DNA of 64,000 bases from an uncultured Actinomycetes bacterium (GTDB lineage Bacteria > Actinomycetota > Acidimicrobiia > Acidimicrobiales > RAAP-2): the NCBI GenBank assembly GCA_903900235.1, contig CAIUMH010000134.1, forward strand, positions 21,866 to 85,865, read 5' to 3'. The first letter of the stretch is position 1; each line of letters begins with the position of its first letter. The position numbers and the translations under genes are program-made. Shown here one piece after another: positions 1-64,000 of this stretch. Under the pieces are notes generated by a model that was not told the origin of the DNA, searched no databases, and saw only the letters and a list, made by a program, of their open reading frames with translations.

Positions 1-1151
1 CCGGGATACCCCACGCAGGTGGGATTCCAGGCCGCCACCGCCATGTCGAGCGTCCCGTCCACCGTCAGTACCGAGCCACCTCCCGGGCCAACCGCCGTCG
101 GTGTGCTCGTCAGGAACGGTCGGTTGGGCTGTCGGCATGGGCCAGACGGTCCGGTGCAGGTCGCCATGGCCTCGCTATAGCCGGCGGTGTTCCACGGCCC
201 GGCAGAGAACAGCAGCCGATACCGACCCTGGATCTGCACCATCTCAGGGTTCTCGATGGTTGCCTCCCAGGGCAAGGACGCTGAGTCCTGGGTGAGGAGC
301 AAGTGGGCCTTGCCGGTCAGGTGAAGGCCATCAGGGGTGAGCTGCTGAGCAAGCAGGACAGCGGCGAGCGGGCTCGAGCCATCGTTCGCCTTGTACGCCA
401 GCCAGGGAGTGCCGTCGACCGGGTCGACGAACACCGATGGGTCGACGAGCCCCATGGTCCGTCCGAAGCGACTCGGTGGTTCGCAGCGCAGCGGACCGGT
501 CGAGGTGGGCGGCGCGATGAACAGGGGAGGCGACGTCGGGTCCGTGGGCAACCTGATCGCCGTCGCCCGTCCGGCGTAGCGCTCATCGAGCACAGCCACG
601 CCGAGACAGTACCGCCCAGTACTGGCGCTGCGCCCGGCGAAGTAGAGCACCCATCGCCCATCGAGGAAGGCGGCGGCGGGAGCGAGTTGGGTCCCCGGGA
701 GGGTCCAGGAAGGGAGTCCTTGTCGGCCGTCGATCCCAAAGGCTGAGGATCCATAACGCAGACGGCAGGCCACCGAGCCGCCGGGGGTCGGGCACTGACC
801 CATGGGCCATGCGTGGTATCCGGAGGTCGCGTGGTCCGAGACGAGCACCTGAAGCGAGTTGCCGAGGGGCGTGCCCGTGCTGATGGCCAGGAAGGCCGCT
901 CCGGCCTTGATGATCGTGGGGTCTGGGGCGTCGCCAGTGCAGCTAGCAAGCCGCGAGCAGCGGTTCCAGGTCGGGCAGGACGGATCATCACGGGCCGGAT
1001 GGCCGCAGGGGTTGCCGTCGAAGGCGGGTGTGGCGAGCGGACCGGCGGTGACGGTCGCCCGAGGAGCGGGTGCGCTCGAAGCCGTCACCATCGGCGCCAT
1101 GAGGACGGCGAGACAGAGGACGGCGAGCGCGAGACCGAGACGAGCACCCAT
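1..1151 (-). CDS. Secreted glycoside hydrolase family 43-like protein (3' end beyond window)
   Basis: Absent from the ORF track because it has no stop in the window. Reverse-strand translation from ATG at 1151: MGARLGLALAVLCLAVLMAPMVTASSAPAP... (signal peptide-like), then GH43 five-bladed propeller motifs: APDPTIIKAGAAFLAIST, LAPAAAFLDGRWVLYFAG, LVDPSVFVDPVDGTPWLAYK, ATIENPEMVQIQGRYRLLFSAG. Confidence 0.8.
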   Translation of the reverse strand, partial: MGARLGLALAVLCLAVLMAPMVTASSAPAPRATVTAGPLATPAFDGNPCGHPARDDPSCPTWNRCSRLASCTGDAPDPTIIKAGAAFLAISTGTPLGNSLQVLVSDHATSGYHAWPMGQCPTPGGSVACRLRYGSSAFGIDGRQGLPSWTLPGTQLAPAAAFLDGRWVLYFAGRSASTGRYCLGVAVLDERYAGRATAIRLPTDPTSPPLFIAPPTSTGPLRCEPPSRFGRTMGLVDPSVFVDPVDGTPWLAYKANDGSSPLAAVLLAQQLTPDGLHLTGKAHLLLTQDSASLPWEATIENPEMVQIQGRYRLLFSAGPWNTAGYSEAMATCTGPSGPCRQPNRPFLTSTPTAVGPGGGSVLTVDGTLDMAVAAWNPTCVGYP

Positions 1152-1194
1152 GACGCAAGAGTCTCTCAGATCTTCGTTCGGGCGAACGGTCAGA

Positions 1195-1701
1195 TCACCG
1201 GGCGAGCAGCTCGGCATTGACGGCGTTGAGTTCGACGACCCATGCCATCTCGGCGAACGGCGTGCAGTGTTCCGCCGAGAGCTCCTCGACCGCCCACTCC
1301 GGGATAGGTCGGCCATTGGTCAGCGCTCGCTGCGCCGCGAATCGCGCCTCGAGCACGTTCACCCTCACCCCTGCGGCATCGATGCGGAGCGCCTCAGGGG
1401 TTCGCTCCACCAGGTGAGCAGCCTCTTCGAGGCCGCGACGGATCTGCCAGGTCATGGTGGCCAGGCGGCGGCCCAGGCGGCTCTCGGCGGCCGTCGGCCA
1501 CAGCGCCGGCGCCAACTCGTCGACGGCCAGCCGCTTCTCGGCAGCGGTGCAGAGCCAGAGCAGTGCGCAGGTGGCATGGCGGGTGGCGAGACGGACCGGA
1601 CGGTCGCAGACCATCAGCGTCCCCTTACCGCGAGTCGAGACCTCGAGGAGCACCTCGGGCGCTGGAAGGGAATGGTCGGACATGGCCGGAAATGCTCGCA
1701 C
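1195..1701 (-). CDS. Short SARP/OmpR-like winged-helix DNA-binding protein
   Basis: LLWLCTAAEKRLAVDELAPALWPTAAESRLGRRLATMTWQIRRGLEEAAHLVERTPEALRIDAAGVRVNVLEARF resembles the winged-helix domain of SARP regulators without the usual downstream domains. Confidence 0.55.
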   Translation of the reverse strand: MRAFPAMSDHSLPAPEVLLEVSTRGKGTLMVCDRPVRLATRHATCALLWLCTAAEKRLAVDELAPALWPTAAESRLGRRLATMTWQIRRGLEEAAHLVERTPEALRIDAAGVRVNVLEARFAAQRALTNGRPIPEWAVEELSAEHCTPFAEMAWVVELNAVNAELLAR

Positions 1702-1722
1702 GCTGCTGTGACGGCGGTCGGG

Positions 1723-2001
1723 CTAGTCCGACTCCTCCTCGATGAGCTCAGGACCAGGTGACCTGCCCGTCTTGTCGTCGGTGTAGTCGTCGAGCGGGAT
1801 CGGCGGAGTCATCCAGCTCTCGGAACCCTTGCCCTGGATGCCCTCTCCTTCGCGCACCAGGACCGGGCCGATGGAATTGCCCACGAACCGCAGGACCCAG
1901 GCATTGCGGCCGTTGGACCAGCGCAGGAAGGGCCGCAATAACGTAACGGTGGAGTGCTTCACGACAACGCGTTGACGAGGTGTCCTGTTACGTTTTGCCA
2001 T
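1723..2001 (-). CDS. Small conserved hypothetical protein
   Basis: ORF MAKRNRTPRQRVVVKHSTVTLLRPFLRWSNGRNAWVLRFVGNSIGPVLV..., basic N-terminus, acidic C-terminus; internal Met start preferred over 2016. Confidence 0.5.
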   Translation of the reverse strand: MAKRNRTPRQRVVVKHSTVTLLRPFLRWSNGRNAWVLRFVGNSIGPVLVREGEGIQGKGSESWMTPPIPLDDYTDDKTGRSPGPELIEEESD

Positions 2002-2145
2002 GCTCACCCCCACCACATTCGCGTGTCACAACACTTCACCTTTCGAAAGAGTAGTGCCAGCCGGTAGAGAGCGGTCAGAACGCCGTCTTGCATCGGACAG
2101 GCGTTTGATGCTGACCTAACGTTCGGGGACTGTTCGAGGAGAGAC

Positions 2146-3330
2146 ATGGACGATCTGGGCTACAAGCCGTTCGATGCTGACAACCACTACTACGAGGCGC
2201 TCGACGCCTTCACCCGACATCTCGACCCCGCGCTGGGCTCGCGCTGCGTGCAGTGGTGCGAGATCGATGGTCGCCGCTACCACGTCGTGGGTGGCAAGGT
2301 CAGCCGGGCCGTCACCAACCCGACCTTCAACCCCACCGCCCCTCCCGGCGCCATGCACGACTACTTCCGAGGCAACCCTGATGGTCGCAACCCGCTCGAG
2401 TTCCTGACCGTGCGCGAGGAGATCCGACCGGCCTATCGCGATCGGGCGGCGAGGGTGGCCACCATCGCCGAGCACGGCCTGAGTGCGGTGTGGTTGTTCC
2501 CCACCTTGGCCATGCTCTACGAAGAGCTCCTGCGTGAGGATCCCTATGCCGTCTGCGCCACCTTCTCGGCCTTCAACCGCTGGCTCGACGAAGACTGGGG
2601 CTTTGACCGAGGAGACGACCGGATCTTTGCCGCTCCGTATCTCTCCCTGGCCGACGTGGACTGGGCGGTGGCTGAGCTTGAGTGGGCACTCGACCGAGGC
2701 GCCCGGATGATCGTGATGCGCGCCGCCGCCCCCACCACGGTGACCGGCCGGCGATCGCCCTTCGATGAGTCATTCGACCCATTCTGGGCGCGGGTCAACG
2801 AGGCAGGAATCACGGTGGTGATCCACGCCGGCGACAGCGGCTGGGCCACCAACGGCTATGCCGACGAGGGATTCGGAGCCACATTCTCGGGGGGCTGGAA
2901 GCCGTCCATCAAGTCCTTCGGGATCGAGCGGGCGGCTGGAGACTTCGTCATCACCAGCATCTTCGAGAAGCTCTTCGACCGGCATCCGAACGTCCGCATG
3001 GCCTCGATCGAGAACGGGTCCACCTTCCTTCCCGATGTCTTCGCCAAGCTTCGCTCGACCCACAACAAGATGCCGGGCTACTTCACCGAGGATCCCACGC
3101 TCACCCTGCAGCGGAATTGGTGGATCAACCCGTTCTGGGAGGACGATGTCAATGAGGTGGTCGACCTGATGGGGCCTGAGCGCGTCCTGTTCGGCTCCGA
3201 CTGGCCACACATCGAAGGTATGCCCGAGCCCCTCGACTATGTCCCTGAGTTGGCCAAGCTGAGCGACGCCGATCGCCGCCGGGTCCTGCTCGACAACGTC
3301 ACCGAGCTCACCGCCCCACGACCCGCATGA
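2146..3330 (+). CDS. Amidohydrolase family (amidohydrolase_2) metal-dependent hydrolase
   Basis: N-terminal FDADNHYYE, VVIHAGDSGW, ILFGSDWPH-like VLFGSDWPHIEGMPEP. Confidence 0.85.
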   Translation: MDDLGYKPFDADNHYYEALDAFTRHLDPALGSRCVQWCEIDGRRYHVVGGKVSRAVTNPTFNPTAPPGAMHDYFRGNPDGRNPLEFLTVREEIRPAYRDRAARVATIAEHGLSAVWLFPTLAMLYEELLREDPYAVCATFSAFNRWLDEDWGFDRGDDRIFAAPYLSLADVDWAVAELEWALDRGARMIVMRAAAPTTVTGRRSPFDESFDPFWARVNEAGITVVIHAGDSGWATNGYADEGFGATFSGGWKPSIKSFGIERAAGDFVITSIFEKLFDRHPNVRMASIENGSTFLPDVFAKLRSTHNKMPGYFTEDPTLTLQRNWWINPFWEDDVNEVVDLMGPERVLFGSDWPHIEGMPEPLDYVPELAKLSDADRRRVLLDNVTELTAPRPA

Positions 3331-4427
3331 CCAGCGACGCCTCCGCTCCCGCCGGCGTGACCGGCGGGTACCTGAACGGCGAGTGGCCCGACGCCGACTG
3401 GTCGACCGCAGCATCACCGGTGGACCTGTCCGTGCTGCTCGACGCGGCAGTCGACGACGATGGCCCGCTCGCCACCACCCACTCGGTGGTGGTCGTCCAC
3501 CGGGGCCGAATCGTGGCCGAGCGGTACCACGGCACCCTCGGGTCCTTCGTCTCCGAGCCGACTCCCGTGACCTCCGAGGTGCCCTTGCTCAGCTGGTCGA
3601 TGGCCAAGACGATGCTCTGCGTCGTGGTCGGCATGCTGGTCGACGAAGGTCGCCTCGACCTCGATGCCCCCGCCGCCGTTCCCGAGTGGTCCGGCCCGGG
3701 CGATCCTCGCAGGGCCATCACCCTGCGGCACCTGCTCGCCATGCGTGACGGGCTCGCCTTCGCCGAGGACTATGAGGACTCCGGGGCCAGCGACGTCATC
3801 GACATGCTCTTCGGATCCGGCAAGGACGACATGGCCCACTTTGCCGCCGACCGGCCTCTGGCCGCCGAACCCGGCACCCGCTACAACTACTCCTCGGGGA
3901 CGACGAACATCATCTCTCGGCTCGTCGGCGACCATCTCGGCGGCCCGGACGCCATGGCCCGCTTCCTCGCCGAGCGGCTCTTCGGCCCGCTCGCCATGAC
4001 GACGGCGACGCCCACCTTCGACGCGGCGGGGACCTTCGTGGCCTCGTCCTATGTCAACGCCACTGCCCGGGACTTCGCCCGATTCGGCCTGATGCTCTGT
4101 CGGGGCGGTCTTGCTGGGTCACAGCGCCTGGTCAGCGAATCCTGGATCGATGGGCTCCGAGTGCCGATCTCGCTCGATCCCGACGACGGCCGCTGGTACT
4201 CGCTCCAGACCTGGGTGGCCGGCGACCACCTCGGCACCTTCTGGTGCAATGGCTTCGAAGGTCAGCGCATCGTGGCGGTCCCGCCACTTGACCTTGTGAT
4301 CGTGCGCACCGGGGCCACCTCGTCCGACCACGCCGCCGAGCTCGACGACTGGTGCCGAGAGATCATCGAGGCCTTCGAAGCGGTCGAGCTCAGCGCAACC
4401 GCCACTCGAGGCGAGTCCCCGAACTGA
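3327..4427 (+). CDS. Serine hydrolase, beta-lactamase class C family
   Basis: SWSMAKTMLCVVVGMLVDEGRLDLD (SxxK), YNYSSGTTNIISRL (YxN); ATGA overlap with the upstream gene. Confidence 0.85.
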   Translation: MTSDASAPAGVTGGYLNGEWPDADWSTAASPVDLSVLLDAAVDDDGPLATTHSVVVVHRGRIVAERYHGTLGSFVSEPTPVTSEVPLLSWSMAKTMLCVVVGMLVDEGRLDLDAPAAVPEWSGPGDPRRAITLRHLLAMRDGLAFAEDYEDSGASDVIDMLFGSGKDDMAHFAADRPLAAEPGTRYNYSSGTTNIISRLVGDHLGGPDAMARFLAERLFGPLAMTTATPTFDAAGTFVASSYVNATARDFARFGLMLCRGGLAGSQRLVSESWIDGLRVPISLDPDDGRWYSLQTWVAGDHLGTFWCNGFEGQRIVAVPPLDLVIVRTGATSSDHAAELDDWCREIIEAFEAVELSATATRGESPN

Positions 4428-5205
4428 ATCGCTCCTGGCCGGCAGCCAGGCTCTGCTTGTCGGTGCCGAGTGCCGTCATCAGGTAGGCCTGGTCGAGCGC
4501 CTGGCGTCGGGAGAGCTCTCTGGCCATCCAGAGGCTTCGCAGCGTGCCCTGGGTGACCAGGGCGGGTGACGCAGCGATGGTCCGAGCGATCCACATCGCC
4601 GCCTCGAGCAGATCTTCTGGTGCAGTCACCTCGGACACCAGTCCCGACGCCATGGCTCGGGCCGCACTCAGCCGCTCCGAGGCGCCCATCAACGACATGC
4701 GCACGAGGTCGCCGAAGTCCATCTTCCCCACCAGTTGCATGGGCTCAAAGGCGGCGGTCATGCCGTAGGTGACGTGCGGGTCGAAGAAGGTGGCGGTGTC
4801 GGCGGCCACGATGACATCGGCCTCGCCGAGCAGGTAGAACGCTCCCCCGCAGGCGATCCCATTGACCGCGCAGACCACCGGCTTCCAGAGCTCGTTGGCC
4901 TTCGGGCACATCGCCTTGCCGGGGTCGTCGAACATGAAGGGCGTGATGTAGCCGTCAAGGCCGTCGGATTCGGTGTCGATGTCCCCCATGGCCTCGGTCC
5001 GGTCGATCCCGGTGCAAAAGGCCCGGTCGCCGGCGCCAGTGACCAGGATGCAGCGCACCTCGTCGTCCTCGCGCAAGGTAGCCCAGAGGCTGGTGAGCTC
5101 AGAACGCATGGTGGCGTTGAACGAGTTCATCACCTCGGGTCGGTTGAGGGTGACGACGGCGACACCGTCAGCGATGTCGACGAGCAGGGTCTCGTAGGTG
5201 GGCAT
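4390..5205 (-). CDS. Enoyl-CoA hydratase/isomerase family protein
   Basis: VAVVTLNRPEVMNSFNATMRSEL, AFCTGIDR, VVCAVNGIACGGAFYLLGEADVIVAAD; start set at MPTYETLLVDIADG. Confidence 0.85.
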   Translation of the reverse strand: MPTYETLLVDIADGVAVVTLNRPEVMNSFNATMRSELTSLWATLREDDEVRCILVTGAGDRAFCTGIDRTEAMGDIDTESDGLDGYITPFMFDDPGKAMCPKANELWKPVVCAVNGIACGGAFYLLGEADVIVAADTATFFDPHVTYGMTAAFEPMQLVGKMDFGDLVRMSLMGASERLSAARAMASGLVSEVTAPEDLLEAAMWIARTIAASPALVTQGTLRSLWMARELSRRQALDQAYLMTALGTDKQSLAAGQERFSSGTRLEWRLR

Positions 5206-5248
5206 GGCCGACAGCCTAGGACTCGCCGATACGACGAGCCGGGTTGGC

Positions 5249-5821
5249 TCAGGCCTCAGCGCCACCCTCGTAGTCGAATCCCAGGTCCGGCGCGCTGAGC
5301 ACCGCCCGGAAGGCCCAGCCCTCGGCGGCCGCTAGGCGCTCGGCCGAACCGCCTCGGTCGACGATGGCGGTGAGGAGAACCACTTTGGCGCCGAACTCCT
5401 CGACCGCTCGGGCTGCCTCGAGCAGCGAGGTCCCTCGCGACACGGTGTCCTCAGTGATCACCACCCGGTCACCCGGCTCGAGCGCTCCAGCGATGCGGCC
5501 TCCGGCCCCATGGTCCTTGACCTCCTTGCGGACGCTGAAGATCTTGAGATTGCGGCCCTTGGTGGCGGCGATGCCACCGGTCACGAAGGCCACCGGATCT
5601 GCCCCCATGGTCAGGCCACCAATGGCGGTGGCGTCGTCGGGGATCAGCTCGAGAAGCGCCTCGGCGACGAGCACCATGGCCTCGGGCCGACAGACCGTCT
5701 GCTTCGAGTCGATGAACCAGCTCGAACGCTTGCCGGACTTGAGGACGAAGTCTCCGGTCTTCACGGAGTGCTCACGCAGGTGGGCGGCCAATGCCGCCCT
5801 GGTCGGATCAAGGTCGCTCAC
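5249..5821 (-). CDS. pyrE: Orotate phosphoribosyltransferase
   Basis: GTG start VSDLDPTRAALAAHLREHSVKTGDFVLKSGKRSSWFIDSKQTVCRPEAM..., PRPP motif VVITEDTVSRGTSLLEA; GTGA overlap with purM. Confidence 0.9.
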   Translation of the reverse strand: MSDLDPTRAALAAHLREHSVKTGDFVLKSGKRSSWFIDSKQTVCRPEAMVLVAEALLELIPDDATAIGGLTMGADPVAFVTGGIAATKGRNLKIFSVRKEVKDHGAGGRIAGALEPGDRVVITEDTVSRGTSLLEAARAVEEFGAKVVLLTAIVDRGGSAERLAAAEGWAFRAVLSAPDLGFDYEGGAEA

Positions 5822-6864
5822 AAGATCACCTTTCCACTTCCCGGAACGGTCGTCCCGATGATGGCTGCCGTCACGCCCGAGGAGGCGAGGCCGGAGAGGA
5901 CGTCGTGGGCTCGATCGGCCGCCACGGCCAGGATCATGCCGATGCCCATGTTGAACACCCGGTCCATCTCCTCGGGAGCCACCGCTCCGAGGCGAGCGAT
6001 CTCGCTGAAGATCTCCGGCACCGCGAGGGTCGAGCGATCCACCGTCGCGTCGAGATGCTCGGGAAGCACCCGGTTGAGGTTGCCGGGGATGCCACCTCCG
6101 GTGATGTGGGCGATGGCGTGGACGGCACCCGGGCAAGCCTCGAGCACATCGAGGATGGCGGGCGAGTAGATCACCGAGGGACGGAGCAGCTCGTCGGCCA
6201 CCGTGACCTCGGCTCCCTCCCAGGCGGGGTCGTCGAGGGAGCGACCGGCCCGCTCAAGCAGCACGTGACGCGCCAACGAGTAGCCATTGGACCGCAGGCC
6301 CGGCGAAGCGAGGCCGATGAGGATGTCGCCAAGCTCCACGCGCCCCGAGCCCAGCTCTGTGCCTCGCTCGAGGACACCCACGGCAAATCCGGCGATGTCG
6401 AGATGATCAGCACCCATGACGCCGCCGTGCTCCGCAGTCTCTCCACCGAGCAGGGCGCAGCGGGCCTGGCGGCAGCCCTCCGCCACGCCACCGACGACCT
6501 CGGCGATCCGGTCAGGGTCGACAGCCCCCACGGCCACGTAGTCGAGCAGGAACAGGGGCTCGGCGCCGATGCAGACCAGGTCGTCGACGCACATGGCCAC
6601 GAGGTCGATCCCCACCGTGTCGAAGCGGTCGGCGAGACGGGCGACCTCGAGCTTGGTGCCCACACCGTCGGTGGACGAGACGAGCACGGGGTTAGGGGTG
6701 CGGCTGGTGTCGAGGGCGAACATGCCACCGAAGCCGCCGATGCCACCGAGGACCTCAGGACGAGAAGTGGAGGCGACAACATCCTTGATGGCCTCGACAG
6801 CGGCGTCGCCTGCGGCGATGTCTACGCCGGCGGCGGCATAGGTAGCACTCGACTGTTCGGACAT
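5818..6864 (-). CDS. purM: Phosphoribosylformylglycinamidine cyclo-ligase (AIR synthetase)
   Basis: YAAAGVDIAAGDAAVEAIK, VLVSSTDGVGTKLEVA, HITGGGIPGNLNRVLP. Confidence 0.95.
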   Translation of the reverse strand: MSEQSSATYAAAGVDIAAGDAAVEAIKDVVASTSRPEVLGGIGGFGGMFALDTSRTPNPVLVSSTDGVGTKLEVARLADRFDTVGIDLVAMCVDDLVCIGAEPLFLLDYVAVGAVDPDRIAEVVGGVAEGCRQARCALLGGETAEHGGVMGADHLDIAGFAVGVLERGTELGSGRVELGDILIGLASPGLRSNGYSLARHVLLERAGRSLDDPAWEGAEVTVADELLRPSVIYSPAILDVLEACPGAVHAIAHITGGGIPGNLNRVLPEHLDATVDRSTLAVPEIFSEIARLGAVAPEEMDRVFNMGIGMILAVAADRAHDVLSGLASSGVTAAIIGTTVPGSGKVIL

Positions 6865-6866
6865 GG

Positions 6867-8336
<1,470 letters not shown>

Positions 8337-8431
8337 CCGATCGCCTCCGGGTGCACCGGTGGCGCCAGCCGGACGGCAGCGAAGGTGGGGCGCATCAGGA
8401 CCCCATCGTACTCATCGCGAGACCGGGTGAC

Positions 8432-9670
8432 TCAACCGGCCTCGGCGTCCGACGCGCTCGAGCGTCGCAGGCTGAGGGACTTGAGCCGCAGCGCGTTGCG
8501 CTCCACCACCCACCAAGAGGCCAGGGCGAAGGGGACGGTCAGGAGCAGGGTCAGCACGAGGACCACGGGGCGCGGCCAGTGCTGGTCGAGGAGGGCGATG
8601 ACGAACAACTGCACGGGGAAGCCATAGAGGTAGACCCCATAGGAGTAGTCGTGGACGGTGCCGACCCGACGGAAGGGCAGGTGAGCTCCCAGCCACAGCA
8701 CCGGGTAGACCAGCGCCGGGATGAAGACTTGGGTGATCGTGATGCACAGGGCGAGGCGGTCGGTCGAGGGCGTCAGCCACAGCGAGCCATAGGCCACGGC
8801 CGAGCAGCCGATCGCCAGCCAGCCCGAGTCGGGCACCGAATCGCGGTAGAGGTAGAGCAGCGTTCCGACGAGGAACACCGCCAGGAACTTCAGGATGTTC
8901 ATCGGCACCCAGTTGTAGAACACGTTGAAGTGGCTGTTCCACCCCGGGACGAGGGCAATGGCCCCGATCGCCACGAAGATTCCTCCCGTCAGCACCACCA
9001 CCGAGAGTCGGCGTCTGAGCAGTCCGACCAGAGCCAAGCCGGCCAGCACCAGGTAGCAGATGAACTCGTAGTAGAGGGTCCACAGCGAACCGTTGTGCAT
9101 GGTGCCCGAGATCCAGATTTGGCGCATCTCGAGCCACCAGTTGCTGAGCACGTAATTCACCGGCGACGTCGTGGGGAGAAAGATGTGCCTCGTCGGGGAG
9201 AAGTAGTGGCCGAGGCCGGCGTGGGGGGTCCCGCGGTGGATGACAAGCCACACGATGGGCCCGAAAAAGAAAGCGGTCATCAGTAGCGCCACCCAGAAGC
9301 CGGGGAAGATCCGGAGCGCTCGCATCCAGAGGAACCGCAGGGTCCCGTGGGTCTCGGCGCTGCGAGCGATCAAGTAGCCGGAGATCCCGAAGAAGCCGAA
9401 TACCGCCACCGACCCGAGTTCCCCATTGTGGAAGATGGCAATCTGTGCGCGGCTCAGGTCGTATACGTGGCTCACAATGACGGAGATGGCCAGCACTAGG
9501 CGCATGAAGTTCAGGCTGTTGTCCTTGAGGGACAATGCCTCTCCGAGGCTGCGATACGGGGAGCCTCGTCGAACGATGGCCCGACGATAGCCAATGCCTG
9601 ACCTCTCCACAAGGTGGACGCTCACCCCGTGGGATTTCAAAATTCTACCTCCTCGCCTTGTCTCGACCAA
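8432..9670 (-). CDS. Acyltransferase 3 family membrane protein (start uncertain)
   Basis: NFMRLVLAISVIVSHVYDLS, GFFGISGYLIARS, multiple TM segments, DYSYGVYLYGFPVQLFVI. Confidence 0.8.
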   Translation of the reverse strand: MVETRRGGRILKSHGVSVHLVERSGIGYRRAIVRRGSPYRSLGEALSLKDNSLNFMRLVLAISVIVSHVYDLSRAQIAIFHNGELGSVAVFGFFGISGYLIARSAETHGTLRFLWMRALRIFPGFWVALLMTAFFFGPIVWLVIHRGTPHAGLGHYFSPTRHIFLPTTSPVNYVLSNWWLEMRQIWISGTMHNGSLWTLYYEFICYLVLAGLALVGLLRRRLSVVVLTGGIFVAIGAIALVPGWNSHFNVFYNWVPMNILKFLAVFLVGTLLYLYRDSVPDSGWLAIGCSAVAYGSLWLTPSTDRLALCITITQVFIPALVYPVLWLGAHLPFRRVGTVHDYSYGVYLYGFPVQLFVIALLDQHWPRPVVLVLTLLLTVPFALASWWVVERNALRLKSLSLRRSSASDAEAG

Positions 9671-9729
9671 GACTCGGCGGTATGTTCGAGAATCGAACGG
9701 ATCGTCATCCGGTCCGAGGGGGGCCCACT

Positions 9730-11187
9730 ATGACAGAAGGTACGGCAGCGAGGTCACAGGAAAACGTCGGCGTCGTGGTGGTGGCCTATAACGCCGCATC
9801 GACGCTCACCCAGGTCCTCGACCGCCTCCCCGAGTCCTTCCGGTCGCGCGTGGCGGACATCATCGTCTGCGACGACGCCAGCTCCGACACGACCTACGAG
9901 ATCGGTCTCCAGTACAAGGAAACCAGCGACCTTCCTCTCACGGTCATCCGTCGGCCCCAGAACCTTGGCTATGGCGGCAATCAGAAGGCGGCCTATGCCT
10001 GGGCTATCGAGCGCGGCCTCGACATCGTGGTGCTCCTCCACGGCGATGGCCAGTATGCGCCCGAGGTCATCGAGGACATCGTGCGCCCCTTCGCCGAGAC
10101 CGACGCCGACGCCGTCTTTGGTTCGCGCATGTTGCGCAAAGGTGGCGCCCGTTCCGGCGGCATGCCGATGTACAAGTTCGTCGGCAACAAGATCCTCAGT
10201 ACCTTCTCCAATGCGGTCACCGGTCTCGATCTCTCCGAGTGGCACAGCGGCTACCGGGCGTATCGCACCAGCGCTCTGGCCGAGATCCCACTGTCGGTGA
10301 ACTCCGACGGCTTCGACTTCGACACCGAGATCATCCTCCAGTTGCTCGAAGCCGGAAAGAAGATCGTCGAGGTGCCAATCCCCACCTACTACGGCGACGA
10401 GATCTGCTACGTCGACGGCATGGGCTACGCCAAGGACGTCGTCATCGACGTCCTGCGCTACCGCTCCCACAAGATGGGCTTCGGCTCCGGCGAGCTGGCC
10501 TTCGCCGAGGAGGGCTACGACCTCAAGCTGTCCTCGTCCGCCGACTCGTCCCACCAGCAGCTGCTGACCTGGCTCGACGAGGGCGGCCCCAAGCGAATCC
10601 TCGACCTCGGGTGCTCGCACGGACAGTTCGGCGAACTGCTCCGGCTCCAAGGCCACACCGTGATCGGCGTCGACATGGAGAAGCTCGATGGCGTCTCCGA
10701 GCGCCTCGACGGGTTCGTGGAGGCCAACCTCAACGACGGGCTGCCGGCCGAGGTGGGCAGTGACTTCGACGTGGTCATCGGCGCCGACGTCTTCGAGCAC
10801 CTCGCCGAGCCACTCAACCTGCTCGTCGACGTCCAGCGCGTCCTGAGCCCTCGAGGTGTCATCCTCGTGTCGATCCCCAACGTCGCTCACTGGTACGCAC
10901 GAGGCAAGGTGCTCGCCGGATCCTTCGACTACGAGCGACGCGGCATCTTCGACTCAGGTCACCTTCGCTTCTTCACCCGCAAGAGCTTCGAGCGCCTGGC
11001 CAACAAGGCCGGGCTGCGCGTGCGGCGTCAGGTCGGAGTCGGCCTGCCCATCGCCGTGATCGACCGCGGTGGCCCATCGCCGAGCCGATCCATGCGGACC
11101 CTCGGGACCCTCGACCGGACCGGACTCAAGTTGGCTCCCGGCCTCTTCTCGTATCAGCTGCTCTTCGAACTCGAGCCCGTCGAGTAG
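9730..11187 (+). CDS. Bifunctional GT2 glycosyltransferase / SAM-dependent methyltransferase fusion
   Basis: N-terminal VGVVVVAYNAASTLTQVLDRLP...IIVCDDASSDTT...HGDGQYAPEVI (GT2, DPM1-like); C-terminal RILDLGCSHGQFGELLRLQGHTVIGVDM...FDVVIGADVFEHLAEP (class I methyltransferase). Start at MTEGTAARS. Confidence 0.85.
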   Translation: MTEGTAARSQENVGVVVVAYNAASTLTQVLDRLPESFRSRVADIIVCDDASSDTTYEIGLQYKETSDLPLTVIRRPQNLGYGGNQKAAYAWAIERGLDIVVLLHGDGQYAPEVIEDIVRPFAETDADAVFGSRMLRKGGARSGGMPMYKFVGNKILSTFSNAVTGLDLSEWHSGYRAYRTSALAEIPLSVNSDGFDFDTEIILQLLEAGKKIVEVPIPTYYGDEICYVDGMGYAKDVVIDVLRYRSHKMGFGSGELAFAEEGYDLKLSSSADSSHQQLLTWLDEGGPKRILDLGCSHGQFGELLRLQGHTVIGVDMEKLDGVSERLDGFVEANLNDGLPAEVGSDFDVVIGADVFEHLAEPLNLLVDVQRVLSPRGVILVSIPNVAHWYARGKVLAGSFDYERRGIFDSGHLRFFTRKSFERLANKAGLRVRRQVGVGLPIAVIDRGGPSPSRSMRTLGTLDRTGLKLAPGLFSYQLLFELEPVE

Positions 11188-11255
11188 TCCACGAGACCCG
11201 CACGAGCCAGGAATAGTATCGACAGAGTGCTCCGGCCAAGGAGCACACGGAGGAG

Positions 11256-12143
11256 ATGGGTGCGATGACAGACAGCGCAACAGCTGGGAACCTCCACGAG
11301 GTGATCGATCTCCCGGCCCTGAACGCACAGCTCCCTGCACTCAAAGCGGCCTATGCCGCCGGCGCGCCCTTCCCCCACATCGCCTTCGAGGACTTCTTGA
11401 ACCCTGACATCCTCGCCGATGCCATCGCCGAGTTCCCCGCCTCCGACAGCGAGGAGTGGAAGGCCTACGCCCACGTCAACGAGCGCAAGTTCTCCAACAC
11501 CCACCCCGAGACCTGGGGCCCGACGCTGCAGTCCATCCTCGGCGCGCTCAACTCCGACGAGTTCATCGCCTTTGTGGGCGAGCTCACCGGCATCGAGGGC
11601 ATGTTCGCCGACCCGACCCTTGAGGGTGGTGGCCTCCATCAGTCGATGCGCGGTGGCTACCTCAACGTCCACGCCGACTTCACTGTCCACCCCCTCCATC
11701 AGAACTGGCGGCGTCGGGTCAACATCCTCGTGTACTTCAACGAGGACTGGGATCCATCCTGGGGCGGCGATCTCGAGCTGTGGAGTCGGGACATGAAGAC
11801 CTGCGGCAAGAAGGTCGCCCCAATCGCCAACCGCTCGGTCATCTTCACCACCGAGGCCGACACCTTCCACGGCCACCCTGAGCCGATGACCCTGCCGGAA
11901 GGTCGAGCTCGCCGCTCGCTGGCGCTCTACTACTTCAGCGTCGATGACCACGCGGTGGTCCAGTCCACCGAGTACCGCGCTCGCCCGAGCGACGGCAATG
12001 CCCACGGTTTCGCCATCTGGGCTGACAAGCACCTCCTGCGAGCCTTCGACTGGTCCAAGCGCCACCTCGGCGTGTCCGATGACCAGGCCCGCAAGGTGCT
12101 CGATCTCATCGACCGGCTGAAGGGCTCCCGCTCAAAGGGCTGA
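11256..12143 (+). CDS. 2-oxoglutarate/Fe(II)-dependent oxygenase (prolyl-4-hydroxylase-like)
   Basis: LNVHADFTVHPLHQNWRRRVNILVYFNEDWDPSWGGDLELW ... HGHPEPMTLPEGRARRSLALYYFS (HxD...H...R). Confidence 0.8.
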   Translation: MGAMTDSATAGNLHEVIDLPALNAQLPALKAAYAAGAPFPHIAFEDFLNPDILADAIAEFPASDSEEWKAYAHVNERKFSNTHPETWGPTLQSILGALNSDEFIAFVGELTGIEGMFADPTLEGGGLHQSMRGGYLNVHADFTVHPLHQNWRRRVNILVYFNEDWDPSWGGDLELWSRDMKTCGKKVAPIANRSVIFTTEADTFHGHPEPMTLPEGRARRSLALYYFSVDDHAVVQSTEYRARPSDGNAHGFAIWADKHLLRAFDWSKRHLGVSDDQARKVLDLIDRLKGSRSKG

Positions 12144-14082
12144 GCCCTCCGCTCCGCCCCACCACGCAGGAGGTGGCGGCGGCGATCCCTGAAGTCGTCG
12201 CCCGGCCGGCGCAGGCCATCATCTCCGCCGCCGAGATCGTCGCCGGAGTCGACGTCGTAGTGAGGTGCCATACCCAGGCTCGATGCTCCAAGCGGGGGGT
12301 GACGCCGGTGGCGGCCGTGATCAGTACGGCGAACTCTGCCGGATGATCGCCGCGGTCATAGGCGGGCAGCTCGGGCTCATCGGGCTCGACCACCGTGGTC
12401 GTCCCCCATTGGCGCAGGGCGATCGACACCTTGGCCACCGATCGTGCCGTGAGCCAGGTGGCCGGGTCCCACCCGGTGTCGGTGTGACTGAGCACGACAT
12501 AGCCCGGCCGTTCACGGCCAGCCCGGCTCGGGTCGCTGCGAGGACCATCGCCGCCCACGAGCGAGTAGCCCATCGTGTCGACCGCCTGCCAGGCCAGCGG
12601 GGCCTGCAGTCCCCCGAAGACCACGGGATAGGTCAGGATCACCCGGCCTGCCGGCTGGTGGCGGCCAGCCGTGTCGAACCATGCCGGGAGCACCACTGGG
12701 GTGGCCGTCAGCGGCGAGGCGGCGATGACTCGAGCACCCTGGGGAAGCATCGCTGCCACCACCAGCACCCCGGCAGCCAAGCCACCGAGGACTGGGGCCA
12801 CGAGGCCCACCGGCCAGCGACGGCGTCCCTGTGCCTCGACGAGGGCCTGCAGCGCTCGAGCGGCGAGCGCCACCACGGCGATCAGGCCGAAGAGCACCAC
12901 TGCGGTGAACCGGATCGGCAGGACGTTCTGGACTACCGGCACCCGAGCCAGGATCCGCCACGGGACCCAGAAGTCGTTGAGCCTCCGATCAGGTGTGAGG
13001 CAGCACCAGACACCGACTGCGCCGACCGCGGCGGCAACCCACGCCCGCCAGGATCGCCGGCACAGCACCAGCCCCGCGAGCACCGCCACCAGGGCACTCC
13101 ATCCCAGGTACTGCATCTGGCCGATGGCCGGGCCCTGATAGCCGCCGAAGCGGTGCACGGTGGTGGTCACGGCGTCCGGCGGGAACCACCGGACGAAGCC
13201 CTCGAGCGTGACGCCGAAATAGCCCGGAGGGGCGGCCAACCACACCAGGCCGCTCAGGTGCGCCGGGCCGGCGAAGGTCACCCACAGCGGATAGGCGAGC
13301 AGCACGACCGACACGCCGAGGCCCACGGCGGTGCCGAGGCCGAGCCGTCGGAGCGCCTCGCCGAGGCCGTCGGGCCGCCGCACCGCGGCGAGGACCCCGA
13401 GCACGACCAGGGCCACCAGAGCCGACAGTGCCGTGACCACCAGCAGCTCGGTCGACAAGAAGTACTGCACCACCACCAGACCACCGAGCGCGCCGCCGAG
13501 CAGCACCGGCGAGCGCCGGCGATCGGTGAGCAGGAGGTCAAGGCAGAGCACCATCAGCGGCGGGGTGACGAGCACGAAGTTGAGCCAGCCTGAGATCAGA
13601 CCGGTCATCATGTAGAGCGAGAACCCCCAGGCCAGGCCCCCGACGAAGGCGATCGGCATCGACTCCACCCACCGGCGGAGCAGCAGGAGCATCCCGGTGG
13701 CTGAGAGCACCGGCAGAACGAACAGAGCGGCGTTGAGCGAAGCCACCGGGCCGGCCAACCACGAGAGGGGGGCCAGTGGGATGCCAAAGCCGAGGACGCT
13801 GGTGTCGTCGAGAAGGTTCAGCCCATTCGGCGGGAAGACCCTCGTGGCATGGAGCAGCGAGGCTCCGTGGGTCAAGGCCCACGCGGGATACTCGACGAAC
13901 CAGAGGTAGCGAGCTGGATCTCCACAGCCGCAGATCGACCTCGTGGTCGGATGGACGGCCACCACGTTCCACAGCACGACCAGCGAACCGAAGGCGTAGA
14001 GACCGATGCAGAGACCGATCGATCGGGCGGGCGACCAGCGCGACACCACGACCTCGTCGATCCCGGCCTCGACCGTGGTCAT
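12106..14082 (-). CDS. GT-C-like polytopic membrane protein, CGCGD family, paralog A
   Basis: HPTTRSICGCGDPARYLWFVEYPAWALTHGASLL...PPNGLNLLDDTSVLGFGIPLAPLSWLAGPVASLNAAL; about 10 TM segments; C-terminal HRAWVWHL and C-x14-C. Confidence 0.7.
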   Translation of the reverse strand: MTTVEAGIDEVVVSRWSPARSIGLCIGLYAFGSLVVLWNVVAVHPTTRSICGCGDPARYLWFVEYPAWALTHGASLLHATRVFPPNGLNLLDDTSVLGFGIPLAPLSWLAGPVASLNAALFVLPVLSATGMLLLLRRWVESMPIAFVGGLAWGFSLYMMTGLISGWLNFVLVTPPLMVLCLDLLLTDRRRSPVLLGGALGGLVVVQYFLSTELLVVTALSALVALVVLGVLAAVRRPDGLGEALRRLGLGTAVGLGVSVVLLAYPLWVTFAGPAHLSGLVWLAAPPGYFGVTLEGFVRWFPPDAVTTTVHRFGGYQGPAIGQMQYLGWSALVAVLAGLVLCRRSWRAWVAAAVGAVGVWCCLTPDRRLNDFWVPWRILARVPVVQNVLPIRFTAVVLFGLIAVVALAARALQALVEAQGRRRWPVGLVAPVLGGLAAGVLVVAAMLPQGARVIAASPLTATPVVLPAWFDTAGRHQPAGRVILTYPVVFGGLQAPLAWQAVDTMGYSLVGGDGPRSDPSRAGRERPGYVVLSHTDTGWDPATWLTARSVAKVSIALRQWGTTTVVEPDEPELPAYDRGDHPAEFAVLITAATGVTPRLEHRAWVWHLTTTSTPATISAAEMMACAGRATTSGIAAATSCVVGRSGGLSPLSGSPSAGR

Positions 14083-16067
14083 GAGCGAAGGTCGGGGACG
14101 GCGAGCAGACAGGAGGTGACCGTGGTGACCGCTCGCGGGCCACGGGGTCCAGCTCCGGCTAGGCAGGTGTCCACCGCCGACCGAGGGATCAGATGCGGCG
14201 GGCCGGCGGCGGAGAGACTCCAGACCCAGGCATGGGCCTGCCAGATCGGGGCCATGCCGGTCGCCAGGGTGAAGAGCGCAGTGGCCTTGGTGATCCGCTG
14301 GATCTGGTCATAGGCCGGCCGGTTCGGCTCGTCAGGGATGACGACCTTGTCGACCCCCCACTGCGACAATGCACGACGCACCAATCGGACACCTGAGGGG
14401 GTCAGCGGGTGGTCGGCGAAGGAGAAGGAATTGTCCCCGATCACCTGCTGGCCGGGCCGCTCGACCCCGGCGCGTTCGATCGCCCCGTCGGGACCACCTC
14501 CGCCGACCATCGAGTAGTGCATCGCGCCGACGGCCTGCCAGGCCATCGAACTCTCGATCATGGCGAAGGGGACCGGCAGCACGAGAAGCACCTGATGAGC
14601 CGGCAGGGTCGGGGCGACGTGGGCGAACCAGTCAGGCAGCGTCACGGGCTCGGCCGAGATCGGCAGCATGGTGCGCAGGTAGGTCGCCGGCTCGACCACA
14701 ACGGCCAGGATCAGCACGCTGCCCACCAGTCCGCCGACGAGCCTCGGAAGGACCGGGGAGCCCTGGGTGGCGGCATGGCCACCGTGGCGACGAGGCTTGA
14801 CCGCTCCCATGGCCCACGCCCGCGAGCGGTCGATGACGATGGCCGCCATGGCTCCGGTGGTCATGAAGGTCATGATCAGGAACCGGCTCGGGATGATGTT
14901 CTCGAACAGCGGACGGCTGCCGAGCAGGTTCCACGGTGCCCAGTGGTGCAACCCAATCCCGAAGGAGGTCCAGGCGGTGAGCACCGAGAGGACGGCGAGC
15001 AGCCACATCCGCCGGTCCCGCCACCAGATGACCACGCCAAGGGTGGAGACGACGGCAATCCCCCACCCGAAGTACTGGCCCGACAGGGTGACCCCCTGAG
15101 ACCCCCCGACCCGGTGGGTGAACGCGAGGAAGCTCTTGGTCCATGGGGTGGCAACGAAGAGGGCCTTGAGGGTCGCCCCCTCGATGCCCAGCGAGATCGT
15201 CGGCCACACTCGACCTGAGATGTGGGCTGGCCCGGCAAGAGCGAACCAGGCCGGATAGGCCAGCAGCACGAGCGCGGTCGCGCTGCCGGTGGCGATCCCC
15301 ACCAGGGCGTGCCGGGCGCGAGCGCGGGCCAGGTCGCGATGGTGCAGGCAGCCGAGCAGGACGAGGAGCAGGCCGACACCCACAGTCATGGCCGTGATCA
15401 GGAGCACCTCGGTGCCGATGAAGAACTGGAACGTGACCAGCAGGCCAAGGGCCACGCCGACGAGGATCGGCCGTATCCGCTGGCGCACCATCAGCTCGTC
15501 GAGACACAGCACCACCAGCGGAGGGACGGCGGCCATGCCCACCATCAGATGGGCGTCGCTCAGCGCCACGAGCGCCATCGACGAGAACCCATAGAGGGCA
15601 CCGGCCACGAAGGCGGCCGGTGCCCAGCGCACCCAGCGGATGGCCAGGGCATACATGGCCATGGCCGACAGCATCGGGGCGAGCAGAAGCGAGACGTTGA
15701 GGGTGGCCACCGGACCGAAGAGCCAGGTGACCCCGGCCAACGGGATACCGAAGCCCAGCTCTGAGGTGTTGGCCAGCAGGTTCGTGCCGTGGGGATACGA
15801 CATGGCCGTCGAGAACAGTGGGGAGAGGCCGTGGCTGATCGCATGAGCCGGCCACTCGAGGAACCACAGGAACAGGGCGGAGTCCCCACACCCGCACGTC
15901 GTGACCGAGCTCGGGTGCGTCGACCACACGTTCCACCAGACCCCGAGCGAGCCGACGAGGTAGAGCATCGACGAGATCAGAAACGGCCGCCACCGAAAGC
16001 GATCGGTGGACGCCGGCGACCCACGCTGCGCCGTCTCCTCGCCGGTCATCTCCTGGACCAGGGTCAT
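14079..16067 (-). CDS. GT-C-like polytopic membrane protein, CGCGD family, paralog B
   Basis: HPSSVTTCGCGDSALFLWFLEWPAHAISHGLSPLF...HGTNLLANTSELGFGIPLAGVTWLFGPVATLNVSL; C-terminal HAWVWSL and C-x17-C; ATGA overlap with paralog A. Confidence 0.7.
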   Translation of the reverse strand: MTLVQEMTGEETAQRGSPASTDRFRWRPFLISSMLYLVGSLGVWWNVWSTHPSSVTTCGCGDSALFLWFLEWPAHAISHGLSPLFSTAMSYPHGTNLLANTSELGFGIPLAGVTWLFGPVATLNVSLLLAPMLSAMAMYALAIRWVRWAPAAFVAGALYGFSSMALVALSDAHLMVGMAAVPPLVVLCLDELMVRQRIRPILVGVALGLLVTFQFFIGTEVLLITAMTVGVGLLLVLLGCLHHRDLARARARHALVGIATGSATALVLLAYPAWFALAGPAHISGRVWPTISLGIEGATLKALFVATPWTKSFLAFTHRVGGSQGVTLSGQYFGWGIAVVSTLGVVIWWRDRRMWLLAVLSVLTAWTSFGIGLHHWAPWNLLGSRPLFENIIPSRFLIMTFMTTGAMAAIVIDRSRAWAMGAVKPRRHGGHAATQGSPVLPRLVGGLVGSVLILAVVVEPATYLRTMLPISAEPVTLPDWFAHVAPTLPAHQVLLVLPVPFAMIESSMAWQAVGAMHYSMVGGGGPDGAIERAGVERPGQQVIGDNSFSFADHPLTPSGVRLVRRALSQWGVDKVVIPDEPNRPAYDQIQRITKATALFTLATGMAPIWQAHAWVWSLSAAGPPHLIPRSAVDTCLAGAGPRGPRAVTTVTSCLLAVPDLRS

Positions 16068-16128
16068 CCTCGGCCTCCGCCGGCAGATCGGTGCACGAGA
16101 CGATGGTACGGCAGCGCGGGCCCCGGGC

Positions 16129-18048
16129 TCAGGAGGCCGTCAGCCTCGGCGCCAGGCACTGCAGCATCGAGGCGACAGGGACGTCCGGATGCGTCTGGCA
16201 GACCTGGTAGCGGGCGACGAGGCTCTCGGACACTGCGGGGAGCGGGTCCGTCACCGGCCAGACCCAGGCGCCGGGCTGCCGGTGCGGGGCGCGGCCCATG
16301 ATCGTGGTGAAGAAGCCGACCGCCCATGCGGTGCTGCGCGCTCGTGCGCCGGGACCGAGGGTCTCCTGGTCCGGCACGACCACCTTGGTCACCCCCCACC
16401 GGTGGATGGCGAGGCGTACGTCGAGGACCCGGGCAGAGATGAGCTGCGGCGACGGGACGAACAGGTAGGCGGCGTCGTTGAGCAGCCGGTAGCCCCTGGC
16501 CACCGAACCGGCTCGGGCAAGGGTGCCCGCCGGCCCGCCCACGCCGGCTTGCGCCCAGCGCATGGCGTTCTTGGCCTGCCAGGCCTGTGAGGCCTGCAAG
16601 CCAGAGAACGGCGCAGGATAGGTAAGCAGCACTTGGCCGGGGGGCAGGTGTGCACCTAGGACGCGGAACCACGTGGGCAGCGTCGATGGCACGGTGGCCA
16701 GGGGGAGCACCGGGGCCACCGTGACCACGTTGGGCACCAGCAGGGCGGCGCACAGGCCGGCGCCGACTGCGGTGAGCCCCGCCGACGGCAACGAGGGCCG
16801 TAGCTCGGCCAGCCGATCGAGTCCCCCGTCGACCGCCCGGGCGGCAGCCACGATGACGCACAGCAGCGTCACCACCGTGAAGCGGTACTCGGCGATGTTG
16901 TTGAGGAACGCGATGTGACGCAGCGTGCTCCACGGGGTCCAGACCGTTCCGGGAGCCAATGACAAAAGCAGCGCCCCTCCCCCCACCGCGAGTGCGAACT
17001 GCAGCACTCGGTCTCGCCGGCAGAGCACGAGGCCGAGCAGGGCCGCCGCCACGAGCCCGGGACCCAGGTAGCTGTAGCTCGGCAGCACGGGGCCGATCCC
17101 CCCGAAGAACTTCTGGATCGCACCTCCATAGGGCGAACCGGTGGGCCAGACCAGGCTCTGGAGCGTCGTGCCCCACCTCCAGATCTTGGCGTCAGGCCCC
17201 CAGATATTGCCGCTGAGGTGGGCGGGGCCTTGGAAGTAGTACCAGGTCGGGTAGGCCAGGAGCACCACCGACACCCCAGCCGTCCAGGACGCCGCTGTCC
17301 CGACGCTGCGAGCAAGGGCTCCCTCGCCGGCACGGTCAGCGCGCACCGCCACCACCAGGGGCACAATCCCGGCCACCGAGACGATGGCGAAGATCAGCAG
17401 GATCTCCGGGCTGAGGAAGAACTGCCAGACCACCAGGAGCCCGAGGACCATGCCCGCCCGCCGCGGTGGCCAGCGATGCTGCCGGATCACGTCGTCGGCG
17501 AGGAGGATCATCAGCGGCGGCAGGGCGATGAAGGCGAGGTTCAGCTGGCCCGATGCCGCCGGATCGAGGACGAAGGTGGCGAACCCATAGGCCGCCCCGA
17601 GGACCAGGGCGACGACGGGTCGGCGGACGAGGCTCCGGAGCAGCACGAACATGGCCAATGCCGAGCAGGCCGGCGCGAGGAGCAGGGCCACGTTCAGCGA
17701 GATGACCGGCCCCGCCAGCAGGGTGAGCGGGATCAGCGGGATCCCCAACCCGAGCACGCTGGTGTCATTGAGCAGGTTGATGCCGGTCGGGTGGTTGAGC
17801 CACGCCGAGAAGAAGGGCGAGTGGCCATGCGTAAGAGCAAAGGCGGGCCACTCGAGGAACCACAAGAAGCGCGAGGCATCGCCGCACCCGCACACCGAGG
17901 TCGACCCCGGCGAGGCCGACCAGATGCCCCACCACACCACGACGGACACCAGCAGATAGAGAACGGTGGCGGCGAGCAACCAGCGCACCGATGAGGACCG
18001 GTGGGGAGGGCGGGCTCGAGCGGTGGGTGTCTCGGCGATGACCGTCAC
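16129..18048 (-). CDS. GT-C-like polytopic membrane protein, CGCGD family, paralog C
   Basis: SPGSTSVCGCGDASRFLWFLEWPAFALTHGHSPFF...TGINLLNDTSVLGLGIPLIPLTLLAGPVISLNVAL; C-terminal GAWVWPV and C-x13-C. Confidence 0.7.
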   Translation of the reverse strand: MTVIAETPTARARPPHRSSSVRWLLAATVLYLLVSVVVWWGIWSASPGSTSVCGCGDASRFLWFLEWPAFALTHGHSPFFSAWLNHPTGINLLNDTSVLGLGIPLIPLTLLAGPVISLNVALLLAPACSALAMFVLLRSLVRRPVVALVLGAAYGFATFVLDPAASGQLNLAFIALPPLMILLADDVIRQHRWPPRRAGMVLGLLVVWQFFLSPEILLIFAIVSVAGIVPLVVAVRADRAGEGALARSVGTAASWTAGVSVVLLAYPTWYYFQGPAHLSGNIWGPDAKIWRWGTTLQSLVWPTGSPYGGAIQKFFGGIGPVLPSYSYLGPGLVAAALLGLVLCRRDRVLQFALAVGGGALLLSLAPGTVWTPWSTLRHIAFLNNIAEYRFTVVTLLCVIVAAARAVDGGLDRLAELRPSLPSAGLTAVGAGLCAALLVPNVVTVAPVLPLATVPSTLPTWFRVLGAHLPPGQVLLTYPAPFSGLQASQAWQAKNAMRWAQAGVGGPAGTLARAGSVARGYRLLNDAAYLFVPSPQLISARVLDVRLAIHRWGVTKVVVPDQETLGPGARARSTAWAVGFFTTIMGRAPHRQPGAWVWPVTDPLPAVSESLVARYQVCQTHPDVPVASMLQCLAPRLTAS

Positions 18049-19913
18049 CTGGCTCCTCCCCTCGCCGTCGTCGAGTCGGAGAGCACGCAGCGTGCCCCAG
18101 CCATCGGGCCCCCGACACTCGCGACCGTACAGCGCCCGAGTCGCCGCTGACGACGGGTATCGACACCGACGGTGGGGTCGAGTGACCAGACCAATGCCTG
18201 CTGGTGCACCGCAGGCAGACGGCCGGTGGCCGCCGTGATCAGGGCCGCGGCGGCGACCGGCTGCAGGGGTCGATCGTAGGCCGGCAGGTCCCGATCGATC
18301 GGCAGCACCACCGTGGTGACCCCCCAGTCGTGGAGGGCCTGGGCTACCGCCGGGACGCTTGCCTCATTAAGTGCGGTCGACGGGAATGCCCCTGAGACCG
18401 TCATCAGGGCCTCCTGGGCGTGGCGATGGGTCCCGGCCATCGACGGATCGGAGCCCGGACCGTCGCCGCCGGCCATAGCGAAGCGGAAGCCAGGGACCAC
18501 CTGCCAGGCCAGCGAGCTCTGCAGGGCCGAGAAGGCCACCGGGATCGGGAGCACAACCGGGCGGGGCCCGAGGCGATGAACCGTGGCAAACCACTGCGGA
18601 ACCACCACCGGCTCGGCGGTCAGCGGCAGCGCGGGAGCGAGCACGGCGGCGAGAGGCGCCAACGCCAGCAGGCCGGCCCCAAGCCCGAGCCCGCGTCCTC
18701 GCCTCGGCCAGCGCGCTGCCACGGCGGCGACCAGGTGGTCGATGACGAGGCCCAGGCACATCGCCAGGCAGCCGATCGCCACGACCAGGAAGCGGACCGG
18801 CACCACGTCGCTGGCCAGTGGGAGGTCGGCGAGGAGCCCCCACGGCCGGAGACCACCACTGCCCAGGGAGAGGGCGAGGGCGACGGTCCCGATGGCACCG
18901 AACAGCCACAGTCGCCGATCGCGGCGGAAGGCCACGAGGCCGATCGCCACCACCAGCAGCACCCCGGGGCCGATGAACTCGGCCGACACCGTCGGTCCCT
19001 GGTACGCCCCAACCCGGTGGGCGAAGGCCTCAAGGACGGTCGAGGAGCTGCTCGGAACGACCAGCGAGTGAAGGCTGGCTCCAACCGACCTGAGCGAGGC
19101 CGAGGGGTAGTAGCTCCCGTGCACATGTGCTCTGCCTCGAAGCGCGAACCAGGTCGGCCAGGCCAGCACGACCACGCTCAGTCCAGCTGCGGTGCTCAGG
19201 CCGAGCAGCGCATGGCGACGGCGAGTGGGGCTCGGTCTGGCGAGCGACGAGCGGACCGCCACCACGAGCAGGCCGATGCCGCAGGCCAGGGCCATCATCG
19301 CCAGCACCTCGGTGGAGATGAAGAACTGCCAGGCGACGAGGCCAGCGAGACCCAGGCCGACCAGCAGCGGCGAACGGCGCTGGGTGACCACCAGCTCGTC
19401 GAGGCAGGCCACGATCAACGGAAGTGCCACCAGCATCCCGACCACGAGGTGGGCCTGGGCCAGGTTCATCAGGACGAACGGTGAGAAGCCGAAGAGCAGG
19501 CCACCGACGAACGCCGCTGGTCGCCACGCCACCCACCGACAGATCAACGCGTACATCGCCATCGCGCTCACTATCGGGGCCACGGTGAGGGCGACGTTGA
19601 GCGAGACGACGGAACCGGCGAGAGCGGTGAGCGGGCTGAGCGGAATCCCGAGGCCCAGCTGCGTCGCACCGTCGAGGACGTTGACCCCTCCGGGATGCCA
19701 CATCAACGGCGTCCACAGGGGCGTCAGACCGTGGCCGACGGCGTGGGCGGCGAAGCCCATGAACCACAACGAGTAGGCCGGATCCCCACAGCCGCACATC
19801 GAGGTGGTGCTCGGGTCGCTCGTCCAGACCGACCAGAAGACCCCGACACCGGCGGCGACATAGAGCCCGGCGGCGAGGATCGTCGAGCGCCAGGAGGACA
19901 CCCGAGTGCTCAC
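18045..19913 (-). CDS. GT-C-like polytopic membrane protein, CGCGD family, paralog D
   Basis: DPSTTSMCGCGDPAYSLWFMGFAAHAVGHGLTPLW...GGVNVLDGATQLGLGIPLSPLTALAGSVVSLNVAL; C-terminal QALVWSL and C-x13-C; GTGA overlaps on both sides. Confidence 0.7.
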   Translation of the reverse strand: MSTRVSSWRSTILAAGLYVAAGVGVFWSVWTSDPSTTSMCGCGDPAYSLWFMGFAAHAVGHGLTPLWTPLMWHPGGVNVLDGATQLGLGIPLSPLTALAGSVVSLNVALTVAPIVSAMAMYALICRWVAWRPAAFVGGLLFGFSPFVLMNLAQAHLVVGMLVALPLIVACLDELVVTQRRSPLLVGLGLAGLVAWQFFISTEVLAMMALACGIGLLVVAVRSSLARPSPTRRRHALLGLSTAAGLSVVVLAWPTWFALRGRAHVHGSYYPSASLRSVGASLHSLVVPSSSSTVLEAFAHRVGAYQGPTVSAEFIGPGVLLVVAIGLVAFRRDRRLWLFGAIGTVALALSLGSGGLRPWGLLADLPLASDVVPVRFLVVAIGCLAMCLGLVIDHLVAAVAARWPRRGRGLGLGAGLLALAPLAAVLAPALPLTAEPVVVPQWFATVHRLGPRPVVLPIPVAFSALQSSLAWQVVPGFRFAMAGGDGPGSDPSMAGTHRHAQEALMTVSGAFPSTALNEASVPAVAQALHDWGVTTVVLPIDRDLPAYDRPLQPVAAAALITAATGRLPAVHQQALVWSLDPTVGVDTRRQRRLGRCTVASVGGPMAGARCVLSDSTTARGGAR

Positions 19914-21685
19914 CGCTTGGGAGCGCAGAGCTGCTGGCGCGCCCGGATCGGGTCGGGCGAGAAGCGCAGGAAGGTGTTCGCCACCGAGGCGACCACGTTG
20001 CCCAGGGCCCGGCCTGGGGTGAGCGGGGCGGTGATGTCGTCGAGGTAGGAGTGCAGGCCTCCGCAGGCCAGCGCACCACGCGCCGCGTCGATCTGGAGTC
20101 GGGTGGCCGCGCCGGGGATCGCCGTCGTCCCGGTCAGGCCGAAGCGACCGAGCATCCAGGCCGGGCCGATGTACTTCTCATGGCCGGGCCGCGCATGGCG
20201 GAGCACGGTGACGTGGCTGCCGATTGGATTGGCCAGCGAGAAGGTGTCGAAGACGTAGACCTCGGGACCCGCAAGGTCGCCGACCACGCCGATGCCGGGG
20301 ATGTTGGCCGCCAGGCGGAAGGGGAGCGGCGACCGGGCGGGCCGATGAGTCGCCGAGGCGAGTGGAGCGAAGGGGTTGGTGATGACGTCCATGCGCTGGG
20401 TACCCGCGGGCTGGCGTGCGGCCGAGACGGCCAGCGCCCTACCGGCTCGGCCTGACAGGGCCCGTCGATAGTCAGCCAGAGTGATCGGGTGGGCCTCGGC
20501 GGTGGCGGCGATCCAGCTGGCTCGCTCGTCGGAGATGAAGATCGTCTGGAGGCCAAGGTGCGTCGGGACCGAGGGCACGTAGCGCAGGCCCACCACGCTC
20601 ATCCCCGCCCAGACCACCATCGCGGCCGCCGCCACCAGCAATGGGGTACGGCGTGGCTCAAGTGAGAGACCCATCGGGAGGCACAGGGCGAAGAGACCGG
20701 GGAGCAGGAGCCGTCCGTGCATGTAGTCGCCGCCGAGGTGGATGACATAGAGGGCGTCGAGGACGCCCACGAGCATCGGGGTCACCACCAGCAGCACGCC
20801 ACGCCGATCCCCGGCGGCCCACCAGGTCCGGGCGGGGACCGCCACCAACACCAGACCGAGGACGAGCGGGAGCCACAGCAAGTAGGGATCGATCAGGTCG
20901 AGTGCATAGGTGGCTCCCTGTGACCACCAGGAGCCGGCCGCGTCCTTGGCCAGGCCTGTGGTGGGGATGAGTAGGGCGTAGTACGCCATCCGGAACAGCT
21001 CGTAGGCCGCCGGGACGATCGCAGCCAGCGCCACCAGGACACCCGCCGATCGGAGCCGGCGGGCATGGACCTCGACCGAGACCAGGCTGGCCACGAAGAC
21101 CGCCGAGGCGATGGCCAGCTCGGGGCGAACCAGCATCCCGAGACCCATCACCACCGCAGAGGTGCGCAGCAGCCGGGACTCATCGGTGGCCACAACCAGC
21201 AGCCAGAACGATCCGGCCAGCCACGCGAAGGCCATCGAGGTCTCGAGGCCAGAGGTCGAGAACTCCCAGACCACGGGCACGGCCGACACCACGAGCAGGC
21301 CCAGCGGAGCCACCTGGACCGCGCCACGCCGAACCCGGAGGCGCTGGAGCGCTCGACCGCCGACGAGGAAGGCGACCAGCGTGCAGACGAGCCCGAGGAG
21401 CACTGAGAGCCACTCGAGCGAGGCGAACGGAGCAAGCAGATGGGCGATCCCGAGCGTGAGAACCCACAATGGGTCGGAGTCGGCCTCGACCCGCTCGCCG
21501 ATGTTGTAGACGGGGCCGTGGCCGGCGAAGACATTGTGGAGGATCCGGAAGTTGATGAACGCGTCCTCGTCGACCCAGCGATAGACCCAGGCCCCGACCA
21601 GAGCCACCGTGGTCGGGATCGCTACGAGGATCCAGCCCATGGCGACCCCTCGACGGCTCACCGCTCTCCCCCTCGACCCGGCCAT
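19910..21685 (-). CDS. AftB-like GT-C membrane glycosyltransferase (arabinofuranosyltransferase-like)
   Basis: VYRWVDEDAFINFRILHNVFAGHGPVYNIGERVEADSDPLWV, GGDYMHGRLLLPGLFAL, VFDTFSLANPIGSHVTV...RPGHEK: pattern of mycobacterial AftB-type proteins as I remember them. Start at MAGSRGRAVSRRG. Confidence 0.65.
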   Translation of the reverse strand: MAGSRGRAVSRRGVAMGWILVAIPTTVALVGAWVYRWVDEDAFINFRILHNVFAGHGPVYNIGERVEADSDPLWVLTLGIAHLLAPFASLEWLSVLLGLVCTLVAFLVGGRALQRLRVRRGAVQVAPLGLLVVSAVPVVWEFSTSGLETSMAFAWLAGSFWLLVVATDESRLLRTSAVVMGLGMLVRPELAIASAVFVASLVSVEVHARRLRSAGVLVALAAIVPAAYELFRMAYYALLIPTTGLAKDAAGSWWSQGATYALDLIDPYLLWLPLVLGLVLVAVPARTWWAAGDRRGVLLVVTPMLVGVLDALYVIHLGGDYMHGRLLLPGLFALCLPMGLSLEPRRTPLLVAAAAMVVWAGMSVVGLRYVPSVPTHLGLQTIFISDERASWIAATAEAHPITLADYRRALSGRAGRALAVSAARQPAGTQRMDVITNPFAPLASATHRPARSPLPFRLAANIPGIGVVGDLAGPEVYVFDTFSLANPIGSHVTVLRHARPGHEKYIGPAWMLGRFGLTGTTAIPGAATRLQIDAARGALACGGLHSYLDDITAPLTPGRALGNVVASVANTFLRFSPDPIRARQQLCAPKR

Positions 21686-21778
21686 CTCTCCATTGTGACC
21701 TCGGTCAGGCGAGAGGTGGTGCGGTACCATCAGCCCGATGCCGAGGCCGTGCCGACGTCCGGGAGCGATGCGGTCGAA

Positions 21779-22930
21779 ATGACGGACGCCACCGACGCCC
21801 CAGTGAGCCCCCTCAGCAGCGAGGCTCCAACCCCGGTGCCTCGGTCGCGGGCCTTTCGTCTCGGAAACCGGCCTCCCCTCACCGGGATCCGAGCCCTCGC
21901 GCTGGCCACCGTCTTGATCTACCACTCGAACTTCAAGACCCTGCCGGGCACGTGGGTGGCGTTGCAGATCTTCTTTGTCCTGTCCGGCTTCCTGATCACT
22001 GCCATGCTGGCCTCGGAGGGCAAGCGCAAGGGCCGAATCAGCCTCTCGGGGTTCTACGCCCGGCGCGGGGTGAGGCTCGTGCCTCCGCTGCTCCTGGTCA
22101 TCGCGCTGCTCGGCATCTACGCCAGCTTCATCCACGTGGCCGATGCTGCCCACCGGGTCTGGGGTGATTCGCTGGCGGCGCTCTTCTACTTCGCCGACTA
22201 CCGCCAGGCCTTCAACCACGCCCCGTTCTTCGGGTATCTCGCCCAGACCTGGTCGCTCTCGGTCGAGGAGCAGTTCTATGTCCTCTGGTCGCTGCTGATG
22301 GTCGTGGCCGTCGTCACCAAGCATCACAAGCTGGCCTATGGGTTCGCCGTCATTGGCCTGGTGGCGAGCACGGTGGATCGGACGTGGATCGTGCTCCACG
22401 CCCACCCGTTCACCGCAGGGACATTCCTGCGTACCTACTACGCGTTCGACCCTCGAGCCGATGCCCTCTTCTTCGGCTGCCTGCTGGGCCTGCTGGCCGC
22501 CGATGGGTGGCTCCTGCAGTGGGCAAGGTGGGCCAAGGGCTCAATCACCGTCCTCGCCGGCATCTCCACGCTGTTCTTCTGCTGGATCCTCCAATACACC
22601 CATCTGTTCGACCGGTCAGTCGTGTTGTGGTGGATCCCGGCCACCACGCTCGCCTCGGGGATCTTGATTGTGTACTTCGTCGTCTGCCCGACAAGCCTCG
22701 GATCGCGATTTGCCGGGATCGGCGTGCTGGTGTTCATCGGCGACCTGTCCTACACGGTGTACCTGCTCCACTTCCCGGTGTACCTCGCCACCATGCCCAG
22801 CGAACTCCACTGGTCCTTCTGGCCCGCCCAGGCCCTGCGGCTGGTCATCATCTTCGGGATTGCCACCCTCAGCTGGTTCCTCATGGAGCGACCCCTGATG
22901 CGCTGGCGCGCCAAGTCCGCCGCTCGCTGA
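21779..22930 (+). CDS. Acyltransferase 3 family protein (OafA/YrhL-like, no SGNH domain)
   Basis: LTGIRALALATVLIYHSN, IFFVLSGFLITAMLASE, TWSLSVEEQFYVLWSLL; start at MTDATDAPVSPL. Confidence 0.85.
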   Translation: MTDATDAPVSPLSSEAPTPVPRSRAFRLGNRPPLTGIRALALATVLIYHSNFKTLPGTWVALQIFFVLSGFLITAMLASEGKRKGRISLSGFYARRGVRLVPPLLLVIALLGIYASFIHVADAAHRVWGDSLAALFYFADYRQAFNHAPFFGYLAQTWSLSVEEQFYVLWSLLMVVAVVTKHHKLAYGFAVIGLVASTVDRTWIVLHAHPFTAGTFLRTYYAFDPRADALFFGCLLGLLAADGWLLQWARWAKGSITVLAGISTLFFCWILQYTHLFDRSVVLWWIPATTLASGILIVYFVVCPTSLGSRFAGIGVLVFIGDLSYTVYLLHFPVYLATMPSELHWSFWPAQALRLVIIFGIATLSWFLMERPLMRWRAKSAAR

Positions 22931-22971
22931 GCGGCCGGTACTTTCCGAGGCACCAGCGATACGATGCGGCG

Positions 22972-25059
22972 GTGCGACCCAGCCCGCCCGCGCTAATCGA
23001 GCCACCGGTCGGCCAGCGCCATCGAGAGCCACCGGTCTCCACCATCCCGGCCCTCGACGGGGTTCGAGCTCTCGGCATCATGCTCGTCCTGCTCTTCCAC
23101 GGTGGCCTGTCGTCGATGGGCGGTGGCTTCTTCGGCGTCGACGTGTTCTTCGTCCTGTCCGGCTTCTTGATCACCGGGCTCCTCCTCGCCGAGTACCGCC
23201 GACAGCGGACCATCGAGCTGCTGCGGTTCTGGGGCCACCGGATCCGTCGCCTGGTCCCCGCCCTCTTGGCCCTGTTGGCCGCCCTCTGCTGCTATGCCGT
23301 CTTCCTTGCCCCCCCCGACACGGTCGGCCAGCTGCGCAGCGATGCCTTCGCCACCATGCTCTACGGCAACAACTGGCACCTGATCAGCCAAGGCCAGGGC
23401 TACTTCGCCGGCCTCGCCCTCCCGCGACCCCTCCTGCACACCTGGTCGCTCTCGATCGAGGAGCAGTTCTATGTGATCTGGCCGCTGCTGGTCCTCGGGA
23501 TCCTGCGGCTGACTCGATCACGCGGCGTACTGCTCGCGGTGGCGCTCGCCGGGGCCACCGCCAGCGCCGTGGAGATGTCCTGGCTCTTCGATGGAGGCAA
23601 GGGTCTCGACCGGGTGTACTACGGGACCGACACCCGGGCCCAGGCCGTCCTGATCGGCGCCGCCCTGGCCATCGTCCTCGCCCGGCCTCTGCGGTCGAAG
23701 CGGACCTCGGGAGCCGACTCGTCCACCCATCTGCTTCGCACTCTCGAGCTCGGACCGGCCAGCCGAGCAGGACTCGGGCTCACCGGCGCCGCGGCCCTCG
23801 CCGGAATCCTCGTTCTGGTCATCTCCACCGACGCGGCGACGACATGGGTCTTCCACGGCGGCTTCGCCGTCATCTCGGTCCTGACCGCCCTGCTCATCGC
23901 CTCGGTCGGCCTCGTCCCCCAAAGCCCGGTCGCCCGGCTCCTCTCGTTGCGGCCAGTCCGCTACGTCGGCGCCATCTCCTATGGCCTCTACCTCTGGCAC
24001 TGGCCACTCTTCGTGGTCCTCGACCACGACCGCACCGGCCTGAGTGGTTTCTGGCTCCTCATCCTGCGCCTGGCCGTCACCGGAGCCGTCGCTGCCCTCT
24101 CCTTCCACCTTCTCGAAATGCCCATCCGGCGAGGCGCCCTTCGAGGGTGGCGCGGATGGGTCGCCGCCCCCCTCGGAATCAGTGCAGTTGCCATCGCCAT
24201 CGCCCTCGTGACAGCGGGAGCCGCACCGGGCATCTCCTCCTATGCCACCATCAAGCCCTCGATGGCAAAGGGGCCCATCAGGTACGTTGACCAAGGGATT
24301 GGGCCCAATGTCCCGGTCGTCGCCGCCGGGACAGACGGGCCCGTGCGGATGCTGCTGCTTGGCAGCTCGGAGGCCACCTTCCTCGCCTTCGGCCTCGGGC
24401 CGATCTCGGCGGCCCACGGCGTGTCCTTCTCCGGTGACGGTGTCATGGGCTGCGGATTCATCCATGCACCCACCGTGCTGCACGGCTCCCTTGAACACGG
24501 GCTGGCCGGCAGCCGCGGGGCGCTGGCAAACCTGGTGCCCTGCTCCACCCAAGAGCAGCGCTGGACCGCCGACCTCGCCGCCTTCAATCCTGATGTCGTG
24601 GTCGTCGCCAACGGGGCCTACGAGGTCCGCGACCACCGGATCGACGGCCGATGGACCCACGTCGGCGACCCGACCTTCGACACCCTGCTCACCCGGACCA
24701 TCTCGAACGATGTCCGCCTGCTGTCGTCCCGGGGCGCCAAGGTGATCCTGCTCACCGCTCCCTACTACCGCCAGGTCGAGGCACCCGACGGTTCAGGCTG
24801 GCCCGAAGATGAGACGGTTCGGGTCGATCGCTACAACCAGATCCTCCGGCACGTTGCCGCCCAGCACCCGGGCCAGGCCATGATCCTCGACCTCCACCGG
24901 CGGCTCGATCCCCACGGCCGGTTCACCCCGGTCATCGGTGGGATCCAAGCTCGGATGTCCGACGGGATCCACCTGACTCCCGCTGGAGCGAAGCTTGTGG
25001 CCCCGTGGATCCTCGATGCCGCACGCCGCGCCGGGTTGACTGCTCGCCAGCAGGGCTGA
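22972..25059 (+). CDS. Acyltransferase 3-SGNH fusion (OafA-like O-acetyltransferase)
   Basis: GTG start; ALDGVRALGIMLVLLFHGG, VFFVLSGFLITGLLLAEYRR, HTWSLSIEEQFYVIWPLL; C-terminal SGNH-like domain VRMLLLGSSEATFLAFGLG...DVVVVANGAYEVRDH...SDGIHLTPAGAKLVAPW. Confidence 0.88.
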   Translation: MRPSPPALIEPPVGQRHREPPVSTIPALDGVRALGIMLVLLFHGGLSSMGGGFFGVDVFFVLSGFLITGLLLAEYRRQRTIELLRFWGHRIRRLVPALLALLAALCCYAVFLAPPDTVGQLRSDAFATMLYGNNWHLISQGQGYFAGLALPRPLLHTWSLSIEEQFYVIWPLLVLGILRLTRSRGVLLAVALAGATASAVEMSWLFDGGKGLDRVYYGTDTRAQAVLIGAALAIVLARPLRSKRTSGADSSTHLLRTLELGPASRAGLGLTGAAALAGILVLVISTDAATTWVFHGGFAVISVLTALLIASVGLVPQSPVARLLSLRPVRYVGAISYGLYLWHWPLFVVLDHDRTGLSGFWLLILRLAVTGAVAALSFHLLEMPIRRGALRGWRGWVAAPLGISAVAIAIALVTAGAAPGISSYATIKPSMAKGPIRYVDQGIGPNVPVVAAGTDGPVRMLLLGSSEATFLAFGLGPISAAHGVSFSGDGVMGCGFIHAPTVLHGSLEHGLAGSRGALANLVPCSTQEQRWTADLAAFNPDVVVVANGAYEVRDHRIDGRWTHVGDPTFDTLLTRTISNDVRLLSSRGAKVILLTAPYYRQVEAPDGSGWPEDETVRVDRYNQILRHVAAQHPGQAMILDLHRRLDPHGRFTPVIGGIQARMSDGIHLTPAGAKLVAPWILDAARRAGLTARQQG

Positions 25060-25112
25060 GACCGCACCTGCGGCGACAGACCGCTGCGAAGCGTCGCTGC
25101 TACATTTCACCC

Positions 25113-27230
25113 ATGGCAGAGACCTTGGCCGAGCCAGTCGACGCTCTCGACGACGTCTCCCACGATGAGCTCGGAGCCTCCGGACGACTTCTGTTCCGCC
25201 AGTGGGCGGTCGTCGGGACACTCTGCGTCCTGCCGGTCTACGCCTATGTCCTGTTCGCTCTCTTCAGCGGTGCGGCCTATATCAACCGGGCCGTCGGACC
25301 GAGCGGGGTCTACACGTACCAGGCCAGCTCGATGCTCCACGGCCACCTGTGGATGCGGCCCAGCAACCTTGGAATCGAGGGCTTCGTCCATGACGGCCGC
25401 AGCTACACCTACTTCGGGATCTTCCCGTCGCTGCTACGCCTGCCCTTCGTCGCCATCTTCGGCACCCACGGCAACGCCAACTACACCGCTGGCTCGATGT
25501 TCTTGGCCTGGACGGCCACGGCGATCTTCACCGCCCTGCTGATCTGGCGTCTCCGGCTCATGACCCGAGGCCACGCCGCACTGCACCGACTCGAGGCCGC
25601 CAGTTACGGTGTCCTGCTGGCCAGCATCCTCGGTGGCTCGGTGATCGTCTTTTTGGCCTCGAGCCCTTGGGTCTACAACGAAGACTTCGCCTGGTCCATC
25701 GCCCTGAGCATCGGGGTGTTCTGGAGCTTGCTTGGGGTGATCGACAGCCCGACTTGGGGCCGCATCGCCGGCAGCGGAGCGCTCATCTTGGCCGCGAGCC
25801 TCAACCGACTCACCGCCGGCTGGGCCTGTGTGATCGCCGCCCTCGCCATCGGGGCCTGGTTCTGGTTGTCGAAGCGCCACACCGGAAATCGACAGTGGGT
25901 GCTGCCGGTGGTGGCCATCGGCATGATTCCGCTGATCGTCAGCTGTGCCATCAACTACGCCAAGTTCGGCCTCCCCTTCGGACTCCCCATGGCTGACCAG
26001 GTCTGGGCGCAGGTCAACGCCCACCGCCGGGACTTCCTCGCCGCCAACGGCGGAAAGGCCTTCAGCTTCTCCTTCCTGCCGTCCACCCTCAATGCCTATC
26101 TGAACCCACTGAACCTCAGTGTGAGCGGGGTCTGGCCCTATGTGCAACCGCCCTCCACGCTGCCGAGGATCATCGGGTCGGCCACCTTCGACCAGACCTA
26201 TCCGACCGCCAGCATCCCCGCCACCATGCCGCTGCTCACCGGCCTCGGGATCTGGGGGCTCGTGTGCACCCTGCGGCCACGGCCTCACGGTCGGATCGCC
26301 GAGGTCCGTTTCGTGCTCATCCCCGCCGTGATCGGCTGCGCCGGGGTGCTGCTGTGGGGCTACATCGCCAATCGCTACATGGCCGACTTCATGCCCCTGA
26401 TCATCGTGGCGGCGAGCGTTGGTCTGATCGACATCGCCCGGCGGTTCGAGGGCCGTAGCCGTGCCGTTCGCCGCCGGTCCTTCGCCGTGCTGGTCGTGCT
26501 CGGCGTCCTCGGCGTGGGGGTCAACGCGGCGGTGTCCACTACGCCCTCCTCCTCGTGGTCGAAGGGCCAGCTGGTCAACCTGCTGTCGTATCAGCGCATC
26601 TTTTCGCCGGGAGCGCTGCGCAGCACGCTGACCGTCACCAACCACCTCCCCACCTGGGCTCCAGCCGGGCGCCTTTTCGCCACCCCCACCTGCTCGGGTC
26701 TCTACCGATCCAACGGCGAGAACTTCGCCGACGTCCCTGGCCAGCAAGCCGAACACCTCACCATGAGCCCGGTGATCCAAGGTCCGCAGTACGTCCATGA
26801 TCTGTGGATTTCCATTTCGGTGCCCATCTCGCAGCTCCACGGCGACACCACCATCTTCCGCATGGGGCCCACCCGAATCGTCATGCGCCCGTTCGACCGC
26901 TGGGCCGTCGGCTTCTTCGTCGTCAACCCCGGTCGGCCCGACATCACGTGGCCCGTGGCCGGAGGGGGATGGTTCCCTCTGGTGCCCGAGCGTCGCTATG
27001 CCATGCAGATCGTCGCCGACCCGAACCTCGGCTCGATCAAAGTCTTGTGGTACAACAAGCGATTCAAGGACCTCGGCATCCCGATGATCGACCATCTCAT
27101 CACCACCAAGGCGCCTCAGCACGTCGTGGCGACCCCCCCGGCCGATCGAGCGACCGCCAAGGTGGTGGTCACCCCCACCGGACGGGTGCTGCCCCCCTAC
27201 CCACTCTGCCGAGACCTGACCGGTCGCTGA
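25113..27230 (+). CDS. Polytopic membrane protein with C-terminal extracytoplasmic domain, GT-C-like family 2, paralog 1
   Basis: GVYTYQASSMLHGHLWMRPSNLGIEGFVHDGRSYTYFGIFPSLLRLPF; C-terminal CSGLYRSNGENF...PVIQGPQYVHDLWISISVP...; start at MAETLAEPVDAL. Confidence 0.65.
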   Translation: MAETLAEPVDALDDVSHDELGASGRLLFRQWAVVGTLCVLPVYAYVLFALFSGAAYINRAVGPSGVYTYQASSMLHGHLWMRPSNLGIEGFVHDGRSYTYFGIFPSLLRLPFVAIFGTHGNANYTAGSMFLAWTATAIFTALLIWRLRLMTRGHAALHRLEAASYGVLLASILGGSVIVFLASSPWVYNEDFAWSIALSIGVFWSLLGVIDSPTWGRIAGSGALILAASLNRLTAGWACVIAALAIGAWFWLSKRHTGNRQWVLPVVAIGMIPLIVSCAINYAKFGLPFGLPMADQVWAQVNAHRRDFLAANGGKAFSFSFLPSTLNAYLNPLNLSVSGVWPYVQPPSTLPRIIGSATFDQTYPTASIPATMPLLTGLGIWGLVCTLRPRPHGRIAEVRFVLIPAVIGCAGVLLWGYIANRYMADFMPLIIVAASVGLIDIARRFEGRSRAVRRRSFAVLVVLGVLGVGVNAAVSTTPSSSWSKGQLVNLLSYQRIFSPGALRSTLTVTNHLPTWAPAGRLFATPTCSGLYRSNGENFADVPGQQAEHLTMSPVIQGPQYVHDLWISISVPISQLHGDTTIFRMGPTRIVMRPFDRWAVGFFVVNPGRPDITWPVAGGGWFPLVPERRYAMQIVADPNLGSIKVLWYNKRFKDLGIPMIDHLITTKAPQHVVATPPADRATAKVVVTPTGRVLPPYPLCRDLTGR

Positions 27231-27245
27231 GGAAGATTCCTCAGC
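27226..27245. terminator. Hairpin between convergent genes, containing both stop codons
   Basis: GCTGAGGAA-GA-TTCCTCAGC; plus-strand stop TGA 27228-27230, minus-strand stop at 27241-27243. Confidence 0.55.
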
Positions 27246-28932
27246 CCGCAGTGGTGTCGAGCAGAGCCATGTCCCCAACTCGGCCCACATAGCCGGGAGT
27301 CGAGGGCGAACTCGGCGTCCAGGTCTCGAGGACGAACGAGGCGTCCTCGTGGCCCGAGGCCTGGTAGCCCGGACCGAATTGAGCTCGCCAGACCTTGTTG
27401 ACCTTCGGCGAGAAGCCCTGCCGATCGAGCTCGTTCACCAACCCGATGAAACGCTCGACGTCGAGCAGCTTGGTCGATGCCGAGCCCGCACCGGCATCGC
27501 CGACGGCGACCACCTCTCCGGGTTGAAGGTGCGCCGCCACGAGGGCGGCGAGTCGTCCCACCTGCGGGTCCGAGACCGACGAGGTGGCCGGAATCGACAG
27601 GACCGCCGCCACGAAGGCCAGCGAGCCGGCCACCGTAAGCGCGGCCAGACCACACCGCAGCGGCCCGAGCCACCGAGGTGACCGCCACGATGCCGGAACT
27701 CCGAGGAGCAGGACTGCCACCACCGCCGCCAGCGGCACCACCACGGCCCACACCACGAGATAGCCGAAGATGAATCCCACGATCCGGCTGAAGGACTCGA
27801 GGAGGCCGAGGAGGCTGAGCAGCGAGACGAGGCCGAGGCCCGCCGCGAACCTGCGGTGCTGCCGCAGACCGACGACCACCGCCATGGCGGCGGCACCCAC
27901 CGCCACGATCAAGACGGCGATCCCCAGCTCTGCATGGGGAGGCTGGTTGCCCAGCAGGCGGGCCATCACTTGGGATGGGCCCACCAGCGTCGAGGCGGCC
28001 ACGTCGACGAGCGCCCACCAGGCCGCGGAGAGCGGCTGCCCGCCGGCGTGGCTCGAAAAGTAGCGGATCAACTGGGTCATGTTCCCTGGATGACCGGTGA
28101 GCTGCTCGATCACTGGCGGGATCCACATCAGCACCAACAGCACCGTGCCCGCGCCCGCCAGCGACCGGGTCCGCCAGGTCGTCGGCCTCCGAGTGCCTCG
28201 CCCCATCACAAGCGAGACGATGCCTCCGATGCCGGCCACACCGACCAAACCGACGGCCAGCGGCCCTGACGAGATATTGGCCTGCAGGATCAGCGACCCC
28301 ACCAACGCTGCTCCCATGACGCTGAGCCTCGATCCGTCGAGCGATGCCGCGCTCAGCAGGAGCAGGAGAAACAACGGCAGGATCACCACCATTGGGTTCC
28401 ACGGGCTGACGAGGGCGCCGAGCGGACCCTCCGAATAGGTCATGGCGCCCGGACCATGGGCGCACAGCATGATGCCGAGCCAGCACAGCACGATGGACAC
28501 GAGAATCGTGCGGGTCGGCGTGGTCCGGCGGCGCACCACCCACAGGGCAGCCAGGGCCGACAAGCCGCTCAGCAGCACAGCCCCGGCAAACAATGAGGAG
28601 GGTCGGTCACCAAGGATCCGGTAGACGAGGGACTGGGCGTAGAAGTAGGCCGGGCCCGGATGGTTCCAACCATCGTGGTCAAAGACACCGAGCTGCTGGC
28701 GCAGGGTCATCGCCCGACGGACGTGGAGGTCGATCAGGGCCAGATCATCAGGAAGCGTGATGGTCGGTCCGGCCGTGACCATCGTCCGGACCAGTGCCAC
28801 GAGGTATGGGACGGCGACGGCGAGGAAGGCGACCGGGGTGAGCCACCGGCCGACCTTCGCGCCGGACCGACGATGGTGCTGCGCCCTGGCCTGCTGGTCC
28901 ACGGGCTCATGGTAGGTCGCGCCGGGCGGCAA
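27241..28932 (-). CDS. GT-C-like polytopic membrane protein
   Basis: ITLPDDLALIDLHVRRAMTLRQQLGVFDHDGWNHPGPAYFYAQSLVYRILG: acidic loop 1 typical of GT-C-like actinobacterial membrane proteins; many TM segments. Confidence 0.65.
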   Translation of the reverse strand: MPPGATYHEPVDQQARAQHHRRSGAKVGRWLTPVAFLAVAVPYLVALVRTMVTAGPTITLPDDLALIDLHVRRAMTLRQQLGVFDHDGWNHPGPAYFYAQSLVYRILGDRPSSLFAGAVLLSGLSALAALWVVRRRTTPTRTILVSIVLCWLGIMLCAHGPGAMTYSEGPLGALVSPWNPMVVILPLFLLLLLSAASLDGSRLSVMGAALVGSLILQANISSGPLAVGLVGVAGIGGIVSLVMGRGTRRPTTWRTRSLAGAGTVLLVLMWIPPVIEQLTGHPGNMTQLIRYFSSHAGGQPLSAAWWALVDVAASTLVGPSQVMARLLGNQPPHAELGIAVLIVAVGAAAMAVVVGLRQHRRFAAGLGLVSLLSLLGLLESFSRIVGFIFGYLVVWAVVVPLAAVVAVLLLGVPASWRSPRWLGPLRCGLAALTVAGSLAFVAAVLSIPATSSVSDPQVGRLAALVAAHLQPGEVVAVGDAGAGSASTKLLDVERFIGLVNELDRQGFSPKVNKVWRAQFGPGYQASGHEDASFVLETWTPSSPSTPGYVGRVGDMALLDTTAG

Positions 28933-28983
28933 AGGGCCGTGGGTAAGCCCCAGTTGCGAAGGTGAGGGCTAGATTCCGTTCGA

Positions 28984-29340
28984 TGACCCGGGTCGAGCAG
29001 TCGAGCAGCATCACGGAGGTCGGGCGCTCGAGCATCGCGCCAGATCAGGGTCGGTTCACCCTCGCCCTGCTCGTCGGAGCCGCCGCAGCAGCGGTGACAT
29101 TCATCTGGGTCCTGTTCGACCTCTGGTCGGGGAGCCTCTCGCTGACCCGGGTGGCCACCAGCGCTGCGGTCGTCGCCGTGACCTGGCGTGGCGCCCACCC
29201 CGGCGACTCCCCGATGGCCATGATCGGTCACCTCCACCTGGGCTCGGGCCCGGCGGTCGTGCGCCCCTTCGGTGGCCCCGTCGCCGTCCGGGCAACCGGT
29301 GGCGGATCGGACATGGCCCTTTGTCAGTTGCGGGTCCATG
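28984..29340 (+). pseudogene. Decayed N-terminal fragment of the family-2 membrane protein (duplicate of the gene starting 29338)
   Basis: RFTLALLVGAAAAAVTFIWVLFDLWSGSLSLTR matches RATWVATAVGTALAAPFYLWALLDLFSGSVSLTR of the downstream gene; later AMI-GHLHLGSGP vs AMIHGHLWVRPGSLG. Confidence 0.55.
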
Positions 29341-31431
29341 GCTGAGGTGCCCGTCGCGGCGAGCCGTGCCGACCACCGACGTCCCGCCCTCGCGGCGCGG
29401 CGCGCCACCTGGGTGGCCACTGCGGTGGGGACCGCGTTGGCCGCGCCCTTCTACCTGTGGGCGCTGCTCGACCTCTTCAGCGGCTCGGTGTCGCTGACTC
29501 GCTCGGAGTCGCCGTCGAGCACCTACACCCTCCAGGCCCAGGCCATGATCCACGGCCACCTCTGGGTCCGGCCCGGGAGCCTCGGCATCGAGGGCTTCGT
29601 GGTCCACGGTCACACCTACAGCTACTTCGGCATCCTCCCGTCCCTGCTGCGGATCCCCATCCTGCTCGTCGCCCCGGACATCACGCTCACCGCCTTCACG
29701 GCCCCGATGATGATCGCCGCCTGGCTATTGCTCGCCGCCTCCCTCGCCCCGCTGGTCCTCGGCGTGCGCTCCCTGCTCCGCCGCGGGACCACCATGGGTC
29801 GTGCCGAGCAGCTCGGCATCGTCGCCCTGAGCGTGGCCATCCTCTCGGGCTCGGTGCTCGTCAACCTCGCCTCCAACCCCGCCGTCTACTCCGAGGACCT
29901 CGCCTGGTCCGTGGCCCTGTCCTCGTGGTCCATGGTCGCCCTCCTGGCAGTGTCCACCCGACCGAGCCTCCTTCGGGCCGGCGGCGTACTGATCGCTGTC
30001 GGTGCACTGGTGCTGACCCGGCCGACCACCGGGTGGGCGGCGGTCATCGCCGCGGTCCTCGTGGGGATCCGGCTCCTCGTCACGCATCGCGACCAGACCG
30101 GTCGCCGGGTGGGTGCGGCGGTGATCGGTGCCGGCCTGGCATCGTTCCTGGCCAGCGTGGTGATCATGGAGCTCAAGTTCGGCACGGTGTTCTCCCTGCC
30201 CATGACCCGGCAGGTCTGGGTGGCCGCCAACCCCGCCCACCGGGCGTTCCTCGTCGCCCACGGGGGCAGTGAGATGGGGCTGTCCTTCCTGCCGACGACC
30301 CTCGCCGCCTACCTCAACCCCCTCGGCCTCAGTGTCAGCGGCATCTTCCCCTTCGTCACCCTGCCCACCTCGCCGCCCGCCGCGCTGGCCGGGGCGCACC
30401 TCGACCAGACCCTGCTGACCGCCGGCCTGCCGCCGTCGATGCCCCTGCTGTTCCTCCTCAGCCTCGTGGGAATCGCCACGGCCGTCGCCCGGCGGACCCG
30501 GCGGTCGCTGGCCCCTGCGTGGCCCCTGCTGGTCGCCGGTGCCGCCGCCACGGTGGGCGTCTTGCTGCGCGGCTTCCTCTGCACTCGCTACCTCGCCGAC
30601 TTTCTCCCGCTGCTGATCGTGAGCGGCACCATCGGCGCACTGGTCGTACTGCGTCGCCTCGACCGATCGAGCACCCGGGCTCGTCGGGTTGGGGTGGTGG
30701 CCATGGTCGTCCTGGCCGCGGCCAGCGTGGCGATCAACTGCGGCATCGCCGCCGCCCCCACCGAGCACTGGACCCAGGCTCAGGTGGTGAAGCTGGTCAC
30801 CCTCCAGCGGGACCGCTCACTCGGCTCGCTGTCAGCGGCCGTCCATCAAGCCACGAGCCTCCCAACCTGGGCCCCGCTGGGCAGCCTCTATGACGTCGAC
30901 CACTGCTCCGGCCTCTACGTGTCGAACGGCAACGACTACTCCTCCATCCCCGCCGAGCAGCTCCAGCACGCCACCTTCCTGCCGGTCGAACAGGGCCCGG
31001 GGATCGTCTCGGAGATCACCGTGACGCTCCACGGTGCTCCCCGCAGCGTCCTGGCCACCGACGTGCCCCTCTTCGCCTTCGGTCGGGCCCGCCTGGTCCT
31101 GCGGCACGTGGCCGGACCGATCGTCACCCTCGCCCTGCTCGACGCGGGGCACCCGGACCTCATCTGGCCCTCGACCACAGGTGGCTATGCCCCGCTGATG
31201 GCGGGGCACCGCTACGGCATCCGCGTGATGGCCGATCCCCACCTCGGTTCGCTGCGGGTCTGGTGGCAGGGCACCGCGCTGGGCTCGGATGGCAAGCAGG
31301 TGATCGCCCGACCGGTGGCCGGCTCGGGTCCCGGGATCGTGCTCACCCACGGCAGTCATGACGGCGGGGTGACCGTCGCCGGCCACCTCGTCCGCTCCTC
31401 CACGGCCCTGTGCCGCAGCCTCTCGCGCTGA
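29338..31431 (+). CDS. Polytopic membrane protein with C-terminal extracytoplasmic domain, GT-C-like family 2, paralog 2
   Basis: STYTLQAQAMIHGHLWVRPGSLGIEGFVVHGHTYSYFGILPSLLRIPI; CSGLYVSNGNDYSSIPAEQLQHATFLPVEQGP; aligns along its length with 25113..27230. Confidence 0.65.
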   Translation: MAEVPVAASRADHRRPALAARRATWVATAVGTALAAPFYLWALLDLFSGSVSLTRSESPSSTYTLQAQAMIHGHLWVRPGSLGIEGFVVHGHTYSYFGILPSLLRIPILLVAPDITLTAFTAPMMIAAWLLLAASLAPLVLGVRSLLRRGTTMGRAEQLGIVALSVAILSGSVLVNLASNPAVYSEDLAWSVALSSWSMVALLAVSTRPSLLRAGGVLIAVGALVLTRPTTGWAAVIAAVLVGIRLLVTHRDQTGRRVGAAVIGAGLASFLASVVIMELKFGTVFSLPMTRQVWVAANPAHRAFLVAHGGSEMGLSFLPTTLAAYLNPLGLSVSGIFPFVTLPTSPPAALAGAHLDQTLLTAGLPPSMPLLFLLSLVGIATAVARRTRRSLAPAWPLLVAGAAATVGVLLRGFLCTRYLADFLPLLIVSGTIGALVVLRRLDRSSTRARRVGVVAMVVLAAASVAINCGIAAAPTEHWTQAQVVKLVTLQRDRSLGSLSAAVHQATSLPTWAPLGSLYDVDHCSGLYVSNGNDYSSIPAEQLQHATFLPVEQGPGIVSEITVTLHGAPRSVLATDVPLFAFGRARLVLRHVAGPIVTLALLDAGHPDLIWPSTTGGYAPLMAGHRYGIRVMADPHLGSLRVWWQGTALGSDGKQVIARPVAGSGPGIVLTHGSHDGGVTVAGHLVRSSTALCRSLSR

Positions 31432-31474
31432 GCCCGCTGGTCGCTGGCGACACCGGGGCGGTACGGTCAGAGGC

Positions 31475-32473
31475 GTGATCGACCTCCACATGCACTCGAA
31501 GAAGTCCGACGGCAGCGACCGGCCTAGCCAGATGGCCCGCTACGCCCAGGCCGTCGGCCTCACCGCCGTGGCCCTGACCGACCACGACACCACCGAGGGC
31601 AATGCCCGCTTCCGCTCCGCCCTCGATGACCTCAACGCCGAGCGCGGCACCTCCATCGACTTCATCCCCGGCTGCGAGATCTCCTGCAAGCACGAGGCGA
31701 CCGGGACGAGCACCCACGTGCTGTGCTACTTCGTCGGCGACGACCCGCACTCGCCGGTCCAGTCCATGCTGGCCGAGCTTCGCGACGACCGCGACAACCG
31801 CAATGTCAAGCTGATCAGGCTCCTCCAGGAGCTCGGCTACACCAAGATCAAGAAGCGTCGGGTGGCCGAGATCGCCAACAAGCCGCTCGGCGAGGCCGGT
31901 CGGCCACACTTCGCCGAGGCGTTCCTCGAGGCCTACCCGCCCGGGTGCGACGCCCCCGAGGTCGCCTTCCCCGACCTGCCGACGAGCTTCGCCACCATGC
32001 AGGAGGTCTTCGACGGCGTCCTCGACGCCTCCGCCCGGGGCTACATCGCGAAGGCCAACATCACCCCGGCGGCAGCCACGCTGGCGGCGACGGCATCGAA
32101 CGCCGTGACCGTGCTCGCCCACCCGATCCTGACCTTCTGCAAAGCCCCCAAGGACGGGTCGTCCCTGACCCTGGCCGACAAGCATGACATCCTCGAGCCG
32201 ATCTTCGCCGAGATGGCCGCGGCGGGAGTCTCCGGCGCCGAGGCCCACTACTCACGTAACTCCCCCGAAGAGACCGCCCTGCTGCTCGACCTCTGCCGCA
32301 CCCATGGCCTCGTGGCTACGGGCGGCTCGGACTATCACGGCGAGAAGAAGAAGGACCTCGAGATCGGGATCGGGATGCGCTTCTCGCGCGGCACCGACCG
32401 GGAGCTCAAGGTTCCCGACACGGCCATCGCCGAGCTGCGCTCTCGCCGGGTCGAGCCCGACGCTCCCTGCTGA
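31475..32473 (+). CDS. PHP-domain phosphoesterase
   Basis: GTG start; IDLHMHSKKSDGSDRPSQM, ALTDHDTTEGNARF, PGCEISC, VLAHPI, GGSDYHGEKK. Confidence 0.88.
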   Translation: MIDLHMHSKKSDGSDRPSQMARYAQAVGLTAVALTDHDTTEGNARFRSALDDLNAERGTSIDFIPGCEISCKHEATGTSTHVLCYFVGDDPHSPVQSMLAELRDDRDNRNVKLIRLLQELGYTKIKKRRVAEIANKPLGEAGRPHFAEAFLEAYPPGCDAPEVAFPDLPTSFATMQEVFDGVLDASARGYIAKANITPAAATLAATASNAVTVLAHPILTFCKAPKDGSSLTLADKHDILEPIFAEMAAAGVSGAEAHYSRNSPEETALLLDLCRTHGLVATGGSDYHGEKKKDLEIGIGMRFSRGTDRELKVPDTAIAELRSRRVEPDAPC

Positions 32474-34741
32474 TCAGCCAGCGGCGTCGAGGGCCGATTC
32501 GAGGGCCGTTGCCGAGCGCTGTGCCAGCGTGCTGACCGCGAGGTCGAGCTGGCCGACAAGGACGAGCGAGTCTCCCCCGGTGTGACCGAGCACCCGGCAG
32601 GGCACGCCGGCGATCTCGGCCTGGGCAGCGACTGCCTCAGGGTCCGTCGAGGTCACGAGGAAGCGGCCTGGTCGCTCAGAGAACAGCCCCGCCGTCGAGA
32701 CCCCGGTGGACACCGTGGCTCCCACGTCACCGGCGATAGCCATCTCGGCCAGGGCAACGACCATGCCGCCCGAGCCGACGTCGTGGACCGAGCCCAGCAG
32801 GCCCGGGCGGCCAGCGGCGTGCTCCGCCACCATCCCGGCCACCAGTGCTGCGGTGGTGGCGAACTCGGCGAGGTCGAGGTCGAACAGCCGTCCGTCACGG
32901 TTGTTCAGGTAGTCCACCGCCAGCTGGCTCCCACCGAGCAATCCGGCGTCATCCGCCCCGAGCAGCAGTACGGTCTCCCCTTCTGACCAGCCCACCGACG
33001 GCGGCCGCTCGACGAGGTGTTCGACGAGGCCCAGAGTGCCGATCACGGCCGTCGGGTCGATGTCAGAACCACCGGACTCGTTGTAGAGGCTGACATTGCC
33101 GCCGATGACCGGCAGGCCGAGAGCCCGGCAGGCATCGGCCATCCCGTCGATGGATTCCGACAGCTGCCACATGACCTCAGGGTGCTCAGGATTGCCGAAG
33201 TTGAGGCAGTTCACCACGGCCTCCGGCACGGCTCCCGTGCAGGCCAGATTGGCCACGCCCTCGGCCACCGTCGCCGCGGTGGCAGCCCGGGGATCGAGCG
33301 AGCCCCAGCGGGGGTTCGAGTCGGTCGACAACGACATTCCCCGACTCGAAGCCGGCAGGCCAGGGCCGGCGAGGCGGAGCAGGGCGGCGTCAGCTCCGGG
33401 GCCGATGACCGTATTCAGGAAGAGTTGGTGGTCGTACTGGCGATAGACGGGAATGGGGTCAAGCAGCAACGACAGCAGGGCATCGGCGATATCGATGTCT
33501 TCCACCGAGGCCGACGGATCGATGGCGGCCCGGGCTGCTCGGTTCGCCGGCTCGACCAGCGGGCGCTCGTAGAGGGGAGCCTCATCGGCCAGTGAGGCTG
33601 CCGGAACCTCGCCGACGACCGCACCCCCCGCGTGCAGACGGAGCATGCCCACCGGCTCGCCCGCCTCGTCATAGTCCGGCTCGGTGACCCGGCCGATGAC
33701 CGTGGCGGCCACCTCCCATCGACCACAGAGCTCGATCACCATCGGCAGCGAATCAGGGGTGACGATGGCCAGCATCCGCTCCTGGGATTCGGATGTCATG
33801 ACCTCCCAAGGCTCCATGCCGGGCTCGCGCCGGGGGATGGCGTCGACATCGACGTCCATGCCGACCCGTCCTCGAGCGGCGAGCTCGGAGGTTCCACACG
33901 CCAGACCGCCACCGCCAAGGTCCTGGATCCCGACCACGAGCTTCTCGTCGAGCAGGGCCAAGCAGGCCTCGATCAGGCGCTTCTCCTCATAGGGGTCACC
34001 GACCTGGGTGGCCGGTCGCTTCGACTCATCGAGGCTGGCCGCGCCGTCCTCGCCTTCAAAGCCGGCCGAGGCCAAGACCGAGACCCCTCCGATGCCGTCG
34101 CGTCCCGTGGCCGAACCGAGCAGGACGGCGAGGTTCCCGGTGCCTGAGGCGATGCCGAGGACCAGGCGCTCGACAGGGAGGGCCCCGACGCAGAGCACGT
34201 TGACGAGCGGATTGGTCTGGTAGCAGGGGTCGAAGGTCAGCTCGCCACCGATGGTGGGCACGCCAACGGAGTTGCCGTAGCCCGAGATCCCCGAGACCAC
34301 GCCCTCGATCAGCCAGCGCTGCCGGGCATCGTCTGGGGTGCCGAAGAACAGCGGATCCATGACGGCGAGCGGGCGGGCACCCATCGTGAAGATGTCACGC
34401 AAGATGCCGCCGACTCCGGTGGCCGCACCCTGGTAGGGCTCGATGGCGGAGGGGTGGTTGTGCGACTCGATGCGGATGGCGATGGCGATGCCATCGCCGG
34501 CGTCGATCACCCCCGCGTTCTCGCCCGGGCCCACGAGGACCTTGTCTCCGGTGGTCGGGAGGCGCTTGAGGTGGATGCGGGAGGACTTGTACGAGCAGTG
34601 CTCTGACCACATGACGCCGTAGAGGGCGAGCTCAAGGGGGTTGGGCTCTCGGCCGAGGACGGAGATGATGTCCTCAAGCTCGGTGTCCGTGAGCCCGAGG
34701 GCGCGGTGTAGCGGTTGGTCAGGGGAGCTCGACGCGGCCAT
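32474..34741 (-). CDS. purL: Phosphoribosylformylglycinamidine synthase subunit PurL
   Basis: HCSYKSSRIHLKRLPTTGDKVLVGPGENAGVID, RIESHNHPSAIEPYQGAATGVGGILRDIFTMGARP, LGGGGLACGTSELA, VHDVGSGGMVVALAEMAIAG. Confidence 0.96.
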   Translation of the reverse strand: MAASSSPDQPLHRALGLTDTELEDIISVLGREPNPLELALYGVMWSEHCSYKSSRIHLKRLPTTGDKVLVGPGENAGVIDAGDGIAIAIRIESHNHPSAIEPYQGAATGVGGILRDIFTMGARPLAVMDPLFFGTPDDARQRWLIEGVVSGISGYGNSVGVPTIGGELTFDPCYQTNPLVNVLCVGALPVERLVLGIASGTGNLAVLLGSATGRDGIGGVSVLASAGFEGEDGAASLDESKRPATQVGDPYEEKRLIEACLALLDEKLVVGIQDLGGGGLACGTSELAARGRVGMDVDVDAIPRREPGMEPWEVMTSESQERMLAIVTPDSLPMVIELCGRWEVAATVIGRVTEPDYDEAGEPVGMLRLHAGGAVVGEVPAASLADEAPLYERPLVEPANRAARAAIDPSASVEDIDIADALLSLLLDPIPVYRQYDHQLFLNTVIGPGADAALLRLAGPGLPASSRGMSLSTDSNPRWGSLDPRAATAATVAEGVANLACTGAVPEAVVNCLNFGNPEHPEVMWQLSESIDGMADACRALGLPVIGGNVSLYNESGGSDIDPTAVIGTLGLVEHLVERPPSVGWSEGETVLLLGADDAGLLGGSQLAVDYLNNRDGRLFDLDLAEFATTAALVAGMVAEHAAGRPGLLGSVHDVGSGGMVVALAEMAIAGDVGATVSTGVSTAGLFSERPGRFLVTSTDPEAVAAQAEIAGVPCRVLGHTGGDSLVLVGQLDLAVSTLAQRSATALESALDAAG

Positions 34742-34864
34742 AGACCAAACCTATCGCCCACCACGAGGACCCGAGGACCCCGGTCCACGCAGGTCCCCCG
34801 GCTTCAGCCGACCGTTGTTCATCGTGTTCTCCGCTCATGTCTCACTCATGGAACCAACCTGGCG

Positions 34865-35041
34865 ATGAACTCCTTGAAATTCAAGCAACAGGTTGGCTTC
34901 ACCGCATCGGTACAAGAACTTGCAGAAATTATGGATGCACACTCCCGCATGGGAGAAACTCCAGATCGCATTCTTCATCAGTTTAGAGAGGCGTCCCTGC
35001 CCCTCCGTAACTTTTGTCTACTTCATTTACCTATAAGGTAA
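34865..35041 (+). CDS. Possible small AT-rich ORF (58 aa), unknown
   Basis: MNSLKFKQQVGFTASVQELAEIMDAHSRMGETPDRILHQFREASLPLRNFCLLHLPIR; uncertain. Confidence 0.2.
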   Translation: MNSLKFKQQVGFTASVQELAEIMDAHSRMGETPDRILHQFREASLPLRNFCLLHLPIR

Positions 35042-35075
35042 TAGAAATGACAGATCAATTCTTTACCATGATCTG
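35027..35075. promoter_or_regulatory. Two inverted repeats in the AT-rich leader of the 35114 gene
   Basis: 35027..35041 TTACCT-ATA-AGGTAA and 35051..35075 CAGATCA-N11-TGATCTG. Confidence 0.4.
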
Positions 35076-35113
35076 ATCTCAATGAACCAAGAACTACGGA
35101 ACAAGGAGTTGAA

Positions 35114-35527
35114 ATGGCTGCACAGAAGACAGAGATGAGCAAGGAGCACAAGGAGGCTCTGGCCCAGGGTCGACGCGAGGGTGCGGCGGTTCGTCGCTAT
35201 CTCGAGGCCATCTCCGCCACCCGCGGCAAGCGTGGACGCAAGCGCACCCCTGAGTCGGTCCAGCGCCGCATCAAGGCGATCGACACCGAGCTTGAGGGCA
35301 GCGATGCCCTCCAGGCCCTGCTGCTGCGTCAGGAGCGCAAGGATCTCGAGGTGGAGTTCAACCGTCTCGCCACCAAGCTCGACCTCAAGACGCTCGAAAA
35401 GGCGTTCATCAAGGCCGCCGGTCCCTATGGGAGCCGGAAGGGCATCGACTACTCGACCTGGCGCGACGCCGGCGTCGAGCCTTCAGTGCTCGTCAAGGCC
35501 GGGATCAAGCGCACCCGTCGCTCGTAG
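35114..35527 (+). CDS. Conserved uncharacterised actinobacterial protein, Lys/Arg-rich
   Basis: AAGGAG ribosome-binding site just upstream; MAAQKTEMSKEHKEALAQGRREGAAVRRYLEAISATRGKRGRKRTPESVQRRIKAIDTELEGSDALQALLLRQERKDLEVEFNRLA... Confidence 0.7.
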   Translation: MAAQKTEMSKEHKEALAQGRREGAAVRRYLEAISATRGKRGRKRTPESVQRRIKAIDTELEGSDALQALLLRQERKDLEVEFNRLATKLDLKTLEKAFIKAAGPYGSRKGIDYSTWRDAGVEPSVLVKAGIKRTRRS

Positions 35528-35539
35528 CCGAGCGGAGCC

Positions 35540-35565
35540 CAGCCACCGTCAGCCGACGGTGGCTG
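35540..35565. terminator. Hairpin between the 35114 gene and purQ
   Basis: CAGCCACCGTC-AGCC-GACGGTGGCTG, perfect 11-bp stem; the purQ stop codon lies at the apex. Confidence 0.7.
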
Positions 35566-36229
35566 CGGCTGCCGCTCCAAGGAACGAGCGCAGCAGGACC
35601 GCTCCGTCCTCGGATCCAAGTAGCGACGAGACCGCTCGCTCAGGGTGTGGCATAAGTCCGACCACATTGCCCGCCTCGTTGGAGATCCCGGCGATCGAGT
35701 CGATCGAACCGTTGGGGTTGTCCACGTAACGCAGCATGATCCGGTCCTGGGACTCGAGCTGGCTCAGAGTGTCGAGGTCGCAGGTGTAGCTGCCCGAGAA
35801 GTGATTGATCGGCACCGACAGCCGCTGCCCCACCGTGGCAGACGACGTCAGGACCGACGACGTCGAGACCACCTCGAGCTCGCTCGGCTGGCAGAGGAAC
35901 GTCAGGCCTCGGTTCTTCTGCAACGCTCCGGGGAGCAGATGGGCCTCACACAGCACCTGGAAGCCGTTGCAGATGCCCACCACCGGTCCGCCGGCTTCCG
36001 CAAAGGTCCGGACAGCCTCCATGATGGGGCTGAACCGGGCGATGGCACCGGGACGCAGGTAGTCGCCGTGGGCAAACCCTCCAGGCAGGATCAGCCCGTC
36101 GAGCTGGCCGAGCGATGTGTCGGTGTGGAAGATCAGCCGACCTTCACCACCAAGGGCGTCGACCGCCCCAACCGCATCGTGCTCACAGTTGGTTCCGGGG
36201 AAGACGATGACGCCGATCGATGCGCTCAT
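35549..36229 (-). CDS. purQ: Phosphoribosylformylglycinamidine synthase subunit PurQ
   Basis: IGVIVFPGTNCEHDAVGAVDALGGEGRLIFHTDTSLGQLDGLILPGGFAHGDYLRPGAIA, GICNGFQVLCEAHLLPGAL, LMPHPERAV; start at MSASIGVIV. Confidence 0.96.
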   Translation of the reverse strand: MSASIGVIVFPGTNCEHDAVGAVDALGGEGRLIFHTDTSLGQLDGLILPGGFAHGDYLRPGAIARFSPIMEAVRTFAEAGGPVVGICNGFQVLCEAHLLPGALQKNRGLTFLCQPSELEVVSTSSVLTSSATVGQRLSVPINHFSGSYTCDLDTLSQLESQDRIMLRYVDNPNGSIDSIAGISNEAGNVVGLMPHPERAVSSLLGSEDGAVLLRSFLGAAAAATVG

Positions 36230-36480
36230 CCGAGCGGTTCCACCTCGATGACGCTCTCCTCGATCACCGGGTTGGCCAGAAGCCGATCGGCGAGCGAGGC
36301 GGCCATCGATCGTGCTGCCTCGAGGTCGGCAGCGTCGAGCTCGACTCTGAAGCTGCGGCCAGACTCCACCGAGGCGACGGACGTGAAGCCCAGGGCGGGC
36401 AGTGCCCGCAGGATGGTCGCGCCCTCGGGATCTGCGATCCCATGGCGGAGGCGGACGTCGACGTGGGCAAGGAACCTCAT
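36226..36480 (-). CDS. purS: Phosphoribosylformylglycinamidine synthase subunit PurS
   Basis: 84 aa MRFLAHVDVRLRHGIADPEGATILRALPALGFTSVASVESGRSFRVEL; ATGA overlaps with purQ and purC. Confidence 0.93.
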   Translation of the reverse strand: MRFLAHVDVRLRHGIADPEGATILRALPALGFTSVASVESGRSFRVELDAADLEAARSMAASLADRLLANPVIEESVIEVEPLG

Positions 36481-37388
36481 GGCCGGCCACCATACCAATC
36501 GCTGAGGTGCCTCCCGGTCATGCGCTCGTATGCGGCGACGTAGCGGGCGGAGGTCGTGGCCACCACCTCGTCAGGGAGCGACGGAGGCGGAGGCGTGCGA
36601 TCCCAGTCCTGGGCGCTCAGCCAGTCCCGAAACGGCTGCTTGTCGAAGGCCGGTGGCGTCTCGCCCTCGACCACTTCGTCAGCCGGCCAGAGCCGCGACG
36701 AGTCCGGGGTGACGACCTCGTCGCACAGCACCAGGTGTCCGTCGATCACGCCGAGCTCGAACTTGGTATCGGCCAGGATCAGGCCGGCAGCGGCGGCCCG
36801 TTCGGTGGCAGCGGCGAAGAGCCGGAGACACAGCGACGATGCCTCGGCAAGGCGGGCGTCGCCCACGATGCCGGCCGCGGTGGCGATGTCGATGTTCTCA
36901 TCATGCCCCTCCTCCGCCTTGGTCGATGGGGTGAAGATCGGCTCGGGGAGTCGGCTGGCCAGGGTCAGCCCAGCGGGGGCGGCCATGTGATGGATGGTCC
37001 CATGCTCCCGATATTCCTCCCAGGCCTGGCCGGCCAGGAATCCTCGCACGATGCACTCGAGCGGGAGCATCTCGGCTCGTCGGACCAGCATGGTTCGGCC
37101 GTGCAGATCGCTGAGTCCGGCAAACCCCGTCACGGCCTCGTCGATCACCTCGGGATCACAGCTGAGCAGCGACCCTCGGGCTGCATCGCCGAGCTCGGCA
37201 CACCAAAAGGCCGTCATGGCGGTGAGGACCCGGCCCTTGTCGGGGATGGGTTCAGCCATCACCACGTCAAAGGCGCTGATCCGGTCAGAGGCCACCATCA
37301 AGAGCCGGTCTTCGCCGAGGGCGTAGAGCTCGCGGACCTTGCCGGTGTGGATGGGCTCGAGCCCGAGGTCGGAGAGGCTGGCAGCCAT
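36477..37388 (-). CDS. purC: Phosphoribosylaminoimidazole-succinocarboxamide synthase
   Basis: HTGKVRELYALGEDRLLMVASDRISAFDVVMAEPIPDKGRVLTAMTAFW, CIVRGFLAGQAWEEY. Confidence 0.95.
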   Translation of the reverse strand: MAASLSDLGLEPIHTGKVRELYALGEDRLLMVASDRISAFDVVMAEPIPDKGRVLTAMTAFWCAELGDAARGSLLSCDPEVIDEAVTGFAGLSDLHGRTMLVRRAEMLPLECIVRGFLAGQAWEEYREHGTIHHMAAPAGLTLASRLPEPIFTPSTKAEEGHDENIDIATAAGIVGDARLAEASSLCLRLFAAATERAAAAGLILADTKFELGVIDGHLVLCDEVVTPDSSRLWPADEVVEGETPPAFDKQPFRDWLSAQDWDRTPPPPSLPDEVVATTSARYVAAYERMTGRHLSDWYGGRP

Positions 37389-38694
37389 CAGACCGTGATT
37401 CCCTCGAGGGCGGTCAGGTAGCGGTGACGGTGGGTGAGCATCCGGTCGAGGTCGAAGGCCCGGTCGAGCTCCGCAACGCTCAGAGTCACCTCGGCATCGG
37501 CCTCGACAATCCCTCGGAACTGCTCGCGTGACTCGACGGCCGAGCGGGCAGCACGCTGCACGATCCGATAGGCATCATCACGGGTCATCCCATGATCGAT
37601 GAGGGTCAGCAGCACCGACTGGCTGTAGACGAGGCCGAGGCTCCCCTCATTGAGGTTGCGCAGGGCACGCTCGTCATTGATCACGAGGCCGTCGACGAGG
37701 CCGGTTGCCTTGCGCAGAACATAGAGGGCCAGCAAACAGGCGTCGGGCAGGACGACGCGCTCGACCGAGCTGTGCGAGATGTCTCGCTCATGCCACAACG
37801 CCACGTCTTCGAGTCCGGCCCCGAGGTAGCCCCGGAGCACCCGAGCGAGGCCGCAGAGCCGCTCGGAGAGGATCGGATTGCGCTTGTGCGGCATGGCCGA
37901 CGAACCCTTCTGGCCCGGAGCGAACGCCTCTTCGACCTCGCCGACCTCCGATCGCGCCATGTGACGGACCTCGGTGGCCAGATGCTCGATGGTGGCCCCG
38001 GTCGCCGCGATCGCCCACAGCAGCTCGGCGTGGCGGTCCCGGGCGATGACCTGGGTGGCAGGCACCGGCGTGAGACCCAATGCCTCGCAGACGAAGTCCT
38101 CGACCGATGGGTCGATGTTCGAGTACGTCCCCACGGCCCCCGAGAGCTTCCCAACTGCAATCGCCGCCCGGGCCCGGACCAGCCGCTCGCGGTCGCGCTC
38201 CGCGGCGAGGGCGAACAGCGCCATCTTCGCCCCGAAGGTCGTCGGTTCGGCGTGCATGCCGTGGGTCCGGCCCACCACGGGGACGTCGATCAGCTCCCGG
38301 GCCCGCCGAACGAGCACAGCCACGAACTCGGTCGAGGCCTCGATCAACAGATCAGCTGCCTTGGCCAGCTGCCAGCACAGCGCAGTGTCCACCACGTCTG
38401 AGGAGGTCAGGCCATAGTGAATCCACGTCCCCTCAGGGGCGCCGATCCGGTCCTGGACGATGTCCACGAAGGCAGCGGTGTCGTGGTTGGTGATGGCCTC
38501 TCGGGCGTCAACATCGGCCACGAAGGCTGCGTCGATCTCGGGAGCTCGCGTGCGACAGGCGGCGGCATCGGCCACCGGGACGATGCCCAGCTGCGACAGC
38601 GCCTCGGCAGCGAGCAGCTCAACCTCAAGCATGGCCCCGAAGCGAGCCTCGTCGCTGAACAGGGCCGCCATGTCCTTGGGTGAATAGCGCGGAA

Positions 38695-38698
<4 letters not shown>
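37388..38698 (-). CDS. purB: Adenylosuccinate lyase
   Basis: THGMHAEPTTFGAKMALF, signature GSSAMPHKRNPILSERLCGLARVLRG. Confidence 0.95.
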
Positions 38699-41288
<2,590 letters not shown>

Positions 41289-41337
41289 TCATCTTAATCG
41301 AACGGGGTGGCCGGGCTCGTCCGCCGCGTGGCCGAAC

Positions 41338-41360
41338 CCGCCTGCCGATCCGCCAGGCGG
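41338..41360. terminator. Hairpin downstream of the 41390 gene, upstream of purA
   Basis: CCGCCTG-CCGATCCGC-CAGGCGG, 7-bp stem. Confidence 0.45.
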
Positions 41361-41389
41361 ACGACGCTCGCCGGGCGCGCTGGCGACGC

Positions 41390-42859
41390 TCAGCCGCACC
41401 GCCCCAGATCAGGGGGGCCAGCCCGCAGGAACAGCGGCCGGAGTCCCGGGCTGAACATGGCGACCCCCATGGTGCGGGCCTCGAGGAACCCCCGGTTGTA
41501 GTGGTCGAAGGCATTGACGTAGCGGAACAGGCCGGCGGCCACGTACAGGTTCTCTCCGCAGGCCAGCTGCCATGGCGTCAGCCGTGGCGCGTTGACGATC
41601 AGGCGACCGGCGGCCTCTTGGTCCACATGCCATCGCTCCGCGGTCGACCAGGCCGGCACCAGCGAGGCGACGAAGATCGCCACGACGGCCAGCCCCACGG
41701 CCACGCGGGCCCCGAGCGCTCTCGCCGGGCGCGGACGCCCGTCGGGCGACCCCCAACGACGCGTGAGGTGAAGGACCACGCCGGCCCAGGCGATCCGCGC
41801 GGCGAACGCGTAGTACTGCGGGGTCCCGGAGGTGTAGTGGAGGCGACCGAGCGCGGTCATCAGCGCCACCGCCAGGCCGAAGGCGACCAGCGCCGCGGCG
41901 ACCGGCACCCGCGGCCCCTGCCGATGCTCGCGCCCTGCCGACACCAGCACCATGGCGCTGGCCACGAGGAGCGCGCCGCCGAGCACGAGGGGGGCGATCC
42001 CGCCCGTCCCCGGAGAGAACGGGACGAGCAGCCCGAGCACCCGGAAGAAGAAGGGGGCCAGCGCACCGGGGTGGGCGAGCGAGGACAGGAGCGAGCAGTC
42101 TCGATGGGGAGGGCAGAAGTGCATGCCCGCCGAGAGTCGGTACCCCAGGGCGTAGACGAGGGTCGTGGCGATGCCGATCCCGATGTAGGCGCCGCCGAGG
42201 CGCCGCCTCGTCGGCCCGGCCGGCTGCGACCACCACCAGGCGACCGCGCCGATCGGCCAGAGGACGAACCCCTGCACGGCGGCGAGGCAGGCGACCACCG
42301 CGCTGGCGCTCGCCGCGGCCATGGCCCAGCGCGGCGAGAGGGTGGGGACCGCCAGCACGGCGAGGAGGGCCGCCAGGCCGGCGAGCGCGTAGACCCAGCC
42401 GGCGCAGGAGAACCACAGCAGGGTGACGACGTCGGTCAGGGAGAACCACGCCAGGCCGAAGAGCACCACCCACCCGACGGCCAGCCGACGCCCAGTGCTC
42501 CAGCAGGCGGCGGCGAGGATGGCGGCCCCGGCGGCGGCGTCAACGACGGCCGTGAGCGTGGCGAGCAGCCGGAAGCTGAACAGCCCCATCTTGGTGAGGA
42601 CGACGACCACCAGGCGGGGCAGGAGGAGGCGGCTCTCGACGTTCTGGCTCCAGAGCGCGGTGAGCGAGAGGTGGTGCTCGGCGCGCCACGCCGTGTGGAC
42701 GAAGATCCAGTCGTCGAAGACCGGGACGTCCATGGTGGCGTGCCAGACGAAGGCGATGACGCAGAGCGACATCGCCCCGTAGGCCAGCGCGGCGAGCCGT
42801 GGTCCCACCGCCTCCGCCGTCCGATGGCCCGGACGGGCGCCCCCTTCGGTCAGCGCCAT
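41390..42859 (-). CDS. GT-C-like polytopic membrane protein
   Basis: TMDVPVFDDWIFVHTAWRAEHHLSLTALWSQNVESRLLLPRLVVV: acidic DD in predicted loop 1 followed by many TM helices. Confidence 0.6.
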   Translation of the reverse strand: MALTEGGARPGHRTAEAVGPRLAALAYGAMSLCVIAFVWHATMDVPVFDDWIFVHTAWRAEHHLSLTALWSQNVESRLLLPRLVVVVLTKMGLFSFRLLATLTAVVDAAAGAAILAAACWSTGRRLAVGWVVLFGLAWFSLTDVVTLLWFSCAGWVYALAGLAALLAVLAVPTLSPRWAMAAASASAVVACLAAVQGFVLWPIGAVAWWWSQPAGPTRRRLGGAYIGIGIATTLVYALGYRLSAGMHFCPPHRDCSLLSSLAHPGALAPFFFRVLGLLVPFSPGTGGIAPLVLGGALLVASAMVLVSAGREHRQGPRVPVAAALVAFGLAVALMTALGRLHYTSGTPQYYAFAARIAWAGVVLHLTRRWGSPDGRPRPARALGARVAVGLAVVAIFVASLVPAWSTAERWHVDQEAAGRLIVNAPRLTPWQLACGENLYVAAGLFRYVNAFDHYNRGFLEARTMGVAMFSPGLRPLFLRAGPPDLGRCG

Positions 42860-42921
42860 AGAACACGGACCTTACAGTGGGCGCCCGCCGCCCTCCACGA
42901 TGGCATGGGTAGCCTTGGGCG

Positions 42922-45186
42922 ATGCCTGCTCGCTCGACCTCCATGGTCGGCGCGCTGGCCGGCCTGGCGATGGTGCTGGCCACCACGACCGGCGCCGGCG
43001 CGCTGCCCACAGGGGGCGGCTCGACCCTCACCAACCGGGGCGACGACGCTCGGACGGGCTGGTACCCGTCCGCCAGAGCGCCCTCGCCGAGCACCGTCTC
43101 GTCGAGCGGCTTCGGCCAGCGCTTCTCGGTCCACCTCGACGGGAACCTCCTCGCCCAGCCGATCGAGGACCAGGGGGTGCTCATTGCCGCCACCGAGGGC
43201 GACCAGATCAGTGGCGTCGATCCCACCACCGGGGCCGTCCGCTGGCAGCGCACCGTGGGGGTGCCGGTCCCCTCGTCGGTGCTGGACTGCCCTGACATCT
43301 CGCCGCAGGTCGGCATCACCGGCACGCCGACCGTCGACCCGGTGACCGGCGTCGCGTACCTCGTGGCCGACACCCTGGTCGGCGGCGTCCCGCAGTTCCA
43401 GGTCCATGGCATCGATCCGACGACGGGCCTCGACGTGGCGGGGTTCCCCGTCACCCTCCAGGGCCGGGCAGCGAACCACCCCGCGGTGCGCTTCTCGGCC
43501 GCACAGCAGTACCAGCGCCCCGGACTCCTGCTGCTCGACGGCGTGGTCTACGCCGCCTTCGGCTCCCACTGCGACGCCGCGCCGTGGAACGGCTGGATCG
43601 TCGGCGTCACCACCGCTGGCCGGCAGACCACCCTGTGGGCGACGCAGTCGCGCAGAGCCGGTGGCGGGATCTGGCAGTCGGGGCTGGGGCTCTCGAGCGA
43701 CGGTCCGGGATCGATCTACGCGTCGGTCGGCAACGGCACGCCCCCGCTGGCGACCTTCCGCTCGACGGCCAGCTTCGGCGAGTCGATCGTCCACCTTCAG
43801 GTGAAGGCGAACGGCGCGCTCCAGGCCACCGCCGACTTCTCCCCCTCCAGCCGCACCAAGCAGTCGAAGCTCGACTACGACGTCGGGGCCGGCGGCGTGG
43901 TCGTCCTGCCCGACACGATGGGCTCGACGAGCACCCCGCACCTCGCGCTCGCCGTCTCGAAGAGCGGGGACCTCTACCTCCTCGACCGACGGCACCTCGG
44001 AGGGGTCGACCAGGGGCCGTTGGGATCAGACGGCATCGTCGACGCGCTCACCCTCCCGGGGCGGCTCTTCGCCTCCCCAGCCGTCGTCCCCGGGACGCCG
44101 AACCTCGCCGTCGTCGAGGGATCCATGGGGCACTACGGCTACGTGGCCCACGAGGCGTCCGCGCAGCCCCTCTATGGGATTTCGATTTCGTCCGCCGGTG
44201 GGGTGAGCCGACTCTCGACCACCGCGGCGACGGCACCGATCTTCGGGTTCGGCTCGGGCTCTCCCGTGGTGTCGTCGGCTCCCGGCGACCCGTCGACGGG
44301 CATCGTGTGGGTGGAGCGCTGCGCCGTCACCGCGGTGCCCTGCTCAACCGCCTCGCTCGACGCCTTCGCGGTAGGCCCAGCCGGCGGCACCCTCGCCGAG
44401 CTCAACAGCTGGCCGCTGCCCGCCGGCTCGAAGTTCGCCACGCCACTGATCACCGACGGCGAGGTCGTGGTCGGGGCCGGCAGCTGGCTCGTCGCCTTCG
44501 GCGCCCTGCCCTCCTCGACGGTAGCCGGCTCGTTCGCCGCGCCGGGAGGCCTCATCGCCGGCACGGTGGCGTCCGGAGCGCTGACCATCACCGCCACGCG
44601 ACCGGTGACGCTGCAGTCTGTGAGCAGCTCCTCGGCCGAGTTCGTACCGTCGGCGGCCACCGTCGCCGCGCTCGCCGACACGACAGCGACCTCGTTCACC
44701 ATCCCCGTCGCCGTGTCCCCCGGCCAGACGGCCGGAGAGCTCACCGCCGCCATCACGGTGACGACGTCGGACGGGTCCGTCGTGGTACCCGTGGCCGCCA
44801 CCAGCACCGCACCGGGCCCGCTCCTGCTCAACGCGACGCCGTCCGAGGTCCTCTACGACTACGGCACCTGCACCATGGTCGAGTTCGGCGGCCTGGCGGT
44901 GGGGACGTCCGCGACCCGCTCCCTACCCCTGAGCAACGTCGGGGCGAGCCCCCTGGTGATCACCGGGCTGTCAGGGGTGCGAGGCCCGTTCTCGGTTCAC
45001 CTCCCGGGCCTGGTCGGCACCACGATCGCTCCGGGCGCCACACTCCAGCTGCCGATCACCGCCACGGGCGGCGGCGCGGGCCTGCGCACCGTCGAGATCG
45101 TCATCACGACGAACGACCGGCCGCTCCACGCGCTCTTGACGATGTCCTCCCGGCGAACCGGACCACGGCCGCACCCCGGCACCTGA
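42922..45186 (+). CDS. Secreted PQQ-like beta-propeller protein with C-terminal choice-of-anchor D/ASH-like domain
   Basis: Signal peptide-like MPARSTSMVGALAGLAMVLATTTGAGALP; ILIAATEGDQ-type repeats (VLIAATEGDQISGVDPTTGAVRWQRTVG, GTPTVDPVTGVAYLVADT); C-terminal FGGLAVGTSATRSLPLSNVGASPLVITGLSGVRGPFSV. Confidence 0.7.
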   Translation: MPARSTSMVGALAGLAMVLATTTGAGALPTGGGSTLTNRGDDARTGWYPSARAPSPSTVSSSGFGQRFSVHLDGNLLAQPIEDQGVLIAATEGDQISGVDPTTGAVRWQRTVGVPVPSSVLDCPDISPQVGITGTPTVDPVTGVAYLVADTLVGGVPQFQVHGIDPTTGLDVAGFPVTLQGRAANHPAVRFSAAQQYQRPGLLLLDGVVYAAFGSHCDAAPWNGWIVGVTTAGRQTTLWATQSRRAGGGIWQSGLGLSSDGPGSIYASVGNGTPPLATFRSTASFGESIVHLQVKANGALQATADFSPSSRTKQSKLDYDVGAGGVVVLPDTMGSTSTPHLALAVSKSGDLYLLDRRHLGGVDQGPLGSDGIVDALTLPGRLFASPAVVPGTPNLAVVEGSMGHYGYVAHEASAQPLYGISISSAGGVSRLSTTAATAPIFGFGSGSPVVSSAPGDPSTGIVWVERCAVTAVPCSTASLDAFAVGPAGGTLAELNSWPLPAGSKFATPLITDGEVVVGAGSWLVAFGALPSSTVAGSFAAPGGLIAGTVASGALTITATRPVTLQSVSSSSAEFVPSAATVAALADTTATSFTIPVAVSPGQTAGELTAAITVTTSDGSVVVPVAATSTAPGPLLLNATPSEVLYDYGTCTMVEFGGLAVGTSATRSLPLSNVGASPLVITGLSGVRGPFSVHLPGLVGTTIAPGATLQLPITATGGGAGLRTVEIVITTNDRPLHALLTMSSRRTGPRPHPGT

Positions 45187-45211
45187 CCGGTGGAGTTGCC
45201 GACCAGCGCGG

Positions 45212-47701
<2,490 letters not shown>

Positions 47702-47755
47702 CGTGGTTCCTCTCGTTGCGTCTCGTTCTGCGTCGGTCCGTCGCCGGTCTGGTGC

Positions 47756-48148
47756 TCAGCGCCCTCGCCGCACGGTCCCGCGATAGAGCGACATCGACTG
47801 GTTCAGCGGGACGATCTCTCGGCGCATGCTGCGACGCAGCTCCTCGATCGCCCGGCGGTGCTCGTCGCGCAGCGCTGCGACCTGGCGTCGAAGCTCGTCG
47901 GCCTCGAGTTCAAGGGCCAAGACCCGTCGGACCCCTTCGAGGTTGAGACCCTCGCTGGTGAGCTCCTGGATCCGGCGGAGTCGATCGAGGTCGTGCTCGG
48001 AGAACCGCCGAGACCCTCCCGCCGTCCGAGTCGGATCGAGCAGGCCCGACCGCTCATAGTTCCGGAGCGTCTGCGGGTGGACTCCCGCCAGCTCGGCCGC
48101 CACCGAGATCACGTAGACCGCCCTACTGGCATCCTTGGCGGGACTCAT
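47756..48148 (-). CDS. hspR: HspR-type MerR-family heat-shock repressor
   Basis: YVISVAAELAGVHPQTLRNYERSGLLDPTRTAGGSRRFSEHDLDRLRRIQELTSEGLNLEGVRRVL, encoded immediately after dnaJ. Confidence 0.93.
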   Translation of the reverse strand: MSPAKDASRAVYVISVAAELAGVHPQTLRNYERSGLLDPTRTAGGSRRFSEHDLDRLRRIQELTSEGLNLEGVRRVLALELEADELRRQVAALRDEHRRAIEELRRSMRREIVPLNQSMSLYRGTVRRGR

Positions 48149-49284
48149 GCCGTCACATCCTCAGCCGCTGCCTCGTCGAGGACGACCGGGTCGAGCACCA
48201 GGCGAAGCGCCTCGACAGCGCTCCGCTGCTCATCAGTCAGCGTCCGAGGGACGAGGACCTCGATCTTGACGAGCAGGTCACCGGCCGGATGCGCCTTCTT
48301 TCCTGTCCCCTCGGGGACGCCGCGTCCGCGCACCCGCAACGTCGTGCCCGAAGCGGTCCCGGTCGGGACCTTGAGCGTGACCGGGCCGTCGAGGGTGTCG
48401 ACTGTGACCGTCGATCCGAGGACGGCATCGGGGTAGCTGATCGACGCCGTGGTGGTCAGGTTTCGTCCCTTGCGACCGAAGCGGAGGTCGACACCGACAT
48501 GCACAACGACATAGAGGTCACCGGGCGGTGCTGTGGCCTGACCCGCAGCGCCTCGACCCTTGACTCGGATCCGCTGGCCGTCCTCGACTCCGGAGGGGAT
48601 GCGGACCTTGACCGAGCGGGTCGAGGCCTCGCGCCCGGTGCCGTGACAAGAGCCACAGGGCGTCTCGACCACCTGGCCTCGTCCTCGACAGACCGGGCAC
48701 GGCTGCGAGAGCGAGAACATGCCTTGGTCGTCGTCGACTGATCCCGATCCTCCGCAACGACCGCACGTGGAGACCTGTGTGCCCGGCGCGGCACCGCTGC
48801 CACGACACGTCGAACAGGCCACATCGGAGGGGATGTTGACACTGGTGGTGATGCCGCGGATGGCATCGGCGAACGAGAGATGCAGACCCGCCTCGAGGTC
48901 GGCACCTCGGCGCGGCGCCTGCTGGCGACGACCGCGACCGCGACCGAAGAGGCCACCGAGAAGGTCACCGAGGTCACCGACATCGCCGGTGCGAAAGGTG
49001 CTGGGGTCAAAGCCCGTCGGACCGCCAGCGAAGCCTCCAGGCCCGCCGGCCATCGGACCCATGCGGCGGACCTCGTCATACTCCTTGCGCCGGTCGGCAT
49101 CCCCAAGGACGTCGTAGGCGGCTGACACCTCCTTGAAGCGCTCCTCGCCGCCGGGGTTGGTGTCCGGGTGCAACTCCTTGGCCAGCTTGCGATAGGCGCG
49201 TGTGATCTCCTTGTCAGTGGCGGACTCCGCCACACCGAGGACCTTGTAGTAGTCCTTCTCGAACCACTCGCGCTGCGCCGCCAT
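48145..49284 (-). CDS. dnaJ: Chaperone DnaJ
   Basis: DYYKVLGVAESATDKEITRAYRKLAKELHPDTNPGGEERFKEVSAAYDVLGD; zinc-finger CSTCRGSG, CGRCGGSG, CPVCRGRG, CGSCHGTG. Confidence 0.95.
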   Translation of the reverse strand: MAAQREWFEKDYYKVLGVAESATDKEITRAYRKLAKELHPDTNPGGEERFKEVSAAYDVLGDADRRKEYDEVRRMGPMAGGPGGFAGGPTGFDPSTFRTGDVGDLGDLLGGLFGRGRGRRQQAPRRGADLEAGLHLSFADAIRGITTSVNIPSDVACSTCRGSGAAPGTQVSTCGRCGGSGSVDDDQGMFSLSQPCPVCRGRGQVVETPCGSCHGTGREASTRSVKVRIPSGVEDGQRIRVKGRGAAGQATAPPGDLYVVVHVGVDLRFGRKGRNLTTTASISYPDAVLGSTVTVDTLDGPVTLKVPTGTASGTTLRVRGRGVPEGTGKKAHPAGDLLVKIEVLVPRTLTDEQRSAVEALRLVLDPVVLDEAAAEDVTA

Positions 49285-49288
49285 TGGA

Positions 49289-49843
49289 CTATCCCCTCAC
49301 GCGGACCATGGCCGCGCGCAGGGTGGCCCCACGGAAGATGTAGCCAGCTCGGAGCACCTCATCGACGACCGGTCCCTCGCCCTCGTCGGCTTCGACATGC
49401 ATGACCGCCTCATGGACTTCAGGATTGAACGGCTCACCCGCCCCGGGCACGGGCTCAAGGCCGAGTTTGTTCAGGGTGTCGATCAGGATCGAGCGCGCGC
49501 TGGTCAGCGCCGCCGCCTCAGCAGAGACCTCTCCCTCGATGGATAGGTGACTGGCTGCGAGGTCGAACGTGTCGACCACGGGAAGCAACTGCTCGACGAC
49601 GGCGGCCACCCGGCGATCCGCTGATTGCTCCGCTTGAGCCGCCGAGCGCTTGCGGAAGTTCTCGAAATCCGCCTGGAGGCGCTGGGCCAGCTGGCGGAAT
49701 TCATCACGCTCGGCGAGGGCCTGGCTGAGCTCGTCGAGGTCCTCCTCGACGGGCTCAGCCAGCTCGGCCTCGCTGATGATCTCCTCGGCGTCGGCCACGA
49801 CCTGCTCGGCCGCGCTCTGCTCGTCGTGGATCTCGTCGCTCAC
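49289..49843 (-). CDS. grpE: Nucleotide exchange factor GrpE
   Basis: Acidic N-terminus, [62 protein letters not shown]. Confidence 0.93.
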
Positions 49844-51660
49844 GACTCGTCGACGATCTCTGCGTCAACGACCTCATCATCATTGACCTCGCCACCGGCG
49901 CTCTGCGCTCCGGTATCGGTCTGGGCGCTGGCGTCATAGAGCTTCTGCGACAGGGTCTGCGACGCCGTCATCAAGGTCTCGGTGCCCGTCTTGATGGCCT
50001 CGAGGTCCTCTCCGGCGAGCTTCTCCTTCAGCTCAGCGATGGCCGAGACAGCCTCCGCCTTGTCGGCGTCGTCGAGCTTGTCGCCCTGCTCGTTGAGAAC
50101 CTTTTCGGTCTGGTAGACCAGCGTGTCGGCGGTATTGCGCACCTCGACCTCCTCCTTGCGGCGACGGTCATCCTCTGCATGGCTCTCGGCGTCCTTGATC
50201 ATCTGGTTGATGGCGTCCTTATCGAGGGACGACTGGCCAGTGATGGTCATGGACTGCTTCTTGCCGGTCGCCCGGTCCTCGGCCGACACGTGAACGATGC
50301 CATTGGCGTCGATGTCGAAGACGACCTCGATCTGGGGCACCCCACGAGGGGCCGGCGGGATGTCGACGAGCTGGAACTTGCCGAGCGTCTTGTTGTACAT
50401 CGCCATCTCGCGCTCGCCCTGCAGAACGTGGACCTCCACCGACGGCTGATTGTCATCGGCGGTGGTGAACACCTCGGACCGCTTGGTCGGAATGGTCGTG
50501 TTGCGCTCGATCAGGCGGTGCATCACGCCACCCTTCGTCTCGATGCCGAGACTCAGGGGGGTCACGTCGAGGAGCAGGATGTCCTTGACGTCACCCTTGA
50601 GCACACCAGCCTGGACGGCGGCGCCGATGGCCACCACCTCGTCAGGGTTGACGCCCTTGTGGGGCTCACGTCCCGTCATGCTCTCGACAAGGTCCTGGAC
50701 GGCGGGGATCCGAGTGGAACCGCCGACCATGATCACGTGGTCGATCTCCTTGGTGGTGAGTCCAGCATCCTTGATGGCCGCTTCGAACGGGATGCGGCAG
50801 CGCTCGACGAGGTCGTGGGTGATCTCATTGAACTTGGCCCGGCTCAGCGTCAGGTCGAGATGCTTGGGGCCCTCGGCGGTGGCGGTGATGAACGGAAGGT
50901 TGATCTGCGTCTCCTGGGTAGAGGACAGCTCGATCTTGGCCTTCTCGCCGGCCTCCTTGAGGCGCTGCACGGCCATCTTGTCGGCGGCGAGGTCCACGCC
51001 CTCGGTGTCCTTGAAGGACTTGACCATCCATTCGATGACGGCCTCGTCCCAGTCGTCACCACCGAGGCTGGTGTCACCGCTGGTCGACTTGACCTCGAAG
51101 ACGCCATCGGCGATCTCGAGGACCGACACGTCGAAGGTGCCGCCTCCGAGGTCGAAGACGAGGATGGTCTGCTCCGGGGCGTCCTTCTCGAGCCCATAGG
51201 CCAGGGCGGCCGCTGTGGGCTCATTGATGATGCGGAGCACCTCGAGGCCGGCGATGGCTCCCGCCTCCTGGGTGGCCGTCCGCTGCGCGTCGTCGAAGTA
51301 CGCCGGAACCGTGATGACCGCCTGGGTCACGGTGTCGCCGAGGTAGGCCTCAGCATCGCGCTTGAGCTTCATCAGGATCCGGGCCGAGATCTCCTGGGAG
51401 GTATAGGCCTTGCCGTCGATGTCCATCGTCCAGCTGGTGCCCATGTGACGCTTGACCGAGCGGATGGTGCGGTCCGGGTTCGTGATCGCCTGACGCTTGG
51501 CCACCTCGCCGACGAGCACTTCACCCGTCTTCGAGAAGCCGACCACCGATGGGGTGGTCCGAGCGCCCTCGGCGTTCGGGATGACGACGGGCTCGCCCGC
51601 CTCAAGGACCGAGACCACCGAGTTGGTGGTCCCGAGGTCGATTCCCACAGCCTTCGCCAT
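49840..51660 (-). CDS. dnaK: Chaperone DnaK (Hsp70)
   Basis: [69 protein letters not shown]. Confidence 0.97.
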
Positions 51661-51752
51661 GATGGTTCCTTCTTTCGTTGGTTGCTTAAACGGTGAACTC
51701 CCGGTGCCGCTCGGCTCCGGTTGATAGGACTACTGTAGCATAGTTGATACCT

Positions 51753-51786
51753 AACTTGTTAAGTTTTCTTATGCTCAAGATAAGAA
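51753..51786. promoter_or_regulatory. Two abutting palindromes in the dnaK/gpmA divergent intergenic region (HspR/HAIR-like operator candidate)
   Basis: 51766..51786 TTCTTAT-GCTCAAG-ATAAGAA (perfect 7-7-7 inverted repeat) and 51753..51765 AACTT-GTT-AAGTT. The spacer read in dnaK sense is CTTGAGC, 6/7 of the HAIR half-site CTTGAGT. Confidence 0.5.
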
Positions 51787-51832
51787 TCTCTACGATCAGT
51801 CCCGGCTCCTCGGGTTGGCTACGATCTGAGAC

Positions 51833-52585
51833 ATGCCAGAGCTGATCCTCCTGCGACACGGGCAGTCCGAGTGGAACGCCCTCAACCTCTTCACCGGCTG
51901 GGAGGACGTGGAGCTGACGGACCTCGGCCGAGCCGAGGCTGCCGAAGCAGGCCGACTGCTGGCCGATGGCGGCGTCGACGTGCGGATCCTCCACACCTCG
52001 CTACTGTCGCGAGCCATCTTGACGGCCGACCTGGCGCTCGAGGCCATGGGGCGACTGTGGCTGCCGGTCAACCGATCCTGGCGGCTCAACGAGCGACACT
52101 ACGGCGACCTCCAGGGCCGTAACAAAAAGGAGACTGCGGAGAAGTACGGCACTGAGCAGGTCAAGATCTGGCGTCGTAGCTACGCCACCCCACCTCCGGC
52201 GCTGCCCGATGGTGACCACCGACGCTCAGACGGTGACCCCCGCTACCGCGACGTGGCGACGAGCGATCTGCCGGCAGCCGAGTGCCTTGCTGACGTCGTC
52301 GTCCGCACGCTCCCCTACTTCGAGTCCGCCATCGTCCCTGATCTGCACGCAGAGGCAGCGAAGGGTGGGGCCGTGCTGGTGGTCGCTCACGGCAACTCTC
52401 TGCGCGCCCTGCGCAAGCACCTTGACGGGATCTCTGACGAGGACATCACCGAGCTCGAGATCCCCACTGGCATCCCGTTCCGCTACGAGTTGGCCGACGA
52501 CCTGTCGGTGAGGAGCTCGGGCTACCTCGGCGACGCCGACGCGGCTGCTCGAGCTGCCGACGCGGTCGCCAAGCAGGCTGGCTGA
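51833..52585 (+). CDS. gpmA: 2,3-bisphosphoglycerate-dependent phosphoglycerate mutase
   Basis: [68 protein letters not shown]. Confidence 0.95.
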
Positions 52586-52783
52586 CCGAAGGACCCCGGC
52601 GCATGCCGGTGGGGTCACGAACAGTCGTCGCTCAGCGATGGCCCTCATCCCGAATCTGCCACGCACCGGGCCGACTTCGGACGCCCAACGAGCGCCGAAC
52701 GCACCGCTGACCACCTCGACCCCAAGGTCCAACCACGACGCGTGGGGAGACGTCCAGAGGAGGGCATCACCCCAGGGCGCGAC

Positions 52784-52811
52784 GGTCCCCCGGCCCAGGG
52801 ACCGGGGGACC
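52784..52811. terminator. Bidirectional hairpin terminator candidate between gpmA and glnK
   Basis: GGTCCCCCGG-CCCAGGGA-CCGGGGGACC, perfect 10-bp stem between convergent gene ends; no U-tract. Confidence 0.7.
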
Positions 52812-52832
52812 GCCACACGCCGGAGAGGCGAG

Positions 52833-54642
<1,810 letters not shown>

Positions 54643-54671
54643 GAGTACTTCTCCTCTCCTATTCAGAGCGG

Positions 54672-54692
54672 GGACGGGGCATCGCCCCGTCC
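54672..54692. promoter_or_regulatory. Hairpin in the amtB 5' region
   Basis: GGACGGGGC-ATC-GCCCCGTCC, perfect 9-bp stem, 30 nt upstream of the amtB start on the minus strand. Confidence 0.45.
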
Positions 54693-54791
54693 GCCACTGA
54701 GCGTGACTCCAGTATGAGAGGCCAGGATTTCGCCACTGTTCCGCCGTTGTTACGAGCGCGTGAACAAGGCCGGCCCGGTAGCATCAAGGAC

Positions 54792-55211
54792 ATGGCAAGC
54801 CTCAGCGACCGCGACCTCTCCTCCATCTGGCTCTTCTCGGAGTGCACCGCCAAGGAGCGCAAGACCATCACCCGGGCTCTCGACGAAGTGGTCGTCGAGC
54901 CCGGCCGCGTGCTCGTCGAGGAGGGCACACTGGGCAAGGAGTTCTACTTGATCGTCTCGGGGACCGCCTCGGTGCGGCGCAAGAACCGCAAGGTCGCCAG
55001 CCTCGTCGCCGGCCAGCACTTCGGCGAGCTCGCCCTGCTCGACCGCCACCCGCGCAACGCCACCGTCGTTTCCGAGACACAGATGAACCTCCTCGTGCTC
55101 GGTCAGCGCGAGTTCAACGGACTGCTTGAGACCACCCCCTCGCTCGCTCGCAAGCTGATGTCGGCCATGGCCGCCCGTCTGCGCGAGCAGGACCGCAAGT
55201 CGTTCCAGTAG
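54792..55211 (+). CDS. Cyclic nucleotide-binding domain protein (stand-alone)
   Basis: VVEPGRVLVEEGTLGKEFYLIVSGTASVRRKNRKVASLVAGQHFGELALLDRHPRNATVVSETQMNLLVLGQREFNGLL; no HTH domain. Confidence 0.85.
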   Translation: MASLSDRDLSSIWLFSECTAKERKTITRALDEVVVEPGRVLVEEGTLGKEFYLIVSGTASVRRKNRKVASLVAGQHFGELALLDRHPRNATVVSETQMNLLVLGQREFNGLLETTPSLARKLMSAMAARLREQDRKSFQ

Positions 55212-55254
55212 CCCCGCTCCCTTCGGCGAAAGCCACCGGGGACCAGTCGATGGC

Positions 55255-57003
55255 GTGAGCGATCGAGGAGCCAGAGATGGCTGTCCCTCGACGAGGACCC
55301 GGGTCCAGCTTGGCCTGATCGGTCTGCCCGTCGCCGTCGTCGCCATTGGCGGGTGGTCCCATCGATGGGTCTCTGACGATGCCTACATCGACTTCCGGGT
55401 GGTCGGGAACGTCCTCGCCGGCCACGGGCCCGTCTACAACGTGGGCGAACGGATCGAAGTGGTCACCAACCCCATCTGGGTCGGGATCCTGACCCTCGTA
55501 CGCGGCACCGTCGGTCTGCTGCCCACTGCCTGGTGGGCGGTGCTCCTCGGCTTGACTGCAACCGCGTTGGGGGTAGGGCTCTCTGCTGTCGGATCGGCTC
55601 GACTCGCTCGCCGGCGAGGGGCGTCGGTGGTCATTCCGGCAGGAATGCTCTGCTTGGTATGCGTGGACGCGATGTGGGACTTCGCCACCTCGGGCCTCGA
55701 GACCGGCCTCACATTCGGGTGGATCGGGCTGTTGTGGTGGCTCCTGGTCCGCCGCCTCGAGACCGGACGAGGCGCCACCGTACTCGCCCTCCTGGCCGGC
55801 CTCGGACCCTTCATTCGGCCCGACCTCGGCCTGGTGTCCGTCGCCTTCGCCGGAGGACTCGTGGTCCTGATGACCACGTCCCCGAGCTCCAAGGACCGCC
55901 GGCTCCTCGCCGCCGGCGCCTTCCTTGTCCCTCCGGTGCTCCTTGAGCTGCTGCGAGCCGCCTATTTCGGGATGCTCCTCCCCAACACCGCCCTGACCAA
56001 GTCCGCCTTCACCCCCTGGCCGACACAGGGCCTGCGCTACCTCCTCGACACCCTCGGCCCCACTTGGATCTGGATACCGCTCCTCATCCTTGGCGGTGCC
56101 GCCGTGCGCCGGGGGGTCCGGTGGGGAATAGGAGGCAATCGTCTCGATCTCGTACTCCTGCTCGTGCCGGTGGTCGCCGCCATGGCCGATGGTGTCTATG
56201 TCGTGGTGATCGGGGGGGACTTCATGCATGCCCGCATGCTGCTGCCCTGCCTGTTCCTCCTCGCCGGAGTGCTGTGGCTCGACCCGCATGACTGGATCGA
56301 AGGGTCGCTGACCATTGGTGTCGCGCTCTTCTGCATGATCGGTATCACGGTCATCCGCTACCCCGTCCGGACGGTCGCGGCCAATGGGATCTCCAACGAG
56401 CGGGGCTACTACATCGCGGTGAGCGGAAGCACCCATCCAATCAGCCAGGCCGATTATCACCAGACGCTCACCGCCATCAGCGGCCGCCATCTCGCACGGC
56501 TGGCCAGCCGGGTTCCGCCGAGATCATCGTCAGTCCTGGTCACCTCGATTCCAGGGGCTGTTCGATCTTGGGCGGTCGTCCCCGGTCGTTCAGTCGTCCC
56601 GGCCCGACTCATCGCCCCCGTCGTGACCATCGGAGTCAATGGGGTAACTGCCGGGAGCACGGTCTATCTCTTCGACCTGCTCTCGCTGGCCAACCCAATC
56701 GGTAGCCATCTCGAGCGGTCGAGCCCGAGCGGTCGGCCCGGCCACAACGATCCGACACCACAAAGTTGGATGATGGCTCGGTTCGTGCCAGCCTCGTCAC
56801 TCGGTCCAGTCAGCTCTGTCGAGCGCCGACTCGATACGGGTGAACGGCGCCAGCTGGCCTGCCCCACCATGGCTGGCTACCTCCACGCCATCACGGCCCC
56901 CGTCACCCCGGGCCTCGTCTGGGGGAACCTGCGGCATTCGCTGACCTGGACGACCTTGCGTATCCCGGCAGCGCCGGGACCCCGGACCCCCTGCCCACGG
57001 TGA
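55255..57003 (+). CDS. AftB-like GT-C membrane glycosyltransferase, second copy
   Basis: HRWVSDDAYIDFRVVGNVLAGHGPVYNVGERIEVVTNPIWV, GGDFMHARMLLPCLFLL, YLFDLLSLANPIGSHLERSSPSGRPGHN; collinear with 19910..21685. GTG start. Confidence 0.65.
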   Translation: MSDRGARDGCPSTRTRVQLGLIGLPVAVVAIGGWSHRWVSDDAYIDFRVVGNVLAGHGPVYNVGERIEVVTNPIWVGILTLVRGTVGLLPTAWWAVLLGLTATALGVGLSAVGSARLARRRGASVVIPAGMLCLVCVDAMWDFATSGLETGLTFGWIGLLWWLLVRRLETGRGATVLALLAGLGPFIRPDLGLVSVAFAGGLVVLMTTSPSSKDRRLLAAGAFLVPPVLLELLRAAYFGMLLPNTALTKSAFTPWPTQGLRYLLDTLGPTWIWIPLLILGGAAVRRGVRWGIGGNRLDLVLLLVPVVAAMADGVYVVVIGGDFMHARMLLPCLFLLAGVLWLDPHDWIEGSLTIGVALFCMIGITVIRYPVRTVAANGISNERGYYIAVSGSTHPISQADYHQTLTAISGRHLARLASRVPPRSSSVLVTSIPGAVRSWAVVPGRSVVPARLIAPVVTIGVNGVTAGSTVYLFDLLSLANPIGSHLERSSPSGRPGHNDPTPQSWMMARFVPASSLGPVSSVERRLDTGERRQLACPTMAGYLHAITAPVTPGLVWGNLRHSLTWTTLRIPAAPGPRTPCPR

Positions 57004-57020
57004 GGAACCTGCTGATGACG

Positions 57021-57056
57021 CGACGGTGCCCCGACCACAGGGCCGGGGCACCGTCG
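57021..57056. terminator. Bidirectional hairpin terminator candidate
   Basis: CGACGGTGCCCCG-ACCACAGGGC-CGGGGCACCGTCG, perfect 13-bp stem between convergent genes. Confidence 0.8.
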
Positions 57057-57074
57057 ACGTGAGCGACTGACGGC

Positions 57075-59165
57075 TCAGGAGTCCTCGCTCAACTCCTCAG
57101 TCGGGGCCGGTGCCGCGGGGGTCGCCGGAGTAGTCGCCAGCAGGGACTCCTCGACCACCTGAGAGATGTCCATCACCCGGACCTCGTCACCCTTGCCATT
57201 CGCCTGAACGGCATCATCGAGCATGATCATGCAGAACGGGCAGGCCGTCGAGACGATATCGGCACCGGTTCCGAGGGCCTCCATGGTGCGCTCCATGTTG
57301 ACCCGCTTGCCGATGTTCTCTTCCATCCACATGCGCGCCCCGCCGGCGCCGCAGCAGAAGCCCTTCTCTCGACAGCGGCCCATCTCGACCTGCTTGACCC
57401 CGGGGATGGCATCGAGGACGTTGCGGGGCTCGTCGAATACCCGGTTGTGGCGGCCGAGGTAGCAGGGGTCGTGGTAGGTGACAGTGCCCGAGTAGCTCCC
57501 ACCGGGGGTCAGCTTGCCCACCTTGACGAGGTGGCTCAGCAGCTCTGCGTGGTGGATGACCTCGAACTCTCCGCCGAGGGCGGAGTATTCATTCTTGATC
57601 GTGTTGAAGCAGTGGGGACAGGTCGCCACGATCTTGGTGACCTTGGCCTCCTTGAGCGTCTCGATATTGGCCTTGGCGACCTCTTGGAAGAGATACTCGT
57701 TGCCGAAGCGCCGAGCCGGGTCACCCGTGCAGGACTCCTTTGGCCCGAGGATGCCGAAGGTCACCCCGGCCCGGTGGAGCATGCGGGCGGTCGACTCGGC
57801 CTGCTTCTTGCCCCGGTCGTCGAGTGCGCCGGCACAACCGACCCAGTACAGGTACTCGACGTCGTCGGGGATCTCGCCGGTGATGATGGGGACCTCGAAG
57901 TCGAGATTCTCGATCCACTCGGTCCGCTTGGACCCGCCGAGACCCCAGGGGTCGCCCTGGTTCTCAATGTTCCGCAGGAACAAGTTGGCCTCTTGCGGGA
58001 AGCGCGACTCCATCAGCACCTCGTAGCGACGCATGTCGACGATGGCGTCGACATGCTCGATGTCCACCGGGCACTCCTCGACGCATGCTCCACACGTGGT
58101 GCAGGACCAGAGCACATCAGGGTCGATGACGCTCGGGACGAGGGACTCGACCTCGGCGGCCTCCTCGTTGCCCTCAGAGAGCAGACGGTCGGCCGAGGCA
58201 AACATGTTGTCGCGAAGCGCCATGATCACGAGCTTTGGCGACAGCGGCTTCTCGGTGTTCCACGCTGGGCAGGCACTCTGGCATCGACCGCACTCGGTGC
58301 AGGTGGAGAAGTCGAGCATCTGCTTCCAGGTGAAGTCTTCGATCTTGCCGACACCGAAGACCGTGTCTTCGGTCACGTTCTCCATGTCCATGTCGGGCGT
58401 CTTGTCGAGACCTCCGAGAGCCCGGGGGCGACGAGAAGTCCCGACATTGATCGGGGCCAAGAAGATGTGGAGGTGCTTCGAGTAGGAGACGAAGACCATA
58501 AATCCGGCAATCACGGCCACGTTGAGGAGCAGGAAGACATCCTCGAGCACATGGTTCGTGGCCGTGCCAAGCGGCTTGAGCGCAGAGGCGATGGTCTGCG
58601 AGGCGAACGCCCACCAATCGTCCTGGAAGGGAAAGTGCCCGGTGTTCTGCTGGGCCGCCCGGTAGACGAGGAGCGTGATGATCACGCTGGCAATCAACCC
58701 AAGGACGATCCAGGCTGCACCCGTGTGGCTGCCGTAGAACCGGCTCTGACGCTGCTTCTTCGCCGGAGCATTCTTGATCCGGATGACCGAGAACACGATC
58801 AGCGACACCAGCACAGCGGTGGAGAAGAAGTCCTCAATGAATCCGACGAGCGACCAGTGACCGATGCCCCAGATGGCGAAGTCTCGATTGAAGAGCGCTC
58901 CGTAGGCTTCGATGATCGTGAGCAGCAGGACCGTGAATCCCCACATGGTGAAGAAGTGCGCCAGGCCCGGGATCGTCCACTTCAGCAGCTTGCGCTGGCC
59001 GGCAACCTCGACGATCTCAGCCTCGGCGGCTTTGGCGAAGCCCTGAAAGGGACGCTTCGCGGGAGCACCCGACCTGATGAGCTTGGACAGCCAGTGAAAT
59101 CGGCGGCCGGCGATCGCGAAACAGACGATCGTGATGCCGAGGCCGAGGATGATGCGGGTGAGCAC
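57075..59165 (-). CDS. (Fe-S)-binding heterodisulfide reductase-related membrane oxidoreductase
   Basis: Integral membrane N-terminus; [23 protein letters not shown] and [19 protein letters not shown] 4Fe-4S motifs; CCG domains [45 protein letters not shown] start. Confidence 0.88.
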
Positions 59166-59202
59166 GACTGCGTCTCCTATGTGGTCGAGGGGGTAGGGCG
59201 GA

Positions 59203-59775
59203 CTAAGAGCGAGGGCGGAAGTTGTCGGAGTAGCGACTCGGAGTCGGGCCACGTTGGCCCTTGTACTTCGATCCGAGACCCTTGGCGCCATAGGGGCGCT
59301 CCGCTGGTGTGGTCATCTCGAAGAAGCTGATCTGGCCGATCTTCATGCCCGGGTAGATGGTGATCGGCAGGTTCGCCACGTTGGACAACTCGAGCGTGAG
59401 GTGGCCGTCCCACCCGGCGTCGACGAACCCGGCGGTCGAGTGGATCAGGAGGCCGAGGCGACCGAGGCTGGACTTGCCCTCGAGCCGTGCCACAAGGTCG
59501 TCAGGGAGCGCAACGCGCTCGCTGGTGGAACCGAGGACGAACTCACCCGGGTGGAGGATGAACGGCGTATCGGGACCGACGTCGACGAGCTCGGTCAGCT
59601 CCTCCTGGTCCTCCCGTACGTCGATGACTCGCGACGTGTGGTTCTTGAAGGTACGGAAGAACTGATCGACGTGGAGATCCACCGAGGACGGCTGGATGCA
59701 CTCGTCGCCCAGCGGGTCGATGACGATCGAGCCCTTGTCGAGCGCTTCCCTGATAGATCGGTCGGAGAGAACCAT
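59203..59775 (-). CDS. dcd: dCTP deaminase
   Basis: [79 protein letters not shown]. Confidence 0.95.
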
Positions 59776-59841
59776 CGCTCAGACGATAGTTGCCCGGACG
59801 CAGGGCGTGGTAGTCCTCAGCAGCGAGGGCTCACGGTCGAC

Positions 59842-61011
59842 CTACAGCCCGAGCTGGTCGTCGATGAGGCCCAGCGTGATGCGGGCTGCGTCGGTATAGG
59901 TCTTCTCGCCGATGAAGACGTGCTGGGTCCCGGTGTACATGTCTCGGAACGCGCGCTCGAGTCGACTCCCTTCTCTGATGGCCGAGGTGCCTCCGGCGAG
60001 GTGGGCCCACTCGACGACCTCCCGGCTGGCCTCGGTGGCGTAGGTCGCCGCCACCCGAAGCTCGGCGCGCCTCGATGGAGTGAACTCCTCGCCGGCCTTC
60101 ATGGCCGCCTCGGCTGAGTTGAATGCGTCGAGGACAAGCAGGCGCGCTGCTCGCCACATCGCAGTGTGGTGCGACAGTCCCCGTTGGAACGTGGACCGAT
60201 GAGCCAGTGACGCCTCATCACCCATCCGCACCTTGCCAATGGCCAGTTCTGCAACGTCGTCGAGGGCGCTCTTGGCCACCCCAAGCGCCCAAGCAGCGTG
60301 ACCGGCAGCCGTCACCGGCATGAGCCCCATCTGGAAGATGACCGACGATCCTCGTTGGGGTGTGGTCTCAAACAGGGCGAAGACTCGATGTGCAGGGACG
60401 AACACGTCGGCGACGTTGTAGTCATAGGACCCAGTGCCCTTGAGGCCCTGAACATGCCACCCATCGGTGAAGGTGATCTGCTCGCGCGGGATGACCGCCA
60501 CCAGTAGCGGAGGGATCCCGTCGGACCCGAGCTCCATCTCGCCGTCGGCCGTGGGGATGAACCCCGCCGCCACGTACTCGGCGTGACCAGTCCCGGAACC
60601 GAAGTTCCAGGCTCCGGTAAGCCGATATCCGCCATCAACCGCCTCACCAAGGCCGTTGGGGAAGAACTGACCGCCGACCGTCGAGCGGTTCTCCCGGCTC
60701 GTGAACACCTCAGCGAATCCGGCGGCGGGCAGATAGGCGGCGGCAGCAGCGGCTGAGGGGATGTTGGCAATCCCGATCCAGCCGAGAGAGCCGTCCTGCC
60801 AAGCCATCTCGATCCACGTCTCGATCATCTCAGCGAAGGTCGGCTCTGAACCGTCCGCCTCCGACGGGTTGGCCCAGGTCATCAGCCCACACGCCCAAAG
60901 AGCGCCCACCATCTCCTCGGTCAGCGTGCGCTGCTCCTCACAGCGCTGAGCCTCCTGAGCGGTTAGATCTCTCAGTGAGCGCGCCGCCTCTACTCCCGAC
61001 ATCATCGGCAT
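59842..61011 (-). CDS. Acyl-CoA dehydrogenase family (flavin-dependent monooxygenase-like) protein
   Basis: LTEEMVGALWACGLMTWANPSEADGSEPTFAEMIETWIEMAWQDGSLGWIGI, GYRLTGAWNFGSGTGHAEYVAAG, LAGGTSAIREGSRLERAFRDMYTGTQHVFI. Confidence 0.85.
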   Translation of the reverse strand: MPMMSGVEAARSLRDLTAQEAQRCEEQRTLTEEMVGALWACGLMTWANPSEADGSEPTFAEMIETWIEMAWQDGSLGWIGIANIPSAAAAAAYLPAAGFAEVFTSRENRSTVGGQFFPNGLGEAVDGGYRLTGAWNFGSGTGHAEYVAAGFIPTADGEMELGSDGIPPLLVAVIPREQITFTDGWHVQGLKGTGSYDYNVADVFVPAHRVFALFETTPQRGSSVIFQMGLMPVTAAGHAAWALGVAKSALDDVAELAIGKVRMGDEASLAHRSTFQRGLSHHTAMWRAARLLVLDAFNSAEAAMKAGEEFTPSRRAELRVAATYATEASREVVEWAHLAGGTSAIREGSRLERAFRDMYTGTQHVFIGEKTYTDAARITLGLIDDQLGL

Positions 61012-61760
61012 CAGATTCCCATCTGGTCGAGCAGGCCGACTCGCAGCCCGGCAGTAAATCCCCCGTCGACGACGAGTGCGTGTCCGGTAATAAAGGAGGC
61101 GTCGTCTGATGCGAGGAAGGCGACGGCAGCAGCCACCTCTGACGCCTGGCCGAACCGACCCAAGAGGTGCTCCTCTCGCATGCGTTCGGTGTAGCTCGCC
61201 ATGCCATCAGGATCGATGATCGATCGGAGCATTGGTGTGTCAATCGCGCCAGGGCAGATGCAGTTCACCCTGATTCCTCGGCGTCCGTAGTCAATTGCAA
61301 TTGACTTGGTCAGCATGACCACACCACCTTTGGATGCGTTGTAGGAACTCCCGCCCTCGGTCCCCTCAAGACCTTCGATGGATGCGATATTGACGATGCT
61401 GCCGCTCTTGAGCGGCAGCATGGCGATGGCCGCGTGTTTCGCCACCAAGAAGGTCCCCTTGAGGTTGATGTCGACCACACGATCCCACTCGGTCTCGTCG
61501 AGGATGTGGACAGGGCCGCCTCCCGCCACTCCTGCCGCATTGACGACGATGTCGACACGTGAATGCTCAGCGACAACGTCGGCGAAGAGCGCAGCGATGG
61601 CCTCCTCGTCTCGGACGTCGAGCCGTCGATCGGCGCCGTCAGCCACATCAACCGTGACGACCGTCGCTCCTTCCGCTCCGAGTCGGGTGGCGCTGGCCGC
61701 ACCAATCCCCGACGCACCCCCAGTGACGACCGCCACCATTCCCTGAAGCCGCTGCTGCAT
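61011..61760 (-). CDS. SDR-family oxidoreductase
   Basis: MVAVVTGGASGIGAASATRLGAEGATVVTVDVAD, IVVNAAGVAGGG, SSYNASKGGVVMLTKSIAIDYGRRGIRVNCICPGAIDTPM. Confidence 0.93.
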   Translation of the reverse strand: MQQRLQGMVAVVTGGASGIGAASATRLGAEGATVVTVDVADGADRRLDVRDEEAIAALFADVVAEHSRVDIVVNAAGVAGGGPVHILDETEWDRVVDINLKGTFLVAKHAAIAMLPLKSGSIVNIASIEGLEGTEGGSSYNASKGGVVMLTKSIAIDYGRRGIRVNCICPGAIDTPMLRSIIDPDGMASYTERMREEHLLGRFGQASEVAAAVAFLASDDASFITGHALVVDGGFTAGLRVGLLDQMGI

Positions 61761-61782
61761 CGTCCCCCCGGACCTCGGTGCT

Positions 61783-61798
61783 CGAGAAGAACTTCTCG
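61783..61798. promoter_or_regulatory. Perfect palindrome upstream of the SDR-acyl-CoA dehydrogenase operon, operator candidate
   Basis: CGAGAAG-AA-CTTCTCG, 23 bp upstream of the SDR start. Confidence 0.35.
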
Positions 61799-61953
61799 TC
61801 GCTGGAAGCGACCGTAGGAGGGAGGCGGGGGTTGGTCAAGACCGCACCAGCGAATTGTGGACTTCGGGAGAGGTCATCTCACCAGGCCAGCTCACCGTGA
61901 GGTGCGCCGCACCCCGAGGCCACGTCGTCGCGCACGATAGGATGAGTCATGCT

Positions 61954-62027
61954 GCGGGTGTAGTTCAGAGGCAGAACATCAGCTTCCCAAGCTGAGAACG
62001 CGGGTTCGATTCCCGTCACCCGCTCCA
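61954..62027 (+). tRNA. tRNA-Gly (anticodon CCC), CCA encoded
   Basis: GCGGGTG acceptor pairs with CACCCGC; anticodon arm TCAGC-TTCCCAA-GCTGA; T-arm CGGGTTCGATTCCCG; discriminator T then CCA. Confidence 0.95.
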
Positions 62028-62544
62028 ATCGGTTTCCCTTATCATTCCTCGGTTCCTGGACTTCGCGGCATTCTGCTCTGTGTACCCGAGAGTGGTGTTG
62101 GGCGACATTTGGGCGACATCTCCCCCTTGGAACGGTGTGTGCAGCTGTCCAAGCATCTGGGCGATGGCTCGATCGCGCTCGACGGTGCTGTGCTGATAGC
62201 GGAGTGCTGCAGCAGGACTGGCGTGCCCGAGCCGGTTCATGAGCTCTCGCGTCGTGCTGCCGACGATGGCTGCCCACGTCGCACTTGAGTGGCGCAGGTC
62301 GTGGAAGCGGAGCTCAGGTCGACCGATGGCTTCCGTGGCTCGGTGCCAGTGCTTGTAGAGAACGTGAGGCCGGATGATCCCGCCGGCTTCGCCAGGAAAC
62401 AGAAGCGCATCCTGCTCAGGACCCACGAAGCGCTCGAGGTGGTCTGCAAACACCGGCGCCAGGTGAGCAGGGAAGTGCACGCACCGCACACCTGCCGCTG
62501 TCTTGGGCGGCCCGACCTGCACGTCGCCGTTGTTCATGTGGTGG
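62016..62544 (-). pseudogene. Tyrosine recombinase/integrase, C-terminal catalytic part only, N-terminus lost
   Basis: GDVQVGPPKTAAGVRCVHFP...RFHDLRHSSATWAAIVGSTTRELMNRLGHASPAAALRYQHSTVERDRAIA (HxLRH, LGH, Tyr motifs); upstream sequence is the IS21 end; stop codon lies inside the tRNA-Gly gene. Confidence 0.85.
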
Positions 62545-64000
62545 TGTAAACGCTGATCGAAACCTGGAGCGCTTGACCGGCTGAGAATGCTGGTCGAAAA
62601 CGGGAGCACCTGATCATCCCCGTTCTGTTTCACACGGAACCGAAGGCTCGTCACCTGAGGTTCAACGTGAGCAGACGGGAGAAAGGTGCACACCGACATG
62701 GAGCAATGGAATGAGATCCGGCACAAGGTGCTGGTCGAGAAGGTCTCGAAGCGCCAGATCCGACGTGACTATCGGATCGGATCAGAGACCCTGGACAAGA
62801 TCTTGGCCAACGCGGAACCCCCTGGTTATCGCCAGAGGTCGCCACGAGCCAAGCCAAAGCTCGGCGAGTTCATCGGCATCATCGACCAGATCCTGTTCGA
62901 TGACCGTGACGCGCCGGTCAAGCAGCGCCACACGGCCAAGCGCATCTTCGAGCGCCTCCGCGACGAACACGGCTACGAGGGCTCGTCGTCCCAGGTTCGA
63001 GCGGCCGTCGCTGACAGGAGGCTGCACTCTCGAGAAGTCTTCGTCCCCCTGAGCCAGCCCCCGGGCGAAGCCCAGTTCGACTTCGGCGAAGCAACGGTCG
63101 AGATCGACGGAGCGCGCTGCAAAGCGGCGCTGGCGGTGATGACCCTTCCTTACTCTGACGCCTTCTTCGTCTCGGCTTTCCCACGCGAATGCACCGAGAC
63201 CTTCCAGGCGGGCCATGTCCGAGCCTTTGAGTTCTTCGGCGGGGTCCCGACCAAGACCGCCTACGACAACACCTCGATCGCCGTCACGAAGGTCATGGGC
63301 GGCTCCGAACGTGAGCTGACGAGGGAGTTCCTGCGGCTCGAGAGCCACTACCTCTTCCGTCACCGGTTCTGCCGGGTCGCCCGAGGCAACGAGAAGGGCC
63401 ACGTCGAGAACCTGGTCGGCTACTCGAGGCGGAACTTCCTCGTCCCCGTCCCGGCCTTCGACTCGTTCTCATCGCTGAACAGGCATCTCGAGGATCGCTG
63501 TGAGCGGGACCTTGACCGCCAGGTCCGGGGCAAGGGGACGTCAAAGCGGGAGCGCTTAGACGACGACCGAGCAGCGATGCTGGAGCTGCCGCCTGAGTCC
63601 TTTGAAGCCCGGCGGGTCGTTCAGCGCCGAGCCAACTCGCTGAGCCTCGTCCGCTTCGATCGCAACGACTACTCAGTCCCGACGGCCTTCGCACACCATG
63701 AGCTGACGATTCTTGGCGGGATCGACGAGATCTCCATCACCGCAGCCGACGAGCTCGTCGCCACCCACCCTCGCCACTGGGGACGAGAGCACGTGAGCTT
63801 CGATCCTGTCCACTACCTGGCGCTCCTTGAGCGCAAGCCCGGCGCCTTTGACGCGGCCAAGCCCTTGGAGCGCTGGGAGCTGCCTGACTGCTTTTCCCTG
63901 CTGCGCCGACGCATGGAGGCCGAGCGGGGACACAAAGGCACGAGAGAGTTCATCCAGGTGCTGCGCCTCATGGAGAACGCAAGGGTCTCAGAGCTCGCCC
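62545..64000 (+). mobile_element. IS21-family insertion sequence (left end and istA; right end beyond window)
   Basis: istA coding region preceded by two related copies of a ~25-bp terminal repeat (GCTGATCGAAACCTGGAGCGCTTGA at 62552, GCTGGTCGAAAACGGGAGCACCTGA at 62589). Exact left boundary inferred from loss of integrase homology and a TGT trinucleotide. Confidence 0.75.
62698..64000 (+). CDS. istA: IS21-family transposase IstA (partial, runs off window)
   Basis: Not in the ORF track (no stop in window). Translation MEQWNEIRHKVLVEKVSKRQIRRDYRIGSETLDKIL...GEAQFDFGEATVEIDG...FEFFGGVPTKTAYDNTSIAV...GNEKGHVENLVGYSRRNFLVPVP. Confidence 0.92.
   Translation, partial: MEQWNEIRHKVLVEKVSKRQIRRDYRIGSETLDKILANAEPPGYRQRSPRAKPKLGEFIGIIDQILFDDRDAPVKQRHTAKRIFERLRDEHGYEGSSSQVRAAVADRRLHSREVFVPLSQPPGEAQFDFGEATVEIDGARCKAALAVMTLPYSDAFFVSAFPRECTETFQAGHVRAFEFFGGVPTKTAYDNTSIAVTKVMGGSERELTREFLRLESHYLFRHRFCRVARGNEKGHVENLVGYSRRNFLVPVPAFDSFSSLNRHLEDRCERDLDRQVRGKGTSKRERLDDDRAAMLELPPESFEARRVVQRRANSLSLVRFDRNDYSVPTAFAHHELTILGGIDEISITAADELVATHPRHWGREHVSFDPVHYLALLERKPGAFDAAKPLERWELPDCFSLLRRRMEAERGHKGTREFIQVLRLMENARVSELA

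Follow-up and report, generated by a model that had tools for sequence, protein, structure and literature searches.

The window, the 64,000-nucleotide stretch of DNA analyzed here, contains a tandem array of four minus-strand genes encoding membrane proteins with a CGCGD block, together with a gene for an AftB homolog (Table 1). The ORF coordinates confirmed the four genes and the lengths given for them in the initial annotation, and an alignment of the four proteins confirmed the common motifs it had listed, namely CGCGD, AWQ, GGxGP, WGxxxVVxP, and a late VW. The CxC and two C-terminal Cys residues are invariant in all four array proteins, and the spacings given for the C-terminal Cys (x14, x17, x13, and x13) are right. 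The proteins are ∼38 to 44% identical pairwise, with E values down to 1e-128 within their own genome, which is far beyond chance. At three of the four junctions (19910-19913, 18045-18048, and 14079-14082) adjacent genes share 4 bases, and the fourth junction is a gap of 61 bases (16067 to 16129). The junctions suggest that the four array genes and the upstream AftB-like gene form a single five-gene operon, which would run from 21685 down to 12106 with the AftB homolog first. The genome (2.4 Mb, 157 contigs) encodes three further family members elsewhere, on contigs C47, C91, and C68, which, like the AftB homolog, the initial annotation had not mentioned; the last of these contigs, which carries a distant member, also encodes an 852-aa protein with two tandem GT87 domains (L126, 5873-8431, plus strand).

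Table 1. Features of the window in and around the CGCGD array
Feature	Position	Strand	Remarks
purM-, purF-like genes	5818-8336	-	purine synthesis; flank the array
GT2-methyltransferase fusion	9535-11187	+	polyprenyl-phosphate hexose synthase similarity: AglJ model 2e-21, PpgS 4.1e-15
2OG-Fe(II) oxygenase gene	11256-12143	+	convergent; its end overlaps the end of paralog 1 by 38 bases
CGCGD GT-C paralog 1	12106-14082	-	658 aa, ATG; last in putative operon; 6-row lineage, SH-aLRT 99
CGCGD GT-C paralog 2	14079-16067	-	662 aa, ATG; modeled with AlphaFold (pLDDT 93.7, pTM 0.93); Foldseek GT-C matches
CGCGD block of paralog 2 (residues 58-62)	15882-15896	-	D62 at tip of helix after TM1 (model)
CGCGD GT-C paralog 3	16129-18048	-	639 aa, GTG; 14-row lineage, SH-aLRT 99
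CGCGD GT-C paralog 4	18045-19913	-	622 aa, GTG; closest L030 (49% identity), SH-aLRT 100
AftB-like terminal arabinofuranosyltransferase	19910-21685	-	heads putative operon; start 21685 or 21640 uncertain
Divergent acyltransferase-3 (AT3) gene	21690-22930	+	start approximate; PF01757 5.4e-23; sole NCBIfam match SucT, 40 bits
AT3-SGNH acyltransferase	22384-25059	+	true start probably later; PF01757 and PF19040 (SGNH); sole NCBIfam match SucT, 96.5 bits (cut-off 1275)
purL, purC, purB, purD, purA	32474-41255	-	purine synthesis; flank the array
Second AftB-like gene	55255-57003	+	NF041481 1.6e-56; away from the array

Extent and lineages of the CGCGD family

Pfam and NCBIfam gave no family assignment for the four proteins, and none of them matched the models for EmbABC (PF04602), AftD (PF11847), AftA (PF12250), or AftB (NF041481) above cut-off. 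Single members gave sub-threshold Pfam matches to STT3, DUF2079, DUF6541, and YfhO, weak matches that point to membrane glycosyltransferase-like families. A sequence search of the PDB with queries A1 and A2 returned chance matches only. Scanning 84,980 species genomes identified 78 loci, in Acidimicrobiaceae-type MAGs and in Micromonosporaceae, the members from the latter being ∼24 to 30% identical; distant relatives also occur in Nocardia and Embleya, and none of the viral contigs encodes a relative. Within a set of 41 genomes comprising the organism's own and its relatives, the family is present in 27. The closest records to the window genes come from MAGs labeled Acidimicrobiaceae, paralog 3 shares 82% identity with a protein in isolate Jr-7aug17-95, and the same stretch is found in a genome of the same genus (G003; the matches of L028 and L087 are identical).

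In a 90-member tree the four window genes fall in four separate lineages, three of them firmly supported and each with members in other genomes or genera. This topology rules out a recent tandem duplication, and the array is therefore a retained set of distinct proteins, which is what might be anticipated were each paralog to form a different bond. The initial annotation had proposed that the proteins are lipid-linked sugar transferases of a duplicated family, a description that is supported here. The lineage of paralog 3 is the one that usually comes after AftB in other genomes. Micromonospora and its relatives (L051 to L084) show a recurrent three-gene cluster of distant members, two in line and one convergent, in genomes lacking DprE1. 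At another locus (L020, 4806-6189, plus strand), an intact CGCGD gene has next to it two short pieces of such a gene that are out of frame and are perhaps a decayed paralog.

Fold, candidate active-site residues, and cysteine pairs

An AlphaFold model of paralog 2, built from 92 sequences, contains eleven helices in the membrane along with an α/β domain at the C terminus; a second model, of paralog 4 and built without an alignment, reached a pLDDT of only 41.6 and was set aside, and nothing was drawn from it. Foldseek comparison of the paralog 2 model with the PDB identified STT3/oligosaccharyltransferase (OST; E value of 1.8e-7), AftA (5.0e-5), AglB, DPY19, AftD (1.3e-4), and Pmt4, and all 14 matches with E < 0.001 are GT-C enzymes or complexes containing one. 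The TM-scores, ∼0.4 to 0.5, do not favor an arabinosyltransferase over an OST. Counts of Lys and Arg in the four window proteins give 19 to 29 per 100 residues on the inner side versus 5 to 7 on the outer, which places the N terminus inside and loop 1 outside. Between TM1 and TM2 the model contains two helices (61-78 and 97-107), in the place of the juxtamembrane (JM) helices of GT-C_A proteins. The model and its matches to solved GT-C enzymes thus support the GT-C class that had been proposed for these proteins, an assignment that we regard, on this predicted structure, as very nearly certain.

The Asp of the CGCGD block (D62 in paralog 2) is invariant in 133 of 133 homologs, starts helix 61-78 in the model and is predicted, from the model and the charge counts, to be extracytoplasmic. 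An essential Asp is located at the tip of that helix in all GT-C_A enzymes, according to the report on AftB, in which the D62A variant is inactive and the donor phosphate is held by two Arg residues (PMC12041299). The earlier proposal of the loop-1 Asp as a candidate catalytic residue is thus strengthened by its invariance and its position at the tip of JM1, and its predicted role would be that of catalytic acid/base (or nucleophile). Other conserved residues are E220 and N96, both invariant, and R395 (96%), which lies at the outer end of TM10 and is a candidate for holding the donor phosphate; by analogy we infer that it may do so as the Arg pair of AftB does.

The CxC is present in 77 of the 133 members, never as just one of its two Cys residues, and the C-terminal Cys pair in 70. 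Both traits occur together in 66 members, CxC without any C-terminal Cys in 8 (one of which, L018, ends at a contig end), CxC with a single C-terminal Cys in 3, the C-terminal pair alone in 4, and neither in 52. The Micromonosporaceae relatives lack CxC. Of the three members with one C-terminal Cys, one is truncated at a contig end and another has an unread residue; in all, three of the eleven CxC members without a full C-terminal pair are affected in one of these ways. On the tree the two traits show 6 and 7 changes of state, and informative pairs were too few for an independent-pairs test. It had been suggested that disulfides or a metal join loop 1 to the C-terminal domain, but among the homologs the pairs separate in both directions and the suggestion is not supported. 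Because each pair behaves as a unit and the units are separable, two intra-pair disulfides fit better than a bridge from loop to domain. Judging from these patterns of conservation, there is probably a CxC disulfide, which would fix the catalytic loop beside the Asp, and a separate second disulfide formed by the C-terminal pair; alternatively, the Cys residues may bind a metal.

Gene context and the arabinose donor pathway

The AftB-like gene upstream of the array matches NF041481 with an E value of 4.6e-74 and 249.6 bits, under the curated cut-off of 1050, and its product aligns over residues 15 to 577 with the solved AftB (PDB ID: 9dlf) with a phmmer E value of 3.6e-64. The arrangement recurs in many Acidimicrobiaceae, and an AftB-like gene followed by CGCGD genes was observed at L015, L016, L017, L019, L021, L022, L023, L025, L027, L029, and L050, mostly with AT3 and AT3-SGNH genes nearby and often on the opposite strand. 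Homology of the CGCGD proteins themselves to AftB was rejected on sequence (hhalign against an AftB alignment, probability 3.6%), although fold and context agree. We also considered the GT2-methyltransferase fusion as a fixed partner and rejected it, as it is not conserved beside CGCGD genes, with only 22-bit matches in related loci.

On contig C53 of the same genome lie adjacent genes for DPPR synthase (UbiA; NF008978, 327 bits, cut-off 207), DprE1 (NF053785, 528.6 bits, cut-off 500, and E value of 2.6e-107 to solved structures), and DprE2 (249.2 bits, just short of the cut-off of 250). Contig C48 encodes an AftD (272.8 bits, cut-off 26) with a weak CBM_AftD match and a polysaccharide-flippase-like gene near it. 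EmbABC and AftA gave no match in this genome, in a search for which the control, Corynebacterium glutamicum, was positive for both, and the genome thus lacks the enzymes known to prime and elongate arabinan. Across the 41 genomes EmbABC was not found in 40, the single match being a 43-residue fragment outside the family. GT87 genes are present, and these could also be the missing arabinosyltransferases.

In each of the 25 genomes of the family, the DprE1 score exceeds the cut-off. DprE1 is likewise present in all 17 genomes whose CGCGD match reaches 300 bits (p = 0.002; 41 genomes), and AftB homologs occur in 7 of these 17 versus none of the 24 others (p = 0.0009), p values that are both confounded by relatedness because most of the genomes belong to one family. 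DprE1 is found as well in genomes without CGCGD genes (G004, G005, G011, G017, G026, and others). Conversely, the Micromonosporaceae-type genomes with distant members lack DprE1 in 8 of 8 cases (best score 75 bits, cut-off 500), and hence the wider family would not be confined to arabinose and would have no general need for decaprenyl-phospho-arabinose (DPA).

Proposed function and comparison with known systems

The donor pathway of the genome and the AftB context point to D-arabinofuranose as the likely sugar. The best single reading, to which we give a slight preference overall, is that the CGCGD group are DPA-dependent arabinosyltransferases, with donor, acceptor, and linkage as we infer them. 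The four array genes would then encode four old, separate enzymes of an unnamed GT-C_A family, each with its N terminus inside, eleven membrane helices, and the C-terminal α/β domain outside; each would draw an arabinofuranosyl unit from the polyprenyl-phosphate donor that UbiA, DprE1, and DprE2 produce, a lipid-arabinose donor shared with Mycobacterium tuberculosis, and extend an arabinan at the cell surface with it, with the co-operonic AftB homolog (end-capping) and AftD as working partners. The adjoining AT3/SGNH enzymes may acylate the arabinan. More tentatively, and with well under even confidence, we speculate that D-arabinan in Acidimicrobiia could be built without EmbABC and AftA, the CGCGD proteins being a separately evolved priming, elongating, and branching set whose catalytic loop would be held by the CxC disulfide.

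The main rival, which we consider a real possibility of distinctly less than even probability, is that these GT-C enzymes rely on a different sugar carried by polyprenyl phosphate (mannose, glucose, galactose, or a different pentofuranose) to decorate a wall polysaccharide or protein, AftB and DPA serving another step. The DprE1-lacking Micromonosporaceae relatives would fit such a role, as would the GT2-methyltransferase fusion just past the array, and GT136 provides a precedent for a GT-C system that uses another pentofuranose (PMC11127046). However, the fusion gene is convergent, outside the operon and not conserved beside CGCGD genes; the conserved partner is AftB, and DprE1 is present wherever a genome has a strong CGCGD match.

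It is improbable that the proteins are oligosaccharyltransferase- or PMT-like protein glycosyltransferases. The top Foldseek matches are indeed OST catalytic subunits (E values of 1.8e-7 to 3.2e-6), and two members have weak STT3 Pfam matches, but the TM-scores to OST (0.47/0.44) are no better than those to AftA (0.47/0.50), the WWDYG motif was not found among the conserved residues, and four paralogs next to AftB and acyltransferases suit stepwise building of a polymer. Even more improbable, in our estimation, is a family of inactive or regulatory GT-C pseudoenzymes acting as subunit partners of AftB: several diverged copies in the same operon as AftB could be read in this way, but the Asp, E220, and N96 never vary among the homologs and R395 varies little, and 10 of the 17 strong-match genomes have CGCGD genes without a detected AftB.

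Ethambutol (Emb) and the benzothiazinones (DprE1) target D-arabinan synthesis, a process that to our knowledge has been treated almost exclusively in mycobacteria and related organisms. None of the papers searched describes D-arabinan synthesis in Acidimicrobiia. What is new here is a GT-C family without an assignment, found in an arabinan context that lacks Emb and AftA, not a new kind of machinery. If the arabinosyltransferase reading is true, the combination of a complete DPA pathway, AftB, and AftD with an unnamed GT-C family replacing Emb and AftA would constitute a second route to arabinan, would bear on the evolution of the mycobacterial wall, and would offer new GT-C enzymes for the linkage-specific transfer of Araf.

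The closest known systems are the mycobacterial arabinosyltransferases AftA, AftD, AftB, and EmbA/B/C (GT-C_A), with which the CGCGD system shares the GT-C fold, an Asp at the tip of JM1, the DPA pathway and a co-operonic AftB; AftB also has 11 TM helices, with its C-terminal domain on the outside, and AftA and AftD are among the Foldseek matches. The CGCGD proteins differ in the CxC that directly precedes the candidate catalytic Asp, in their C-terminal pair of Cys residues, in not being assigned by Pfam to Emb, AftA, or AftD, and in giving no sequence-profile match to AftB. The AT3 neighbors resemble mycobacterial SucT, an AT3 enzyme required for succinylation of AG and LAM (PMC10503756), but the SucT scores are far under the curated cut-off and we do not claim orthology. 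STT3/AglB oligosaccharyltransferases share the fold and a loop-1 acidic residue, whereas they are only ∼10% identical to the CGCGD protein and have another gene context, and protein acceptors are not indicated for the CGCGD group. GT136 (Citrobacter youngae ORF12), compared by its paper only, is likewise a GT-C_A enzyme with 11 TM helices and a domain after TM11, and belongs to a three-component system with a lipid-phospho-pentofuranose donor derived from PRPP (PMC11127046). That domain is a β-rich CBM in GT136 and α/β in the CGCGD protein, and GT136 is a single gene, whereas the CGCGD genome has several paralogs and a DprE1/DprE2 route.
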